A stretch of 47,002 bases of DNA from a virus, in the IMG/VR virus record IMGVR_UViG_3300018428_000044, positions 1-47,002 of that record, one strand, 5' to 3'. The notes below the pieces were generated by a model, which made no database searches, had not been told where the DNA came from, and saw only the letters and a list, made by a program, of their open reading frames with translations. Position 1 is the stretch's first letter. Every line of letters starts with the position of its first letter. Positions 1-47,002 of this stretch are shown here, piece after piece. The position numbers and the translations under genes are program-made.

Positions 1-17
1 CGTTGTTATATGGGTTG

Positions 18-205
18 GCGCTAATAATTTCCACTCTAGAGGAGATAAGCGCACTTGGTTAGGGGTAGTGCCCGGCGTAGAGTTTGGAGACAAGCAGTAC
101 GCACACTGCGATACTAAGCAGAACTGAGGTTCTAGGCGATATAGATGAAAGGTATCTAGACGCTTAGTTGGAGGTAAACCCAAGTCCTTCACCCACCCTT
201 AATTT
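18..205 (+). ncRNA. Candidate structured RNA (family not recognised)
   Basis: No convincing coding region covers this stretch, which is visibly richer in G and C than the AT-rich genes around it. It can form nested helices: 18-22 with 48-52 (GCGCT/AGCGC), a domain-closing helix 53-58 with 180-185 (ACTTGG/CCAAGT), a hairpin 94-98/105-109, and a three-way junction closed by 113-119/162-168 (ACTAAGC/GCTTAGT). The junction holds two arms, 120-124/129-133 and 138-142/152-156. An intrinsic terminator follows directly. The helices are seen by eye and no energy calculation was done. It does not match tRNA, tmRNA, RNase P RNA or a riboswitch class that I can recognise. Its 5' end could lie upstream of the window. 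A frame open from base 2 to the TGA at 125-127 is the main alternative reading. Confidence 0.4.
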
Positions 206-239
206 AAAGCCCGCCACTGTGCGGGCTTTTTTCTTTTTT
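206..239 (+). terminator. Rho-independent terminator
   Basis: A 9-bp perfect stem, AAAGCCCGC (206-214) and GCGGGCTTT (221-229), has a 6-nt loop (CACTGT) and is followed by a T-rich run to 239. It is a textbook intrinsic terminator that separates upstream transcription, including the candidate RNA, from the late structural operon starting just after it. Confidence 0.9.
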
Positions 240-247
240 GATAAATA
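240..247 (+). promoter_or_regulatory. T4-type late promoter box
   Basis: GATAAATA matches the NATAAATA/TATAAATA late promoter consensus of T4-like phages. It lies immediately after an intrinsic terminator and about 95 nt upstream of the first structural gene, as expected for the start of a late transcript. Confidence 0.75.
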
Positions 248-250
248 CTA

Positions 251-342
251 ATGTCAAATATAGGAGCCTCTTAAAGAGGACTTATGCGGAACTCACCGCG
301 TAGACCCTAGAACGGCAATGATTAAACAAAGGAGAAATAATC
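251..342 (+). promoter_or_regulatory. Leader of the structural operon, with two tiny reading frames
   Basis: The leader between the late promoter and the gene at 343 holds a small hairpin (CCTCT/AGAGG, roughly 267-279). It also holds two very short frames, ATG 251 to TAA 274 (7 codons) and ATG 284 to TAG 310 (8 codons), the second preceded by AGAGGA. Whether they are translated is unknown. The strong ribosome site for the real gene is AAAGGAG just before 336, 7 nt from the ATG. Confidence 0.3.
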
Positions 343-735
343 ATGGGAAGACCATTAAACAAAAGATACTTCGGAGCAACAGAAGGCTCAGTAGGTACTG
401 AAGGTAACAACTTTACAGTGAATTGTAAAATTGGTTCAAATTCAGCTACAGAAGACGGTGTAATTCTTTCACAAAGATCTGAAAACAAATTTAACGTACA
501 CGATGATCCAGATGGAACATCTGGTAACACAGGAGTATGTACTCTAGTTGCTAAAGCAAGTGGATCACTAGCAGCAGACGAAATGTCAATCAACGGTATT
601 ATTACTGCTACTGGCACAAGTGTATGGGTTACAAAAATTTATAACAGAACATGTAGAGACGAAAATGATAATCGTTACACATGGACTATTGAAGACGATT
701 CATCTGCAAACTACATGTCATTAGTAGCTATCTAA
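343..735 (+). CDS. Small virion structural protein (probable)
   Basis: This is a 130-aa protein beginning MGRPLNKRYFG, an opening I associate with small conserved proteins of marine T4-like phages. The body is rich in Gly, Thr, Ser, Asn and Asp with beta-strand-like spacing and has no signal peptide or membrane segment. It has two cysteines in the first two thirds and a third near residue 104. The start is supported by AAAGGAGAAATAA ending 2 nt before ATG 343. It is the first gene of the late operon, with a 28-nt gap to the next. A structural role is inferred from context; head decoration or a tail accessory are both possible. No enzymatic motif was seen. Confidence 0.6.
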   Translation: MGRPLNKRYFGATEGSVGTEGNNFTVNCKIGSNSATEDGVILSQRSENKFNVHDDPDGTSGNTGVCTLVAKASGSLAADEMSINGIITATGTSVWVTKIYNRTCRDENDNRYTWTIEDDSSANYMSLVAI

Positions 736-763
736 TATAGATATTCGACAATAGGAATTGTAA

Positions 764-1873
764 ATGTCAAAATATCTTAATATAGACGGTAATTATAAGA
801 TAAGTGTAACTGATAATGGTACTATTACATTAGATACTGGTTCTGCTACAGGTGAAGTTATAATTACAGGAAACTTGGTTGTACAAGGTGATACAACTAC
901 AGTTAATACTGCTACACTAACAATTGAAGATAGACTTATTACACTTAACCAAGGCGGTGATAGTGGCGGTCAAATTTCAGCTGTTGGTGGTCAGCAAGTT
1001 TCTGGTTTAGAAATTGATCGTGGTGGTTCTGATGTATATTGGGTTTTTGACGAAAACATTAATACAGAAGCACCAGGTCCTGGTGCTTGGGTAGGAAGAT
1101 CTGGCAATGCTGGTTCTAGTGGTACTATTGTAGGAATAAGAACTACTAGTATTAATACTGCTGGAACAGATCTTTTCTTAGTTAATCAAGGAACTGGTGT
1201 TGTTACAGTTAGTGGTACTAACGAGTATGAAAGACAAATTTTTGAATATGATGGAAATCTTGTAGACTTTACAGCTAGTCCAATTCTTAAAGCAGATGCA
1301 CATGACACATTAATTAATGCTAAAGGTGTTGTTGATTATCTTGACGGATTCTTTGTTGGACGATTCCAGCGTAAAATTGAAAGCCCGCCCGAAACAATTA
1401 CAAAATCATATGTCGAAGTTAAAGATGTTGAAGATACATTCTTTGAGGACGGCAATGGTGCAACTACATTGCTTGAAGGCAGTTTAGTTGAATTTGGCGT
1501 TGACGGAAACGTTGTTGCTGAATTTTATAACAACCGTGTTGAACTACAACACTTACGTATTAGCGATACAACTATACAAACAACGTCAAGTAATGGAGAT
1601 TTAGTTTTATCAGCAGCAGGAGCAGGTAGTGTAGTAGTTGACGATACACTATTATTAACACCAGTTCCACACGCAGATGATGATGGACCATTAGATCCGT
1701 TTCAAGGATACGACGACGATACAGAAAATCCAGATCCTCCTGCACAAGGTGTAAAGTTATATAATAAGCCAGAAAGAACAGGTGGATCGGGAGTTTATTT
1801 TGTAAATAGTAGTGAAACACAAGACGAATTAGCAAGTAGAAAAAGATCGATATTATTTTCGATGATATTTTAA
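764..1873 (+). CDS. Tail-fibre-like virion protein with one fibre repeat
   Basis: This is a 369-aa protein. Its N-terminal part (about residues 20-75) contains GEVIITGNLVVQGDTTTVN followed by IEDRLITLNQGG, a pattern common in phage fibre shafts (repeated 'ITGNLVVQGDT' beta strands). Near residues 270-295 it has one copy of the T-T-S-S-N-G-D-L-V-L-S-A-A-G-A-G element that is massively repeated in the two giant fibre genes downstream, so it looks like a short member of the same family. The C-terminus is acidic and proline-rich, then ends in a basic and hydrophobic tail (RKRSILFSMIF). The start has no strong Shine-Dalgarno (AGGAATTGTAA upstream) but is the only sensible one. The next gene follows after 11 nt with AAGAGGA as its ribosome site. 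Confidence 0.7.
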   Translation: MSKYLNIDGNYKISVTDNGTITLDTGSATGEVIITGNLVVQGDTTTVNTATLTIEDRLITLNQGGDSGGQISAVGGQQVSGLEIDRGGSDVYWVFDENINTEAPGPGAWVGRSGNAGSSGTIVGIRTTSINTAGTDLFLVNQGTGVVTVSGTNEYERQIFEYDGNLVDFTASPILKADAHDTLINAKGVVDYLDGFFVGRFQRKIESPPETITKSYVEVKDVEDTFFEDGNGATTLLEGSLVEFGVDGNVVAEFYNNRVELQHLRISDTTIQTTSSNGDLVLSAAGAGSVVVDDTLLLTPVPHADDDGPLDPFQGYDDDTENPDPPAQGVKLYNKPERTGGSGVYFVNSSETQDELASRKRSILFSMIF

Positions 1874-1884
1874 GAGGAACATAA

Positions 1885-2235
1885 ATGGCAATTAATAATA
1901 CACAAATAGGCGGCGGCTATACTGATATATTGACTGTTCCTAACGACGGATCAGTAGCTAACGGCTGGGCTGTTACTACTATCTTATTTTGTAACACAGC
2001 ATTACCTGAAGACATTGGAACAGAAGACGGTGATACTTTTTTAGATTTACATCTATGTAAAGCAGGAGCAGCAGCCGGTCCCGGAAACATGGTACTAAAC
2101 AATATTCCTATCCCTGCAGGCGAAACATTTAGTTTTGATACAGAAAAAATAATTTTAGAGCCAACCGATGTAATAACAGCAGCAACGACATCGCCAACTA
2201 ATATTACAGCAACAGTGAGTTATATTGAAGTATAA
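1885..2235 (+). CDS. Small virion-associated protein, family of three in this window
   Basis: This 116-aa protein is rich in Ala, Thr, Gly and hydrophobic beta-type residues and ends TATVSYIEV. Its layout (N-terminal small-residue stretch, 'ILFCNTA' in the middle, then a strand pair and a V-x-x-x-x-x-V-S-Y-I-E-V ending) resembles the 109-aa protein at 14375 (ending VVLSFVEIV) and more loosely the 113-aa protein at 29597. Each sits beside a fibre gene. That suggests a small beta-sandwich virion component, perhaps a connector or cap, but no function is established. Its stop codon overlaps the next start (TAATG), so the two are translationally coupled. The ribosome site is AAGAGGAAC before ATG 1885. 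Confidence 0.6.
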   Translation: MAINNTQIGGGYTDILTVPNDGSVANGWAVTTILFCNTALPEDIGTEDGDTFLDLHLCKAGAAAGPGNMVLNNIPIPAGETFSFDTEKIILEPTDVITAATTSPTNITATVSYIEV

Positions 2236-2747
2236 TGAGATATATTAAACGACAAACAACTAATACAAGAGGACTTATCGGCAAAGGCGTACACATGACA
2301 GCCAACGATAGAGAAATCCTACTTGACAGTGATAATGTTGTTTTGATTCCTAAAGGCCCTACAGCAACTCGTCCACAATTTCCAAAAAACGGACATATGC
2401 GTTACAATACTACTGACAATCGTTTTGAAGTGTATGAAGCAGGCAGATGGGACGGCGTAAGAAATACTGCTCCATCAAGTAGTGCGCCTGTAACTGTACA
2501 AGCATTAGGTAACGGTGATGCTAGTGAAGTATACTTTGGACCATTAGATAGCGGAGATCCTTTTTATCCTGTTCCGTTAGCAGCACAGAATGTACTAGTA
2601 TTTGTAGAAAACGTTTATCAACTTCCTAATACAAACTATTCTCTTATACAAAATCCCCCAGGAAAATCAGCAGGCTGGTATTTAGAATTTGCATCAGCAC
2701 CAGACTTAGGTAAACCAATAACAGTCCTACATAACTTCGACAAGTAA
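2235..2747 (+). CDS. Virion structural protein with fibre-tip-like motif
   Basis: This 170-aa protein starts in a TAATG overlap with the preceding gene. Around residues 40-75 it holds the module ATRPQ-x-x-x-x-G-x-MRYN-x-x-x-x-x-FEVYEAGRW. The same module (GTTAQRP...G-x-IRYN...E-x-x-x-G-x-W) recurs in the giant fibres and glycine-rich proteins of this window and is typical of the distal parts of phage fibres. The C-terminal half contains ALGNGDASEVYFGP and VLVFVENVYQLP-x-x-NYSL, a pattern shared with phage structural proteins that carry a beta-sandwich 'VYVNGVLQ'-type element. It is most likely a tail or baseplate accessory protein. There are no catalytic motifs. Confidence 0.65.
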   Translation: MRYIKRQTTNTRGLIGKGVHMTANDREILLDSDNVVLIPKGPTATRPQFPKNGHMRYNTTDNRFEVYEAGRWDGVRNTAPSSSAPVTVQALGNGDASEVYFGPLDSGDPFYPVPLAAQNVLVFVENVYQLPNTNYSLIQNPPGKSAGWYLEFASAPDLGKPITVLHNFDK

Positions 2748-2751
2748 ATTC

Positions 2752-2759
2752 AATAAATA
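2752..2759 (+). promoter_or_regulatory. T4-type late promoter box
   Basis: AATAAATA matches NATAAATA. It lies 21 nt before the GTG start of the first giant fibre gene, leaving a very short leader that contains the AAGGAGA ribosome site at 2767-2773. Confidence 0.65.
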
Positions 2760-2780
2760 CTGTGTCAAGGAGAATAGTGA

Positions 2781-5700
2781 GTGGCACAAGTAGGTAGAAT
2801 ATCTGGTCCGTTATTAGAAGAAAATCTTTTAAGAAAAGGTTTTACTAATAACACATCGCAAGACGATCTTAAATTTAAAAACACAAATAGCGATACAACA
2901 CTATTAAAAATAGATGTTACAAATGGTCGCTTGGGTATTGATCTAGAAGCCCCTGCAAATGCACTTCACGTATCTCAAACCTTACGAACAGTTAATTTAA
3001 TTGGCGACACAGCAAACGTTGCAAACTTTAATTTTTCTAATAATAATATTAATGTTGACGGAAATTTTTATCTTGATGCCAGCGATAGAATACAACTTAG
3101 TAATTTAGAAACTGAACAGTTTTTTGTATCTGATAATTTTATTACAACTAAAGATACAAATGCAAATATAGAGATTTTACCTAATGGCACAGGCACAGTT
3201 GAAATACCAACAAATTTAAATATAACCGGAAGTTTACATTCAACAGGAAATATTACTTTTGACGGATCTGTAACGTTTGGAGATTCAGACACTGACGATG
3301 TTAGTTTTAATGCTGATATTGCCGATAACATTCATGTTCCGGAAGACGATGTTTATAATTTAGGAGGAGCTTCTCAGAGATGGAGTAGCATTTATACAAA
3401 TCTAGTAAACGGGCAATTAGTTACTTCAGGTAATGTATCTGTCGACGGTGCAGAAGTTAATTTAAGATTAGGCAATATTTTATATGTATCAAAAAATGGT
3501 TCTGATTCTAATGTAGGCGATCATCCTAATGGTCCATTACTAACTATTAAGGAAGCACTTGCACGTTGTGATGCAAGCACTGCTGGTAATGTAACAATAT
3601 ATGTTTTTCCAGGAGTATACGAGGAAATATGTCCATTAGTACTACCTGAGGAAGTAACACTTACAGGTACTGATCTAAGAAATGTTGTCATTAAACCTAC
3701 AGTAGCAACACAAAGCAATGATATATTTCATTTAAGCGATAGTTGTACAATATCAAAAATAGCAGTTAAAGATTTTTATTATGATAGCATAAACGATACA
3801 GGATATGCATTTCGATTTGCATCTGGAGAAGTTATTACTAAAAGAAGTCCTTATGTACAAGATGTTACTGTAATAACAAAAGGAAGTACGACAACCGCAG
3901 ACGATCCAAGAGGGTTTGCTGCTGGCGATGCTGGTAGAGGTGCATTAATTGATGGCGCAGAATTAGATAGTGCAAGTATTGAAGCGAGTATGCTTTTCCA
4001 TTCTTGTACTTTTATTTGTCCTAATGCCGATGTTATTAATATGACTAACGGTGTTAGAGTAGAATGGTTAAACTCATTTACATACTTTGCTAACAGAGGA
4101 CTGTACGCATTTAACAGCGCAACAGGCCGTACAACATACGACGGCAGTACAGTTAAATATGGTGCAGAAATACGTTCAATTGGTTCAGCAAACGTATATG
4201 GTAATTATGGTGCAGTAGCAGACGGTGCAGACTGTTTAATGTATCTAATACAACATAATTTTGCTTACATTGGTGTAGGAAAATATGTTGATAATGATCA
4301 AAGTAGAGCAATTCAAAGTCAAGAAGTTACAGAACTTAATAATGGTAAAATACATTTTACTACAACTGATCACACTGGAAGTTTTAGAATAGGTGATAAT
4401 TTCTTAGTAGACTTTGAAACTGGTAATACTACAATTAATCTTGATGATCTAATAATTGACCAATTCAATGCTTTAAGAATAGTACAGGGTGCTAACGAAA
4501 CAACCATCGACGGTGCATATATTGACGTTGGTAATTTTACTCTTAGAGGAAATACAATACAATCAAATGGCGGTCCAATAAACATTACCGCAGCAAATGG
4601 AGAAATTAATCTACAAGACAATACAAACATTGCAGGAAACTTAGACATAAGTGGAGATTTAAGTTACGGTGGCGTATTAAATATTTCAGGCGACGACCCT
4701 AGTGATTCATTAATTTTTAATGTAGAGTTTGAACAAAATTTTAATCCTAATCAAAGTCAAACATTTAACTTAGGTAGTTTTACAGAAAGATGGTTAGTAG
4801 CTCATTTAGATAGAGTAGAATCAAACGATATAACCATATTTGACAATGTTATACAAACTAATATTTCAAATGCAGATTTAGAATTACGTGCAGATTCGAA
4901 TAACAAAATATTAATACCATCAAATAATTTTCAAATAGAAAATAATTTTGAAGTTAAAGGAACTGCTACTCTTGGTAATACAAACATTACAGGAACATTA
5001 ACAGTTGTAGGCGATACAAATTATACCGGTAATGTAACTACTGAAAATCTAAATGTAACAGGTAATCTTAATGTTAATTCAATAGCACAGTTTGAAGAAA
5101 TATTAATAGATGACAACTATATTACTACAACAAGTTCAAATGCAGATTTAGAAATACGTGCAAACGGAACTGGAACTATAAATTTACAGGAATACGTAAA
5201 TGTAACTAACAATTTAAGTGCAGATAACATAGATGCTACTAATGTAACAGCAACAATAAACGTCACATCAGATAATGCTAATATAGGCAACATAGAAATT
5301 AATGACAACTATATTGAAACTACAAGTCTTAATGGAGATTTAAATCTTGTTTCTGATCGTAATATATTTGTTAGAGATACCGATGTTACGTTTGAACAAG
5401 ACTTAACAATTAATGGCACAACTATTTTAAACAGTGACTTAGGTATTACAGGAACAATAACACAAACAAGTAATACAACACAAACTGGTAATGTTACTCT
5501 AAATGGTGAATTTACAAACGGTGATATATTAATTGAAGACAACTTTGTTACAACTACAAATAGTAACAGTAATTTAGAACTACGTGCTAGTGGCACTGGC
5601 GAAATACTTGTACCGACTAACAATGTACAAATTAATAATAATTTAACCGTTAGTAGCCTTGCAGATTTACAATCCATTATAATTAACGGACCGCTAACTC

Positions 5701-8159
5701 ATATAGGAAATAGAAATCAAATAGGAGGTTATACACAAGGCGGTGAATTAACAGTTGACAATGTTTATGTTGAAGATAACTTTATTAGCACACTAGGCGG
5801 AAATTTAACAATTCAAGCAAGTGGTACAGGCGAAGTTCTAATACCAAATAACAATGTACAAATAAACAACAATCTAACAGTAAGCACGGATACAGATTTA
5901 CAAGGTACTACAATTATTGGATCTCTAACACATACTGGTGATAGAAATCAAACTGGTAACTTTACATTAAATGGCGAGTGGACTGTAGATAACGTTTATC
6001 TAGAAGATAACTTTATATCAACTACAACTGGTAATTTAACTCTACAAGCAACAGGTGATATTAATGTTGATGCTAATGATGTAGAAATTGCTCAAGACTT
6101 AACTGTAAGCGGAGCAACTGATTTACAAGGTACTACAATTACCGGCACTATAACACAAACCGGCAATAGAACGCAAACTGGTAATTTAGACGTTGCTGGA
6201 GAAATTACTAACGGCAATATTCTAATTGAAGACAACTTTATTACTACTACAAATACTAACTCAGATTTAGAATTACGTGCTAGTGGTACTGGTGAAATTG
6301 TTATCGATTCTCAAGACACAGTTACTATAAACAATAACTTGTTTGTAGGCGGCACAATGTCATATAATGGTTCATTAACAATCAATGGTAATGTTATCTT
6401 ACAAAGTAATACACAAGACGGAAGTCTTACTGTTACTGACAATCTTGAAATTGCTGCAACACTTGATGTATCCCAAGAAGCACAGTTTGAAGAAATATTA
6501 ATTGATGACAACTATATTACTACAACAAGTTCAAATGCAGATTTAGAAATACGTGCAAACGGTATAGGAGAAATACTTGTACCTAATAATAATCTAAAAG
6601 TAAACAATAATTTGTTTACAGCAAGTATTAGCACAACAGATATCACAATTAATAATGATCTAGTATTAGATGAGCTTGTTATTACTGACAGTAACATTGA
6701 AATAGCAGAAAACTATCTAACTACAAAAACATCAAATACAAGTTTAGAATTACGAGCTAATGGCAATGGCGAAATCTTAATACCAAACAATAATGTACAA
6801 ATCGACAATAATCTAGTTGTTAGCGGAAATACAGATTTACAAGATATTGATATTACTGGAATACTAACACACAACAACGATACATCACAAGTTGGTAATT
6901 TATCTATTACTGGATCATTAGATGCTACAGGATCTTTAACAGTTGGTAGTGATGCTAACTTTAAGCAAATACAACTAATTGGCAATTTTGTCAACAATAC
7001 AACATTAGACTCTAATTTAGAACTACGTGCTAGTGGCACTGGAAATGTAATATTTAAAAACGACACACAAATTACTAATGATGTTTTCACAAGAAATTTA
7101 ACATTACTTGGTCCGTTACAAGTTAATCAAATATTAGATATAACTGAGTTTAATGTTGAAACAAATATTAGATTTAGAGACAACTTTATCGAAACTACAG
7201 AATCTAATTCTGATTTAGAACTTCGTAGTCTAGGGTCTAAAGGTATTTTTGTAGAGAAGGTAGAGTTTACAACTGATTCTAAGATACAAACAGTTGGTGA
7301 TAGTTCGTACAATGAAGACATTATTCTTTCACCTAACGATAGTATAGTAATTAGTTCTACAAAGGCATTACAAGTACCGGTAGGATCTAGTGAAGACAAA
7401 CCTAATACTATAGCAACAGTTTTTGAAGGGCTTGCTGCATACGAAGATGTTTCTGAAGAAACTATCGATGCAGGAACTGCAAGTTCTATAGATCCTATTT
7501 CCTATGATGGTGGAGGTTCTGTATTATCATTTACAGTTGGAAATGTTGGTAGTTTAAGATTTAATACAGATTATAATTCATTTGAAGGAACATCAAATAG
7601 TCTTGGTAAAGTTATACTTGGGGGTATTTATTCGGATGATAGAAGAACTAATTTAGTTGCTAACTCTACAACTAATGAAATAGAAATGACTGTAGATAAT
7701 GCACTAGTAGCAACAGCATCGTCTACAGGAATAACTATCAACGGACTTCAAGTAGAAGATGTCAATATACAAGATAATCTAATATCAACAAACGTATCAA
7801 ATTCAGATCTTGAACTAAGGGCTAATGGTACCGGCGAAGTTCGTTTAGGCGATATTAGAATTAAAGAAGCAACTATTAAAGACAGCGGAAATAGTTTAAC
7901 ATTTGAAAACACAGGCTACGGAAAAATTAAATTTGCCGGCTCAAAAGGTATAGCAATACCTTATGGAACAACAGCAGAAAGACCAGCAAATTTAGGACAA
8001 CCTAATCCAGAAATCGGCGATACTCGTTGGAATACAACTACTGAGATATTAGAAACATGGGACGGCAATCAGTACCTATCAGCAGCAGGTGTTGCTGCGG
8101 CAATTAGCGAGCAAGAGTTTAATGACTTGCTACTAGAATACACTCTAATCTTTGGCTAA
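2781..8159 (+). CDS. Giant tail fibre protein A (1792 aa), beta-helix plus repeat array
   Basis: It starts at GTG 2781 with AAGGAGA 7 nt upstream. The N-terminus MAQVGRISGPLL is shared with the next gene (MSALGRISGPLL), so this is probably the virion-attachment end. Residues about 230-330 carry ILYVSKNGSDSNVGDHP and a series of V-x-I-Y-V-F-P-G-V-Y-like rungs, which suggests a pectin-lyase-type right-handed beta-helix (DUF1565-like). A D-x-x-G-x-FR-x-GD-x-F motif sits near 528. Residues about 690-1640 hold roughly 13 copies of a repeat around I-T-T-T-x-S-N-x-D-L-E-L-R-A-N-G-T-G, each followed by polar N-N-N-x-x-I-N-N-N-L-T-V-S. The C-terminus has a GTTAERP...GDTRWN...WDG tip module. This is a trimeric, fibrous, host-contacting role by analogy with T4-like marine phages. 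The receptor is unknown. Confidence 0.8.
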   Translation: MAQVGRISGPLLEENLLRKGFTNNTSQDDLKFKNTNSDTTLLKIDVTNGRLGIDLEAPANALHVSQTLRTVNLIGDTANVANFNFSNNNINVDGNFYLDASDRIQLSNLETEQFFVSDNFITTKDTNANIEILPNGTGTVEIPTNLNITGSLHSTGNITFDGSVTFGDSDTDDVSFNADIADNIHVPEDDVYNLGGASQRWSSIYTNLVNGQLVTSGNVSVDGAEVNLRLGNILYVSKNGSDSNVGDHPNGPLLTIKEALARCDASTAGNVTIYVFPGVYEEICPLVLPEEVTLTGTDLRNVVIKPTVATQSNDIFHLSDSCTISKIAVKDFYYDSINDTGYAFRFASGEVITKRSPYVQDVTVITKGSTTTADDPRGFAAGDAGRGALIDGAELDSASIEASMLFHSCTFICPNADVINMTNGVRVEWLNSFTYFANRGLYAFNSATGRTTYDGSTVKYGAEIRSIGSANVYGNYGAVADGADCLMYLIQHNFAYIGVGKYVDNDQSRAIQSQEVTELNNGKIHFTTTDHTGSFRIGDNFLVDFETGNTTINLDDLIIDQFNALRIVQGANETTIDGAYIDVGNFTLRGNTIQSNGGPINITAANGEINLQDNTNIAGNLDISGDLSYGGVLNISGDDPSDSLIFNVEFEQNFNPNQSQTFNLGSFTERWLVAHLDRVESNDITIFDNVIQTNISNADLELRADSNNKILIPSNNFQIENNFEVKGTATLGNTNITGTLTVVGDTNYTGNVTTENLNVTGNLNVNSIAQFEEILIDDNYITTTSSNADLEIRANGTGTINLQEYVNVTNNLSADNIDATNVTATINVTSDNANIGNIEINDNYIETTSLNGDLNLVSDRNIFVRDTDVTFEQDLTINGTTILNSDLGITGTITQTSNTTQTGNVTLNGEFTNGDILIEDNFVTTTNSNSNLELRASGTGEILVPTNNVQINNNLTVSSLADLQSIIINGPLTHIGNRNQIGGYTQGGELTVDNVYVEDNFISTLGGNLTIQASGTGEVLIPNNNVQINNNLTVSTDTDLQGTTIIGSLTHTGDRNQTGNFTLNGEWTVDNVYLEDNFISTTTGNLTLQATGDINVDANDVEIAQDLTVSGATDLQGTTITGTITQTGNRTQTGNLDVAGEITNGNILIEDNFITTTNTNSDLELRASGTGEIVIDSQDTVTINNNLFVGGTMSYNGSLTINGNVILQSNTQDGSLTVTDNLEIAATLDVSQEAQFEEILIDDNYITTTSSNADLEIRANGIGEILVPNNNLKVNNNLFTASISTTDITINNDLVLDELVITDSNIEIAENYLTTKTSNTSLELRANGNGEILIPNNNVQIDNNLVVSGNTDLQDIDITGILTHNNDTSQVGNLSITGSLDATGSLTVGSDANFKQIQLIGNFVNNTTLDSNLELRASGTGNVIFKNDTQITNDVFTRNLTLLGPLQVNQILDITEFNVETNIRFRDNFIETTESNSDLELRSLGSKGIFVEKVEFTTDSKIQTVGDSSYNEDIILSPNDSIVISSTKALQVPVGSSEDKPNTIATVFEGLAAYEDVSEETIDAGTASSIDPISYDGGGSVLSFTVGNVGSLRFNTDYNSFEGTSNSLGKVILGGIYSDDRRTNLVANSTTNEIEMTVDNALVATASSTGITINGLQVEDVNIQDNLISTNVSNSDLELRANGTGEVRLGDIRIKEATIKDSGNSLTFENTGYGKIKFAGSKGIAIPYGTTAERPANLGQPNPEIGDTRWNTTTEILETWDGNQYLSAAGVAAAISEQEFNDLLLEYTLIFG
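5085..5167 (+). repeat. 83-nt near-identical direct repeat, copy 1
   Basis: Bases 5085-5167 recur at 6480-6562 with a single difference visible to me (ATA versus ATT in the codons after GAAGAAATATTA). The repeat encodes AQFEEILIDDNYITTTSSN and onward. Most other repeat units in this gene are similar in protein but diverged in DNA, so this pair points to recent duplication or gene conversion within the array. Confidence 0.85.
6480..6562 (+). repeat. 83-nt near-identical direct repeat, copy 2
   Basis: This is the second copy of the 83-nt element at 5085-5167, inside the same giant fibre gene and in the same reading frame. Recombination between the copies would delete or duplicate about 1395 nt (465 codons) without breaking the frame. 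Confidence 0.85.
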
Positions 8160-8181
8160 TAGCAGCCTTTTAAACAAATCA

Positions 8182-8189
8182 TATAAATA
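8182..8189 (+). promoter_or_regulatory. T4-type late promoter box (perfect consensus)
   Basis: TATAAATA is the exact T4 late promoter consensus. It follows the stop of giant fibre A (8159) and precedes an unusually long leader of 133 nt before the start of fibre B. Confidence 0.8.
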
Positions 8190-8195
8190 CTATTA

Positions 8196-8279
8196 ATGCG
8201 AAGCAAGACCATTGTTGACCAACATATCGACGAGCTGAGCAGGACGAACTGTGGTTATCCGGCAAAGAGCGAGAGCTGA
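8196..8279 (+). CDS. Possible 27-codon leader ORF
   Basis: The frame runs from ATG 8196 to TGA 8277-8279 and encodes MRSKTIVDQHIDELSRTNCG and seven more residues. It begins within a few bases of the expected transcription start of the late promoter at 8182-8189 and has no Shine-Dalgarno site, so translation would need a near-leaderless start. The stretch is more GC-rich than its surroundings. It may be a leader peptide, the relic of a neighbouring gene or merely untranslated leader. Confidence 0.2.
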   Translation: MRSKTIVDQHIDELSRTNCGYPAKSES

Positions 8280-8322
8280 AAATTTGGGTAGAGGGACAGG
8301 ATCCCCGTGTTGAGGAGAACAG

Positions 8323-11300
8323 ATGAGCGCACTTGGTCGTATTAGCGGTCCGCTCTTGAAGTCAAATTTGATCCGTAATGGGATTGATCTGGCTTTCGAG
8401 ACTGATTTGCTATATCTTGATGTTAATAACCAGAAGATTGGTGTTAAGCTCGGCCTTGACGGAAACGGGGACGCAATAAAGCCAGAATACGAATTAGACG
8501 TAGGCGCAACTACCCGCACAACAGATCTTATAGTAACTAATCGAGCAGACATTGGAAATGTCAACATTGTTGGCAATACTATTTCTAGTGATACTGCTGT
8601 TCTTAATTTAGGAACACTCGATAATATAGTTTATAATAACAAATTACGTGTAGATAGCATTGACATTGAAGGAAATGTTATTAGCACAAACGATTCAAAT
8701 GCAAACCTAGAACTTAGACCACACGGTACAGGAACAGTTGAAATATTTGCTGATACAAATGTTACCGGAAATATACACGCTACCGGAAATATAACAGCAG
8801 ATGGAAGTATTACAATAGGTGATGCAAATACTGATAATGTTATCTTTAATGCAGAAGTCGCGTCAGACATTATTCCTGATGCTGATGATACATACAACCT
8901 CGGCTCTGGCGGAAGACAATATTCTATAAGTAGTGGACATATATCTTTAGGTGATGTAACTTTAACTGTAAGTAGTGGAATAGGTACACTAAGTATTCCT
9001 TCTACAGATAGTACTGCCTGGATTGATGATTTAATGGAACAACCATTAAATTACAAATATTTAATGGCACTTGAAGGTACAGAAGGTACATTACATGACG
9101 TAACTCGAACCGGTGCTTGGAGCGGCGAACATCCTCAAACTGCTAATATATCTGCTCCTAGTATATTAGACGGAACGTATAATGTTGTTCAAATTAACAT
9201 AGATGCAAAACGTTGGGCAGATGTATGGGTAGACAATATTGTAACTAACGGCGTTAATACCGGTACATTAATTGTTGACGGGGTAGACTTAACACTACGC
9301 CAAGGAAATACTTGGTACGTTGCAGAGAACGGCGATGATTTAAATTCAGGAACACATCAGCAAGATCCAAAAGGTAGTTTAAAAAATGCATTATCGTACG
9401 CACAATCAGGGGATACAGTAGTTGTTTATCCTGGAGTGTATACTGAAGAATTTCCATTAACTGTTCCAACAGGAGTTACCATTAAAGGTCTTGGCGGTAT
9501 TAGATCAGTTAAAATTATTCCTACAACACTAACAAGATATAATGATGCATTTTTACTTAACGGTGAAACTACAATAGAAGATTTAACTGTTGCAGATTTT
9601 TACAGTGGCGGTAACTTGTATGCTCCTGATTCACAAACAGTTGTAAGTGCTCCATTTGATCAAAGTGCAACATTTGATATAGGAACTGCACCTTTTGCAC
9701 ACACATATGTAAGCGGCGGCAGAATACATCCGGGCGGCCCAACAAACACAGGTTATAATATAACAAATGCAACTTATAATCATACAACGGGAATATTGGA
9801 AGTATTTTGGTCAGGACCTGCAATTGGAAGCGTAATACCAGGACAAAAACCTGTATTCCTAACAGGATTAACATTTAGTTGCAACGGAGGAAACAGAACA
9901 TTTCCAGATAACGGTTATGCTTTCCGTTTTGCAACAGACTTTGAAGTTACAACACGCTCACCTTACATTAAAAACATTACTGTAATTACAGCAGGTAGCA
10001 CAACTACAGTAGAAGATCCTAGAGGCTATAATGCACATAATGCAGGTAAAGGTGCTTATATTGACGGTGCTTATGCTACTACTAACAGTAAAGAAGCAAG
10101 CATGTTGTTCCATTCAGCAACGTTTATTACACCTGGTGTAGATGCTGTAACAATGACAAATGGTGTTAGAGTAGAATGGCTTAATTCTTTTACATACTTT
10201 GCTAATCGATCAATATATGCATTTGACAGCAACGATGGATTGTACGGAGCAGGTAAGACAAGAATTAGACTTAGTGGCATCAGTGGAACATTCCAAGCAG
10301 GTGACACTGTTACTTTTGATGTTGAAGATAGCACAGATGTTAGCATAACAATCGATGACGTCGATGGCGACACATTAATTGTTGATGGCAAAGACATTAG
10401 TTTAATCGGATTTGATTCAACGCCAACTTCAATATCAAACGGATCAGGCGCAACTGCAACAACTATTGAAAACGTTGATGTAAGAGACTTTGGTGCAGAA
10501 GTAAGACTAATTGGATCTGCAAGCGTGTATGGAGATGCTGGTCTTGTAGGTGTTGGTGCAGGTGTACTAATGTACGCTATAGGACACAATCTTGCTTATA
10601 TTGGTAACGGTAAAGAAGTTACCAATGATGCAGAAACTGTTATTCAAAGCAACGAAGTTATTGAAATTGATAATGCTAAGATACGTTATAATTCAGTAGA
10701 TCACAAAGGAGATTTTCGTGTTGGTGATCTATTTTATGTAAACCAAGAAACAGGTAGCGCAACATTTACTGTAAGCGATTTTATTATTAATACAACAAAT
10801 GGAGTTACATTTACTACAGGAAGCGATACTACATTTGTAGATGGTACTAAAGTTGAAACAGGAAACTGGAGATTTAGTGGAAACACTATCGAAACAGTAT
10901 CTGGCTCAGCAAACTTTAATGCGGCAAACGGCGAAATTAATTTACAAGATAATACAAATATTACAGGTAATTTAGATGTAACAGGTAATGTTACTATTGG
11001 CGGAAATATTACAATTGGTGACGAAGCAACTGACACAATACAAATTATTGCAGGCATTGATAGTGATATTGTTCCAAAAACGGATAGTACTTATAGCTTA
11101 GGAACTTTAACTAAAACCTGGAGTAACTTATTTGTAGATCAAATAAATGTTGATAATATTCAAATCACGCAAAACTATATTACTACAACAGAATCTAATT
11201 CAGACTTAGAGTTACGTGCAAACGGCACAGGAAAGATACTTGTTCCAAATAATGATGTACAAATTGATAATAATCTTAATGTAATTGGAACTACTACTTT

Positions 11301-14300
11301 AGCTAATACTACTATTACTGGAACAGTAACAACAGTTGGAGATACAAATCAAACCGGAAACATTAATGTTACCGGAAACGTAATTGTAGAACAAGAAGTT
11401 AATGTCACTGGAAAAGCGCAATTTGAAGAAATATTAATTGATGACAACTACATCACTACAACAAGTTCAAATGCAGATTTAGAACTAAGAGCAAATGGTA
11501 CAGGCGAGATACTTGTTCCTAATAACAATGTAAACATTACAAATGATTTAACGGTTACGGGCGATGTTAGTGCTAACAATGTAACAGTAACAGCTAATGT
11601 TACAGCAAATGATGCTAATATTGGCGATGTGCAAATCAGCGGAACAACTGTTGAGGCAACTGCATCAAACGCAGACTTAGAACTACGTGCAAATGGAACA
11701 GGTGATATCCTAGTTCCGAGTAATGATGTTATTCTTTCACAAAATTTAACTGTAAACGGATCTACAACATTACAAGGCACAAACATCAACGGAAATATAA
11801 CACACGTTGGTGACACTACACAAACTGGAAATGTTACGCTTTTAGGCGAGTGGACTAATGGTAATATTAAAATTGAAGATAATTTTGTTACTACAACTAA
11901 TAGCAATTCAGACTTAGAATTACGTGCTAATGGCACAGGACAAATTTTATTACCGGATAACGATTTACAAATTGATAACAACTTAACTGTTAGTGGTGCT
12001 ACTGATTTACAAACAACAACAATAACAGGAACAATTACGCATACTGGTAATACAATACAAACCGGTGATTATACTATCGCAGGCAGTTGGTCCAACGGTG
12101 ATTTGCAGTTTGACGGTAATGTTATTTCTACAACAACTTCTAATAGTGATTTAGAACTTCGTGCTAACGGTGTCGGCGAAATACTTATACCTAACAATAA
12201 TGTTCAAATTGACAATGATTTAACTGTTAGTGGTGCTACTGATTTACAAGGTACAACTGTAACAGGTACTATTACGCACACAGGCGATACCACACAAACT
12301 GGTAATTACACAATCGCTGGCTCGTTTACAAATGGCGATATTCAAATAGATGGTAATACAATTGAAACTACTGCATCAAACAGTGATTTGGAATTACGTG
12401 CAAGCGGCAGCGGCACAATTAATGTTCCTTTAAATAATGTTACATTTAGCCAAGCACTAACAGTAAGCGGCGCAACTGATTTACAAAATACAACTGTAAC
12501 AGGTATTATTAACCATACAGGTGATTATAATCAAACTGGTAACTTTACTATTGGTGGTGAAATTACTAATGGTAATATATTAATTGAAGATAATTTTATT
12601 GCTACAACAGAATCTAATTCAGACTTAGAACTACGTGCCAACGGTACTGGTGAAATACTAATACCAAACAATGATGTTAGAATTGCAAATAACTTATATG
12701 TATTAGGTGATGCTACACTAGGTGATACAACATTAACAGGTAATGTTAGCATCACAGGTGATATAACACAAAGCGGCGACTATTCAATTAGTGACGATGT
12801 TACTGTTGGCGGAGCATTGACTGTAACACGTTCTGCACAATTCGAAGAAATACTAATAGACGATAACTTTATTACAACTACTACAAGTAATGCAGACCTA
12901 GAATTACGTGCAAATGGTACTGGTGAAATATTAATACCTAACAATGACTTACATATTACAAATGACTTAACTGTTGACGGCACTATTACAGTCGGTGATA
13001 TTAATTCAGCAGGCACTATTACTGCTAATAGATTTAGTACAGGTGATATTTTAATTGATGATAACTTTATTACTACAACAACAAGTAATAGTAATTTAGA
13101 ACTTCGTGCTAATGGTACTGGTGAAATATTAATACCTAACAATGATTTACAAATTGATAATGATTTAACTGTATCAGGAACTACAACACTAACTAACACA
13201 ACTATTACAGGAACTATTACACATGTTGGTAATACTAATCAAACAGGTAACACAACAGTAACAGGCGATGTAACAGTTACACAAGACTTAGATGTTAGTG
13301 GAGCAGCACAATTTGAAGAAATTTTAGTTGACGACAATTATATTACAACTACAACATCAAACGCAGACTTAGAATTACGTGCTAATGGTGCTGGAAATAT
13401 TCTAATACCAAATAACAATGTTGAAATTACAAACGACTTAACTGTCTCTGGAACGCTAACTACGAATAATATTGTAGCAACAGGTACTATTAGTGCAAGC
13501 GGATTTAGAACAGATTCGTTATTAATTGATGACAACTATATTACTACAACAAATTCTAATGCAGATTTAGAACTACGTGCTAGTGGTACTGGATCTATAT
13601 TCTTAAACACACTAGAAGTTAATGAAACAACAATTTCGTCAGCAACAGATGATATTACTTTTGTACCAGGTTCCGGATTAGTTAAAATAGACTCTACAGG
13701 ATCTTTAGTATTACCTGTAGGAGATACTAGTCAACGTCCGACAGGAAGTGCAGGACAAATAAGATTTAATAGCGAACTAGATAGGTATGAAGGTTTTGAC
13801 GGCACAGCCTGGTCAAATCTAAAAGGTGTAGAAGATTTAGATGGCGATACAAAAGTTACTGCTGAACTAACACCAGGTGCTAATGATAATACTATTAGAT
13901 TTTATACAGCAGGAACAATAGTTACTGATATTAATTCAGACAGACTTAGTACAAATAAGATAGTCGTAGATGACATTACCATTGATGGAAATGTGATAAG
14001 TACAAGTACATTAAATACTGATTTAGAATTTACTGCCAACGGTACTGGAGCAGTAGTAATTGATAATTTTTCAATTGCTAATAACACTATTACTAATACT
14101 GTTTCAAACAGTATTACTGTTTTTGAAGAAACAGACAATGGATATGTTAAATTTGACGGTACATACGGCTTTGTTATACCAGTAGGTGGAAATGCACAGC
14201 GTCCTCCAATTGCGTATACTGAAACAGGACAGATGCGTTATAATACTGACGGAAGTCGTGTTGAAATATATGATGGTAGTAACTGGGTTTCAGCAGCAGG

Positions 14301-14370
14301 TTCGAGTGCAGGTATTAGTCGAGCAGATGCAGAAGATATTGCGTTTGAAATTGTTTTGAGTTTAGGATAA
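8323..14370 (+). CDS. Giant tail fibre protein B (2015 aa), paralogue of fibre A
   Basis: The start at ATG 8323 is supported by GAGGAGA upstream. The architecture parallels the preceding gene: N-terminal MSALGRISGPLL, one repeat unit near residues 115-140, a beta-helix region beginning with NTWYVAENGDDLNSGTH near residue 328, a D-x-x-G-D-FR-V-GD-L-F motif near 790-800, then about 12 further L-E-L-R-A-N-G repeats over residues 950-1890. The tip modules are GDTSQRP...G-x-IRFN...YEGFDG and GNAQRPP...G-x-MRYN...YDGSNW. An insertion near residues 640-720 (SGTFQAGDTVTFDVEDSTD) is absent from fibre A. The first about 50 codons use GC-richer codons (CTC, CTG, GGG, TTG) than the rest, which suggests a mosaic 5' end. 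Its likely role is a trimeric tail fibre. Confidence 0.8.
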   Translation: MSALGRISGPLLKSNLIRNGIDLAFETDLLYLDVNNQKIGVKLGLDGNGDAIKPEYELDVGATTRTTDLIVTNRADIGNVNIVGNTISSDTAVLNLGTLDNIVYNNKLRVDSIDIEGNVISTNDSNANLELRPHGTGTVEIFADTNVTGNIHATGNITADGSITIGDANTDNVIFNAEVASDIIPDADDTYNLGSGGRQYSISSGHISLGDVTLTVSSGIGTLSIPSTDSTAWIDDLMEQPLNYKYLMALEGTEGTLHDVTRTGAWSGEHPQTANISAPSILDGTYNVVQINIDAKRWADVWVDNIVTNGVNTGTLIVDGVDLTLRQGNTWYVAENGDDLNSGTHQQDPKGSLKNALSYAQSGDTVVVYPGVYTEEFPLTVPTGVTIKGLGGIRSVKIIPTTLTRYNDAFLLNGETTIEDLTVADFYSGGNLYAPDSQTVVSAPFDQSATFDIGTAPFAHTYVSGGRIHPGGPTNTGYNITNATYNHTTGILEVFWSGPAIGSVIPGQKPVFLTGLTFSCNGGNRTFPDNGYAFRFATDFEVTTRSPYIKNITVITAGSTTTVEDPRGYNAHNAGKGAYIDGAYATTNSKEASMLFHSATFITPGVDAVTMTNGVRVEWLNSFTYFANRSIYAFDSNDGLYGAGKTRIRLSGISGTFQAGDTVTFDVEDSTDVSITIDDVDGDTLIVDGKDISLIGFDSTPTSISNGSGATATTIENVDVRDFGAEVRLIGSASVYGDAGLVGVGAGVLMYAIGHNLAYIGNGKEVTNDAETVIQSNEVIEIDNAKIRYNSVDHKGDFRVGDLFYVNQETGSATFTVSDFIINTTNGVTFTTGSDTTFVDGTKVETGNWRFSGNTIETVSGSANFNAANGEINLQDNTNITGNLDVTGNVTIGGNITIGDEATDTIQIIAGIDSDIVPKTDSTYSLGTLTKTWSNLFVDQINVDNIQITQNYITTTESNSDLELRANGTGKILVPNNDVQIDNNLNVIGTTTLANTTITGTVTTVGDTNQTGNINVTGNVIVEQEVNVTGKAQFEEILIDDNYITTTSSNADLELRANGTGEILVPNNNVNITNDLTVTGDVSANNVTVTANVTANDANIGDVQISGTTVEATASNADLELRANGTGDILVPSNDVILSQNLTVNGSTTLQGTNINGNITHVGDTTQTGNVTLLGEWTNGNIKIEDNFVTTTNSNSDLELRANGTGQILLPDNDLQIDNNLTVSGATDLQTTTITGTITHTGNTIQTGDYTIAGSWSNGDLQFDGNVISTTTSNSDLELRANGVGEILIPNNNVQIDNDLTVSGATDLQGTTVTGTITHTGDTTQTGNYTIAGSFTNGDIQIDGNTIETTASNSDLELRASGSGTINVPLNNVTFSQALTVSGATDLQNTTVTGIINHTGDYNQTGNFTIGGEITNGNILIEDNFIATTESNSDLELRANGTGEILIPNNDVRIANNLYVLGDATLGDTTLTGNVSITGDITQSGDYSISDDVTVGGALTVTRSAQFEEILIDDNFITTTTSNADLELRANGTGEILIPNNDLHITNDLTVDGTITVGDINSAGTITANRFSTGDILIDDNFITTTTSNSNLELRANGTGEILIPNNDLQIDNDLTVSGTTTLTNTTITGTITHVGNTNQTGNTTVTGDVTVTQDLDVSGAAQFEEILVDDNYITTTTSNADLELRANGAGNILIPNNNVEITNDLTVSGTLTTNNIVATGTISASGFRTDSLLIDDNYITTTNSNADLELRASGTGSIFLNTLEVNETTISSATDDITFVPGSGLVKIDSTGSLVLPVGDTSQRPTGSAGQIRFNSELDRYEGFDGTAWSNLKGVEDLDGDTKVTAELTPGANDNTIRFYTAGTIVTDINSDRLSTNKIVVDDITIDGNVISTSTLNTDLEFTANGTGAVVIDNFSIANNTITNTVSNSITVFEETDNGYVKFDGTYGFVIPVGGNAQRPPIAYTETGQMRYNTDGSRVEIYDGSNWVSAAGSSAGISRADAEDIAFEIVLSLG

Positions 14371-14374
14371 AGAT

Positions 14375-14704
14375 ATGGCAACATTATTTAAAAATAAAGT
14401 AGTAAAGGAAGTAGGAGTATTACCAGTTGATATTTATGAAACTGATGCAAGTACCCGAGCTACTATTATTGGCATGAGCTTAACAAATTTAACAAATTCT
14501 TTTGTATATGTTGATGTTCTTGTGTCAGACGATACTAGTAATACAGGATATTATTTGAAAGAAACACTTTTACCTGCAAATACTAGTTTAAGAGTAGTTA
14601 ATCAAGGCGAAAAATTAATTGTCGCCCCAACAAATAAAGTACAAGTTCGATCAAGCGTTAATGATAGTGTTGATGTTGTATTGAGCTTTGTGGAGATTGT
14701 ATAA
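14375..14704 (+). CDS. Small virion-associated protein, related to the one at 1885
   Basis: This 109-aa protein starts 5 nt after fibre B ends; AGGATAAAG, spanning the fibre B stop, may serve as ribosome site. The body alternates hydrophobic and polar residues, with TIIGMSLTNLTNSFVYVDVLV in the centre and VQVRSSVNDSVDVVLSFVEIV at the end, consistent with a compact beta-sandwich. Similar arrangements are seen in the 116-aa and 113-aa proteins of this window. Its stop overlaps the following ATG (TATAATG), so the two are coupled. Placement directly behind a giant fibre gene suggests a fibre-associated or baseplate-associated part. The function is not known. Confidence 0.6.
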   Translation: MATLFKNKVVKEVGVLPVDIYETDASTRATIIGMSLTNLTNSFVYVDVLVSDDTSNTGYYLKETLLPANTSLRVVNQGEKLIVAPTNKVQVRSSVNDSVDVVLSFVEIV

Positions 14705-15081
14705 TGACATACTATGTAGGAAATAACCCCCAGGATGTACTTAATGGTATTATCAAAAGATATTTTTATGGCTTAAGAAGAAATGATGATGGTGAGTTAT
14801 TCTTAGCAAGGATTGACCAATTACAAGGCGGAGATCAAATATCCACTATTAACGATGTTGGTATTGCAGAAAATAACTTTCCAGATTTTGAAGAAGGTAT
14901 CGATTATCTTGACGGTGTTGATGCAGATCATAATGTTGTTTATAAAAATTTAAGATATCCACAACTAAGATGGGACGGTAGATCGTTAACATATTACATT
15001 GATCCAGAAGATGGACAACTAATTATGAGAATTTCAGAAGGATACGAATATCCTGAGAACATTTCGGGACCAGGATACTAA
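14704..15081 (+). CDS. Virion structural protein (125 aa), probable
   Basis: It starts MTYYVGNNPQDVLNGIIKRYFYGLRRNDDGELFLARIDQ, overlapping the previous stop by 1 nt. It is mixed alpha/beta and fairly acidic, with FEEGIDYLDGVDADHNVVYKNLRYPQLRWDGRSLTYYID in the second half; the RWDG and YYID strands suggest a small beta domain. It has no enzymatic motif and no membrane segment. Its position between two giant fibre genes, and expression from the same transcript, make a tail or baseplate accessory role the best guess. A strong GGAGCAAAC ribosome site for the next gene follows its stop. Confidence 0.6.
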   Translation: MTYYVGNNPQDVLNGIIKRYFYGLRRNDDGELFLARIDQLQGGDQISTINDVGIAENNFPDFEEGIDYLDGVDADHNVVYKNLRYPQLRWDGRSLTYYIDPEDGQLIMRISEGYEYPENISGPGY

Positions 15082-15093
15082 GGAGCAAACTAA

Positions 15094-18000
15094 ATGGCTG
15101 AGTTTAAACTAGATAGATTTAAATATAATTGGAGAGGCGAATGGACAGCCGCCACCGAATATAAAAGAGATGACATTGTAAGACTAAATGGTAAAAGTTA
15201 TGTATGTGTTGTAACACATACTGCTAATGCAATATTTAGAGATGACTTAAACGCTATCCTTCCAGGATCAAATCCGCCACAACCTCAGCCAAAATGGGTG
15301 GTAATGACCGATGGTAGACAGTTTATTGGCGAATACGCAACTGATGTTGTTTACGATTTAGGTGATATTGTTGTTTATGACGGTGTTACGTGGGTTTGCA
15401 TTAATTCTCATACTTCTACAGGTGCTCCTTCAGAATCAGTTAATTGGGAATTACTAGTAAACAGTATGGCATTTGTTGGTGCTTGGACAAGTGGTGTTGT
15501 TTATGGTCCGGGTGCTATTGTAAAATACGGTGGTAACGCTTATAAGTGTATAACTGCACACCAAGCAGGAGGCACTTTAGAAGAATCTATCTCAAATTGG
15601 GAAGATTTTTATATAGGATATCAATACAGAGGCGATTGGGCGCCAGGAACTGATTATTTTGTTAATGATTTAGTAAAATACGGCGCAACAATTTTTAATT
15701 GTACTGAATCACATACATCTAGTGGACCAGAATTAGACTTAACAAAGTTTGTTTTAGAGATTCCAGGTTCACAAAAAGAACCAATTGACTGGGACAGCGA
15801 AACATACTATCAAAATGGTGATATTGTACGTTATGGCGGCTTTCTTTACATTGCTAACGATAATAGTTTTGATGTTGATCCATCAAGAGACCAAGATGAC
15901 AGTACAGTTACATGGGTAATGTTGGCAAAAACTACTAGTTTCTTGGGAGAATGGGGTAAAGGTAGAATATATAAACCAGGAAATGTCGTTCTTAGAGGTG
16001 GAAACCTTTATATGGCTGTTAGAGATGTTAATCTAGCTACAGGAACAGATAGTACAGCTGATTATTTAGATCCAGATATATGGGAACATCTTGCACCAGG
16101 GCAAATTTGGGACGGATCTTGGACTGTAGGAAAATATTATAGCGTAGGAGATGTAGTTTATCATTTAGGAAGTGCATATGTTTGTAATACAGAGCATTTA
16201 TCAACAAGTATTGATAGACCAAATAATTTAGAAAATTATTTTTACTGGGATGTATTAATAGAAGCTGGATCTCCTGGAGGATTACACGACAAAGGTGATC
16301 TTCTTACTTACGGACTTAGCAGAGAATGGGCGTTAGATGACAGTACAGAAGGTGATGTACGTGTTCCAATAGGATCTAACCTACAAGCCTTATCAGTTAG
16401 TGACGAACATGAAGCATTTTGGAGAAATACTACTGCTGATGCTGACGTCATTTATGTTTCTACAACAGGTAAAGACTTACCGGGCTATGGAAAAACACAT
16501 CAAACTCCGTTTAGAACAATTAGACATGCTTGCGAATATGTAGAAGACAATTATACTCCTCTAACTCCTACTAAAATCCAGGTAGCAACAGGAAGATTTG
16601 AAGAAATTGGCCCAATACCTATTCCTGCAGGTTGTGTTGTTATGGGAGACGAGTTAAGATCAACAACTGTGGTAGCAAACAGTCCTATTCCAGAGTATTT
16701 GTCAGAACTACCATATATTAAAACAATCAGCGACAAACTTAATCTACTAATTTTAGATTTGATACAAAATAGACGAATTGATGTTAGCGAAGGAAATTTA
16801 GAAACCCAAGTATTTACTAAGGACGTTAGTAGTATAGCAGCAGCAGAATATGTAATATCTAGATTTAACGATTATATTAACTATATAACTTTCGTTCTCG
16901 AAAGCACTGATACACTTCCTACAACAACAGGAAGCAATACACTAGCAACAGAAAATTTATTCCAAGAAGGATATAGACAGCTATTTGCTAACAGAGAATT
17001 TCTTGCACACGAAATATTATATTGGTTAAAAGCAGAAAATCCGTTGTATAATTTTGATAATGATAGAATTTTAGGTATAACTAGAACATTAATTAGAGGT
17101 TTAGCATTAGATTTACGTTATCAAAACAGTAATTTTAGATCAATATTGGCAGCTAGAAGATATACAAACGGTGCAAACGGTTCTCAATCAGATGATATTT
17201 TCTATATGAGAGATACAACTGGTTTACGTAACATGACTACCGAAGGTCTTCAAGGTACCCTTAATCCTCCAGGCGTATTTGAGTTATATCAACGTCCAAC
17301 AGGTGGATCTTGCGTAAGTTTAGACCCCGGTTGGGGACCTGATGACGACCGTGTATGGATTGTTAACCGTTCTCCGTATATTCAAGGTGTAACTAATATA
17401 GGAACAGGATGTGTTGGTTGTAAAATTGACGGTGATCTTCATAACGGTGGCGTTAAATCGATGGTTACAAACGACTTTACACAGGTATTGAGTGACGGTA
17501 TTGGTTGTTGGGTTACAAATGGAGCAAGAGCAGAACTTGTTTCTATGTTTACATACTATTGTGCTGTTGGATATCTTGCTTCAAACGGTGGAACTATTAG
17601 AGCAGCAAACGGAAACAACTCTTATGGACTATATGGATCAGTTTCAGATGGTAACGATCCTGATGAAACTCCACAATCTGTTACAGTAAACAACAGAGTA
17701 AATGAAGCTGTTGTAAAACAAGGTTTTGCTGGCGGCAATACTGACCAATTGTTTATATTTGAATACGAAAATACTGGAACAGAGTATACAAACGCAAGTG
17801 CATCTATTATAGGTGCAGGTGCGTTTGCTAATGTTGAATTTACAGACTTTAGAGATGGCGCAATTATGGAAGGTCGTCTTGTTAATACACAAGGATCGGG
17901 CTCAGAAGGTGGCAGTAATTATATGTTAAGACAAGGTTATGCTCAAGTAACTGCTGATTCGACATCTAGTATCATACTTTCTGCAACTGATGTAACACAA

Positions 18001-20562
18001 GACATTTCAGAAATTGACGGAATGTCTATAAAAATTATATCAGGCGACGGCGTTGGCCAATATGGAGTTATTAGTGCATTTGATCCAGTAACAAAAACGG
18101 TTACTGTTAATAAAGAATCAGATGGTGCTCCTGGGTGGGATCATGTAGTTGCAGGTTGGCCTATTGAAACAGCATTAGATTCTACAGCATATTACAGAAT
18201 TTCGGCAAGAGTACAAATAGATCCACCTGCATTTTCATCACAATCAGCAGATATTCCATTATTAAAAACTTGGGCAGGCGCAGCATATGGTTATACTACA
18301 CAGTTATATAATAATCTTGCAGGTCAAGCAGGTACAGGAGAAACTTTTGAAACAAATCCTGTTACCTCTACTTGGAGAGTTAACAGAGAAGGCGACACAT
18401 ATACAGTAACTAATCTTAATCCTGGAGCCGGCTATGCAGTTGGTGATACAATTACCATAGCAGGAACATCACTAGGCGGTACAAGTCCTGATAATGATCT
18501 TGTAATAACAGTTACAGGTACTAGTGAAGACAGTACAAACAGTATACAGACTTTTACCTCAGAAGGTACACCAGTAGGTAAATTGTTTATTCTATCTGAT
18601 ATTACTGATACAGTATTGTATAGTAAAGATACTGTAAATTGGAATACAGCAACTATAGATACATCTAACGGACAGTATATAAAGGCTATTGCTGAGGATA
18701 ATCGATTCTTAATTATACAAAATACTGGAAACAATTATCAATTCTCGTACACCGGCGACGATTGGAACACAAGAAGTTTACCTGTTACTGAATCATGGAG
18801 CGATATTGCATACGGTAACGGAATATTTGTAATTACCGCAACAGGAACTGACACTGTGCTTTATAGCAGCGACGGACTAACATTTACACAGGCAACTATG
18901 CCGTCTAGTCAAGACTGGATTCGTGTAGCATATGGTCAAGGCAAATTTATTGCAATAGCTGATACTGGAGCATGTGCATATTCCACAGACGGTCAAACAT
19001 GGACTGCTGGAGGAACTTTTTCATCTGGAACTTATAAGAGCCTAGTATACGGAAATAATAGATTTTTAGCAGTAACTGAAAGCGGAACTACATTGTATAG
19101 TTTAGATCAAGCGCAAAATTGGACTGCTGGAGGAACAGTATCAGGTGGATTTGATGTTAAAGAAGTCCAATACAAGCAAGGAATATTTTTTGCAATAGGA
19201 AACAGCGGAACAAATAATCAGAATGCTTCAACTTCTGAAGATGGCATTATTTGGGATACACGTTCTTTATCATCTGCTGCAAGATGGAGTACACTAACAT
19301 TTGCTAAACTCGATGGCAGACCAAAATGGATATCATTTGCTGACCAAGTATCAGTTTCTGGAATGTCAAGATCAATTGCAGGTGCAAGAGCAAAAGCAAT
19401 ATCAGATATATCACAGGGCTCATTTGATAATATGTTAATTTGGGATCCAGGTAGTGCATATGAGTTAGATAATCCTCCAACAGTAACAGTAACAGACAAT
19501 CAGTATGTTACAGAAGTTGAAATTGATTTAAGAATGAGGGACGGGACTTTAGCACAACCTGATTTTGTTAACAGGGGTTCAGGCTATAGAACAAGTTCTT
19601 CTGTTATAACTATTACAGGCGATGGGTTTGCAGATATAATACCTGAAGCAAACGATGTTGTTGTTTCAGGTGTAACTACTATTCCAGGACCAGGTGTACA
19701 AATAAGATTTACAAGTATTCCAGATGAAACAACTATTGACCCTGACGATTATAAACTATTTACAGGAGTAGGAATTACGGATTTAGGTGACGACGGAAGT
19801 GGTAATGGAACACGAACTATTAAAATTAAGCTATCACCTAGATTAAAAAATGAATATAATCTAGAACACGCAACAGCAGCAACATTAAGATCTAACTACA
19901 GTCAATGTAGAATATCTGGACATGACTTCCTAGATATCGGAACCGGCAATTTTGAAGAAACAAACTATCCTGAAATATATGCAGGAGGTAACTTCTTTAC
20001 TGCTGCACCTGAAAACGAAGTACTTGAACAAAACGGTGGACGAGTATTCTATACATCAACTGACCAAGATGGTAACTTTAGAGCTGGTGAACTCTTTGCT
20101 GTTAATCAAGCAACAGGTGTTGTTACTATTAGTGCTGAGTTTTTTGACTTAGATGGTCTAAGCGAATTAGCACTAGGCGGTGTTAGACTAGGTGGATCAG
20201 GTACTGTTGTTAGAGAATTCAGTACTGATCCAACATTTAGTGAAGACAGTAATAACATTGTACCAACGCAAAGGGCTATTGCATCTTTCTTAGCAGAAAG
20301 ATTGTCAGTTGGTGGTGAGAATTTAGAGCTTAATGGCGTTATTGCTGGTACTGTAAGAATAGGAACAACCGATAATGTTATAGAAAATGTAGCAGGAGGT
20401 GCAAATGCAGTTAACTTCCCTGGCACAATTATTATCGACGGCAATTATGATATTACAGATCAGGTAGGAACAGTAATTGAAACAAGAGAAACAGGGCTGC
20501 AAGGGTCATTAATTGCAATGCAGTTCTTCCTCAACGATCCTTTCGAACCGGGGATGCAATAA
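15094..20562 (+). CDS. Giant structural protein C (1822 aa), sugar-binding-like modules plus beta-helix and propeller-like part
   Basis: Residues about 8-380 hold seven modules of the form W-x-G-x-W-x-x-x-x-x-Y-x-x-x-D-I-V-x-Y-G-G-x-x-Y-x-C, resembling CBM5/12 (chitin-binding type 3) folds. A beta-helix start (VIYVSTTGKDLPGYGKTH) lies near 451. One degenerate copy of the Cys/Arg-Asp repeat of the next gene lies near 640-700, without the Cys. A conserved block GLRNMTTEGLQG...SLDPGWGP...SPYIQGVTNIGTG lies near 705-830. Residues about 1170-1410 carry repeated L-Y-S-x-D-G-x-x-F/W-T and IAYGNGIFV elements that look like Asp-box/beta-propeller blades. A D-Q-D-G-N-FR-A-G-E-L-F motif sits near 1650. 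It is a probable large tail-fibre or baseplate-spike protein. The ribosome site is AAGGAGCAAAC before ATG 15094. Confidence 0.75.
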   Translation: MAEFKLDRFKYNWRGEWTAATEYKRDDIVRLNGKSYVCVVTHTANAIFRDDLNAILPGSNPPQPQPKWVVMTDGRQFIGEYATDVVYDLGDIVVYDGVTWVCINSHTSTGAPSESVNWELLVNSMAFVGAWTSGVVYGPGAIVKYGGNAYKCITAHQAGGTLEESISNWEDFYIGYQYRGDWAPGTDYFVNDLVKYGATIFNCTESHTSSGPELDLTKFVLEIPGSQKEPIDWDSETYYQNGDIVRYGGFLYIANDNSFDVDPSRDQDDSTVTWVMLAKTTSFLGEWGKGRIYKPGNVVLRGGNLYMAVRDVNLATGTDSTADYLDPDIWEHLAPGQIWDGSWTVGKYYSVGDVVYHLGSAYVCNTEHLSTSIDRPNNLENYFYWDVLIEAGSPGGLHDKGDLLTYGLSREWALDDSTEGDVRVPIGSNLQALSVSDEHEAFWRNTTADADVIYVSTTGKDLPGYGKTHQTPFRTIRHACEYVEDNYTPLTPTKIQVATGRFEEIGPIPIPAGCVVMGDELRSTTVVANSPIPEYLSELPYIKTISDKLNLLILDLIQNRRIDVSEGNLETQVFTKDVSSIAAAEYVISRFNDYINYITFVLESTDTLPTTTGSNTLATENLFQEGYRQLFANREFLAHEILYWLKAENPLYNFDNDRILGITRTLIRGLALDLRYQNSNFRSILAARRYTNGANGSQSDDIFYMRDTTGLRNMTTEGLQGTLNPPGVFELYQRPTGGSCVSLDPGWGPDDDRVWIVNRSPYIQGVTNIGTGCVGCKIDGDLHNGGVKSMVTNDFTQVLSDGIGCWVTNGARAELVSMFTYYCAVGYLASNGGTIRAANGNNSYGLYGSVSDGNDPDETPQSVTVNNRVNEAVVKQGFAGGNTDQLFIFEYENTGTEYTNASASIIGAGAFANVEFTDFRDGAIMEGRLVNTQGSGSEGGSNYMLRQGYAQVTADSTSSIILSATDVTQDISEIDGMSIKIISGDGVGQYGVISAFDPVTKTVTVNKESDGAPGWDHVVAGWPIETALDSTAYYRISARVQIDPPAFSSQSADIPLLKTWAGAAYGYTTQLYNNLAGQAGTGETFETNPVTSTWRVNREGDTYTVTNLNPGAGYAVGDTITIAGTSLGGTSPDNDLVITVTGTSEDSTNSIQTFTSEGTPVGKLFILSDITDTVLYSKDTVNWNTATIDTSNGQYIKAIAEDNRFLIIQNTGNNYQFSYTGDDWNTRSLPVTESWSDIAYGNGIFVITATGTDTVLYSSDGLTFTQATMPSSQDWIRVAYGQGKFIAIADTGACAYSTDGQTWTAGGTFSSGTYKSLVYGNNRFLAVTESGTTLYSLDQAQNWTAGGTVSGGFDVKEVQYKQGIFFAIGNSGTNNQNASTSEDGIIWDTRSLSSAARWSTLTFAKLDGRPKWISFADQVSVSGMSRSIAGARAKAISDISQGSFDNMLIWDPGSAYELDNPPTVTVTDNQYVTEVEIDLRMRDGTLAQPDFVNRGSGYRTSSSVITITGDGFADIIPEANDVVVSGVTTIPGPGVQIRFTSIPDETTIDPDDYKLFTGVGITDLGDDGSGNGTRTIKIKLSPRLKNEYNLEHATAATLRSNYSQCRISGHDFLDIGTGNFEETNYPEIYAGGNFFTAAPENEVLEQNGGRVFYTSTDQDGNFRAGELFAVNQATGVVTISAEFFDLDGLSELALGGVRLGGSGTVVREFSTDPTFSEDSNNIVPTQRAIASFLAERLSVGGENLELNGVIAGTVRIGTTDNVIENVAGGANAVNFPGTIIIDGNYDITDQVGTVIETRETGLQGSLIAMQFFLNDPFEPGMQ

Positions 20563-20583
20563 AATATGCATATTAAGGATTAT

Positions 20584-20591
20584 GATAAATA
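20584..20591 (+). promoter_or_regulatory. T4-type late promoter box
   Basis: GATAAATA matches NATAAATA in the 50-nt gap before the largest gene. The ribosome site TTGGAG follows at about 20599-20604. The gap also holds a weak inverted pair (ATGCA/TGCAT near 20555-20571) that is too weak to call a terminator. Confidence 0.7.
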
Positions 20592-20612
20592 CAATAACTT
20601 GGAGTTACGTAA

Positions 20613-23600
20613 ATGGCAGAATTTAAATTAGGTAGAATTAGATTTGTCTGGAAAGGCGACTGGACAGCAAATACCACATACTATCAAGATGATGTTGTTG
20701 CATTAGGCGGCAAGATCTATATTTGTGTACTTGGACACAACAGTCAATCAGACTTTTTCTCAGACTTGGACATTACACCTACTAAATGGAATTTAGTAAG
20801 TGATGGACAAACATGGAAAGGTGACTGGGCAACAAGTACAGAATACTTGTATAGTGACATTGTTAAATATGGTGCAGGATTATATATTTGTAATACTGTA
20901 CATACATCAGCAGCAACAGAAGCGTTAGGCCTTGAAGCTGACATAGCTAACTGGGATAAATTTGCTGAAGGTTTAGAATGGAAAGGTACATGGTCTACCG
21001 GAACCAAGTATAAAGTTAATGACATTGTAAAATACGGAGCTTCGACTTTTGTTTGTAATACGTCTCATACTTCTGCCGCTACTGAGACAGACGGACTAGA
21101 AGCTGATCAAGCCAAATGGGATACGTTTAACCAAGGATTAGATTTTAAATCTTTTTGGACTTCAGGTGTTAGATATAAAGAAAATGATTTAGTTAGATAC
21201 GGTTCAAGTATTTGGATTGCAGTAAATGATCATACTTCTACAAGCATATTTGCTGACGATGCAGCAAACTGGAATAAATTTGTTGAAGGATTTCAATTCG
21301 AAGGCGACTGGGATGTTTATAGAGGATACCAGCCTGGAGATATTGTAAAGTACGGCGGCAATCAATATGTTTCAAAAACTGATCACACAGGTCAGTTTCC
21401 AACAGTTGAGACAGCACACTGGGCACTATTTTCTGAAGGGTTTAGTTACAAAGGCGAATGGGGAGATGACTCCACAAACCAAGATTATCGAGTAGGTGAA
21501 GTTGTAAAATTTGGTGGATACACATATGTTTGTATCCAAGATCATAACAACCAATCTCCACCAGCAGCAGCATATTGGGAAAAGTTTACTTCCGGCCTTG
21601 ACTGGAAAGGTCAATGGATCGATGACCAGGCATACAAAGACGGCGATGTTGTAAGATATAATGACAACTCATATATTTGTATTAACAGTCACCAGTCAGA
21701 AGGTGATGATGCTTCGTCACTAGGTGGCGCAGCTAATTCTCGTCCAGACTTGGATGTAAGCGGCACATACTGGCAAATTATTGCAGTAGGTACTGAACAA
21801 AGTGTTCTTACTACTAAAGGTGATTTAGTTTACTATAGTGGATCTGCTCCGCAAAGATTACCAATCGGACAAAATGGTCAGATACTAACAGTTAATGAAT
21901 CAGGATTACCTAATTGGGAATTCCAAGGCGACACTGATGATGTTTACTATGTTGCAGGGCACGGTGTTGACAAACCTGCACCCGAATATGGAAAAACTAT
22001 TGATCGTCCATGGGCATCAATAAAGTATGCTACACAACAAGTTGAACGTGGCGCAAAAAATAGAAATGCAGCAAAACTCTTAGAGATTAACAGAAGATTT
22101 ATTCAAAGAGAAATTGTTGAATGGACAGATTATCAAATTACAAATAGTATAGCACCGTTTGCTAGTGGTTTTGATTTCAACAGTGCTAAATGTGAAAGAG
22201 ACATGGGTCTTATTGTTGACGCTCTTATTTGGGACATAACACATGGTGGCAATGTTCGTTCGAGAGAAGCAGCAATTTCTTATGTTGAAAGAGGATCAGA
22301 AATTTATACACTAGGCCAAGAAGATGAAACAATAGCATCAATTAATTACGGTCTAGACGTTATAGAAGCAGTGTTAGCACAAACAGCACCTGCTGCAAAT
22401 TATCAAACATTTAATGGTGATAATTCTACTGCGGTAGTTGAACAGTATACTGATGTTAACCTTGATGTTGAAAGTGTATTAACTGAAATACAAGGTTTAA
22501 CTAAAATTATTACAGATGCAATTACTGCTGGTACTGATACTAACATTCCTGGAAGACTTATTAGAACTACACTAATTAAAGTTGCAACAGGAAAATATTA
22601 CGAAGTACTTCCAATTGTTGTTCCTGCAGAATGTTGTATACTAGGCGACGAACTTCGTTCTACAAATGTTCAGCCAAGAAAAGCAAAAGATTCATTAACT
22701 CCTAGAAAGGATGTTAAGTTTAGTTATGCAGCAATTGATAGAATGGAAAAAGTTGTCGGAGACATTATATCAGGTGTTACAGTAACACCGACAACAGGAA
22801 ATAACGAAGTACAAGATCAATCATGGCCTTATGCGGAAACTACAGTTGTTGGTCCACAAGTTGCAAAACTATCAAGAACAATTAAGAGAAAAGTTGATGC
22901 AGATGTTGGTGATAAAATTGAAGCAATATATACTCCATACTATGATCTAGACACACCAGATTACGGACGTTCTAGAGACTTGTTCTTACTAAACAAAGAA
23001 TTTATTCAAGCAGAAGTAGTTGCATATCTAACATCGCAATTTGGAAATCTTACATATAGTAAAACAAAATGTAAACAAGATGTAGGATTTATTATAGATG
23101 CAGTAGCATATGATTTAACATATGGCGGTAACTGGCAGAGTGTTAACGCTGGTAAAGCATACTTTAATGGTAATACCGGAACATTACAAATTGACAGTGA
23201 AGAGAAAGCAGCAACGTTAGCAGCATACGCTTACTTAAAAGAGCTTTTACAAACAACTGGACGTAATATTACAGTTAACCCAACTTATCAAACTCCGTTA
23301 ACTGCTGGCGATTATAGTACAGTTCCAGTACCACAAATTGCCGGTACTGGTGGTAGTGCAGGCGCTTCAACAGTTATTGGAAATCTCGTTGATGACATTA
23401 TTACTACTATTGATCAAGGTTTTGCCAATGCTCCTACTGTTACATATCCTACAATTAAAACTGATGCAGAAGCAGAAAAGTTAATTAATGCATTTGCCGC
23501 AGGCACAACGTTGTCAGACATTCAAACTGGAACAATTGATTTTATTAGTAAAAACTTTGGTAGCTTCCGTTACAATAGCGGAACTTGTCGTAGAGATTTA

Positions 23601-26600
23601 ACAAACATTATCACTGATACAGCGTTTGACGTTGCATTAGGAACAAACTATAATGCATTATTTAATGGAATTGCATATACAAGGCCCACAAATGCTTACA
23701 ACTTAACTAACCAAAGAGCTGAGACTGTAGGTGCTATTAGATTTGCAAGAGACGACTTACTTTTAGAAACTAGTGATGCAACAGCTGAAACTAGACTAAG
23801 AGCAGCATTTAACGAGATTGTTGATATTATTGATAATGGAGAAAGTGCAGCAGATGCTTATTCTTATCCTGCACCAAGCACATTGCCTACAACAAATGCA
23901 GACGATGCATATGCAAACTTGGCAGCAAACAAGGCATTTATTCAAGCAGAAATTGTAGCATGGATTGATGATCAAATTACAGAATTTAATATTACTAATC
24001 CTACACCAGGAAGTATATGGTTCGGATTTACATACGATTCTACTAAGTGTTCAAGAGATACAGGATACATTGTAGAAGCATTAAAATACGACATACTTTA
24101 TGGCGGAACAATGGCTGCAACTAGAATTGCAGAATCATATTTTGGTATTAACGGTGATGCATATCCTGCAGGACAAACTGCGCAAACACAAGCAGCAGTT
24201 GAAAGGCTCGGTATAATTGCAGATCAGATTGTTAGAGAACAGTCTGTTACAACTTCGTCTGGTAACGCTGAAGTACAAACTACTTTAGGTAGTCCTGCAA
24301 CAGCAACAGAAGGTAATGCAATAATTGCTAAAACTGATCTTATAGAAAATGCACTAGCAGGTGGTACTATTGCATCTCCAACATATCCTGATCTTGCAGC
24401 ATTGAGTGTAAGTGCTACACTACAATCTGAAAAAACAGTAATTGACGGTGCAAGAGCACAAACAATATTAGATACTATCCAATATATTAGCGACACTTAC
24501 AACGACTTTAATTATAATCATGCTAAGTGTTCTAGAGATATTGGACTAATTATTGATGCAGCATTATATGACTTTGCAACAGGCTCTAACTTTGCAGCAA
24601 TAGTGGCAGCATACAGCTATCTTAGAAGACCAAGTCAAAATGTTTTAAAAGATCAAAAGACTGCAAGTATTGCAGCATTTGAATTTGCTAAAACTAAAGT
24701 AATTGAAATTATTGAAGCAAATGGCGCAAATCCAAATGCAATAATTTCTGTAAGAGATACTTGGGAATGGATTGATGATGTTATTTTCTCAGGTCACGCA
24801 GAAGGCGGAAACACTGCTGTAGAAGATCAAGAAGTATGGAATGCTATACGTATGCTTGAACTTAACAAAGACTTTATTGCAGCAGAAGTTCATGCACACA
24901 TAGATGATCATTTTACTATTAATGTTTCTAAAACTAGAGAAACTACAGATGTAATTACAGTTTCTGATACAGGTATATTTGAAGCTAATCAAGCAGTAAA
25001 ATTTACAGATTCAGAAGACGATAGCACAAATTCACCTACATTGTTTAGTGTAGGACTTGATAGTCAAAAAGTTTATTATGTTAAAGATATTTTATCACCA
25101 ACTGAATTAACAGTTTCTGAAACTCCTGGAGGCACAAGGGTTCCTTTAAATAGTGAAACCTCAGGTTTTGATTATGACAGAACTAAGTGTCGTAGAGATA
25201 CTGGACTGATTGTTGATGCTGTAAGTTCTGATCTTGCTCTCAACACTAATTACAATCAAGTAACAGCAGGTCTTGCTTACCAAAGAGCAAATGCAAACAA
25301 AGTACAAGACCAATTAACAGAAACAGTTGCTGGTATTACATATGCTAAAGCACTAGCAGCAGCTTTACCTGAAGTTTCTTCAGAAAGCACAGCACTTGCT
25401 AGATCAAATGCAGCATTTGACGAAATTATTGATATATTATCAAACGGTACAGGAAATGCTGACGCAATAACTTTTAATGCACCTAGCACAGCTACAACAG
25501 GTGAACAAAATGCTGCTTTACAACTACAAGCAAATAAAAACTTCTTAAAAATTGAAGTAATTGCTTGGATAACAGATAACTACCCTGCACTAACATATGA
25601 TCAAACAAAGTGTGAAAGAGATGTTGGTTACATTGTTGACGCATTAACATACGATATTCTATATGGTGGTAATAGTGCAACAGTACACGCTGCTGAAAGT
25701 TACTTTGTAGGAACACAAAGTCAGCTAGGAGCAGGCGAACAAACTGCAACTTATCTAGCATATAACTATCTACAATCTATTGTCGATAATATTGTATTAG
25801 ACGATAATGTAGGATGGACTAAACTAGGTGCCGGAACACAAGATATTTCTAATGGTCCGGGAACATCAACTGAAGCTACTAAGGCTCAAACACTAGTTGG
25901 TATTATTGAGCAAGTAATACAAGATGGTGATTTAGATAGTCTACCTGGTGTTTCTTATCCAGACTATAGTTTTGCAACATCTGCTATAAGAGAAGCACAA
26001 ATTGCAATGCAAGAAAATAAAGAAAGTATTGTTCTTAAAACTATTAGATATCTTGATAATACATACTCTAAACTATTCGTTCTATCAGTAGATTACGATT
26101 ACAACGTAGAGCTTTGTACTAGAGATGTTGGCGAATTTATTGATGCTATTAAGTACGATTTACAATGGCCACAACAATGGAAGAGAACATATACAGACGG
26201 TATAACAATATATCGTCCTGCTAGTTATAGAACACGTAGAGCTGCAACGGCATATGTAAATGCAGTTATAGGCTCACAAGAATCAGACTTCTTCTACTTA
26301 CGTAATGGAACAGGTTTGAGAATGATGACTATGGACGGATTACAAGGTGATCTAAGCCCAAGTAATGAATATGGAACACAACGACCAACAGCAGGTGCAT
26401 ATGCATCACTTGATCCAGGTTGGGGTCCAGGTGATCAAAAAGTTTGGATTACTGCACGTTCACCATACGTACAAAACTGTACTACATTTGGTTATGCAGC
26501 AGTTGGTCAGAAGATTGACGGCGCACTACACGATGGTGGTAATGATAGTATTGTTTCAAATGACTTTACACAAGTTATAAGCGACGGTATTGGTGCTTGG

Positions 26601-29573
26601 ATCACTAATAACGGTAGGGCAGAACTTGTATCTGTGTTTACATACTATTCACACATTGGTTACCTAGCAGAAAACGGTGGACGTATACGTGCTACTAACG
26701 GTAACAACTCCTACGGTGCATTTGGTTCTGTAGCAGAAGGTGTAGACCCAGAAGAAACAGCAGTTACAGCAATCGTCGATAACAGAACACAATATAATGC
26801 CACTGTTGCAAACATTGATGTAGACAATGACGAAATGTTAGCATTCGAATATAGTCATGCTGGTAATGAATATACAGAAGCTGAATTTGAAATATTTGGT
26901 GCTGGTTCTGGAGAAAATATTGTAGTTGACGAATTCCGTGACGGAGCAATATTCCAATCAAGAGTTAGTGAATCACCAACTGACGAAGCAGGCGGTGACG
27001 GATACTTAATTGTTACTAACACTGCACAGACAGGTGATAGTACAAGTTTAACACTTGCAGCAACAGATGGTAACTTATCAACTGCATATCCAGGTATGAG
27101 AATACAAATTACAGGTGGTGCAGGTATTGGCTTATATGGTATTATTTCAACATATAACTCAGGTTCAAAAGTTGCAACTGTGATTAGAGAAAGTGATGCA
27201 CAAAACGGCTGGGACCATCTTGTTCCGGGAACACCATTTGTATCACCTAACTCGACGTCAACATATGTAATTGAACCTAGAGTATCATTTAGTGCTCCAC
27301 CAAAAACTTCTGGAAATACAAATGCTATTGCAGGAAACACAACTTGGAAAGCCGCTAACTTTATGCAAGTATCAAACGAGTATACTGCTATTAATCCAAG
27401 TACTGAAGCTGATGGACAAGATGCTACATTTAATGTTATTAAAAATGGCAGCAAATATTATTTAGAAATTAACGCAGGAGGCACTGGATTTAAACGTTTA
27501 GACACACTAAGCATTCATGGTTCTAGTGTAGGCGGAATTGATGGTACACACAATATTACAATTACTGTAACAACAGTAAACAGTATAACAGGTGCTATTG
27601 AAGATTTTGATTTTGAAGGAAGTGCAAAAACTGGCGTATTTGTTGCAGTTGGACAAGCTGCTGGCGGTAGTGACAGCTCTATTGTAACAAGCGACGATGG
27701 CTTAACTTGGACCAGTAGAGACACAGGCAATTCATTTGATGATGTAGCTAGTGGACTTATTGATGACGGTTCATCAACATTTAAACAATCTGTAGCAGTT
27801 GCAGTTAGCAATGCTACAAACGACACTGCATATACTGAAGATGGTATTACATGGTCTGCAACAACATTCCCAGGAAGTTTTCTTAGTGCAGGAGTTAAGA
27901 ACGTTGCTTTTGGACAATTAGGTTCAGGCATAAACAGATTCGTTGTTATTAACGACGGTGACAATGACGTATGTTATTCAGACGATGGCGGCGCAAACTG
28001 GACACTTTCAAGTGCTTCAATGCCTGCTACTGGTTATGATGCTATTGCATTTGGCCAAGGAAAATATGTAGCAGTCAATAGCGGAACTACAAGTGCTGCA
28101 TATTCTACTAATGGTACAGTATGGACTGGTGTTACACTTCCAGGTACAGCACAAACAGTTGCAGATGTTGTATGGGGTAATGGTAGATTTGTAACACTAG
28201 GTGGAACAAATGGTATTATGTACTCACTAGACGGTGTTACATGGTACGAAAATTCATTAACATTACCTGTTGCAGGAACAGAAAAGAAACTTGCATACGG
28301 ACATGGTGTTTTTGTAATTACTTCAACAGACACTGACGAAGTAATGTATTCGCAAGACGGATTGTACTGGCAGTCATATACTTTACTAGGTGGTGCAACA
28401 ACTGGCGGCCATAATGGAATTGCGTTTGGTAATCCAGATAAGGTTGGTAGTTTTGTAATACTTCCTGATGCTTCTATAAACGGCGGCACATTTAAGTATG
28501 CAAAAATTGGTGCAACAGCAAGAGCAAGAGCTGCTGTTGCAAATTCACAGTTGTTTGAAATTAGATTCTTAGAACCAGGTTCGGGATATCCATTAGATAC
28601 ACAAGATAGTGACTATCCTACTATTACAATTACAGATCCTAACAACGTTGAAGATGTAATACTGGTAAACAGAGTTGGTAACGGTGCGTTGAGCACTCCG
28701 ACATTTATTGCTAGAGGATCAGGATATACTGCTGCAAGTGCATCTATAGTTACTGCATCAAGTAATGGTTATGCAGATTTCTTCCAAAACGGTACATTTG
28801 TTGCTGTAAGAAGATTAACTGCAAGACCAGTAAGTGGATCTAATATTGAATTTGATTCATTACCGGGAGAGTATTACAAACTTGTTAACACTGTAAGTTT
28901 CTTAGGTCAAAATGACGGTAGTTACACTGCATTCTTGCAAATATCACCGGAAATGTCTATTACTGACGCACCTAATGACGGTGATCCGGTTGAACTAAGA
29001 ATTAGATTTTCACAAGTACGTCTAACAGGACATGACTTCTTAGACATCGGTACTGGTAACTTTAAAGATACTAATTATCCAGGAGTTCCAGTTAACGATC
29101 CAGACCAAACTAAAGAAACACAAGATAGTGCAGGAGGAAGAGTGTTCTATACTGCTACTGACCAAGATGGTAACTTTAGAGTTGGCGACTTGTTTAGTAT
29201 TGAACAGGCAACTGGTGTTGCAACGTTAAACGCTGATGCATTTAACATTGCAGGTCTACAAGAACTTACACTTGGTGAAGTTACACTTGGTGGTAACAGT
29301 GCTTCGGTTACAGAGTTTAGTACAGATCCATTCTTTACTGCAAATTCCGATAGTATTGTTCCAACCCAACGTGCTGTAAAATCGTATATTGAAGCACAAA
29401 TTGGTGGCGGTGGTGCGTCATTGGTTGTTAACAGCGTAACAGCAGGCGATGTATTTGTTGGATCCAACCTAATATCATCAGTCAGCGGTGCGCCGATAAA
29501 TATAAATGGAAACATAAACTTTACCGGAACGGTATTAGGTTTACCACTAGCATATAACTATTTCTTAAGATAA
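20613..29573 (+). CDS. Giant structural protein D (2986 aa), paralogue of C with eight Cys-containing helical repeats
   Basis: The N-terminus MAEFKLGRIRF parallels MAEFKLDRFKY of protein C. Residues about 8-400 contain seven carbohydrate-binding-like modules. A beta-helix start (VYYVAGHGVDKPAPEYGKT) lies near 443. Between about 519 and 1860 there are eight copies of a predicted helical repeat with core Y-x-x-x-K-C-x-R-D-x-G-x-I-V-D-A-x-x-Y-D, often preceded by NK-x-FI-x-AE-V-x-A and followed by YGGN. The cores begin near 519, 814, 986, 1140, 1300, 1520, 1661 and 1829. The GLRMMTMDGLQG...SLDPGWGPGD block follows near 1895. Propeller-like L-Y-S-x-D-G repeats lie near 2336-2620 and D-Q-D-G-N-FR-V-GD-L-F near 2850. 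It is almost certainly a virion protein; whether it is a fibre, a spike or a baseplate wedge extension is open. Confidence 0.78.
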   Translation: MAEFKLGRIRFVWKGDWTANTTYYQDDVVALGGKIYICVLGHNSQSDFFSDLDITPTKWNLVSDGQTWKGDWATSTEYLYSDIVKYGAGLYICNTVHTSAATEALGLEADIANWDKFAEGLEWKGTWSTGTKYKVNDIVKYGASTFVCNTSHTSAATETDGLEADQAKWDTFNQGLDFKSFWTSGVRYKENDLVRYGSSIWIAVNDHTSTSIFADDAANWNKFVEGFQFEGDWDVYRGYQPGDIVKYGGNQYVSKTDHTGQFPTVETAHWALFSEGFSYKGEWGDDSTNQDYRVGEVVKFGGYTYVCIQDHNNQSPPAAAYWEKFTSGLDWKGQWIDDQAYKDGDVVRYNDNSYICINSHQSEGDDASSLGGAANSRPDLDVSGTYWQIIAVGTEQSVLTTKGDLVYYSGSAPQRLPIGQNGQILTVNESGLPNWEFQGDTDDVYYVAGHGVDKPAPEYGKTIDRPWASIKYATQQVERGAKNRNAAKLLEINRRFIQREIVEWTDYQITNSIAPFASGFDFNSAKCERDMGLIVDALIWDITHGGNVRSREAAISYVERGSEIYTLGQEDETIASINYGLDVIEAVLAQTAPAANYQTFNGDNSTAVVEQYTDVNLDVESVLTEIQGLTKIITDAITAGTDTNIPGRLIRTTLIKVATGKYYEVLPIVVPAECCILGDELRSTNVQPRKAKDSLTPRKDVKFSYAAIDRMEKVVGDIISGVTVTPTTGNNEVQDQSWPYAETTVVGPQVAKLSRTIKRKVDADVGDKIEAIYTPYYDLDTPDYGRSRDLFLLNKEFIQAEVVAYLTSQFGNLTYSKTKCKQDVGFIIDAVAYDLTYGGNWQSVNAGKAYFNGNTGTLQIDSEEKAATLAAYAYLKELLQTTGRNITVNPTYQTPLTAGDYSTVPVPQIAGTGGSAGASTVIGNLVDDIITTIDQGFANAPTVTYPTIKTDAEAEKLINAFAAGTTLSDIQTGTIDFISKNFGSFRYNSGTCRRDLTNIITDTAFDVALGTNYNALFNGIAYTRPTNAYNLTNQRAETVGAIRFARDDLLLETSDATAETRLRAAFNEIVDIIDNGESAADAYSYPAPSTLPTTNADDAYANLAANKAFIQAEIVAWIDDQITEFNITNPTPGSIWFGFTYDSTKCSRDTGYIVEALKYDILYGGTMAATRIAESYFGINGDAYPAGQTAQTQAAVERLGIIADQIVREQSVTTSSGNAEVQTTLGSPATATEGNAIIAKTDLIENALAGGTIASPTYPDLAALSVSATLQSEKTVIDGARAQTILDTIQYISDTYNDFNYNHAKCSRDIGLIIDAALYDFATGSNFAAIVAAYSYLRRPSQNVLKDQKTASIAAFEFAKTKVIEIIEANGANPNAIISVRDTWEWIDDVIFSGHAEGGNTAVEDQEVWNAIRMLELNKDFIAAEVHAHIDDHFTINVSKTRETTDVITVSDTGIFEANQAVKFTDSEDDSTNSPTLFSVGLDSQKVYYVKDILSPTELTVSETPGGTRVPLNSETSGFDYDRTKCRRDTGLIVDAVSSDLALNTNYNQVTAGLAYQRANANKVQDQLTETVAGITYAKALAAALPEVSSESTALARSNAAFDEIIDILSNGTGNADAITFNAPSTATTGEQNAALQLQANKNFLKIEVIAWITDNYPALTYDQTKCERDVGYIVDALTYDILYGGNSATVHAAESYFVGTQSQLGAGEQTATYLAYNYLQSIVDNIVLDDNVGWTKLGAGTQDISNGPGTSTEATKAQTLVGIIEQVIQDGDLDSLPGVSYPDYSFATSAIREAQIAMQENKESIVLKTIRYLDNTYSKLFVLSVDYDYNVELCTRDVGEFIDAIKYDLQWPQQWKRTYTDGITIYRPASYRTRRAATAYVNAVIGSQESDFFYLRNGTGLRMMTMDGLQGDLSPSNEYGTQRPTAGAYASLDPGWGPGDQKVWITARSPYVQNCTTFGYAAVGQKIDGALHDGGNDSIVSNDFTQVISDGIGAWITNNGRAELVSVFTYYSHIGYLAENGGRIRATNGNNSYGAFGSVAEGVDPEETAVTAIVDNRTQYNATVANIDVDNDEMLAFEYSHAGNEYTEAEFEIFGAGSGENIVVDEFRDGAIFQSRVSESPTDEAGGDGYLIVTNTAQTGDSTSLTLAATDGNLSTAYPGMRIQITGGAGIGLYGIISTYNSGSKVATVIRESDAQNGWDHLVPGTPFVSPNSTSTYVIEPRVSFSAPPKTSGNTNAIAGNTTWKAANFMQVSNEYTAINPSTEADGQDATFNVIKNGSKYYLEINAGGTGFKRLDTLSIHGSSVGGIDGTHNITITVTTVNSITGAIEDFDFEGSAKTGVFVAVGQAAGGSDSSIVTSDDGLTWTSRDTGNSFDDVASGLIDDGSSTFKQSVAVAVSNATNDTAYTEDGITWSATTFPGSFLSAGVKNVAFGQLGSGINRFVVINDGDNDVCYSDDGGANWTLSSASMPATGYDAIAFGQGKYVAVNSGTTSAAYSTNGTVWTGVTLPGTAQTVADVVWGNGRFVTLGGTNGIMYSLDGVTWYENSLTLPVAGTEKKLAYGHGVFVITSTDTDEVMYSQDGLYWQSYTLLGGATTGGHNGIAFGNPDKVGSFVILPDASINGGTFKYAKIGATARARAAVANSQLFEIRFLEPGSGYPLDTQDSDYPTITITDPNNVEDVILVNRVGNGALSTPTFIARGSGYTAASASIVTASSNGYADFFQNGTFVAVRRLTARPVSGSNIEFDSLPGEYYKLVNTVSFLGQNDGSYTAFLQISPEMSITDAPNDGDPVELRIRFSQVRLTGHDFLDIGTGNFKDTNYPGVPVNDPDQTKETQDSAGGRVFYTATDQDGNFRVGDLFSIEQATGVATLNADAFNIAGLQELTLGEVTLGGNSASVTEFSTDPFFTANSDSIVPTQRAVKSYIEAQIGGGGASLVVNSVTAGDVFVGSNLISSVSGAPININGNINFTGTVLGLPLAYNYFLR

Positions 29574-29596
29574 GAAAAGATTGGAGAACATAAAAA

Positions 29597-29938
29597 ATGG
29601 CAAATGGAATATTAAATGACGGGACAAGTACAAACCCTATAGCATTACCTGATCAGACAGATACAGTGCTATATGTTGTACCCGCAAATACGTTTACGGT
29701 TTGTACTGTAAACTTAGTTAACAGACATGCAACTGACACATCAAATGTCAGAATTGCAATAGCAGATTCTGCTACACCTACAACAGCTGACTTTATCGAA
29801 TACGATGCTGATTTAGTAGCTGGAGGAGTTTTAGAAAGAACAGGCCTTGTAATTAACGCAGCAAAATACTTAATTGTATATGCAAACGGCGGCTTAGTAT
29901 CTGCAATGGCAATGGGCATTGAAACTGCTACAGCATAA
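29597..29938 (+). CDS. Small virion-associated protein, third member of the family at 1885 and 14375
   Basis: This 113-aa protein starts MANGILNDGTSTNPIALPDQTDTVLYVVPANTF, then NLVNRHATDTSNVRIAIAD, and ends in an Ala-rich strand. The strand order and the 'vNLvNrhatdtsnVriaIAD' centre resemble the TNLTNSFVYVDVLVSDD centre of the 109-aa protein. The ribosome site is TTGGAGAACAT before ATG 29597. The next gene has GGAGAAATAA at 29939-29948. Its position after giant protein D and before the S74-chaperone protein again ties it to fibre assembly. No function can be assigned. Confidence 0.6.
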   Translation: MANGILNDGTSTNPIALPDQTDTVLYVVPANTFTVCTVNLVNRHATDTSNVRIAIADSATPTTADFIEYDADLVAGGVLERTGLVINAAKYLIVYANGGLVSAMAMGIETATA

Positions 29939-29951
29939 GGAGAAATAAGTT

Positions 29952-30785
29952 ATGGCTAGAAGAATATCAGTAGGTAGAGTTGGTGATCCAGTACTTGGTG
30001 TAATGTCAGTTACTGATACGACACTTAGTCCTGTAAATGCAAATGCAAGTATTACATTATCACCTACCGGAACAGGTCAGGTAGAAACAACAACCGATAT
30101 TAATCTTTTAAATGAAAAAGCATTAAAACTTTATGAAAGCGGCAGTACTAACTATGTTGCATTAAAATCTCCAAGTTCGGTTACTGCTAATGTTACATAT
30201 ACATTGCCCGGTGGAGGCGAAAATAATGGATATGTTTTAGCAACAGACGGAAGCGGAACACTTAGTTGGGCAGCAATTACTATTAGCCTAGCAGATAGTA
30301 CGACACCAAGTTCTCCATACTCGATACCATTTGCAAGTGCAACAGATACTAGTATTTCATCGCTTACAACATCGTCTGCTAGACTAAATTTTACACCTAA
30401 CACAGGTACGCTTTTTGCAACTATATTAAGTTCAGATACTGGCAATATAACTGCTGTAAACTGTACATCTCTTACTGCAAGCGGTGCATTATCAGCAGCG
30501 TCAATTACAGAAACTTCAAGTATTGCATTAAAAGAAAATTTAAACCCAATTACTGATGCACTGGATAAAGTATTAAGTCTAAATGCATTTACATATGATC
30601 GTAAAAATGGCTCAAGTTTTAATGAAGCTGGATTAATTGCAGAAGAAGTAAATGAAATTATTCCTAACATTGTTGAAAAAGACGAAAACGGAAATCCTGC
30701 ATCTATTCAATATTCAAGGCTTGTAGCATACTTAATAGAATCAGTTAAAGAATTAAAATCAGAATTAGATAGCATTAAGAGGTAA
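29952..30785 (+). CDS. Tail-fibre/spike protein with C-terminal S74 intramolecular chaperone
   Basis: This is a 277-aa protein with N-terminal MARRISVGRVGDPVLG, then an ITLSPTGTGQVE repeat-like element (about 35-46) and beta-rich shaft sequence. Residues about 185-277 form a Peptidase_S74/endosialidase-type chaperone: SSIALKENLNPI, then LNAFTYDRKNG, EAGLIAEEVNEIIP and a final helix LIESVKELKSELDSI. In the family this domain trimerises the fibre and then cuts itself off using a Ser-Lys dyad five residues apart; here Ser189 and Lys194 fit that spacing. The natural product would be a processed trimeric spike of about 188 aa. It is followed after 3 nt by a glycine-rich gene, so it may serve the fibre tip. 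Family assignment is firm, cleavage is inferred. Confidence 0.85.
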   Translation: MARRISVGRVGDPVLGVMSVTDTTLSPVNANASITLSPTGTGQVETTTDINLLNEKALKLYESGSTNYVALKSPSSVTANVTYTLPGGGENNGYVLATDGSGTLSWAAITISLADSTTPSSPYSIPFASATDTSISSLTTSSARLNFTPNTGTLFATILSSDTGNITAVNCTSLTASGALSAASITETSSIALKENLNPITDALDKVLSLNAFTYDRKNGSSFNEAGLIAEEVNEIIPNIVEKDENGNPASIQYSRLVAYLIESVKELKSELDSIKR

Positions 30786-30788
30786 ACA

Positions 30789-31778
30789 ATGGCTCAGCTA
30801 AAAAATACTACCATCGACGGAACAGGTTATATTAATATACCTGTAGGCACAACAGCCCAAAGACCTAGCAGTCCTACAACGGGAATGATAAGATGGAACA
30901 CTGATTTAGATGGTGCTGAGGAGTGGAATGGATCTTCTTGGGTATTTTTAACAGAAGAGTCCACTCAAGAACCTAACATAGTTTATTATACAGCCAGAGG
31001 AAGTTCTCAATTTATTGTTCCTGAAGGTGTGAATAACTTAGAAGTACTAGTAGTTGCAGGCGGTGGCGGCGGTGGCGTCCTCGGTGGAGGCGGTGGCGGC
31101 GGTGGCACTATCCACCGTAAAGATTATCCCGTTACTCCAGGTGATACTATTCCGTTAACTGTTGGTGCAGGCGGTCCTGGACAATCAACCCCTATTTCAA
31201 ACAAAAACGGTAGCGCCTCTAGCTTTGGACCATTATCAGCAACTGGTGGCGGAGCAGGGTCAGGACATCCAGGTAACAGAGCAGGATCTGGTGGCGCAGG
31301 AAGAACTGGTGGTTCAGGTGGCGGTGCTGCATATACACACCCAAGCGGATTTGGTGCAGGAACAGACGGACAAGGATTTAGAGGCGGAAGTAATAACTCA
31401 CCAGGACCTCCACATTCATGTGCTGGCGGCGGTGGTGCTGGCGGCGATGGCGGCAGAGGTAAAGGACCTTATGGCGGACACGGTGGTGTTGGTCGTAGAG
31501 TAGGTATTACTGGAGAAACAGCTCACTTCGCAGGCGGAGGCGGTGGCGGTGGCCACGGACCACAAAGTGGAGCAGGTCGCGGAGGAATCGGCGGCGGAGG
31601 TGGCGGAGGTCGCAACCGTACCGATCCATACGGACACCATGAACAAGGCGCAGCAGGAAATGCAAACGACGGACAACCAGGTACTGGAGGTGGCGGAGGT
31701 GGCGGAGGCCACAACGGAACTAACCCTTATGGTTGGGGCGGTAAAGGCGGCCCAGGTATTGTTATTGTAAGATATTAG
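30789..31778 (+). CDS. Glycine-rich tail-tip/adhesin-like protein 1 (329 aa)
   Basis: The N-terminal about 55 residues are a fibre module (INIPVGTTAQRPSSP-x-x-G-MIRWN...EEWNGSSW). From about residue 70 a glycine-rich domain begins: F-I-V-P-E-G-V-N-N-L-E-V-L-V-V-A followed by runs of Gly (up to six or seven), with repeated G-G-G-G-A-G, and the ending GPGIVIVRY. This is the Gly_rich domain found in phage receptor-binding proteins. In Salmonella phage S16 gp38 such Gly runs fold into polyglycine II helices that display variable loops. It is therefore a candidate receptor-binding tip. The start is 3 nt after the S74 gene, with AAGAGGTAAAC spanning the junction. Confidence 0.75.
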   Translation: MAQLKNTTIDGTGYINIPVGTTAQRPSSPTTGMIRWNTDLDGAEEWNGSSWVFLTEESTQEPNIVYYTARGSSQFIVPEGVNNLEVLVVAGGGGGGVLGGGGGGGGTIHRKDYPVTPGDTIPLTVGAGGPGQSTPISNKNGSASSFGPLSATGGGAGSGHPGNRAGSGGAGRTGGSGGGAAYTHPSGFGAGTDGQGFRGGSNNSPGPPHSCAGGGGAGGDGGRGKGPYGGHGGVGRRVGITGETAHFAGGGGGGGHGPQSGAGRGGIGGGGGGGRNRTDPYGHHEQGAAGNANDGQPGTGGGGGGGGHNGTNPYGWGGKGGPGIVIVRY

Positions 31779-31790
31779 GATGGAAATTAA

Positions 31791-33755
31791 ATGGCTAAAT
31801 TAAAAGATACTGAAATTGCTAATTCTACAGGCGCATTAGGTGTAGCATCAGGAAATAGTGCGCAAAGAAACGCTACTACTGATACTGTTGTAGAATTTAC
31901 AAGTGTAGGATCTTCAAACTGGACTGTACCAGACGGTGTTAAAACTATTGATGTTTTAGTTATCGGAGGTGGTGGATCCGGTGGCGGAAGCCTAGGTGGC
32001 GGCGGTGGTGCCGGCGGCTATGTTGAAGCCCGTAATTTTCCAGTAGTTCCAGGATCAACCTATCCTGTTGTAGTAGGTGCCGGCGGCGCAGGTGTTAGTA
32101 ATCCTCCAAACTATGTAACAGGTTATAACGGTGATTTATCAAGATTTGGTGAATTAGTTGCAGTAGGAGGTGGTGCTGGAGCAGGATATTCAAATCCAAT
32201 ACAAGGAACCGGATCTCCAGCAAACCAATTTACATATCAAAGTCATGGACTAGACGGCGGTTCCGGTGGAGGCGGAGGTGGTACGCCAGGACCAGACAGT
32301 ATTGATAATACTAGTGGATTTGGTGAAAGCGTACAAGCAAAAAACTTACCAGGTGGCGGCCGAGGTTACGGAAATCCAGGAGGTTTTGGTAATGGATCAG
32401 CTTCACGTTCAGCACACGCCGGAGGCGGTGGTGGAGGTGCTGGTAGTAAAGGCGAACCAGTTGTAGGAACAGCAGCAGGAAAAGGTGGTACAGGCCGAGG
32501 AAGTGATATTACAGGCTCACACGTTATGCGCGGTGGCGGCGGCGGTGGCGGTGCATATTCTCCTTATAGCGGTGTTGGTGGTGCTGGCGGCGACGGAGGT
32601 GGCGGCGACGGAAAAACCACAGGCAACGGTCAATCAGGTGCAGCAAATACCGGTGGCGGTGGCGGTTGTGCGGGGTATCCTAGAGCTAACACAAGCGGAT
32701 CCGGCGGCCCAGGCGTAGTTATTATACGTTATTCTAAAGAAACAAGCACAGATTTACCTTTAGAAGGCGCAACAAGATTTAATAGTAATTTAAGCAGAAA
32801 CGAAGTATATAACGGAAGTAAATGGGTGCCTATTGGTGCAAAAACTGTTGTGCAGTTTACCAGTGTAGGATCATCAACATTCAACGTTCCTACAGGAGTA
32901 ACAGAAGTAGAAGTACTAGTAGTTGCTGGTGGAGGCGGAGGTGGCTCCATTGGCGGAGGTGGAGGTGCTGGAGGCATTGTTCACAATAGAGCATATCCTG
33001 TAAGTCCAGGAGGCTCAGTACCAGTCACAGTTGGAGGCGGAGGTGCCAGCGGAGGAACATACCCTGGACCAAGAAGTGCAAATGGTGGCGATTCAGCATT
33101 TGGTACACACATTGCTAAAGGTGGCGGTGGTGCCGGCTCTTGGAATTCCTCGGCTCCGGGACCGGGCGGCTCTGGAAGTGGCGGTCGAGGCGATCCAGGT
33201 ATTGGTCAACTAGGTGGTAAAGCAATACAACACGATTATGAAAACACCGGAGCAACACAATACGGTTATCCAGGTGCTCGTGGAGGTAACAGAGGACCTG
33301 CAGGAGGTATGAGTGGTTATCATACTGGAGAAGGACAATATACTGCTGGTGGCGGTGGTGGTGCCGGCGAAGCAGGCGGTATGAGATCTTATTTCCATAA
33401 CGATACTAACGTTAACTGGCCAGGGCAAGGACGCGGCGACATTGTTTATGTAGTTAACGCAGGACGCAAGGGTGGAGACGGACTTCCATTTGATATCAGC
33501 GGCGAAGTAAAATACTACGGCGGTGGTGGCGGTGGCGGTGCTCACCAACCGGCTCATTCTCCAGGACAAACAGCTGGTGGAGGAAAAGGTGGCGGCGGTG
33601 CCGGTGGCTCTTGGAATCAGTCTTGGGGACCAAACGGTCAAGGACAAGACGGTACAGCAAACACCGGTGGTGGCGGTGGTGGCGGCTACTATACTGGCGG
33701 CGGTACTGCTAAAGGTGGTTCGGGCGGTTCTGGAATCGTTATTGTAAGATACTAA
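31791..33755 (+). CDS. Glycine-rich tail-tip/adhesin-like protein 2, two tandem modules (654 aa)
   Basis: It starts MAKLKDTEIANSTGALGV and contains two complete glycine-rich modules. Module 1 spans about residues 35-315 (VEFTSVGSSNWTVPDGVKTIDVLVIGGGG to GPGVVIIRY). It is followed by a short fibre linker (LPLEGATRFNSNLSRNEVYNGSKW). Module 2 spans about 355-654 (VQFTSVGSSTFNVPTGVTEVEVLVVAGGGG to GSGIVIVRY). Both openings and endings match those of proteins 1 and 3, so the gene looks like a tandem duplication of a single-module adhesin. The variable parts between Gly runs are the likely receptor-contact loops. The ribosome site AGGATGGAAATTAA precedes ATG 31791. A receptor-binding role is inferred from domain type. 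Confidence 0.75.
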   Translation: MAKLKDTEIANSTGALGVASGNSAQRNATTDTVVEFTSVGSSNWTVPDGVKTIDVLVIGGGGSGGGSLGGGGGAGGYVEARNFPVVPGSTYPVVVGAGGAGVSNPPNYVTGYNGDLSRFGELVAVGGGAGAGYSNPIQGTGSPANQFTYQSHGLDGGSGGGGGGTPGPDSIDNTSGFGESVQAKNLPGGGRGYGNPGGFGNGSASRSAHAGGGGGGAGSKGEPVVGTAAGKGGTGRGSDITGSHVMRGGGGGGGAYSPYSGVGGAGGDGGGGDGKTTGNGQSGAANTGGGGGCAGYPRANTSGSGGPGVVIIRYSKETSTDLPLEGATRFNSNLSRNEVYNGSKWVPIGAKTVVQFTSVGSSTFNVPTGVTEVEVLVVAGGGGGGSIGGGGGAGGIVHNRAYPVSPGGSVPVTVGGGGASGGTYPGPRSANGGDSAFGTHIAKGGGGAGSWNSSAPGPGGSGSGGRGDPGIGQLGGKAIQHDYENTGATQYGYPGARGGNRGPAGGMSGYHTGEGQYTAGGGGGAGEAGGMRSYFHNDTNVNWPGQGRGDIVYVVNAGRKGGDGLPFDISGEVKYYGGGGGGGAHQPAHSPGQTAGGGKGGGGAGGSWNQSWGPNGQGQDGTANTGGGGGGGYYTGGGTAKGGSGGSGIVIVRY

Positions 33756-33780
33756 ATTAAAGTGCAATAAGTACTTTAAT
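33756..33780 (+). repeat. Inverted repeat covering the start codon of the radical SAM gene
   Basis: ATTAAAGTGC (33756-33765) can pair with GTACTTTAAT (33771-33780) over 10 bp (one G-U) with a 5-nt AATAA loop. The ATG at 33779 lies in the 3' arm and no Shine-Dalgarno is visible. The hairpin could lower translation of the enzyme gene on the read-through transcript. It could instead be a weak terminator, but no T-run follows. Confidence 0.55.
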
Positions 33781-35308
33781 GCATGCCTTAATCTTTTCAT
33801 TTAGCCCTCATGATCTATTAATTAGAAGCGGCGGCGCTCACAGAATAGCAACTCATTTAAGATCTCAAGGATGGGATATTGAAGTTGTTGATTTCTGTGA
33901 AAGATGGACATACGAAGAATTTATCGAATTATTCAAATCAAGAGTAACTGCTAAAACTAAATGGATTGGCATATCTCAGTTTGATTTCAACGACTATGGC
34001 GTATCTATTGCAGGTATTGCGTTTATGAAGTGGATCAAAGACAACTATGATATGCCAATAATTCTCGGCTCTCAACACATTGATAGAGCATACCCACATT
34101 GCGACTATATTATAGCAGGATATGCGGAAAATGCTATTAATGCTTTAATTGCTTATTTGTTTGGCAATGGTGCACCTAAACCAAAAATGAGAACGTTTAG
34201 AGATGTTACATTTATTGACAGTAATGCTGATTATGTAGCACATCCGTGGGACGATTGTTCGGTGCTATATGAAGATAGAGATTTTATGCACCATAATGAA
34301 TTTGGAACAACAGAGTTTAGTAGAGGTTGTAGATTTAAATGTAAATTTTGTACAACTACTATACTAGGTGTTAAAGGAAAAACAACAAGAGAACTATACG
34401 GTATTGAACACGAAATTAGGCACAACTATGATAAATTTGGAATGAAATACTATTGGTTAACTGACCCAACGTTTAATAATGAAAAAGGAAAAATAAATTT
34501 ATACGGCGATATTGTTGAAAGTTTGCCATTTGAACCTTACTTTATTGGTTTTATTAGACCAGACTTGTTAATAAGAAGTGAAGACGAATGGGAAGGACTA
34601 TTACGAATGAGATTGCTTTGTCATTTTTATGGTATTGAAACATTTAACAGTGAAACAGCAAAATTTATCGGAAAAGGAAATCCAGAAATGATCAAAGAAG
34701 GTATTGTTAGAGTTAAAGACTATTTTGAGTCTAAAACAGATCAATATCGTGCTCACTTAAATATGATAGCAGGCTTGCCTTATGAATCTAAACAATCTGT
34801 GCTTAATACAATAGATTGGATTAAAAAGCATTGGGCCAACACACAACCTGCTAGTATGGGTCCACTGGAAATACAAGACGAAAGCCATCCTTTTAGATCT
34901 AATATAGCACTAACATACGAAAATCTAGGGTATAAAGTTATTAACAAAACAATAGATGATATGCAAACAGACGAATTAAAAAATGCATGGAATGGACTTC
35001 AAGCACAAGAAACTGATGAAGGGATTCAAAGACTTGGTCATAATATATTTTGGGAAAACGAATATATGGATATCTACGAAGCACAAGTTATTGCTGATAA
35101 GGTAGATGAACATTGGAAAACAAAAAGCGGATATAATCTAAAAAAACTTACAGCAGAAGAATTACACTGGACATTTTGCGACGAAAACGGAGAACCGTTA
35201 TCGTTAGAACAAAGATTAAGTATGCGTATGGGAATGATGCAGCCTTTTATTGATAATTTTGAAATATTTGTTAATAAGTATAAACAAAAAAAGTTGAATT
35301 ATAGATGA
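33779..35308 (+). CDS. Radical SAM protein with N-terminal B12-binding-like domain
   Basis: This is a 509-aa protein. The radical SAM cluster motif C-x3-C-x2-C is at Cys184, Cys188 and Cys191 in FSRGCRFKCKFCTT, which ligates the [4Fe-4S] cluster that cleaves SAM. Residues 1-140 resemble a cobalamin-binding Rossmann domain (ATHLRSQGWDIEVVDF, KWIGISQ, PIILGSQHIDRAYPHCDYIIAGYAENAI) but lack the D-x-H-x-x-G cobalt ligand motif. The middle (TDPTFNNEKGKINLYGDIVE, IGFIRPDLL, FYGIETFNSETAKFIGKGNPEMI) fits the B12-dependent radical SAM TIM barrel. Known members methylate unreactive carbons or build sulfur bridges; the substrate here is unknown. The start is uncertain because there is no Shine-Dalgarno and the ATG is inside a hairpin. 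Its end overlaps the hydroxylase start by 4 nt. Confidence 0.8.
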   Translation: MHALIFSFSPHDLLIRSGGAHRIATHLRSQGWDIEVVDFCERWTYEEFIELFKSRVTAKTKWIGISQFDFNDYGVSIAGIAFMKWIKDNYDMPIILGSQHIDRAYPHCDYIIAGYAENAINALIAYLFGNGAPKPKMRTFRDVTFIDSNADYVAHPWDDCSVLYEDRDFMHHNEFGTTEFSRGCRFKCKFCTTTILGVKGKTTRELYGIEHEIRHNYDKFGMKYYWLTDPTFNNEKGKINLYGDIVESLPFEPYFIGFIRPDLLIRSEDEWEGLLRMRLLCHFYGIETFNSETAKFIGKGNPEMIKEGIVRVKDYFESKTDQYRAHLNMIAGLPYESKQSVLNTIDWIKKHWANTQPASMGPLEIQDESHPFRSNIALTYENLGYKVINKTIDDMQTDELKNAWNGLQAQETDEGIQRLGHNIFWENEYMDIYEAQVIADKVDEHWKTKSGYNLKKLTAEELHWTFCDENGEPLSLEQRLSMRMGMMQPFIDNFEIFVNKYKQKKLNYR

Positions 35309-35865
35309 GTAATTTTATTGAATCTTATTTTTTAGAAGATGTAACAATATGTGATAGAATAGTATCTTATATGGAAGATATGAAAGAATCTTGGGTTGAC
35401 GGTCATATAAACTATGATCAAGTTGACCTTAGTGTCAAAGACTGTAAGCAATATTACTTGCCGCCCGATACACAACTATTTCACGATTATATGGGTCAAT
35501 TACAAACAGTTGTAGATCAATATATAAAGAAATATCCATTTTGCAACACAGGTAATCCTTGGAGAGCATTAGAAACAATAAACATTCAAAGATACGAACC
35601 ACCTGGACAAGCATTTCATGATTGGCACTGTGAAAGATCCGGAACACACATGCCCGGAGCACTAAGACATCTCGTATGGATGACTTACTTAAATGATGTT
35701 GACGAAGGTGGCGAAACAGAATGGTACCACCAAAAATTAAAACTACAACCTAAAAAGGGGTTAACAACTATTTGGCCTGCAGACTGGACGCACACTCATA
35801 GAGGTCTTCCCCCTATATCAAACACAAAGTATATTTTAACAAGTTGGTTTAATTATATTGATTAG
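35305..35865 (+). CDS. 2OG-Fe(II) oxygenase, prolyl 4-hydroxylase-like
   Basis: This is a 186-aa protein. Iron ligands are visible as H-x-E at His108/Glu110 (FHDWHCE) and distal His165 in THTHRGLPP. Lys175 in NTKYILTSWF is the likely 2-oxoglutarate anchor. MTYLNDVDEGGETEW is the classic strand of the P4H/EGL-9 family. The acidic ligand is Glu where Asp is usual, which is uncommon; some Fe/2OG enzymes tolerate Glu. Proteins of this size in marine phages are annotated as prolyl hydroxylase-like but have no proven substrate. The start codon overlaps the radical SAM stop by 4 nt, so the two are coupled. The stop overlaps the stop of the converging halogenase gene by 4 nt. Confidence 0.85.
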   Translation: MSNFIESYFLEDVTICDRIVSYMEDMKESWVDGHINYDQVDLSVKDCKQYYLPPDTQLFHDYMGQLQTVVDQYIKKYPFCNTGNPWRALETINIQRYEPPGQAFHDWHCERSGTHMPGALRHLVWMTYLNDVDEGGETEWYHQKLKLQPKKGLTTIWPADWTHTHRGLPPISNTKYILTSWFNYID

Positions 35866-37454
35866 TTATGAATGTATCTTTTTAGATACTCGCATAGCGA
35901 TAATTCATTTTCAGCAGCATCCCACCATTTTTTTACTTTAAGTTCTCTTTCTGTAAAGTATGGGGCAAATGTTTGAGATAAAGGCTTTGGCTCTGTAAAT
36001 TCTTGATTAATAATATTAATTCTATCAATAAAGTGATGATTCATGCCTACAGACACCCAAGGAATGCCAACATACGGATCAATTTCTGCTTTAAACATTT
36101 TATTATTTTGATATTGAAAGAATCCAATACTAGCAGTAGGTGTTAAGTCGACCATGGTAGGATCATACACTCTGTCGTTATTTGCCTTCCAATATTCGCT
36201 GTCGTTTCTTTTACTAAATGAATAGTGCATAGCAACAAATTCAGTAAAGTTTTGAAATACACCTCGAATGGCAGTATTATATACATCTCTGTCAAATTGA
36301 TTAACACTGCCTGACAGTAAAATTTTTACTAATTTTTCTAAGAAAATATGTACTGAAAATAACCCATTGGATTCTAAAGGCTCAATAAATCCAGCACTAA
36401 GACCTAGTGCTACAACATTCTTTACAAATGTTCTTCTATGTATTCCTACACGCATAGGAATATCTTTAAATTCTAAACTATCAACTTCTTCTCTAGTTCT
36501 TGGACATACCATCTTATTAGACATTAAATGTTGCTTAAATTCTTCTTTAGCATCTTCAGGATTGATAAATTTATCACTGTAAACATAACCAGTGCCGATC
36601 CTTTCCCAACTAGGTATATTCCAAACCCATCCATTGCCAATAGCAGTACAATTTGTAAAAGGCTCTAGTTCGTTTTCTTTATCTTTGTAAGGTATTCTAG
36701 TAGCCCATGCTCTGTTGTTTGGTAACATATCACTGTAAGAAATAAATTCTTCATTCAATGCTTCACCTAACAATAAACTTTTAAATCCTGTGCAGTCAAC
36801 AAATAAATCAGCAGTAACAGTTTCGCCATTAGTTAAAGTTAGTTTTTCTATGCCTACATCTCCTGTAGTAATGTCTACAACAGTTGAAGGTATAACTTTT
36901 ACACCTCTTGGCAAACAATAATTTTCACGTAACCAAAGACCAAACTTAGTAGCATCAAAATGAAATGCTGTATCATACTCAGGGTTAAATAACCCAAAAG
37001 TTCCATTTCTGTTATTTGTAAATTTATTTTTTTCGTAAAGCGCGGCATTAGGATAGTAATAGCGAGCAAAGTCTTCGTTTGAAATATTAGGATACAATGC
37101 TTTTTTGTAATACCAATCTTCTATACCTTGTAGTGTTCCTTCAAAGTCCGGTTGTCCAAATGGATAATGGAATCCTCCCGAATCTTTTTCATAGAAGTCT
37201 GTAAACTTGATACTCATTTTATAACTAGCATCAGTATGTTTCATAAAATCATATTCATTTATTTCTAAGAAATTACAGTAATTTCTTATAGATAGTAATG
37301 TACTTTCTCCTACGCCTACTATAGGATGATCAGGACTTTCAATAACGCTAATATCGTAATCAGGAAAAAATTTTACTAGCATAGCAGCCGACATCCAGCC
37401 TGCACTTCCTCCTCCTACTATTACTACTTTTTTTAAATTTTTAATTATAGGCAT
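35862..37454 (-). CDS. Flavin-dependent tryptophan halogenase 1
   Basis: This is a 530-aa protein, the usual length for the PrnA/RebH family. The FAD-binding G-x-G-x-x-G site is VVIVGGGSAGWM (residues about 10-21). Catalytic Lys79 in DASYKMSIKF falls at exactly the number of the essential lysine of PrnA and RebH. The signature W-x-W-x-I-P is intact at 276-281 (WVWNIP). GLSAGFIEPLES near 351-362 holds the Glu-Ser pair that is active-site in the family. With reduced flavin, O2 and halide it would make HOX, held on the lysine, to halogenate an aromatic substrate. No flavin reductase is present in the window. It follows the DUF6445-like gene by 1 nt on the same strand. VirX1, a cyanophage halogenase, is the nearest known precedent. 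Confidence 0.92.
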   Translation of the reverse strand: MPIIKNLKKVVIVGGGSAGWMSAAMLVKFFPDYDISVIESPDHPIVGVGESTLLSIRNYCNFLEINEYDFMKHTDASYKMSIKFTDFYEKDSGGFHYPFGQPDFEGTLQGIEDWYYKKALYPNISNEDFARYYYPNAALYEKNKFTNNRNGTFGLFNPEYDTAFHFDATKFGLWLRENYCLPRGVKVIPSTVVDITTGDVGIEKLTLTNGETVTADLFVDCTGFKSLLLGEALNEEFISYSDMLPNNRAWATRIPYKDKENELEPFTNCTAIGNGWVWNIPSWERIGTGYVYSDKFINPEDAKEEFKQHLMSNKMVCPRTREEVDSLEFKDIPMRVGIHRRTFVKNVVALGLSAGFIEPLESNGLFSVHIFLEKLVKILLSGSVNQFDRDVYNTAIRGVFQNFTEFVAMHYSFSKRNDSEYWKANNDRVYDPTMVDLTPTASIGFFQYQNNKMFKAEIDPYVGIPWVSVGMNHHFIDRINIINQEFTEPKPLSQTFAPYFTERELKVKKWWDAAENELSLCEYLKRYIHN

Positions 37455-37455
37455 A

Positions 37456-38061
37456 CTATATCCTTGTTAATGGTAAAGACGTACTATCAATCCATTCTAC
37501 AAAAAATGGTTGTGTAAGTCTACTTTTATCAGCCTTAAAATTCGGTGCATGCCACTGATTAGCATTATACAACACACATCTATTCTTTACAGCTTCAATA
37601 GATATAGATTTTTCAAATAATGAATGATTCTCTTGAATATCTATTTTGTTTATTATACTTTCTAATTGATATTTGTGCAACCTATGATTGTCAACACCGT
37701 CTTTTACAGTGTAAATATCAGTTCCTCCTGTGCCTGTTTCTAAGTATAATACACCTGCAATAAGACAGTTATTATCTTGATGTATTACTTTAACAAAATC
37801 TTCTCTGCTTATTAAGTGAAAAGAAGTGTCTACAGACCAGGTTAACGGAGTTTCATAGAATACACTAAACAGTTTTTCACAAAAATAATCAAATAACTCA
37901 GGATTAATTTCATGTAAGCGTTTAGAACGTTTACCTGGATAATTTTCTTCGTTTTCAGTAAACGAGACACTACTAGCATATGCAAAGACCTTGTCAAAGT
38001 CATCATAAAAGTTGTCTATCACAGTTAACGGAAATCCGCCATCGGTAAATTCAGTTTTCAT
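37456..38061 (-). CDS. DUF6445-like Fe(II)/2OG oxygenase-fold protein
   Basis: This is a 201-aa protein. The opening PLTVIDNFYDDFDKVFAYA, then YPGKRSKRL, VIHQDNN, GVLYLETGTGGTDIYTVK and NRCVLYNANQWHAPNF give the order of motifs of DUF6445, a family with the double-stranded beta-helix of 2OG oxygenases. The putative iron triad is His94-x-Asp96 and His171, with Arg181 as the possible co-substrate anchor. It lies immediately upstream of halogenase 1 in the same minus-strand transcript. A second DUF6445-like gene heads the other halogenase cassette at the right end, so the pairing recurs. The substrate is unknown. The ribosome site is weak (TTGGA directly before ATG). Confidence 0.7.
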   Translation of the reverse strand: MKTEFTDGGFPLTVIDNFYDDFDKVFAYASSVSFTENEENYPGKRSKRLHEINPELFDYFCEKLFSVFYETPLTWSVDTSFHLISREDFVKVIHQDNNCLIAGVLYLETGTGGTDIYTVKDGVDNHRLHKYQLESIINKIDIQENHSLFEKSISIEAVKNRCVLYNANQWHAPNFKADKSRLTQPFFVEWIDSTSLPLTRI

Positions 38062-38092
38062 TCCAAGTAACTCATTATGTTAGTGTATAAAT

Positions 38093-38100
38093 GATAAATA
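38093..38100 (+). promoter_or_regulatory. T4-type late promoter box, plus strand
   Basis: GATAAATA lies in the divergent intergenic region, 47 nt before the ATG of glycine-rich protein 3. Its core overlaps the left arm of an inverted repeat (38094-38101 with 38112-38119). Confidence 0.7.
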
Positions 38101-38119
38101 TTGTAACAAAGATATTTAT
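38094..38119. repeat. Inverted repeat carrying divergent late promoters
   Basis: ATAAATAT (38094-38101) and ATATTTAT (38112-38119) are perfect complements separated by 10 nt (TGTAACAAAG). The symmetry places one late-promoter core on each strand. Confidence 0.75.
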
Positions 38120-38120
38120 T
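38113..38120 (-). promoter_or_regulatory. T4-type late promoter box, minus strand
   Basis: Read on the minus strand, the bases are AATAAATA, matching NATAAATA, 52 nt upstream of the DUF6445-like gene that starts at 38061. Together with the plus-strand box at 38093-38100 it forms a back-to-back pair that would drive the adhesin one way and the halogenase pair the other. Confidence 0.6.
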
Positions 38121-38146
38121 GAAGAGGTTTTTACAGGTGAGAATAA

Positions 38147-40411
38147 ATGGCTAAACTATCTAACTTAACAATCAACGATACTGGAGCATTAACACTACCA
38201 GATGGTACTTCTGATCAAAGACCTGGATATGTAGTTAAAGTTTTCACAGCAAATGGCCCAGGGAACTTTACAGTACCAACTGGCGTAACTGAAGTTGATG
38301 TATTAGTTGTTGGCGGTGGTGGCGGATCTGCTGGCATCGGCGGTGGCGGCGGTGCAGGCGGCATGATTGACAGGCCAGGATTTCCAGTTACTCCAGGCAG
38401 CACTATTCCTTATAGCGTTGGCGCTGGTGGTGCACCTGGTGGAACTTATCCAGGACCAGTAGGATCAAATGGCAGTAACTCAGTATTCGGAAGTTTAACA
38501 GCACTCGGTGGCGGCGGCGCTGGTTCTTGGAACAATAATACATCAAGTCCAGGAGGTTCAGGGGCTGGTGGTCCTGGAACCCCAGGCACAGGCGCAAACG
38601 GCGGCGCTGGTAATCAACCAAGTCAATCCGGCGACAGCGGTGCATACGGATTCGGATATCCTGGTTCAAGAGGTGGTACTAACCCTAGTTCAAATTCAAC
38701 CCCTGGCTCAGGAACATATACCGCTGGCGGTGGAGGCGGTGCAGGTGCTGCAGGTGGCCATCCATCACTTTCTGGACCAGGAAATACCAGTACAACAAAT
38801 GCAGGACGCAAAGGCGGAGATGGAAGAAGTAGTTCAATTACCGGAGTGCCCGTTTACTATGCAGGCGGTGGCGGTGGCGGAAGTCACAATAGCGGATATC
38901 GATCGCCTGTAACAACAGCACTAGGCGGTATTGGCGGTGGCGGTCGAGGTGCCTCTGTTGATTGGTATTACGATCAAATGGGATTTTATAATTTTCCTGC
39001 AACTGTGTATGGCGGAAGTACTTTAGGAAACTATAATCCTCATTGGCAATGGTACGGTAGAGGACAAGGAGAACCAGGAAGAGTCAACACAGGCGGCGGC
39101 GCTGGAGGCGGCTTCTATTACACCGGCGGTACTGGCGAAGGTGGAACAGGTGGCCCAGGTGTTATCATAGTTAGATACAGAAATCCAAAAGGTCAATTAT
39201 CTGTTGCGTCAATTAGTGGCGGCACAGAGCTTAACACTTCCTCTGCTCACGGAGTAGTAACTAACGAAATTTGGGTTCCAAATGCAAGCGGACTAGGTGT
39301 TGTAGCTGATACAAAATATTATGTTGTAGAAATTGTAAGTGCAACAGCATTTAAAGTATCAACTATAAAAGGCGGAAGTCCTGCAACATTTTCAAACGGA
39401 AGCCTAGGCGTAACAGGAACAGTTCTTACAGCAGATCCTGAAAACGGAATGACACGTTATAACACTGCTGGCGGCTATATAGAAATTTATGTAGACGGTG
39501 TTTGGAAACCTCTAAAACGATCAGTAGTTAAATTTACTGCTACAGGATTACATAACTTTAAAGTACCAGAAGGTGTAACACACGTAGATGTTCTAGTTGT
39601 TGCGGGCGGCGGATCAGGTGGAGAACTTGGCGGCGGTGGAGGTGCTGGTGGTTTAATCTACGAGCAAAATGTACCTGTTGCTCCAGGTGGAAATGTTCCA
39701 GTATATGTAGGAACAGGCGGACATAACGAAATGACGCATACACCGCACCACGGTATAAGAAAAGGAGAACCTTCAAGGTTTGGAGGATTCGAAGCATACG
39801 GCGGAGGCGCAGGTGCAAACCATCCTGCTGCTGCAAGATCACAACCTTATAGACACAATTTCTGGGATAACTGGGGCGATGCAGGCGGCGGAGCTTCTCC
39901 TAACCAAAATTCGGGCGGATCACCTGGCGGATCAGGTGGCGGTGCTGCATATACACACCCAGGTGGTGCAGGCAAAGGAACTCCAGGACAAGGATACCCA
40001 GGAGGTACTACTCCGGGATCACCTCCACACTCAAATGCAGGCGGCGGTGGTGCAGGTGCTGCTGGAGGAAACGGCGGTGGCCCAGTGGCTGGTCCAGGCG
40101 GAGACGGTAGAGTAATTAATATTACTGGTACAAATGTTCACTATGCCGGCGGTGGCGGCGGTGGCGCCCACGGACCTCAAGGAAGTTCAGCACCAGGTGG
40201 TGCCGGTGGTGGCGGAGGCGGAGGCCAACGCAACAACATTAATACAGGCTACGGAGCAGTATATAGTTTCCATCAAAGCTCAGGTGGCACATACGCTTCA
40301 CCTGGTGCAGACAACACAGGTGGTGGAGGCGGTGGCGGTGGCCACAACAGCTCGAACCCATACGGTCTTGGTGCAAGAGGCGGCCCAGGTATTGTTATTG
40401 TAAGATACTAA
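38147..40411 (+). CDS. Glycine-rich tail-tip/adhesin-like protein 3, two modules (754 aa)
   Basis: It starts MAKLSNLTINDTGALTLPDGTSDQRPG. Module 1 (about residues 28-345) opens VKVFTANGPGNFTVPTGVTEVDVLVVGGGG and ends GPGVIIVRY. Between the modules, about 350-465, is an inserted beta-rich segment (STAHGVVTNE-like, KYYVVEIVSATAFKVST) plus a fibre element GMTRYNTAGGYIEIYVDGVW. Module 2 (about 470-754) opens VKFTATGLHNFKVPEGVTHVDVLVVAGGG and ends GPGIVIVRY. The middle insert resembles an element of phage fibres that also occurs in giant protein D (NQAVKFTDS...KVYYVKDI...TELTVS). Expression is from the late promoter at 38093-38100, with AGGTGAGAATAA as ribosome site. A receptor-binding role is inferred. 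Confidence 0.75.
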   Translation: MAKLSNLTINDTGALTLPDGTSDQRPGYVVKVFTANGPGNFTVPTGVTEVDVLVVGGGGGSAGIGGGGGAGGMIDRPGFPVTPGSTIPYSVGAGGAPGGTYPGPVGSNGSNSVFGSLTALGGGGAGSWNNNTSSPGGSGAGGPGTPGTGANGGAGNQPSQSGDSGAYGFGYPGSRGGTNPSSNSTPGSGTYTAGGGGGAGAAGGHPSLSGPGNTSTTNAGRKGGDGRSSSITGVPVYYAGGGGGGSHNSGYRSPVTTALGGIGGGGRGASVDWYYDQMGFYNFPATVYGGSTLGNYNPHWQWYGRGQGEPGRVNTGGGAGGGFYYTGGTGEGGTGGPGVIIVRYRNPKGQLSVASISGGTELNTSSAHGVVTNEIWVPNASGLGVVADTKYYVVEIVSATAFKVSTIKGGSPATFSNGSLGVTGTVLTADPENGMTRYNTAGGYIEIYVDGVWKPLKRSVVKFTATGLHNFKVPEGVTHVDVLVVAGGGSGGELGGGGGAGGLIYEQNVPVAPGGNVPVYVGTGGHNEMTHTPHHGIRKGEPSRFGGFEAYGGGAGANHPAAARSQPYRHNFWDNWGDAGGGASPNQNSGGSPGGSGGGAAYTHPGGAGKGTPGQGYPGGTTPGSPPHSNAGGGGAGAAGGNGGGPVAGPGGDGRVINITGTNVHYAGGGGGGAHGPQGSSAPGGAGGGGGGGQRNNINTGYGAVYSFHQSSGGTYASPGADNTGGGGGGGGHNSSNPYGLGARGGPGIVIVRY

Positions 40412-40426
40412 TGGAGAAATAATTAA

Positions 40427-40645
40427 ATGGCAAGAACATTAACACACGAAGTTCAAGAACATGGCGTTTTGGTTAATATACATCAAGACGGTGTTGAAAT
40501 ACTAGACAATTTATTCCCTTCAATTCCTGCGTTTGTCGAAAATGCAGTTGCTGATATAGACGAGGAACTAAATATGAATGGACACAATATTTTAACCACA
40601 GTTGAAAAACAGACTATCCAGTCTTGGATTGATGGATTAGAATAA
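40427..40645 (+). CDS. Small acidic protein of unknown function (72 aa)
   Basis: MARTLTHEVQEHGVLVNIHQ is followed by DGVEILDNLFPSIP and the C-terminal LTTVEKQTIQSWIDGLE. The ribosome site GGAGAAATAA at 40413-40422 is strong, so the gene is probably expressed. It shares a pattern with the next gene: E-x-G-x-V-x-V-x-x-x-x-DG-x-x-x-L, FP, and L-T-x-x-E-x-x-x-x-x-x-WI near the end. The two are likely tandem paralogues. No family was recognised. It lies between a glycine-rich adhesin gene and a JmjC/cupin-like gene on one transcript. It could be a tail accessory protein or, more speculatively, a substrate of the neighbouring modifying enzymes. Confidence 0.65.
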   Translation: MARTLTHEVQEHGVLVNIHQDGVEILDNLFPSIPAFVENAVADIDEELNMNGHNILTTVEKQTIQSWIDGLE

Positions 40646-40661
40646 TTAAGGAGAAATAATA

Positions 40662-40886
40662 ATGCGTTCATTTGTTTACAGACCAGAAGAAGGTGAAGTA
40701 CACGTTGATCTAGTTGCAGAAGATGGTACAACAGTACTAACTACAGCAAACTTTCCAACTGAAGATTCAACTACAGAATTCTTTGAGCAAACTTGGAATT
40801 ATCATTGCGAAGAAGATGGTGTAGATCCTTTAACAGAAGAAGAACTAGCAGCATACAGTACTTGGATTAGAACACAAATATCATAA
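40662..40886 (+). CDS. Small acidic protein of unknown function (74 aa), paralogue of the previous one
   Basis: It is strongly acidic: MRSFVYRPEEGEVHVDLVAE, then DGTTVLTTANFPTED, FFEQTWNYHCEEDG and LTEEELAAYSTWIRTQIS. The ribosome site is the same GGAGAAATAA (40650-40659) as in the previous gene. The E-G-x-V-x-V, DG and FP spacing and the terminal T-E-E-x-x-x-x-x-x-WI match the 72-aa protein. Its stop overlaps the start of the cupin-like gene (TAATG), so the two are translationally coupled. The function is not known. One cysteine and three tryptophan or tyrosine positions near the C-terminus could be modified, but that is conjecture. Confidence 0.65.
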   Translation: MRSFVYRPEEGEVHVDLVAEDGTTVLTTANFPTEDSTTEFFEQTWNYHCEEDGVDPLTEEELAAYSTWIRTQIS

Positions 40887-41467
40887 TGTTTGTTTCTCCA
40901 TTACCTGATTTGCCTCAAGATCAGATGGCGGAAGTTTTAGATCACGTTCACAAGGCAAAAATTAATGTTACAGAAGAACTAATGCTTGAGCGGCTATCTG
41001 ATAGATATCGATGGCCGCAGTATTATAACACGGGTGCTCCAACTGTAGAACGAATTGTCGGCGATGATGGACTAAAAGCACAGGACTTCTTTTGTAACGA
41101 TAGACATATAGATAGAAATAAATTTCTTGATTATTATAATCAAGGATATACGTTTGTAATATCGGGTGTTCAATATCTATTTAACGACATTACAAATCTT
41201 ACAATATATCTAAGCAACATATGGGATACAGAAATTAATGCTAACATATATATTTCAAAAGGCAAAAAAGTAGTTTCTTACCCTTATCATAATCATCATT
41301 ATTCTGTTATAATTAAAAATATTTACGGAAAATCTAAGTGGCTTATAAACGACCAAGATCGTGTTTTAGAAAATCAAGATATTTTCTATGTGCCAAAAGA
41401 AATGATGCACGGAGTTAAGGAAATAGAGGATTTAAAGTTGTCTATAACTTTTAACTTGCATAGTTAA
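40886..41467 (+). CDS. JmjC/cupin-like Fe(II) oxygenase-fold protein (193 aa)
   Basis: The core is INANIYISKGKKVVSYPYHN, then HHYSVIIKNIYGKSKWLI and IFYVPKEMMHGVKEIEDLKLSITFNL. This aligns by eye with the cupin_4/JmjC hydroxylase layout H-x-D...G-x-K-x-W...D-x-x-Y-V-P...H. Metal ligands would be His135, His137 (in place of the usual Asp) and His175; Lys or Asn residues of KNIYGKSKW would bind the co-substrate. The His-x-His replacement makes classical 2OG hydroxylase activity uncertain; it could be a different cupin. It begins in a TAATG overlap with the 74-aa gene. Its stop overlaps the converging methyltransferase stop by 4 nt. Confidence 0.65.
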   Translation: MFVSPLPDLPQDQMAEVLDHVHKAKINVTEELMLERLSDRYRWPQYYNTGAPTVERIVGDDGLKAQDFFCNDRHIDRNKFLDYYNQGYTFVISGVQYLFNDITNLTIYLSNIWDTEINANIYISKGKKVVSYPYHNHHYSVIIKNIYGKSKWLINDQDRVLENQDIFYVPKEMMHGVKEIEDLKLSITFNLHS

Positions 41468-42015
41468 ACATACCACATCCAGGTATTATTTACATTACGA
41501 ACATCTATATTATTTTTTCTAGCGTATTCTAGAATAGCATCTTGCACAGGAATAGTTTCCCAATCGTGTCCTGATACTATACCTCCTTTACGTACTTTTT
41601 TAGACCAACGTTCTATCAAAGGAATAATATTATCAATTTCGGTCCAGGCATCTAAGTACACAAAGTCTAAAGATTCGTCATCAATCTTTGTTGCTGCTAT
41701 TTCTTCGTAATGTTCGACTAATTCTATTTTATCTTCTACACCTGACCATTTAATATTATGCTGTGCAGTAAGTTTTACCATACTGATATCTTTATCATCA
41801 AAAAATCTATCATAAATCGAATCGTAATATGGCTTAAATGCATCGATAGCATAAATTTTAGATATACTTTTACATTTTTGTGCTAATGATAAACTGCATT
41901 GTGCATAGTATGCACCTATCTCTGCACCAGTTAAATTTTCACCTAATGTATCTATTACGTAAACTAAATTTCCAGCATCAGTTCCGTTAAAATCATATGG
42001 AGTTGTATTGTTCAT
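41464..42015 (-). CDS. Class I SAM-dependent methyltransferase (183 aa)
   Basis: Motif I, GAEIGAYYAQCSLSLA (residues about 30-45), and the acidic end of strand 2 (IYAIDAFKPYYDS, Asp58) form the SAM-binding Rossmann core. LDFVYLDAWTEIDNIIPLIERW, then VRKGGIVSGHDW, is the usual Methyltransf_24-type strand 4/5 sequence. The substrate is unknown: proteins of this family methylate sugars, small molecules or peptides. It is the last gene of the minus-strand cassette, 1 nt after the 2OG oxygenase gene. The short length suggests no separate substrate-binding domain. Confidence 0.8.
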   Translation of the reverse strand: MNNTTPYDFNGTDAGNLVYVIDTLGENLTGAEIGAYYAQCSLSLAQKCKSISKIYAIDAFKPYYDSIYDRFFDDKDISMVKLTAQHNIKWSGVEDKIELVEHYEEIAATKIDDESLDFVYLDAWTEIDNIIPLIERWSKKVRKGGIVSGHDWETIPVQDAILEYARKNNIDVRNVNNTWMWYV

Positions 42016-42016
42016 G

Positions 42017-42637
42017 TTATACCTTTAATGTTAAATTGCCAGAAACTGATATTCTATAATCGTCACTAGTAGTAAATGGAGTAACTGTATGCATTAGTTT
42101 GTTTGGAAACATTAACAATTTGCCTTCGTAACTTTTATCTACTGGCAGTGTATGTGTATGAATTCCTCCTAACACATCAGTATAAACAAATTGAAAACTT
42201 GCTGCTTTATTTTCAATTGCTTTACTTCCGGGAGAATTTTTATACTCGTCTTCAATGTCATATGGAATATTAGTCCATAATACAAAACTCATTATTCCTG
42301 AATGTCCGTGTAACGGATTAAATTCATTTTTTTGTTGAAAGTTAACCCATAGTCCGCCCAGTCCTATTGGAACGTTTCTATCGAGAAAGTCGAAGTTTTT
42401 TAGATAAGAAAACTCTCTATCGTAATCGTATAGTGCTTCCATTACATAAGGTTCTATAACACTTCTACTATCTTTAAGTATGAATTCTTTATCTATATGT
42501 CCTGCAAGAATATGGTTAGCAGGCTCTGCAGATTCAAAATCATTTTGTATAGTTCTAATTTCTTTTCTAACGTCTGCTAGTATGTCTCTAGGAACATCGC
42601 CTAGAAAGAACCCTAAATTGTAAAAATTATACAGCAT
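42017..42637 (-). CDS. Putative 2OG-Fe(II) oxygenase (2OG-FeII_Oxy_5-like, 206 aa)
   Basis: The C-terminal half shows the conserved order of PF13759-type proteins: LWVNFQQKNEFNPLHGHSG (candidate ligands His110 and His112), MSFVLWTNIP, GGIHTHTLP, then GKLLMFPNKLMHTVTPFTTS (distal His183) and DDYRISVSGNLTL (Arg195, co-substrate anchor). This family is common in marine T4-like phages, without proven substrates. Its ATG overlaps the end of the upstream gene by 1 nt. The N-terminal about 90 residues are helical and probably carry substrate specificity. Confidence 0.8.
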   Translation of the reverse strand: MLYNFYNLGFFLGDVPRDILADVRKEIRTIQNDFESAEPANHILAGHIDKEFILKDSRSVIEPYVMEALYDYDREFSYLKNFDFLDRNVPIGLGGLWVNFQQKNEFNPLHGHSGIMSFVLWTNIPYDIEDEYKNSPGSKAIENKAASFQFVYTDVLGGIHTHTLPVDKSYEGKLLMFPNKLMHTVTPFTTSDDYRISVSGNLTLKV

Positions 42638-43362
42638 TACTCTTTCATTGTCCTTTTAAGATTTTTCTTATGACGTCCTGTAAAACTACTATGGTAGCTA
42701 TAAGACAAATGTATGTTATCCCATTCTTCTCTAGAAATTAAATGATTCTTAATTTTTAATCTTTTATCACTGAGGGGAATAATGTGTGTAATAATATCTT
42801 CAGAAAACAGTTCAATTCTTTTGTTTCTTCTTGGTAATAACATATTAACATGTGTACTATGTTGATCTTTATAGTTAACTATACCTGGAGGAACATTTAG
42901 ATCAAGAAGTCTATCTCCTAAGTTCCAAGTAGCAGGTGCAAATAAAAAGTCAACGCCGGACTTTTCTTTTAACAGCCACGGAGACAACATTTTAACATGA
43001 ATCATGTTTTCAAAGTTACCGTCAAATTGTTGTCTTGGATGATCAACTATAGGAAATACTTCATCTGCAGAAAATTGATATTTGTATTCGCCTGTATCTT
43101 TAGTTTCTAGAATTAAGTCTGCCCACATTGGGACACATAATCCTCTTTTATATAAAGATATTAGTCCGTCACATCTTTTTAATGTACCTGCTTGATATTT
43201 TATTCCGTTACCATTATCAACAGTAAAGGAATTGTGCATCTTTTTGTACCAGTTAGGCATTGCTTGACTTGCAGGCAGCACTGGAAAGTGCTTGTGTAAT
43301 GCAGGATTAAATGTAAATGCATCAACAACAATAGTTGACGGCTTTATAAAAATATCAAACAA
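42637..43362 (-). CDS. Conserved phage-type protein of unknown function (241 aa)
   Basis: I recognise the style but not a named family: PASQAMPNWYKKM, then GTLKRCDGLISLYKRGLCVP, MWADLILET, a ML-SPWLL stretch and a late PPGIVNYKDQHSTHVNMLLP. Similar sequences occur beside oxygenase genes in marine phages. The order C-D/P-x-x, hydrophobic strands, SPW/SPF and PPG/PGKF is shared loosely with the adjacent 237-aa protein, so the two may be distant paralogues. The C-terminus is very basic (TGRHKKNLKRTMKE), possibly binding nucleic acid or acidic partners. It overlaps the neighbouring genes by 1 nt and 8 nt, so it is a full member of the cassette. Confidence 0.6.
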   Translation of the reverse strand: MFDIFIKPSTIVVDAFTFNPALHKHFPVLPASQAMPNWYKKMHNSFTVDNGNGIKYQAGTLKRCDGLISLYKRGLCVPMWADLILETKDTGEYKYQFSADEVFPIVDHPRQQFDGNFENMIHVKMLSPWLLKEKSGVDFLFAPATWNLGDRLLDLNVPPGIVNYKDQHSTHVNMLLPRRNKRIELFSEDIITHIIPLSDKRLKIKNHLISREEWDNIHLSYSYHSSFTGRHKKNLKRTMKE

Positions 43363-44068
43363 CTAAATTTTCCTTTATTTTTTTAAGAACAATTTTGTTA
43401 GTTCTTGATTGCTTAAATCTTTTGTAACGATCTGCTAATGGAACAAATTTTTCCCATTGAGATGATGTTCCACATGTAGATGCTATTCTTTGCAACTCTG
43501 GAGTCATTTGAAATCTATGTAATTTAATTTTCTTTTCAGTCTCAAAAGAAACATATGCAAGAGGCTCGTCTTGTTCAAGTTTAAGTTCGTTGCCCCAAAG
43601 ATTATATTCTAAGTTTATAACTCTAAACCAAGAACCTATGTTAAATTTTCCAGGAACAACTGAACCATATTTTTGATGTTTAGCAGGATGAAAAAATGGC
43701 GAAGTTAGCGACATTGTAATATCTTCATCACTAAAAAATAAAAAGCTCATTCCGTATGTTAATAGCGTAGTGCCGTTAATACAAGGCTTATGTACTATAT
43801 CAGGTCTAATATAATCTTTACTATGAATGTTTACATTGTTTCCATCTACTATAAAATGGCTTTCTAATGGATTTTTAAGTATTACAGTTTTATTAGCAAC
43901 ATTCTGAAAAGCAGGACAAAAGAAAAAGTTATTTTCTTTAACATTTGTAATTCTTTCTTTTTGCCAAGCACTATAAAGTGTTTCAAGATCAGAATACATA
44001 ATATTCCAATCTCTTTCAGCATCAAAAAATACTGGCGCCCAATATATATTGCTAATTCTATCTGCCAT
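43355..44068 (-). CDS. Conserved phage-type protein of unknown function (237 aa)
   Basis: It opens ISNIYWAPVFFDAERDWNIMY, then FFFCPAFQNVANKTVILKNP, MSFLFFSDEDITMSLTSPFF, VVPGKFNIGSWFRVINLEYN and FETEKKIKLHRFQM. The pattern is known to me from hypothetical proteins of cyanophage genomes. A mostly beta-sheet fold is likely and no catalytic motif is obvious. The C-terminal about 25 residues are basic. It overlaps the halogenase 2 gene by 11 nt upstream and the 241-aa gene by 8 nt downstream, which argues for co-expression with halogenase 2, perhaps as a partner or substrate-presenting protein (inference). Confidence 0.6.
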   Translation of the reverse strand: MADRISNIYWAPVFFDAERDWNIMYSDLETLYSAWQKERITNVKENNFFFCPAFQNVANKTVILKNPLESHFIVDGNNVNIHSKDYIRPDIVHKPCINGTTLLTYGMSFLFFSDEDITMSLTSPFFHPAKHQKYGSVVPGKFNIGSWFRVINLEYNLWGNELKLEQDEPLAYVSFETEKKIKLHRFQMTPELQRIASTCGTSSQWEKFVPLADRYKRFKQSRTNKIVLKKIKENLVV

Positions 44069-45533
44069 ATTGTGTTCTTATTTCTCTAAGATATTGTTTG
44101 TGTGTAATTTTTGGTACAGTTTCATCTTTAATAATGTTATTTCTTACCATTTCATCTGCTTTAATTTTTAAAGTAATAGGCAATGCTTCGAATTCTTCCT
44201 TAATACTTTTAACATCAAATAAACTTAGTCCGTTTAGTATAAAAATATGATGATGTTCTGTAAAAAGCACATATCTCGATACTTTACTAAAGTCTTCTCT
44301 AACAGGAATTTTGTGTTTCCACATTGTTAATTTCTGTTTTAAAGAATCTGGTAATTTAAATCCTTTTAAATCTTTCCAAAATTGACTATTTTCTTTATTT
44401 GTTATATAGTGTAGTATAACAAAGTCTCTTATGTTTGTCAAGATATCATTAACCGATTCGTTATACTCTTTTATAACTACATCGTTATAATTAACAAGTT
44501 TGTGCATTAGTAAGAATGCTTGTTGTATGCTTGTTCCTATAGAAGTTGCTTCTAATGGTTCTACAAAACTTGCACTAAGTCCTACAGCACAACAGTTATT
44601 AACCCAAGGTGTATCAATGGCTCCGGGATCAAATTCAAACTGATTTCGTACTTCTATTTCGTGTCCTAAATAATCTTCAACTTCTTTTTTTGCTTGCTCT
44701 GGTGTGATATAGTTTTTGTCAAAAATATAACCATTGCCCCATCTCCCCCAAGTTGGGATTCTAAACATCCATCCTGAGTCCATAGCTCTTGCAATCGTCC
44801 ACATATTGTAGTTTTCAGTATCAGGTGTTTGAAATACAATAGCACTATTCATTTTTAAATATTCAGAATAAGAGTTCCATTTTGCACCTAACTTGCCAAT
44901 CAATAATCGTTTGAATCCTGTACTATCGATATAGAAATCATACTTGTATTCTCTTTTTCCTTTGATGGTGCTAATATTATTGTTTTCGTCTAGAGTAATA
45001 TCTTCAATAATATCGTCGAACAATTCGATGCCAAATTCTTTTGCTTTGTTTTCTAACCAAATATTAAGACTATTAGTATTAAAATGGTATTGTCTAGTTA
45101 CGAAATCGTTTTTATGTTTTAAAAACCATGCATTAACTTCGTTATCCCAGTTAAGTTTAGAACTTAGATGCTTTGACGACTTTCCTTCACCTATCAATTT
45201 TCCGTAAAGTAAACTGTACATAGCATTAGTAGAAGAATAATCATCGTGAATGCAATGTAGGTAATCTTCGTCGGCCCAGTTTTGAAACATTATTCCTGAT
45301 TTCAGAGTTGCATCACATTGAGAAATAACTTCTTTAAAATCAACATCAATAAAATCAATAAAATCTGCCCAGTGTTCCGTAGAACCCTCACCTACCCCGA
45401 TAATTCCTATCTTAGAAGATCGTATTAAATCTATTTTTCGATCAGGAAATCTTTTCTTCAAAATAAGGGCGGTAACAAACCCTGCTGTACCGCCTCCTAC
45501 TATACATATTGATTTAGGATTTTTGCAAGTCAT
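44058..45533 (-). CDS. Flavin-dependent tryptophan halogenase 2, divergent
   Basis: This is a 491-aa protein. The FAD site is ICIVGGGTAGFV, followed by IGVGEGST. The likely catalytic lysine is Lys78 in DATLKSGIMF, aligned with Lys79 of PrnA. The signature W-x-W-x-I-P is altered: residues 255-260 read WMFRIP, so the second Trp is Phe. GLSASFVEPLEATSIG near 340 supplies the Glu region. The protein is about 40 aa shorter than halogenase 1 and only moderately similar, so the pair is probably not a recent duplication. The Trp-to-Phe change may alter substrate range or halide use. Its start lies inside the end of the 113-aa gene (20-nt overlap), an unusually long overlap for this cluster. Confidence 0.88.
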   Translation of the reverse strand: MTCKNPKSICIVGGGTAGFVTALILKKRFPDRKIDLIRSSKIGIIGVGEGSTEHWADFIDFIDVDFKEVISQCDATLKSGIMFQNWADEDYLHCIHDDYSSTNAMYSLLYGKLIGEGKSSKHLSSKLNWDNEVNAWFLKHKNDFVTRQYHFNTNSLNIWLENKAKEFGIELFDDIIEDITLDENNNISTIKGKREYKYDFYIDSTGFKRLLIGKLGAKWNSYSEYLKMNSAIVFQTPDTENYNMWTIARAMDSGWMFRIPTWGRWGNGYIFDKNYITPEQAKKEVEDYLGHEIEVRNQFEFDPGAIDTPWVNNCCAVGLSASFVEPLEATSIGTSIQQAFLLMHKLVNYNDVVIKEYNESVNDILTNIRDFVILHYITNKENSQFWKDLKGFKLPDSLKQKLTMWKHKIPVREDFSKVSRYVLFTEHHHIFILNGLSLFDVKSIKEEFEALPITLKIKADEMVRNNIIKDETVPKITHKQYLREIRTQYGR

Positions 45534-45855
45534 CCTTGATCACCTCAATTAAATGATTTAGACGTCTAATGTCATCGTTAACTGCGCATAACTGATATTG
45601 CATAACATCTGCGCCTTCACCTTCCATTATTAGTCCTTGCATCGAGATGAAAATTCCAGCCATTTTACAATACTTTGCAAATTCGCTGTCTTCCATATTA
45701 TAAGTAGGTAATTCTTCTACTTTAAATCTTGCTTTAATTTGACGTGCTGGTTCACTTAATCCACTTTCTTCTAGGACCTTAGCAATTTCTGCAGCGGCCT
45801 CTTTGTGATCGTCAGATATTGTACCGTAATCAAATAAATGTTTTTTTATTGTCAT
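45514..45855 (-). CDS. Small helical protein of unknown function (113 aa)
   Basis: MTIKKHLFDYGTISDDHKEA is followed by predicted helices (AAAEIAKVLEESGLSE, FAKYCKMAGIFISMQGL) and a C-terminal amphipathic helix (NDDIRRLNHLIEVIKDDLQ) that could form a coiled coil. It has no family that I recognise. It overlaps the halogenase 2 start by 20 nt and follows the 246-aa oxygenase by 3 nt, so it is co-translated. A structural partner or adaptor for the halogenase or oxygenase is a reasonable guess. The ribosome site AGGAGC lies 10 nt upstream of the start (minus strand). Confidence 0.55.
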   Translation of the reverse strand: MTIKKHLFDYGTISDDHKEAAAEIAKVLEESGLSEPARQIKARFKVEELPTYNMEDSEFAKYCKMAGIFISMQGLIMEGEGADVMQYQLCAVNDDIRRLNHLIEVIKDDLQKS

Positions 45856-45858
45856 AGT

Positions 45859-46599
45859 TTAAGCTCCTGTTTGATATAACTTTGGTATACCCAATATTGG
45901 GCGACCATCTAATTTATTTTTAAAAGGTCCTGATTCGTCATTATAGTGTAAGAATACTTGTGCATGATTTAGTCCATGAAATTTTTCTCTCCAGTGATCA
46001 ACTTCGCAACCTCTGTAAATAATCATATCTCCTGGTTTTAGATGAATAGGAACACCGTCTGGGTCATTCTTTGTTTCAACATACATCGGCCAATCGTAAC
46101 CTTCCCATTCTTCACCTTGAAGATTAGAAGTATTATATCCTAAACATAGTGTTGTACTAATTTCGCAACTTTCTCTATCTCTATGACGCTTTAATATTTC
46201 GCCTTGCTGATACAGTCTCCAATAACTATATGTAGGCATTACAGTATGTCCTGTGTATGCAGATATGGATCTAGCACTAGTTGCAAGTAGTGTATCCATA
46301 AACGGATCGCCATAACAATTATAACTAATTGGTGCTTGCTCGTCGCCAAATTGTCCATCCCATTCAGGTCTGTAATCTTGCTTTGCATTCATTTCCATAA
46401 AGTCTGCTCGTTGTGCTTTAACAATACAGTATTGATAAATTAAGCCAGCCATATTTTCGTCGATAAAACCTTTAATAACAAGATAATTGTTATCTTTAAA
46501 ATATGCTCTTGTATTTTCATACAATTCATCGACACTAGCAGTATATGATGTAGTTTCTGCTGTTTGTTCTTCAACAGTTTCTTCAGTGTTATTTTCCAT
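45859..46599 (-). CDS. 2OG-Fe(II) oxygenase (246 aa)
   Basis: An acidic N-terminal tail of about 22 residues precedes the fold. YLVIKGFIDENMAGLIYQYC is the usual entry helix. YSYWRLYQQGEILKRHRDRE gives the H-x-D ligands His139 and Asp141. HLKPGDMIIYRGCEVDHWRE gives distal His202, followed by AQVFLHYN. The pattern is that of phage and bacterial 2OG oxygenases whose distal element reads H-W-R-E-x-x-x-G. The substrate is unknown. Its ATG (46599) lies within the end of the upstream DUF6445-like gene (11-nt overlap); AGGAAAA is the ribosome site. Confidence 0.85.
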   Translation of the reverse strand: MENNTEETVEEQTAETTSYTASVDELYENTRAYFKDNNYLVIKGFIDENMAGLIYQYCIVKAQRADFMEMNAKQDYRPEWDGQFGDEQAPISYNCYGDPFMDTLLATSARSISAYTGHTVMPTYSYWRLYQQGEILKRHRDRESCEISTTLCLGYNTSNLQGEEWEGYDWPMYVETKNDPDGVPIHLKPGDMIIYRGCEVDHWREKFHGLNHAQVFLHYNDESGPFKNKLDGRPILGIPKLYQTGA

Positions 46600-47002
46600 T
46601 TTCTTTTCCTATTCTATCATAGTTAGTATTAAAAAAGAATACTTGTGTTAGTCTACCAGTATCTTTGTCATGCCCAAAACCAGGCGTAACGCTACGATGG
46701 CATAAGTTTCCTTTAAACATTATTACTCTATTAAAAACATTACCAACAAATGTAATTAATTCCCATTCTCCGTCTAGTGTTTTAATTTCGTCTTGAGTAC
46801 ATATATAAACACCACTTTCTTTATGTCTATAAATTCCTGTACCTGAGTCTGCTGGCGCATTCGGAGTTAGATAAAGTATAGCAGTCCATTCATTAGGATC
46901 TACATGTATCCATGTTTCGTCGCCTTCAACACATAATTGAAATTTAGCATTATCGTTAGTTTGCCATTCGCCTGTGTAAATGTTTCTTGAATCATCCCAC
47001 TC
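46589..47002 (-). CDS. DUF6445-like Fe(II)/2OG oxygenase-fold protein, partial (C-terminal 137 aa)
   Basis: The gene enters from beyond the right edge and ends at the TAA complementary to 46589-46591; the start is outside the window. My translation includes GDETWIHVDPNEWTAILYLT (H-x-D ligands), SGTGIYRHKESG, NVFNRVIMFKGNLCHRSVTP (distal His) and an Arg in TGRLTQVFFFN. The order matches the 201-aa protein at 37456-38061, and both families' members precede a halogenase in their operon. It overlaps the next gene by 11 nt. Confidence 0.75.
   Translation of the reverse strand, partial: EWDDSRNIYTGEWQTNDNAKFQLCVEGDETWIHVDPNEWTAILYLTPNAPADSGTGIYRHKESGVYICTQDEIKTLDGEWELITFVGNVFNRVIMFKGNLCHRSVTPGFGHDKDTGRLTQVFFFNTNYDRIGKENGK

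Follow-up and report, generated by a model that had tools for sequence, protein, structure and literature searches.

Neither phage halogenases nor the numerous 2OG oxygenases found in marine T4-like phages have an accepted role so far. Published suggestions include antibiotic protection, nitrogen metabolism, and DNA repair; linkage to adhesin genes is not considered in these readings. The crystallised VirX1 of phage Syn10 (PDB 6qgm) has been studied as a small-molecule halogenase. Its in vitro substrates include many small aromatics (PMC8407142), and its active site is open, lacking the helical lid seen in Thal (PMC7948982). In the literature searched, to which the original VirX1 paper did not belong, no discussion of its gene neighbourhood was found. 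In addition, a host-recognition cluster, or hyperplastic region, has been described in marine T4-like phages, where tail-fibre genes lie inside the structural module together with a hypervariable assortment of enzyme genes (PMC7029224; PMC2984593). We did not find described in this literature a defined set of halogenase, 2OG, JmjC, and DUF6445 proteins with a dUTPase-fold protein, tied to one adhesin type.

The locus analyzed here appears to resemble that cluster in position and content. It lies in a window of 47,002 nucleotides, which is the whole stretch of viral DNA studied, and occupies positions 33,779-47,002, with genes arranged end to end around a gene for a two-module Gly_rich_2 adhesin (Table 1). 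The chances are about even that this island is a cassette for tailoring fibre tips, expressed late and lying within the host-recognition region of a marine T4-like phage. One flank holds giant fibre genes and gp7-like baseplate genes, the other a gene matching a baseplate wedge-fibre connector; neck genes are absent from these contigs. A location between baseplate/fibre genes and neck genes was found in S-RIM44, Sf-CH11, and S-SSM7. Contig L003 overlaps positions 41347-47002 of the window at 99.98% identity and extends the island: gene S is complete there (201 aa), followed by a further 2OG oxygenase gene (T) and then by plus-strand baseplate and virion genes, which form the far edge. The gene order of the island, adhesin included, is repeated in three to four independent contigs (L028, L030, L039, and partially L095); together with the L003 overlap, this rules out both chance and a chimeric contig.

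Pfam and PHROG profile matches recovered every gene class named in the initial annotation, at approximately the coordinates it gave. These comprise two flavin halogenases, three 2OG oxygenases (one of them, R, by PHROG match only), two DUF6445 proteins, a JmjC/cupin protein, a methyltransferase, three proteins then listed as unknown (N, O, Q), and the central adhesin with two more nearby. The claimed B12-type radical SAM protein was upheld in its radical SAM part, while the match of its B12-binding half is weak.

Table 1. Features of the island, the adjoining fibre genes, and the L003 extension.
Feature	Position	Strand	Assignment	Evidence
A	29952..30785	+	Tail-fibre protein, endosialidase-type chaperone (Peptidase_S74)	Pfam E 3.5e-10
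B	30789..31778	+	Glycine-rich adhesin, one Gly_rich_2 module	PF21722 E 4e-17; phrog_2295, phrog_863
C	31791..33755	+	Glycine-rich adhesin, two Gly_rich_2 modules	PF21722 E 1e-38
D	33779..35308	+	Radical SAM protein, CxxxCxxC	PF04055 E 5e-9
E	35305..35865	+	2OG-Fe(II) oxygenase, prolyl-4-hydroxylase-like	PF13640 E 2e-10
F	35862..37454	-	Flavin-dependent halogenase, VirX1-like	PF04820 E 6e-102
G	37456..38061	-	DUF6445, 2OG-oxygenase-like	PF20043 E 2e-15
Late-promoter-like motif GATAAATA	38093..38100	+	Upstream of adhesin H
Late-promoter-like motif AATAAATA	38113..38120	-	Upstream of G and F
H	38147..40411	+	Glycine-rich adhesin, two Gly_rich_2 modules, island centre	PF21722 E 8e-30
I	40427..40645	+	Small conserved protein after adhesin	Relatives, same place in L028, L030, L039, L095
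J	40662..40886	+	Small conserved protein after adhesin	Relatives in L028, L029, L030, L039, L095
K	40886..41467	+	JmjC_2/cupin protein	PF08007 E 2.6e-5
L	41464..42015	-	SAM methyltransferase	PF13578 E 8e-7
M	42017..42637	-	2OG-Fe(II) oxygenase (2OG-FeII_Oxy_5)	PF13759 E 6e-10
N	42637..43362	-	phrog_7084, divergent dUTPase-like fold	phrog_7084 E 9e-17; AF2 pLDDT 84.6
O	43355..44068	-	phrog_17480, distant N relative, same fold	AF2 pLDDT 80
P	44058..45533	-	Flavin-dependent halogenase	PF04820 E 9e-87
Q	45514..45855	-	phrog_10937 protein	E 7e-19
R	45859..46599	-	2OG-Fe(II) oxygenase, phrog_2954	PHROG E 3e-46
S	46589..47002 (truncated by window end)	-	DUF6445, 2OG-oxygenase-like	PF20043 E 3e-8; complete at L003 8340-8945
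T	L003 7561-8340 (outside window)		2OG oxygenase, 259 aa	Follows S

The catalytic Lys (K79) and Glu (E358, F numbering) are kept in all 130 of 130 viral halogenases, F and P included. The GxGxxG flavin site and the WxWxIP motif read GGGSAG and WVWNIP in F, and GGGTAG and WMFRIP in P; the replacement of the second Trp by Phe is shared by 44 of the 130 viral sequences. VirX1 is the closest solved match of F (339 bits, the next scoring 270 bits). It is not the nearest solved relative of P, which is nearer to Trp-5-halogenase (223 bits) than to VirX1 (140 bits) and belongs to a different clade.

By sequence, P resembles halogenases of free tryptophan, a point against fibre-tip tailoring and in favor of auxiliary metabolism in which a small molecule, such as halogenated indole or a host metabolite, is made or altered. 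This is the usual interpretation in the literature, is compatible with the in vitro activity of VirX1 on many small aromatics (PMC8407142), and suits the halogenases of S-H35 and S-MbCM6, which lie among replication or photosynthesis genes. However, the island lacks a biosynthetic core of the NRPS, PKS, or precursor-synthase kind, the block swaps together with fibre tips, and those 2OG enzymes that are closest to known families resemble protein hydroxylases. We regard a small-molecule role as improbable.

The oxygenases are more numerous than their names imply. Judged by conserved ligand positions, the DUF6445 and JmjC proteins are Fe/2OG-oxygenase-like too; when they are counted as such, the island holds seven such proteins, with T alone outside the window. 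Metal-ligand positions are kept in all seven. The HxD/E...H pattern was found in E (H108/E110/H165/K175, conserved), G (H94/D96/H171/R181, invariant across the family), S (H97/D99/H166/R181), R (H139/D141/H202, invariant in 28 sequences), and T, and the basic 2OG-binding residue was assigned in all of these except R. M has the invariant residues H110/H112/H183/R195, an HxH...H arrangement with Arg. In K (H135/[D or H]137/H175) the window protein likewise reads HxH...H, the middle position being Asp in 11 of 14 family members, and no basic residue was assigned; the syn9 member of this family scores E 1e-16. The closest solved structures to E are prolyl 4-hydroxylases (E 4.5e-7), and characterised members of the JmjC_2 family are, as far as is known, protein hydroxylases. 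In PHROG and GenBank, oxygenase-like genes are masked under the names "ferrochelatase", "minor coat protein", and "DNA endonuclease V", which confirmation of the proposed role would correct; "ferrochelatase" is the wrong PHROG label of phrog_2954 (R).

Other island proteins are more divergent. D probably binds B12, judging from an N-terminal half that matches PF02310 at E 5e-4 (20.4 bits, below the cut-off of 32.1) and from weak matches to B12-rSAM models. Because no relatives were found in the viral contigs or phages searched, D is considered a private addition and not a core part. N is a frequent halogenase partner in neighbour maps. A dUTPase-like fold is suggested for the N and O models by weak Foldseek matches (E 3e-4 and 5e-4, with TM about 0.3-0.38 by query length). 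The N and O profiles match each other at E 2e-5 (probability 76%), and that of N matches WSSV dUTPase at E 0.2. Catalytic motif III, with its Asp and Tyr, is degenerate in the window's N, which has GIVNYKDQ where dUTPases have GxIDxxY. N is therefore not filed as a dUTPase, and a working dUTPase is unsupported for it. Q is located directly upstream of P, an arrangement conserved in L028, L030, L039, L094, and L095.

The presence of radical SAM, halogenase, methyltransferase, and 2OG enzymes is typical of peptide maturation, and the small proteins I and J are conserved between the adhesin and the JmjC gene, as might be expected if the cassette matured a ribosomally made peptide encoded inside it. 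We consider this highly improbable. Both proteins are acidic and conserved along their full length, with no leader/core split found in their sequences, and were on this basis rejected as RiPP precursors. They are also missing from most other islands, where the enzymes remain, and no protease or exporter was identified.

Linkage of these enzymes to receptor-binding glycine-rich genes, which the initial annotation proposed to check, is supported by the gene order of the contigs and by named phages. Among the 14 named genomes of halogenase phages with a Gly_rich_2 gene, which are related and not independent samples, a halogenase lies within 2 kb of that gene in 10, against 0.94 expected. A halogenase is also present in every one of the 20 records whose fibre is of the syn9-gp38 type. 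In syn9/Syn10, P-TIM40, S-RIM44, Sf-CH3, S-CREM1, Sf-FR1, P-RSM6, S-SZBM1, and S-WAM1, two to three Gly-rich fibre genes are followed, in one direction, by halogenase(s) and 2OG genes; nearly all of these blocks include JmjC, and many include N and DUF6445. The linkage is hence present in Syn10, the source of crystallised VirX1. Beyond this group, the halogenase of S-SRM01 has a tail-fibre gene on one side and an "adhesin tip" gene on the other, and that of an actinophage is two genes from collagen-like genes. A search with the glycine-rich adhesin as query returned one viral locus and no phage match, for which low-complexity filtering is partly responsible.

Two S-RIM44 isolates are a further case. 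Their flanks are about 95% identical; one isolate has three Gly-rich genes and the enzyme block, whereas the other has a fibre gene unrelated to these and just one 2OG gene. The isolates differ by a swap that exchanged fibre tips and enzyme block together. Such a swap could also arise if fibre and metabolic genes shared one hypervariable region and were exchanged jointly without a functional tie. In pelagimyophages and cyanomyophages, the fibre-to-neck region is known to be hypervariable (PMC7029224), and since it is an insertion hot spot, the linkage could be partly positional. Scattering of the enzymes away from adhesins, named in the initial annotation as the outcome that would speak against it, was seen in part: halogenases lie apart from fibres in S-H35, S-B64, S-MbCM6, P-SSM2, and S-PM2, as do extra copies in S-RIM44 (third copies) and Sf-CH3. 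Against mere hitchhiking, the same families recur instead of a random metabolic set: of the syn9 genes that lie between the Gly-rich fibres and the block end, the majority encode halogenase, N, JmjC, DUF6445, or 2OG proteins. The order is conserved with an adhesin in the middle, and fibre-linked halogenases are spread over many clades of the halogenase tree. Joint exchange without function is thus an unlikely explanation.

No likelier is modification of the host surface, in which the enzymes would alter an outer-membrane receptor or lipopolysaccharide to exclude other phages or free progeny, with fibre proximity reflecting co-evolution with the receptor. Pelagimyophage glycosyltransferases of the same region have been interpreted in this way (PMC7029224), heptose-metabolism genes stand beside the halogenase of S-SSM7, and bacterial relatives of the halogenases adjoin genes for TonB-dependent receptors (21 of 81 neighbours have a plug domain) and SapC, and in some cases for DUF6445. 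However, neither a glycosyltransferase nor an exported enzyme was identified in the window's island, flavin and 2OG enzymes, being soluble, would have to reach precursors inside the cell, and late-type motifs fit virion proteins better than early exclusion.

These motifs also bear on tailoring of the fibre tips. Nine of the 11 copies of NATAAATA are just upstream of same-strand gene starts, among them the back-to-back copies between adhesin H and the halogenase operon G-F. Scans for sigma-70 promoters (75 matches against 58 expected) and terminators (10 against 11) were uninformative. While the linkage itself is shown, we infer that the enzymes are active, act jointly, and have a virion adhesin as substrate. 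The cassette would be inherited together with glycine-rich, gp38-like adhesins and would act late in infection, while virion proteins are made. The two flavin halogenases would be supplied with flavin reduced by the host, and they, up to seven Fe/2OG-oxygenase-like enzymes, the methyltransferase, and, in this phage only, the radical SAM protein would modify side chains. The most likely substrate would be newly made fibre or adhesin protein, which would be halogenated at Tyr or Trp and hydroxylated at Pro, Lys, Asn, or His within loops and the glycine-rich lattice; receptor binding or stability may be tuned as a result. A precedent is QhpG, an enzyme of halogenase-like fold that hydroxylates protein-bound Trp (PMC7876137). 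Counting against tailoring, Gly-rich proteins contain only about 1% Trp (composition listing), most window enzymes are encoded on the strand opposite to that of the adhesins, and no exact copy of the late motif precedes the long minus-strand operon.

The broader proposal is that the receptor-binding fibre tips of marine T4-like phages are covalently halogenated and hydroxylated by a dedicated, co-inherited cassette of the phages themselves; it is tentative and falls somewhat short of an even chance. If true, chemical tailoring of adhesins would control host range at a level additional to their amino-acid sequence, and VirX1-type viral halogenases would have a virion protein as their natural substrate class. 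Confirmation would make enzymatic chemistry part of the rules that govern phage host range and give VirX1-like enzymes a natural substrate. The conserved linkage to one adhesin type, with its joint swapping, indicates where to look: the fibre tips of cultured phages. Those that carry the cassette include syn9, Syn10, P-TIM40, and S-RIM44 isolate Np_42.

Among known systems, bacterial Trp-halogenase loci share tandem halogenases and DUF6445 beside an outer-surface protein gene, whereas fibres, N/O proteins, and large oxygenase sets were not detected in them. The gp38 adhesins of T-even phages (Salmonella phage S16, PP01) are likewise glycine-rich, located in the fibre region, and variable between glycine runs; the window adhesins are candidates for this type, which is marked by a polyglycine-II sandwich fold, through their matches to Gly_rich_2, phrog_863, and phrog_2295. 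To our knowledge, no enzymatic modification of T-even gp38 has been reported. Mimivirus L230 and L593 are another precedent, being virus-encoded 2OG hydroxylases that act on the virus's own repetitive, glycine-rich collagen-like proteins (PMC9546862), although this is a giant virus without halogenases and with collagen instead of Gly_rich_2. In Syn10 and syn9, too, halogenases come after Gly-rich fibre genes and stand at the start of a series of oxygenases, and VirX1 of Syn10 is the solved structure most like F.

The window, 47,002 bases of a virus record, carries in its left part gp7-like baseplate-wedge genes, whose relatives occur in T4-like phages of Prochlorococcus and Synechococcus. From 33,779, the reading frames of the island abut or overlap by a few bases, except around the adhesin H. 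From position 41,347 onward the window is shared, at 99.98% identity, by contig L003, which extends past the window's end; the second DUF6445 protein (S) is complete on L003. With fibre genes before it and virion genes after it, the island is enclosed. The initial annotation, made from sequence alone, described a tailoring cassette among adhesin genes; this was right, and the case is now stronger than that annotation could know.

Features of the window and of the loci compared with it
Feature	Location	Strand	Length	Assignment
Fibre gene	window, left part		2,986 aa	
S74 fibre gene, then two glycine-rich adhesin genes	window, after the 2,986-aa fibre gene			
D	window, 33779-35308			radical SAM protein
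H	window, 38147-40411			two-module Gly_rich_2 adhesin
N and O	window, 42637-44068			two-branch family, dUTPase-like fold
R	window, 45859-46599			2OG oxygenase
T	added by L003		259 aa	2OG oxygenase, phrog_61
Virion gene	L003, after T	+		matches baseplate wedge-fibre connector
Virion gene	L003, after T	+	1,656 aa	matches virion structural protein
Bacterial halogenase	L124, 6001-7443			VirX1-like
S-SSM7 Gly-rich fibre proteins	L067, 757-3147			
Campylobacter phage CP21 gene	L078, 4995-6194			halogenase-like

The island enzymes are co-inherited with glycine-rich adhesins. The window's proteins were mapped onto 54 viral loci gathered by searches from the halogenases. Three loci (L028, L030, L039) share the order T-S-R-Q-P-O-N-M-(L)-(K)-J-I-H-F, in which P and F are halogenases and L a methyltransferase; two of them (L028, L030) have further adhesin genes beyond the island, and L095, a locus found from N, has a partial version. 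In other loci the set is reshuffled, and as many as 4 or 5 halogenase reading frames can stand between the fibre genes a10, a11 and Gly-rich and the virion genes U/V/W. An independent search of viral contigs with N added 30 loci, including short ones and ones from contigs already in the set; 16 have a halogenase and nine a Gly-rich gene in their flanks. Four tandem N-like genes, flanked by 2OG runs and a halogenase, occur in L115-L118.

Linkage is also found in named phages (syn9, Syn10, P-TIM40, S-RIM44, Sf-CH3, S-CREM1, Sf-FR1, P-RSM6, S-SZBM1, S-WAM1). Here two or three Gly_rich_2 genes and one small gene precede one or two halogenases; a series of genes for 2OG, JmjC and DUF6445 proteins, often with N, comes next, and the whole array points one way. 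Fourteen named halogenase phages also possess a Gly_rich_2 gene; in 10 of them it lies no more than 2 kb from a halogenase, against 0.94 expected by rotating halogenase positions (P 7e-10, which overstates independence because the genomes are related). A halogenase accompanies the syn9-gp38-type fibre in 20 of 20 phage records and N in 14 of 15. Conserved linkage to glycine-rich fibre genes, the check proposed in the initial annotation, was therefore found in both contigs and named phages. Cysteine makes up about 11% of the S-SSM7 Gly-rich fibre proteins, which sets them apart from all the others listed.

The contrary outcome, enzymes scattering independently of adhesins, is seen only in part, for some of the halogenases. 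The halogenase of S-H35/S-B64 adjoins SbcC and a peptidase, that of S-MbCM6 adjoins psbA, and those of P-SSM2 and S-PM2 also lie apart from fibres, as do third halogenase copies in S-RIM44 and Sf-CH3. Fibre-linked halogenases are spread over many clades of the tree, with 14 label changes compared with 30.5 after shuffling. Two further phages point the same way as the linked copies: in S-SRM01 the halogenase has a tail-fibre gene to one side and an 'adhesin tip' gene to the other, and in actinophage DSL-LC01 it is two genes away from collagen-like genes. No Gly_rich_2 gene was detectable in CP21.

In S-RIM44, enzymes and fibre tips were swapped as one. The gp38-type fibre, N and the fibre-linked halogenases occur together in four isolates and are all missing from four others. 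The DNA of Np_42 and W2_10 is about 95% identical outside the region; inside it, giant virion and fibre genes have diverged to 65-70%. Before the neck genes, Np_42 carries three Gly-rich genes, two halogenases, N, and 2OG-type, DUF6445-like, JmjC and 'ferrochelatase' genes, whereas W2_10 carries an unrelated fibre-like gene, a small gene and one 2OG gene. A live alternative is that enzymes and fibres merely share a hot-spot location: the region is a known host-recognition cluster of fibres, glycosyltransferases and radical SAM cassettes, the latter reported from the same region of pelagimyophages (PMC7029224). The radical SAM gene D had no viral relatives in the searched collections.

To judge by catalytic and ligand residues, the island halogenases and oxygenases look intact. 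Among solved structures, VirX1 is closest to F (339 bits), while P is closest to tryptophan-5-halogenases (223 bits versus 140 for VirX1); the catalytic lysine and glutamate are kept in all 130 halogenase sequences examined from the virus group. The metal ligands never vary in the family alignments of E, G, R, S and T; M shows an HxH form, and K has HxH compared with HxD in most relatives. Given these ligands, both DUF6445 proteins (G, S) and the PHROGs 'ferrochelatase' are also oxygenase-like. The nearest relatives of E are prolyl 4-hydroxylases, and K belongs to the JmjC_2 family, whose characterized members are protein hydroxylases. In these phages PHROG or GenBank names conceal oxygenase-like proteins, R and its named relatives: phrog_2954 is called 'ferrochelatase', phrog_1644 'minor coat protein' and phrog_274 'DNA endonuclease V'. 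Oxygenase ligands are conserved in phrog_2954 and phrog_1644 alignments.

N and O, tied to halogenase islands, show distant kinship (profile E 2e-5, probability 76%), and both models are dUTPase-like; the N profile meets WSSV dUTPase (E 0.2) at motifs III and IV. The catalytic motif is degenerate, with Asp and Tyr lost in the window's N. Our guess is a non-catalytic trimeric binding or scaffold role.

The best bacterial match (53% identical) lies on a contig attributed to a deltaproteobacterial MAG but possibly phage DNA. Other bacterial halogenases found are 30-36% identical, often from Caulobacterales, Sphingomonadales and Alteromonadales. Genes directly beside them encode, among others, TonB-receptor plug domains (21 of 81), SapC (6) and DUF6445 (2; five loci by our own model). 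Thus, halogenase-DUF6445 pairing next to an outer-surface protein exists in cells too; modification of the host surface by the island enzymes is also a live explanation.

The motif NATAAATA, which resembles the T4 late promoter TATAAAT (PMC3037559), occurs 11 times in 55.5 kb. Nine of these precede, by 28-177 bases, the start of a gene on their own strand (P 2e-10), nearly always a virion gene, and two copies stand back to back between H and the G-F pair. In relatives, the motif shows strong enrichment, preceding 45 of 134 virion gene starts and, in 5 of 11, T, which leads the long enzyme operon (1.9% expected). Because the exact motif is absent before T in the window, late expression of this operon is suggested by the relatives. 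Across the window, TATAAATA is depleted (one copy versus 7.9 expected), as would fit if stray late promoters are avoided.

Earlier work linked 2OG genes to nitrogen metabolism or DNA repair (PMC3037559) and read phage halogenases as protecting against antibiotics (PMC2984593) or acting on host metabolites (PMC10452541); small-molecule chemistry is likewise a live possibility for the island. That the adhesin is the substrate of the island enzymes is the best-supported reading, with roughly an even chance of being correct. Passages from one paper that names tryptophan halogenase, tail fiber and phage draw no halogenase-fibre link, and the original VirX1 paper may carry an earlier remark of this kind. 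Syn10 is the phage of VirX1, and its halogenases likewise lie behind Gly_rich_2 genes.
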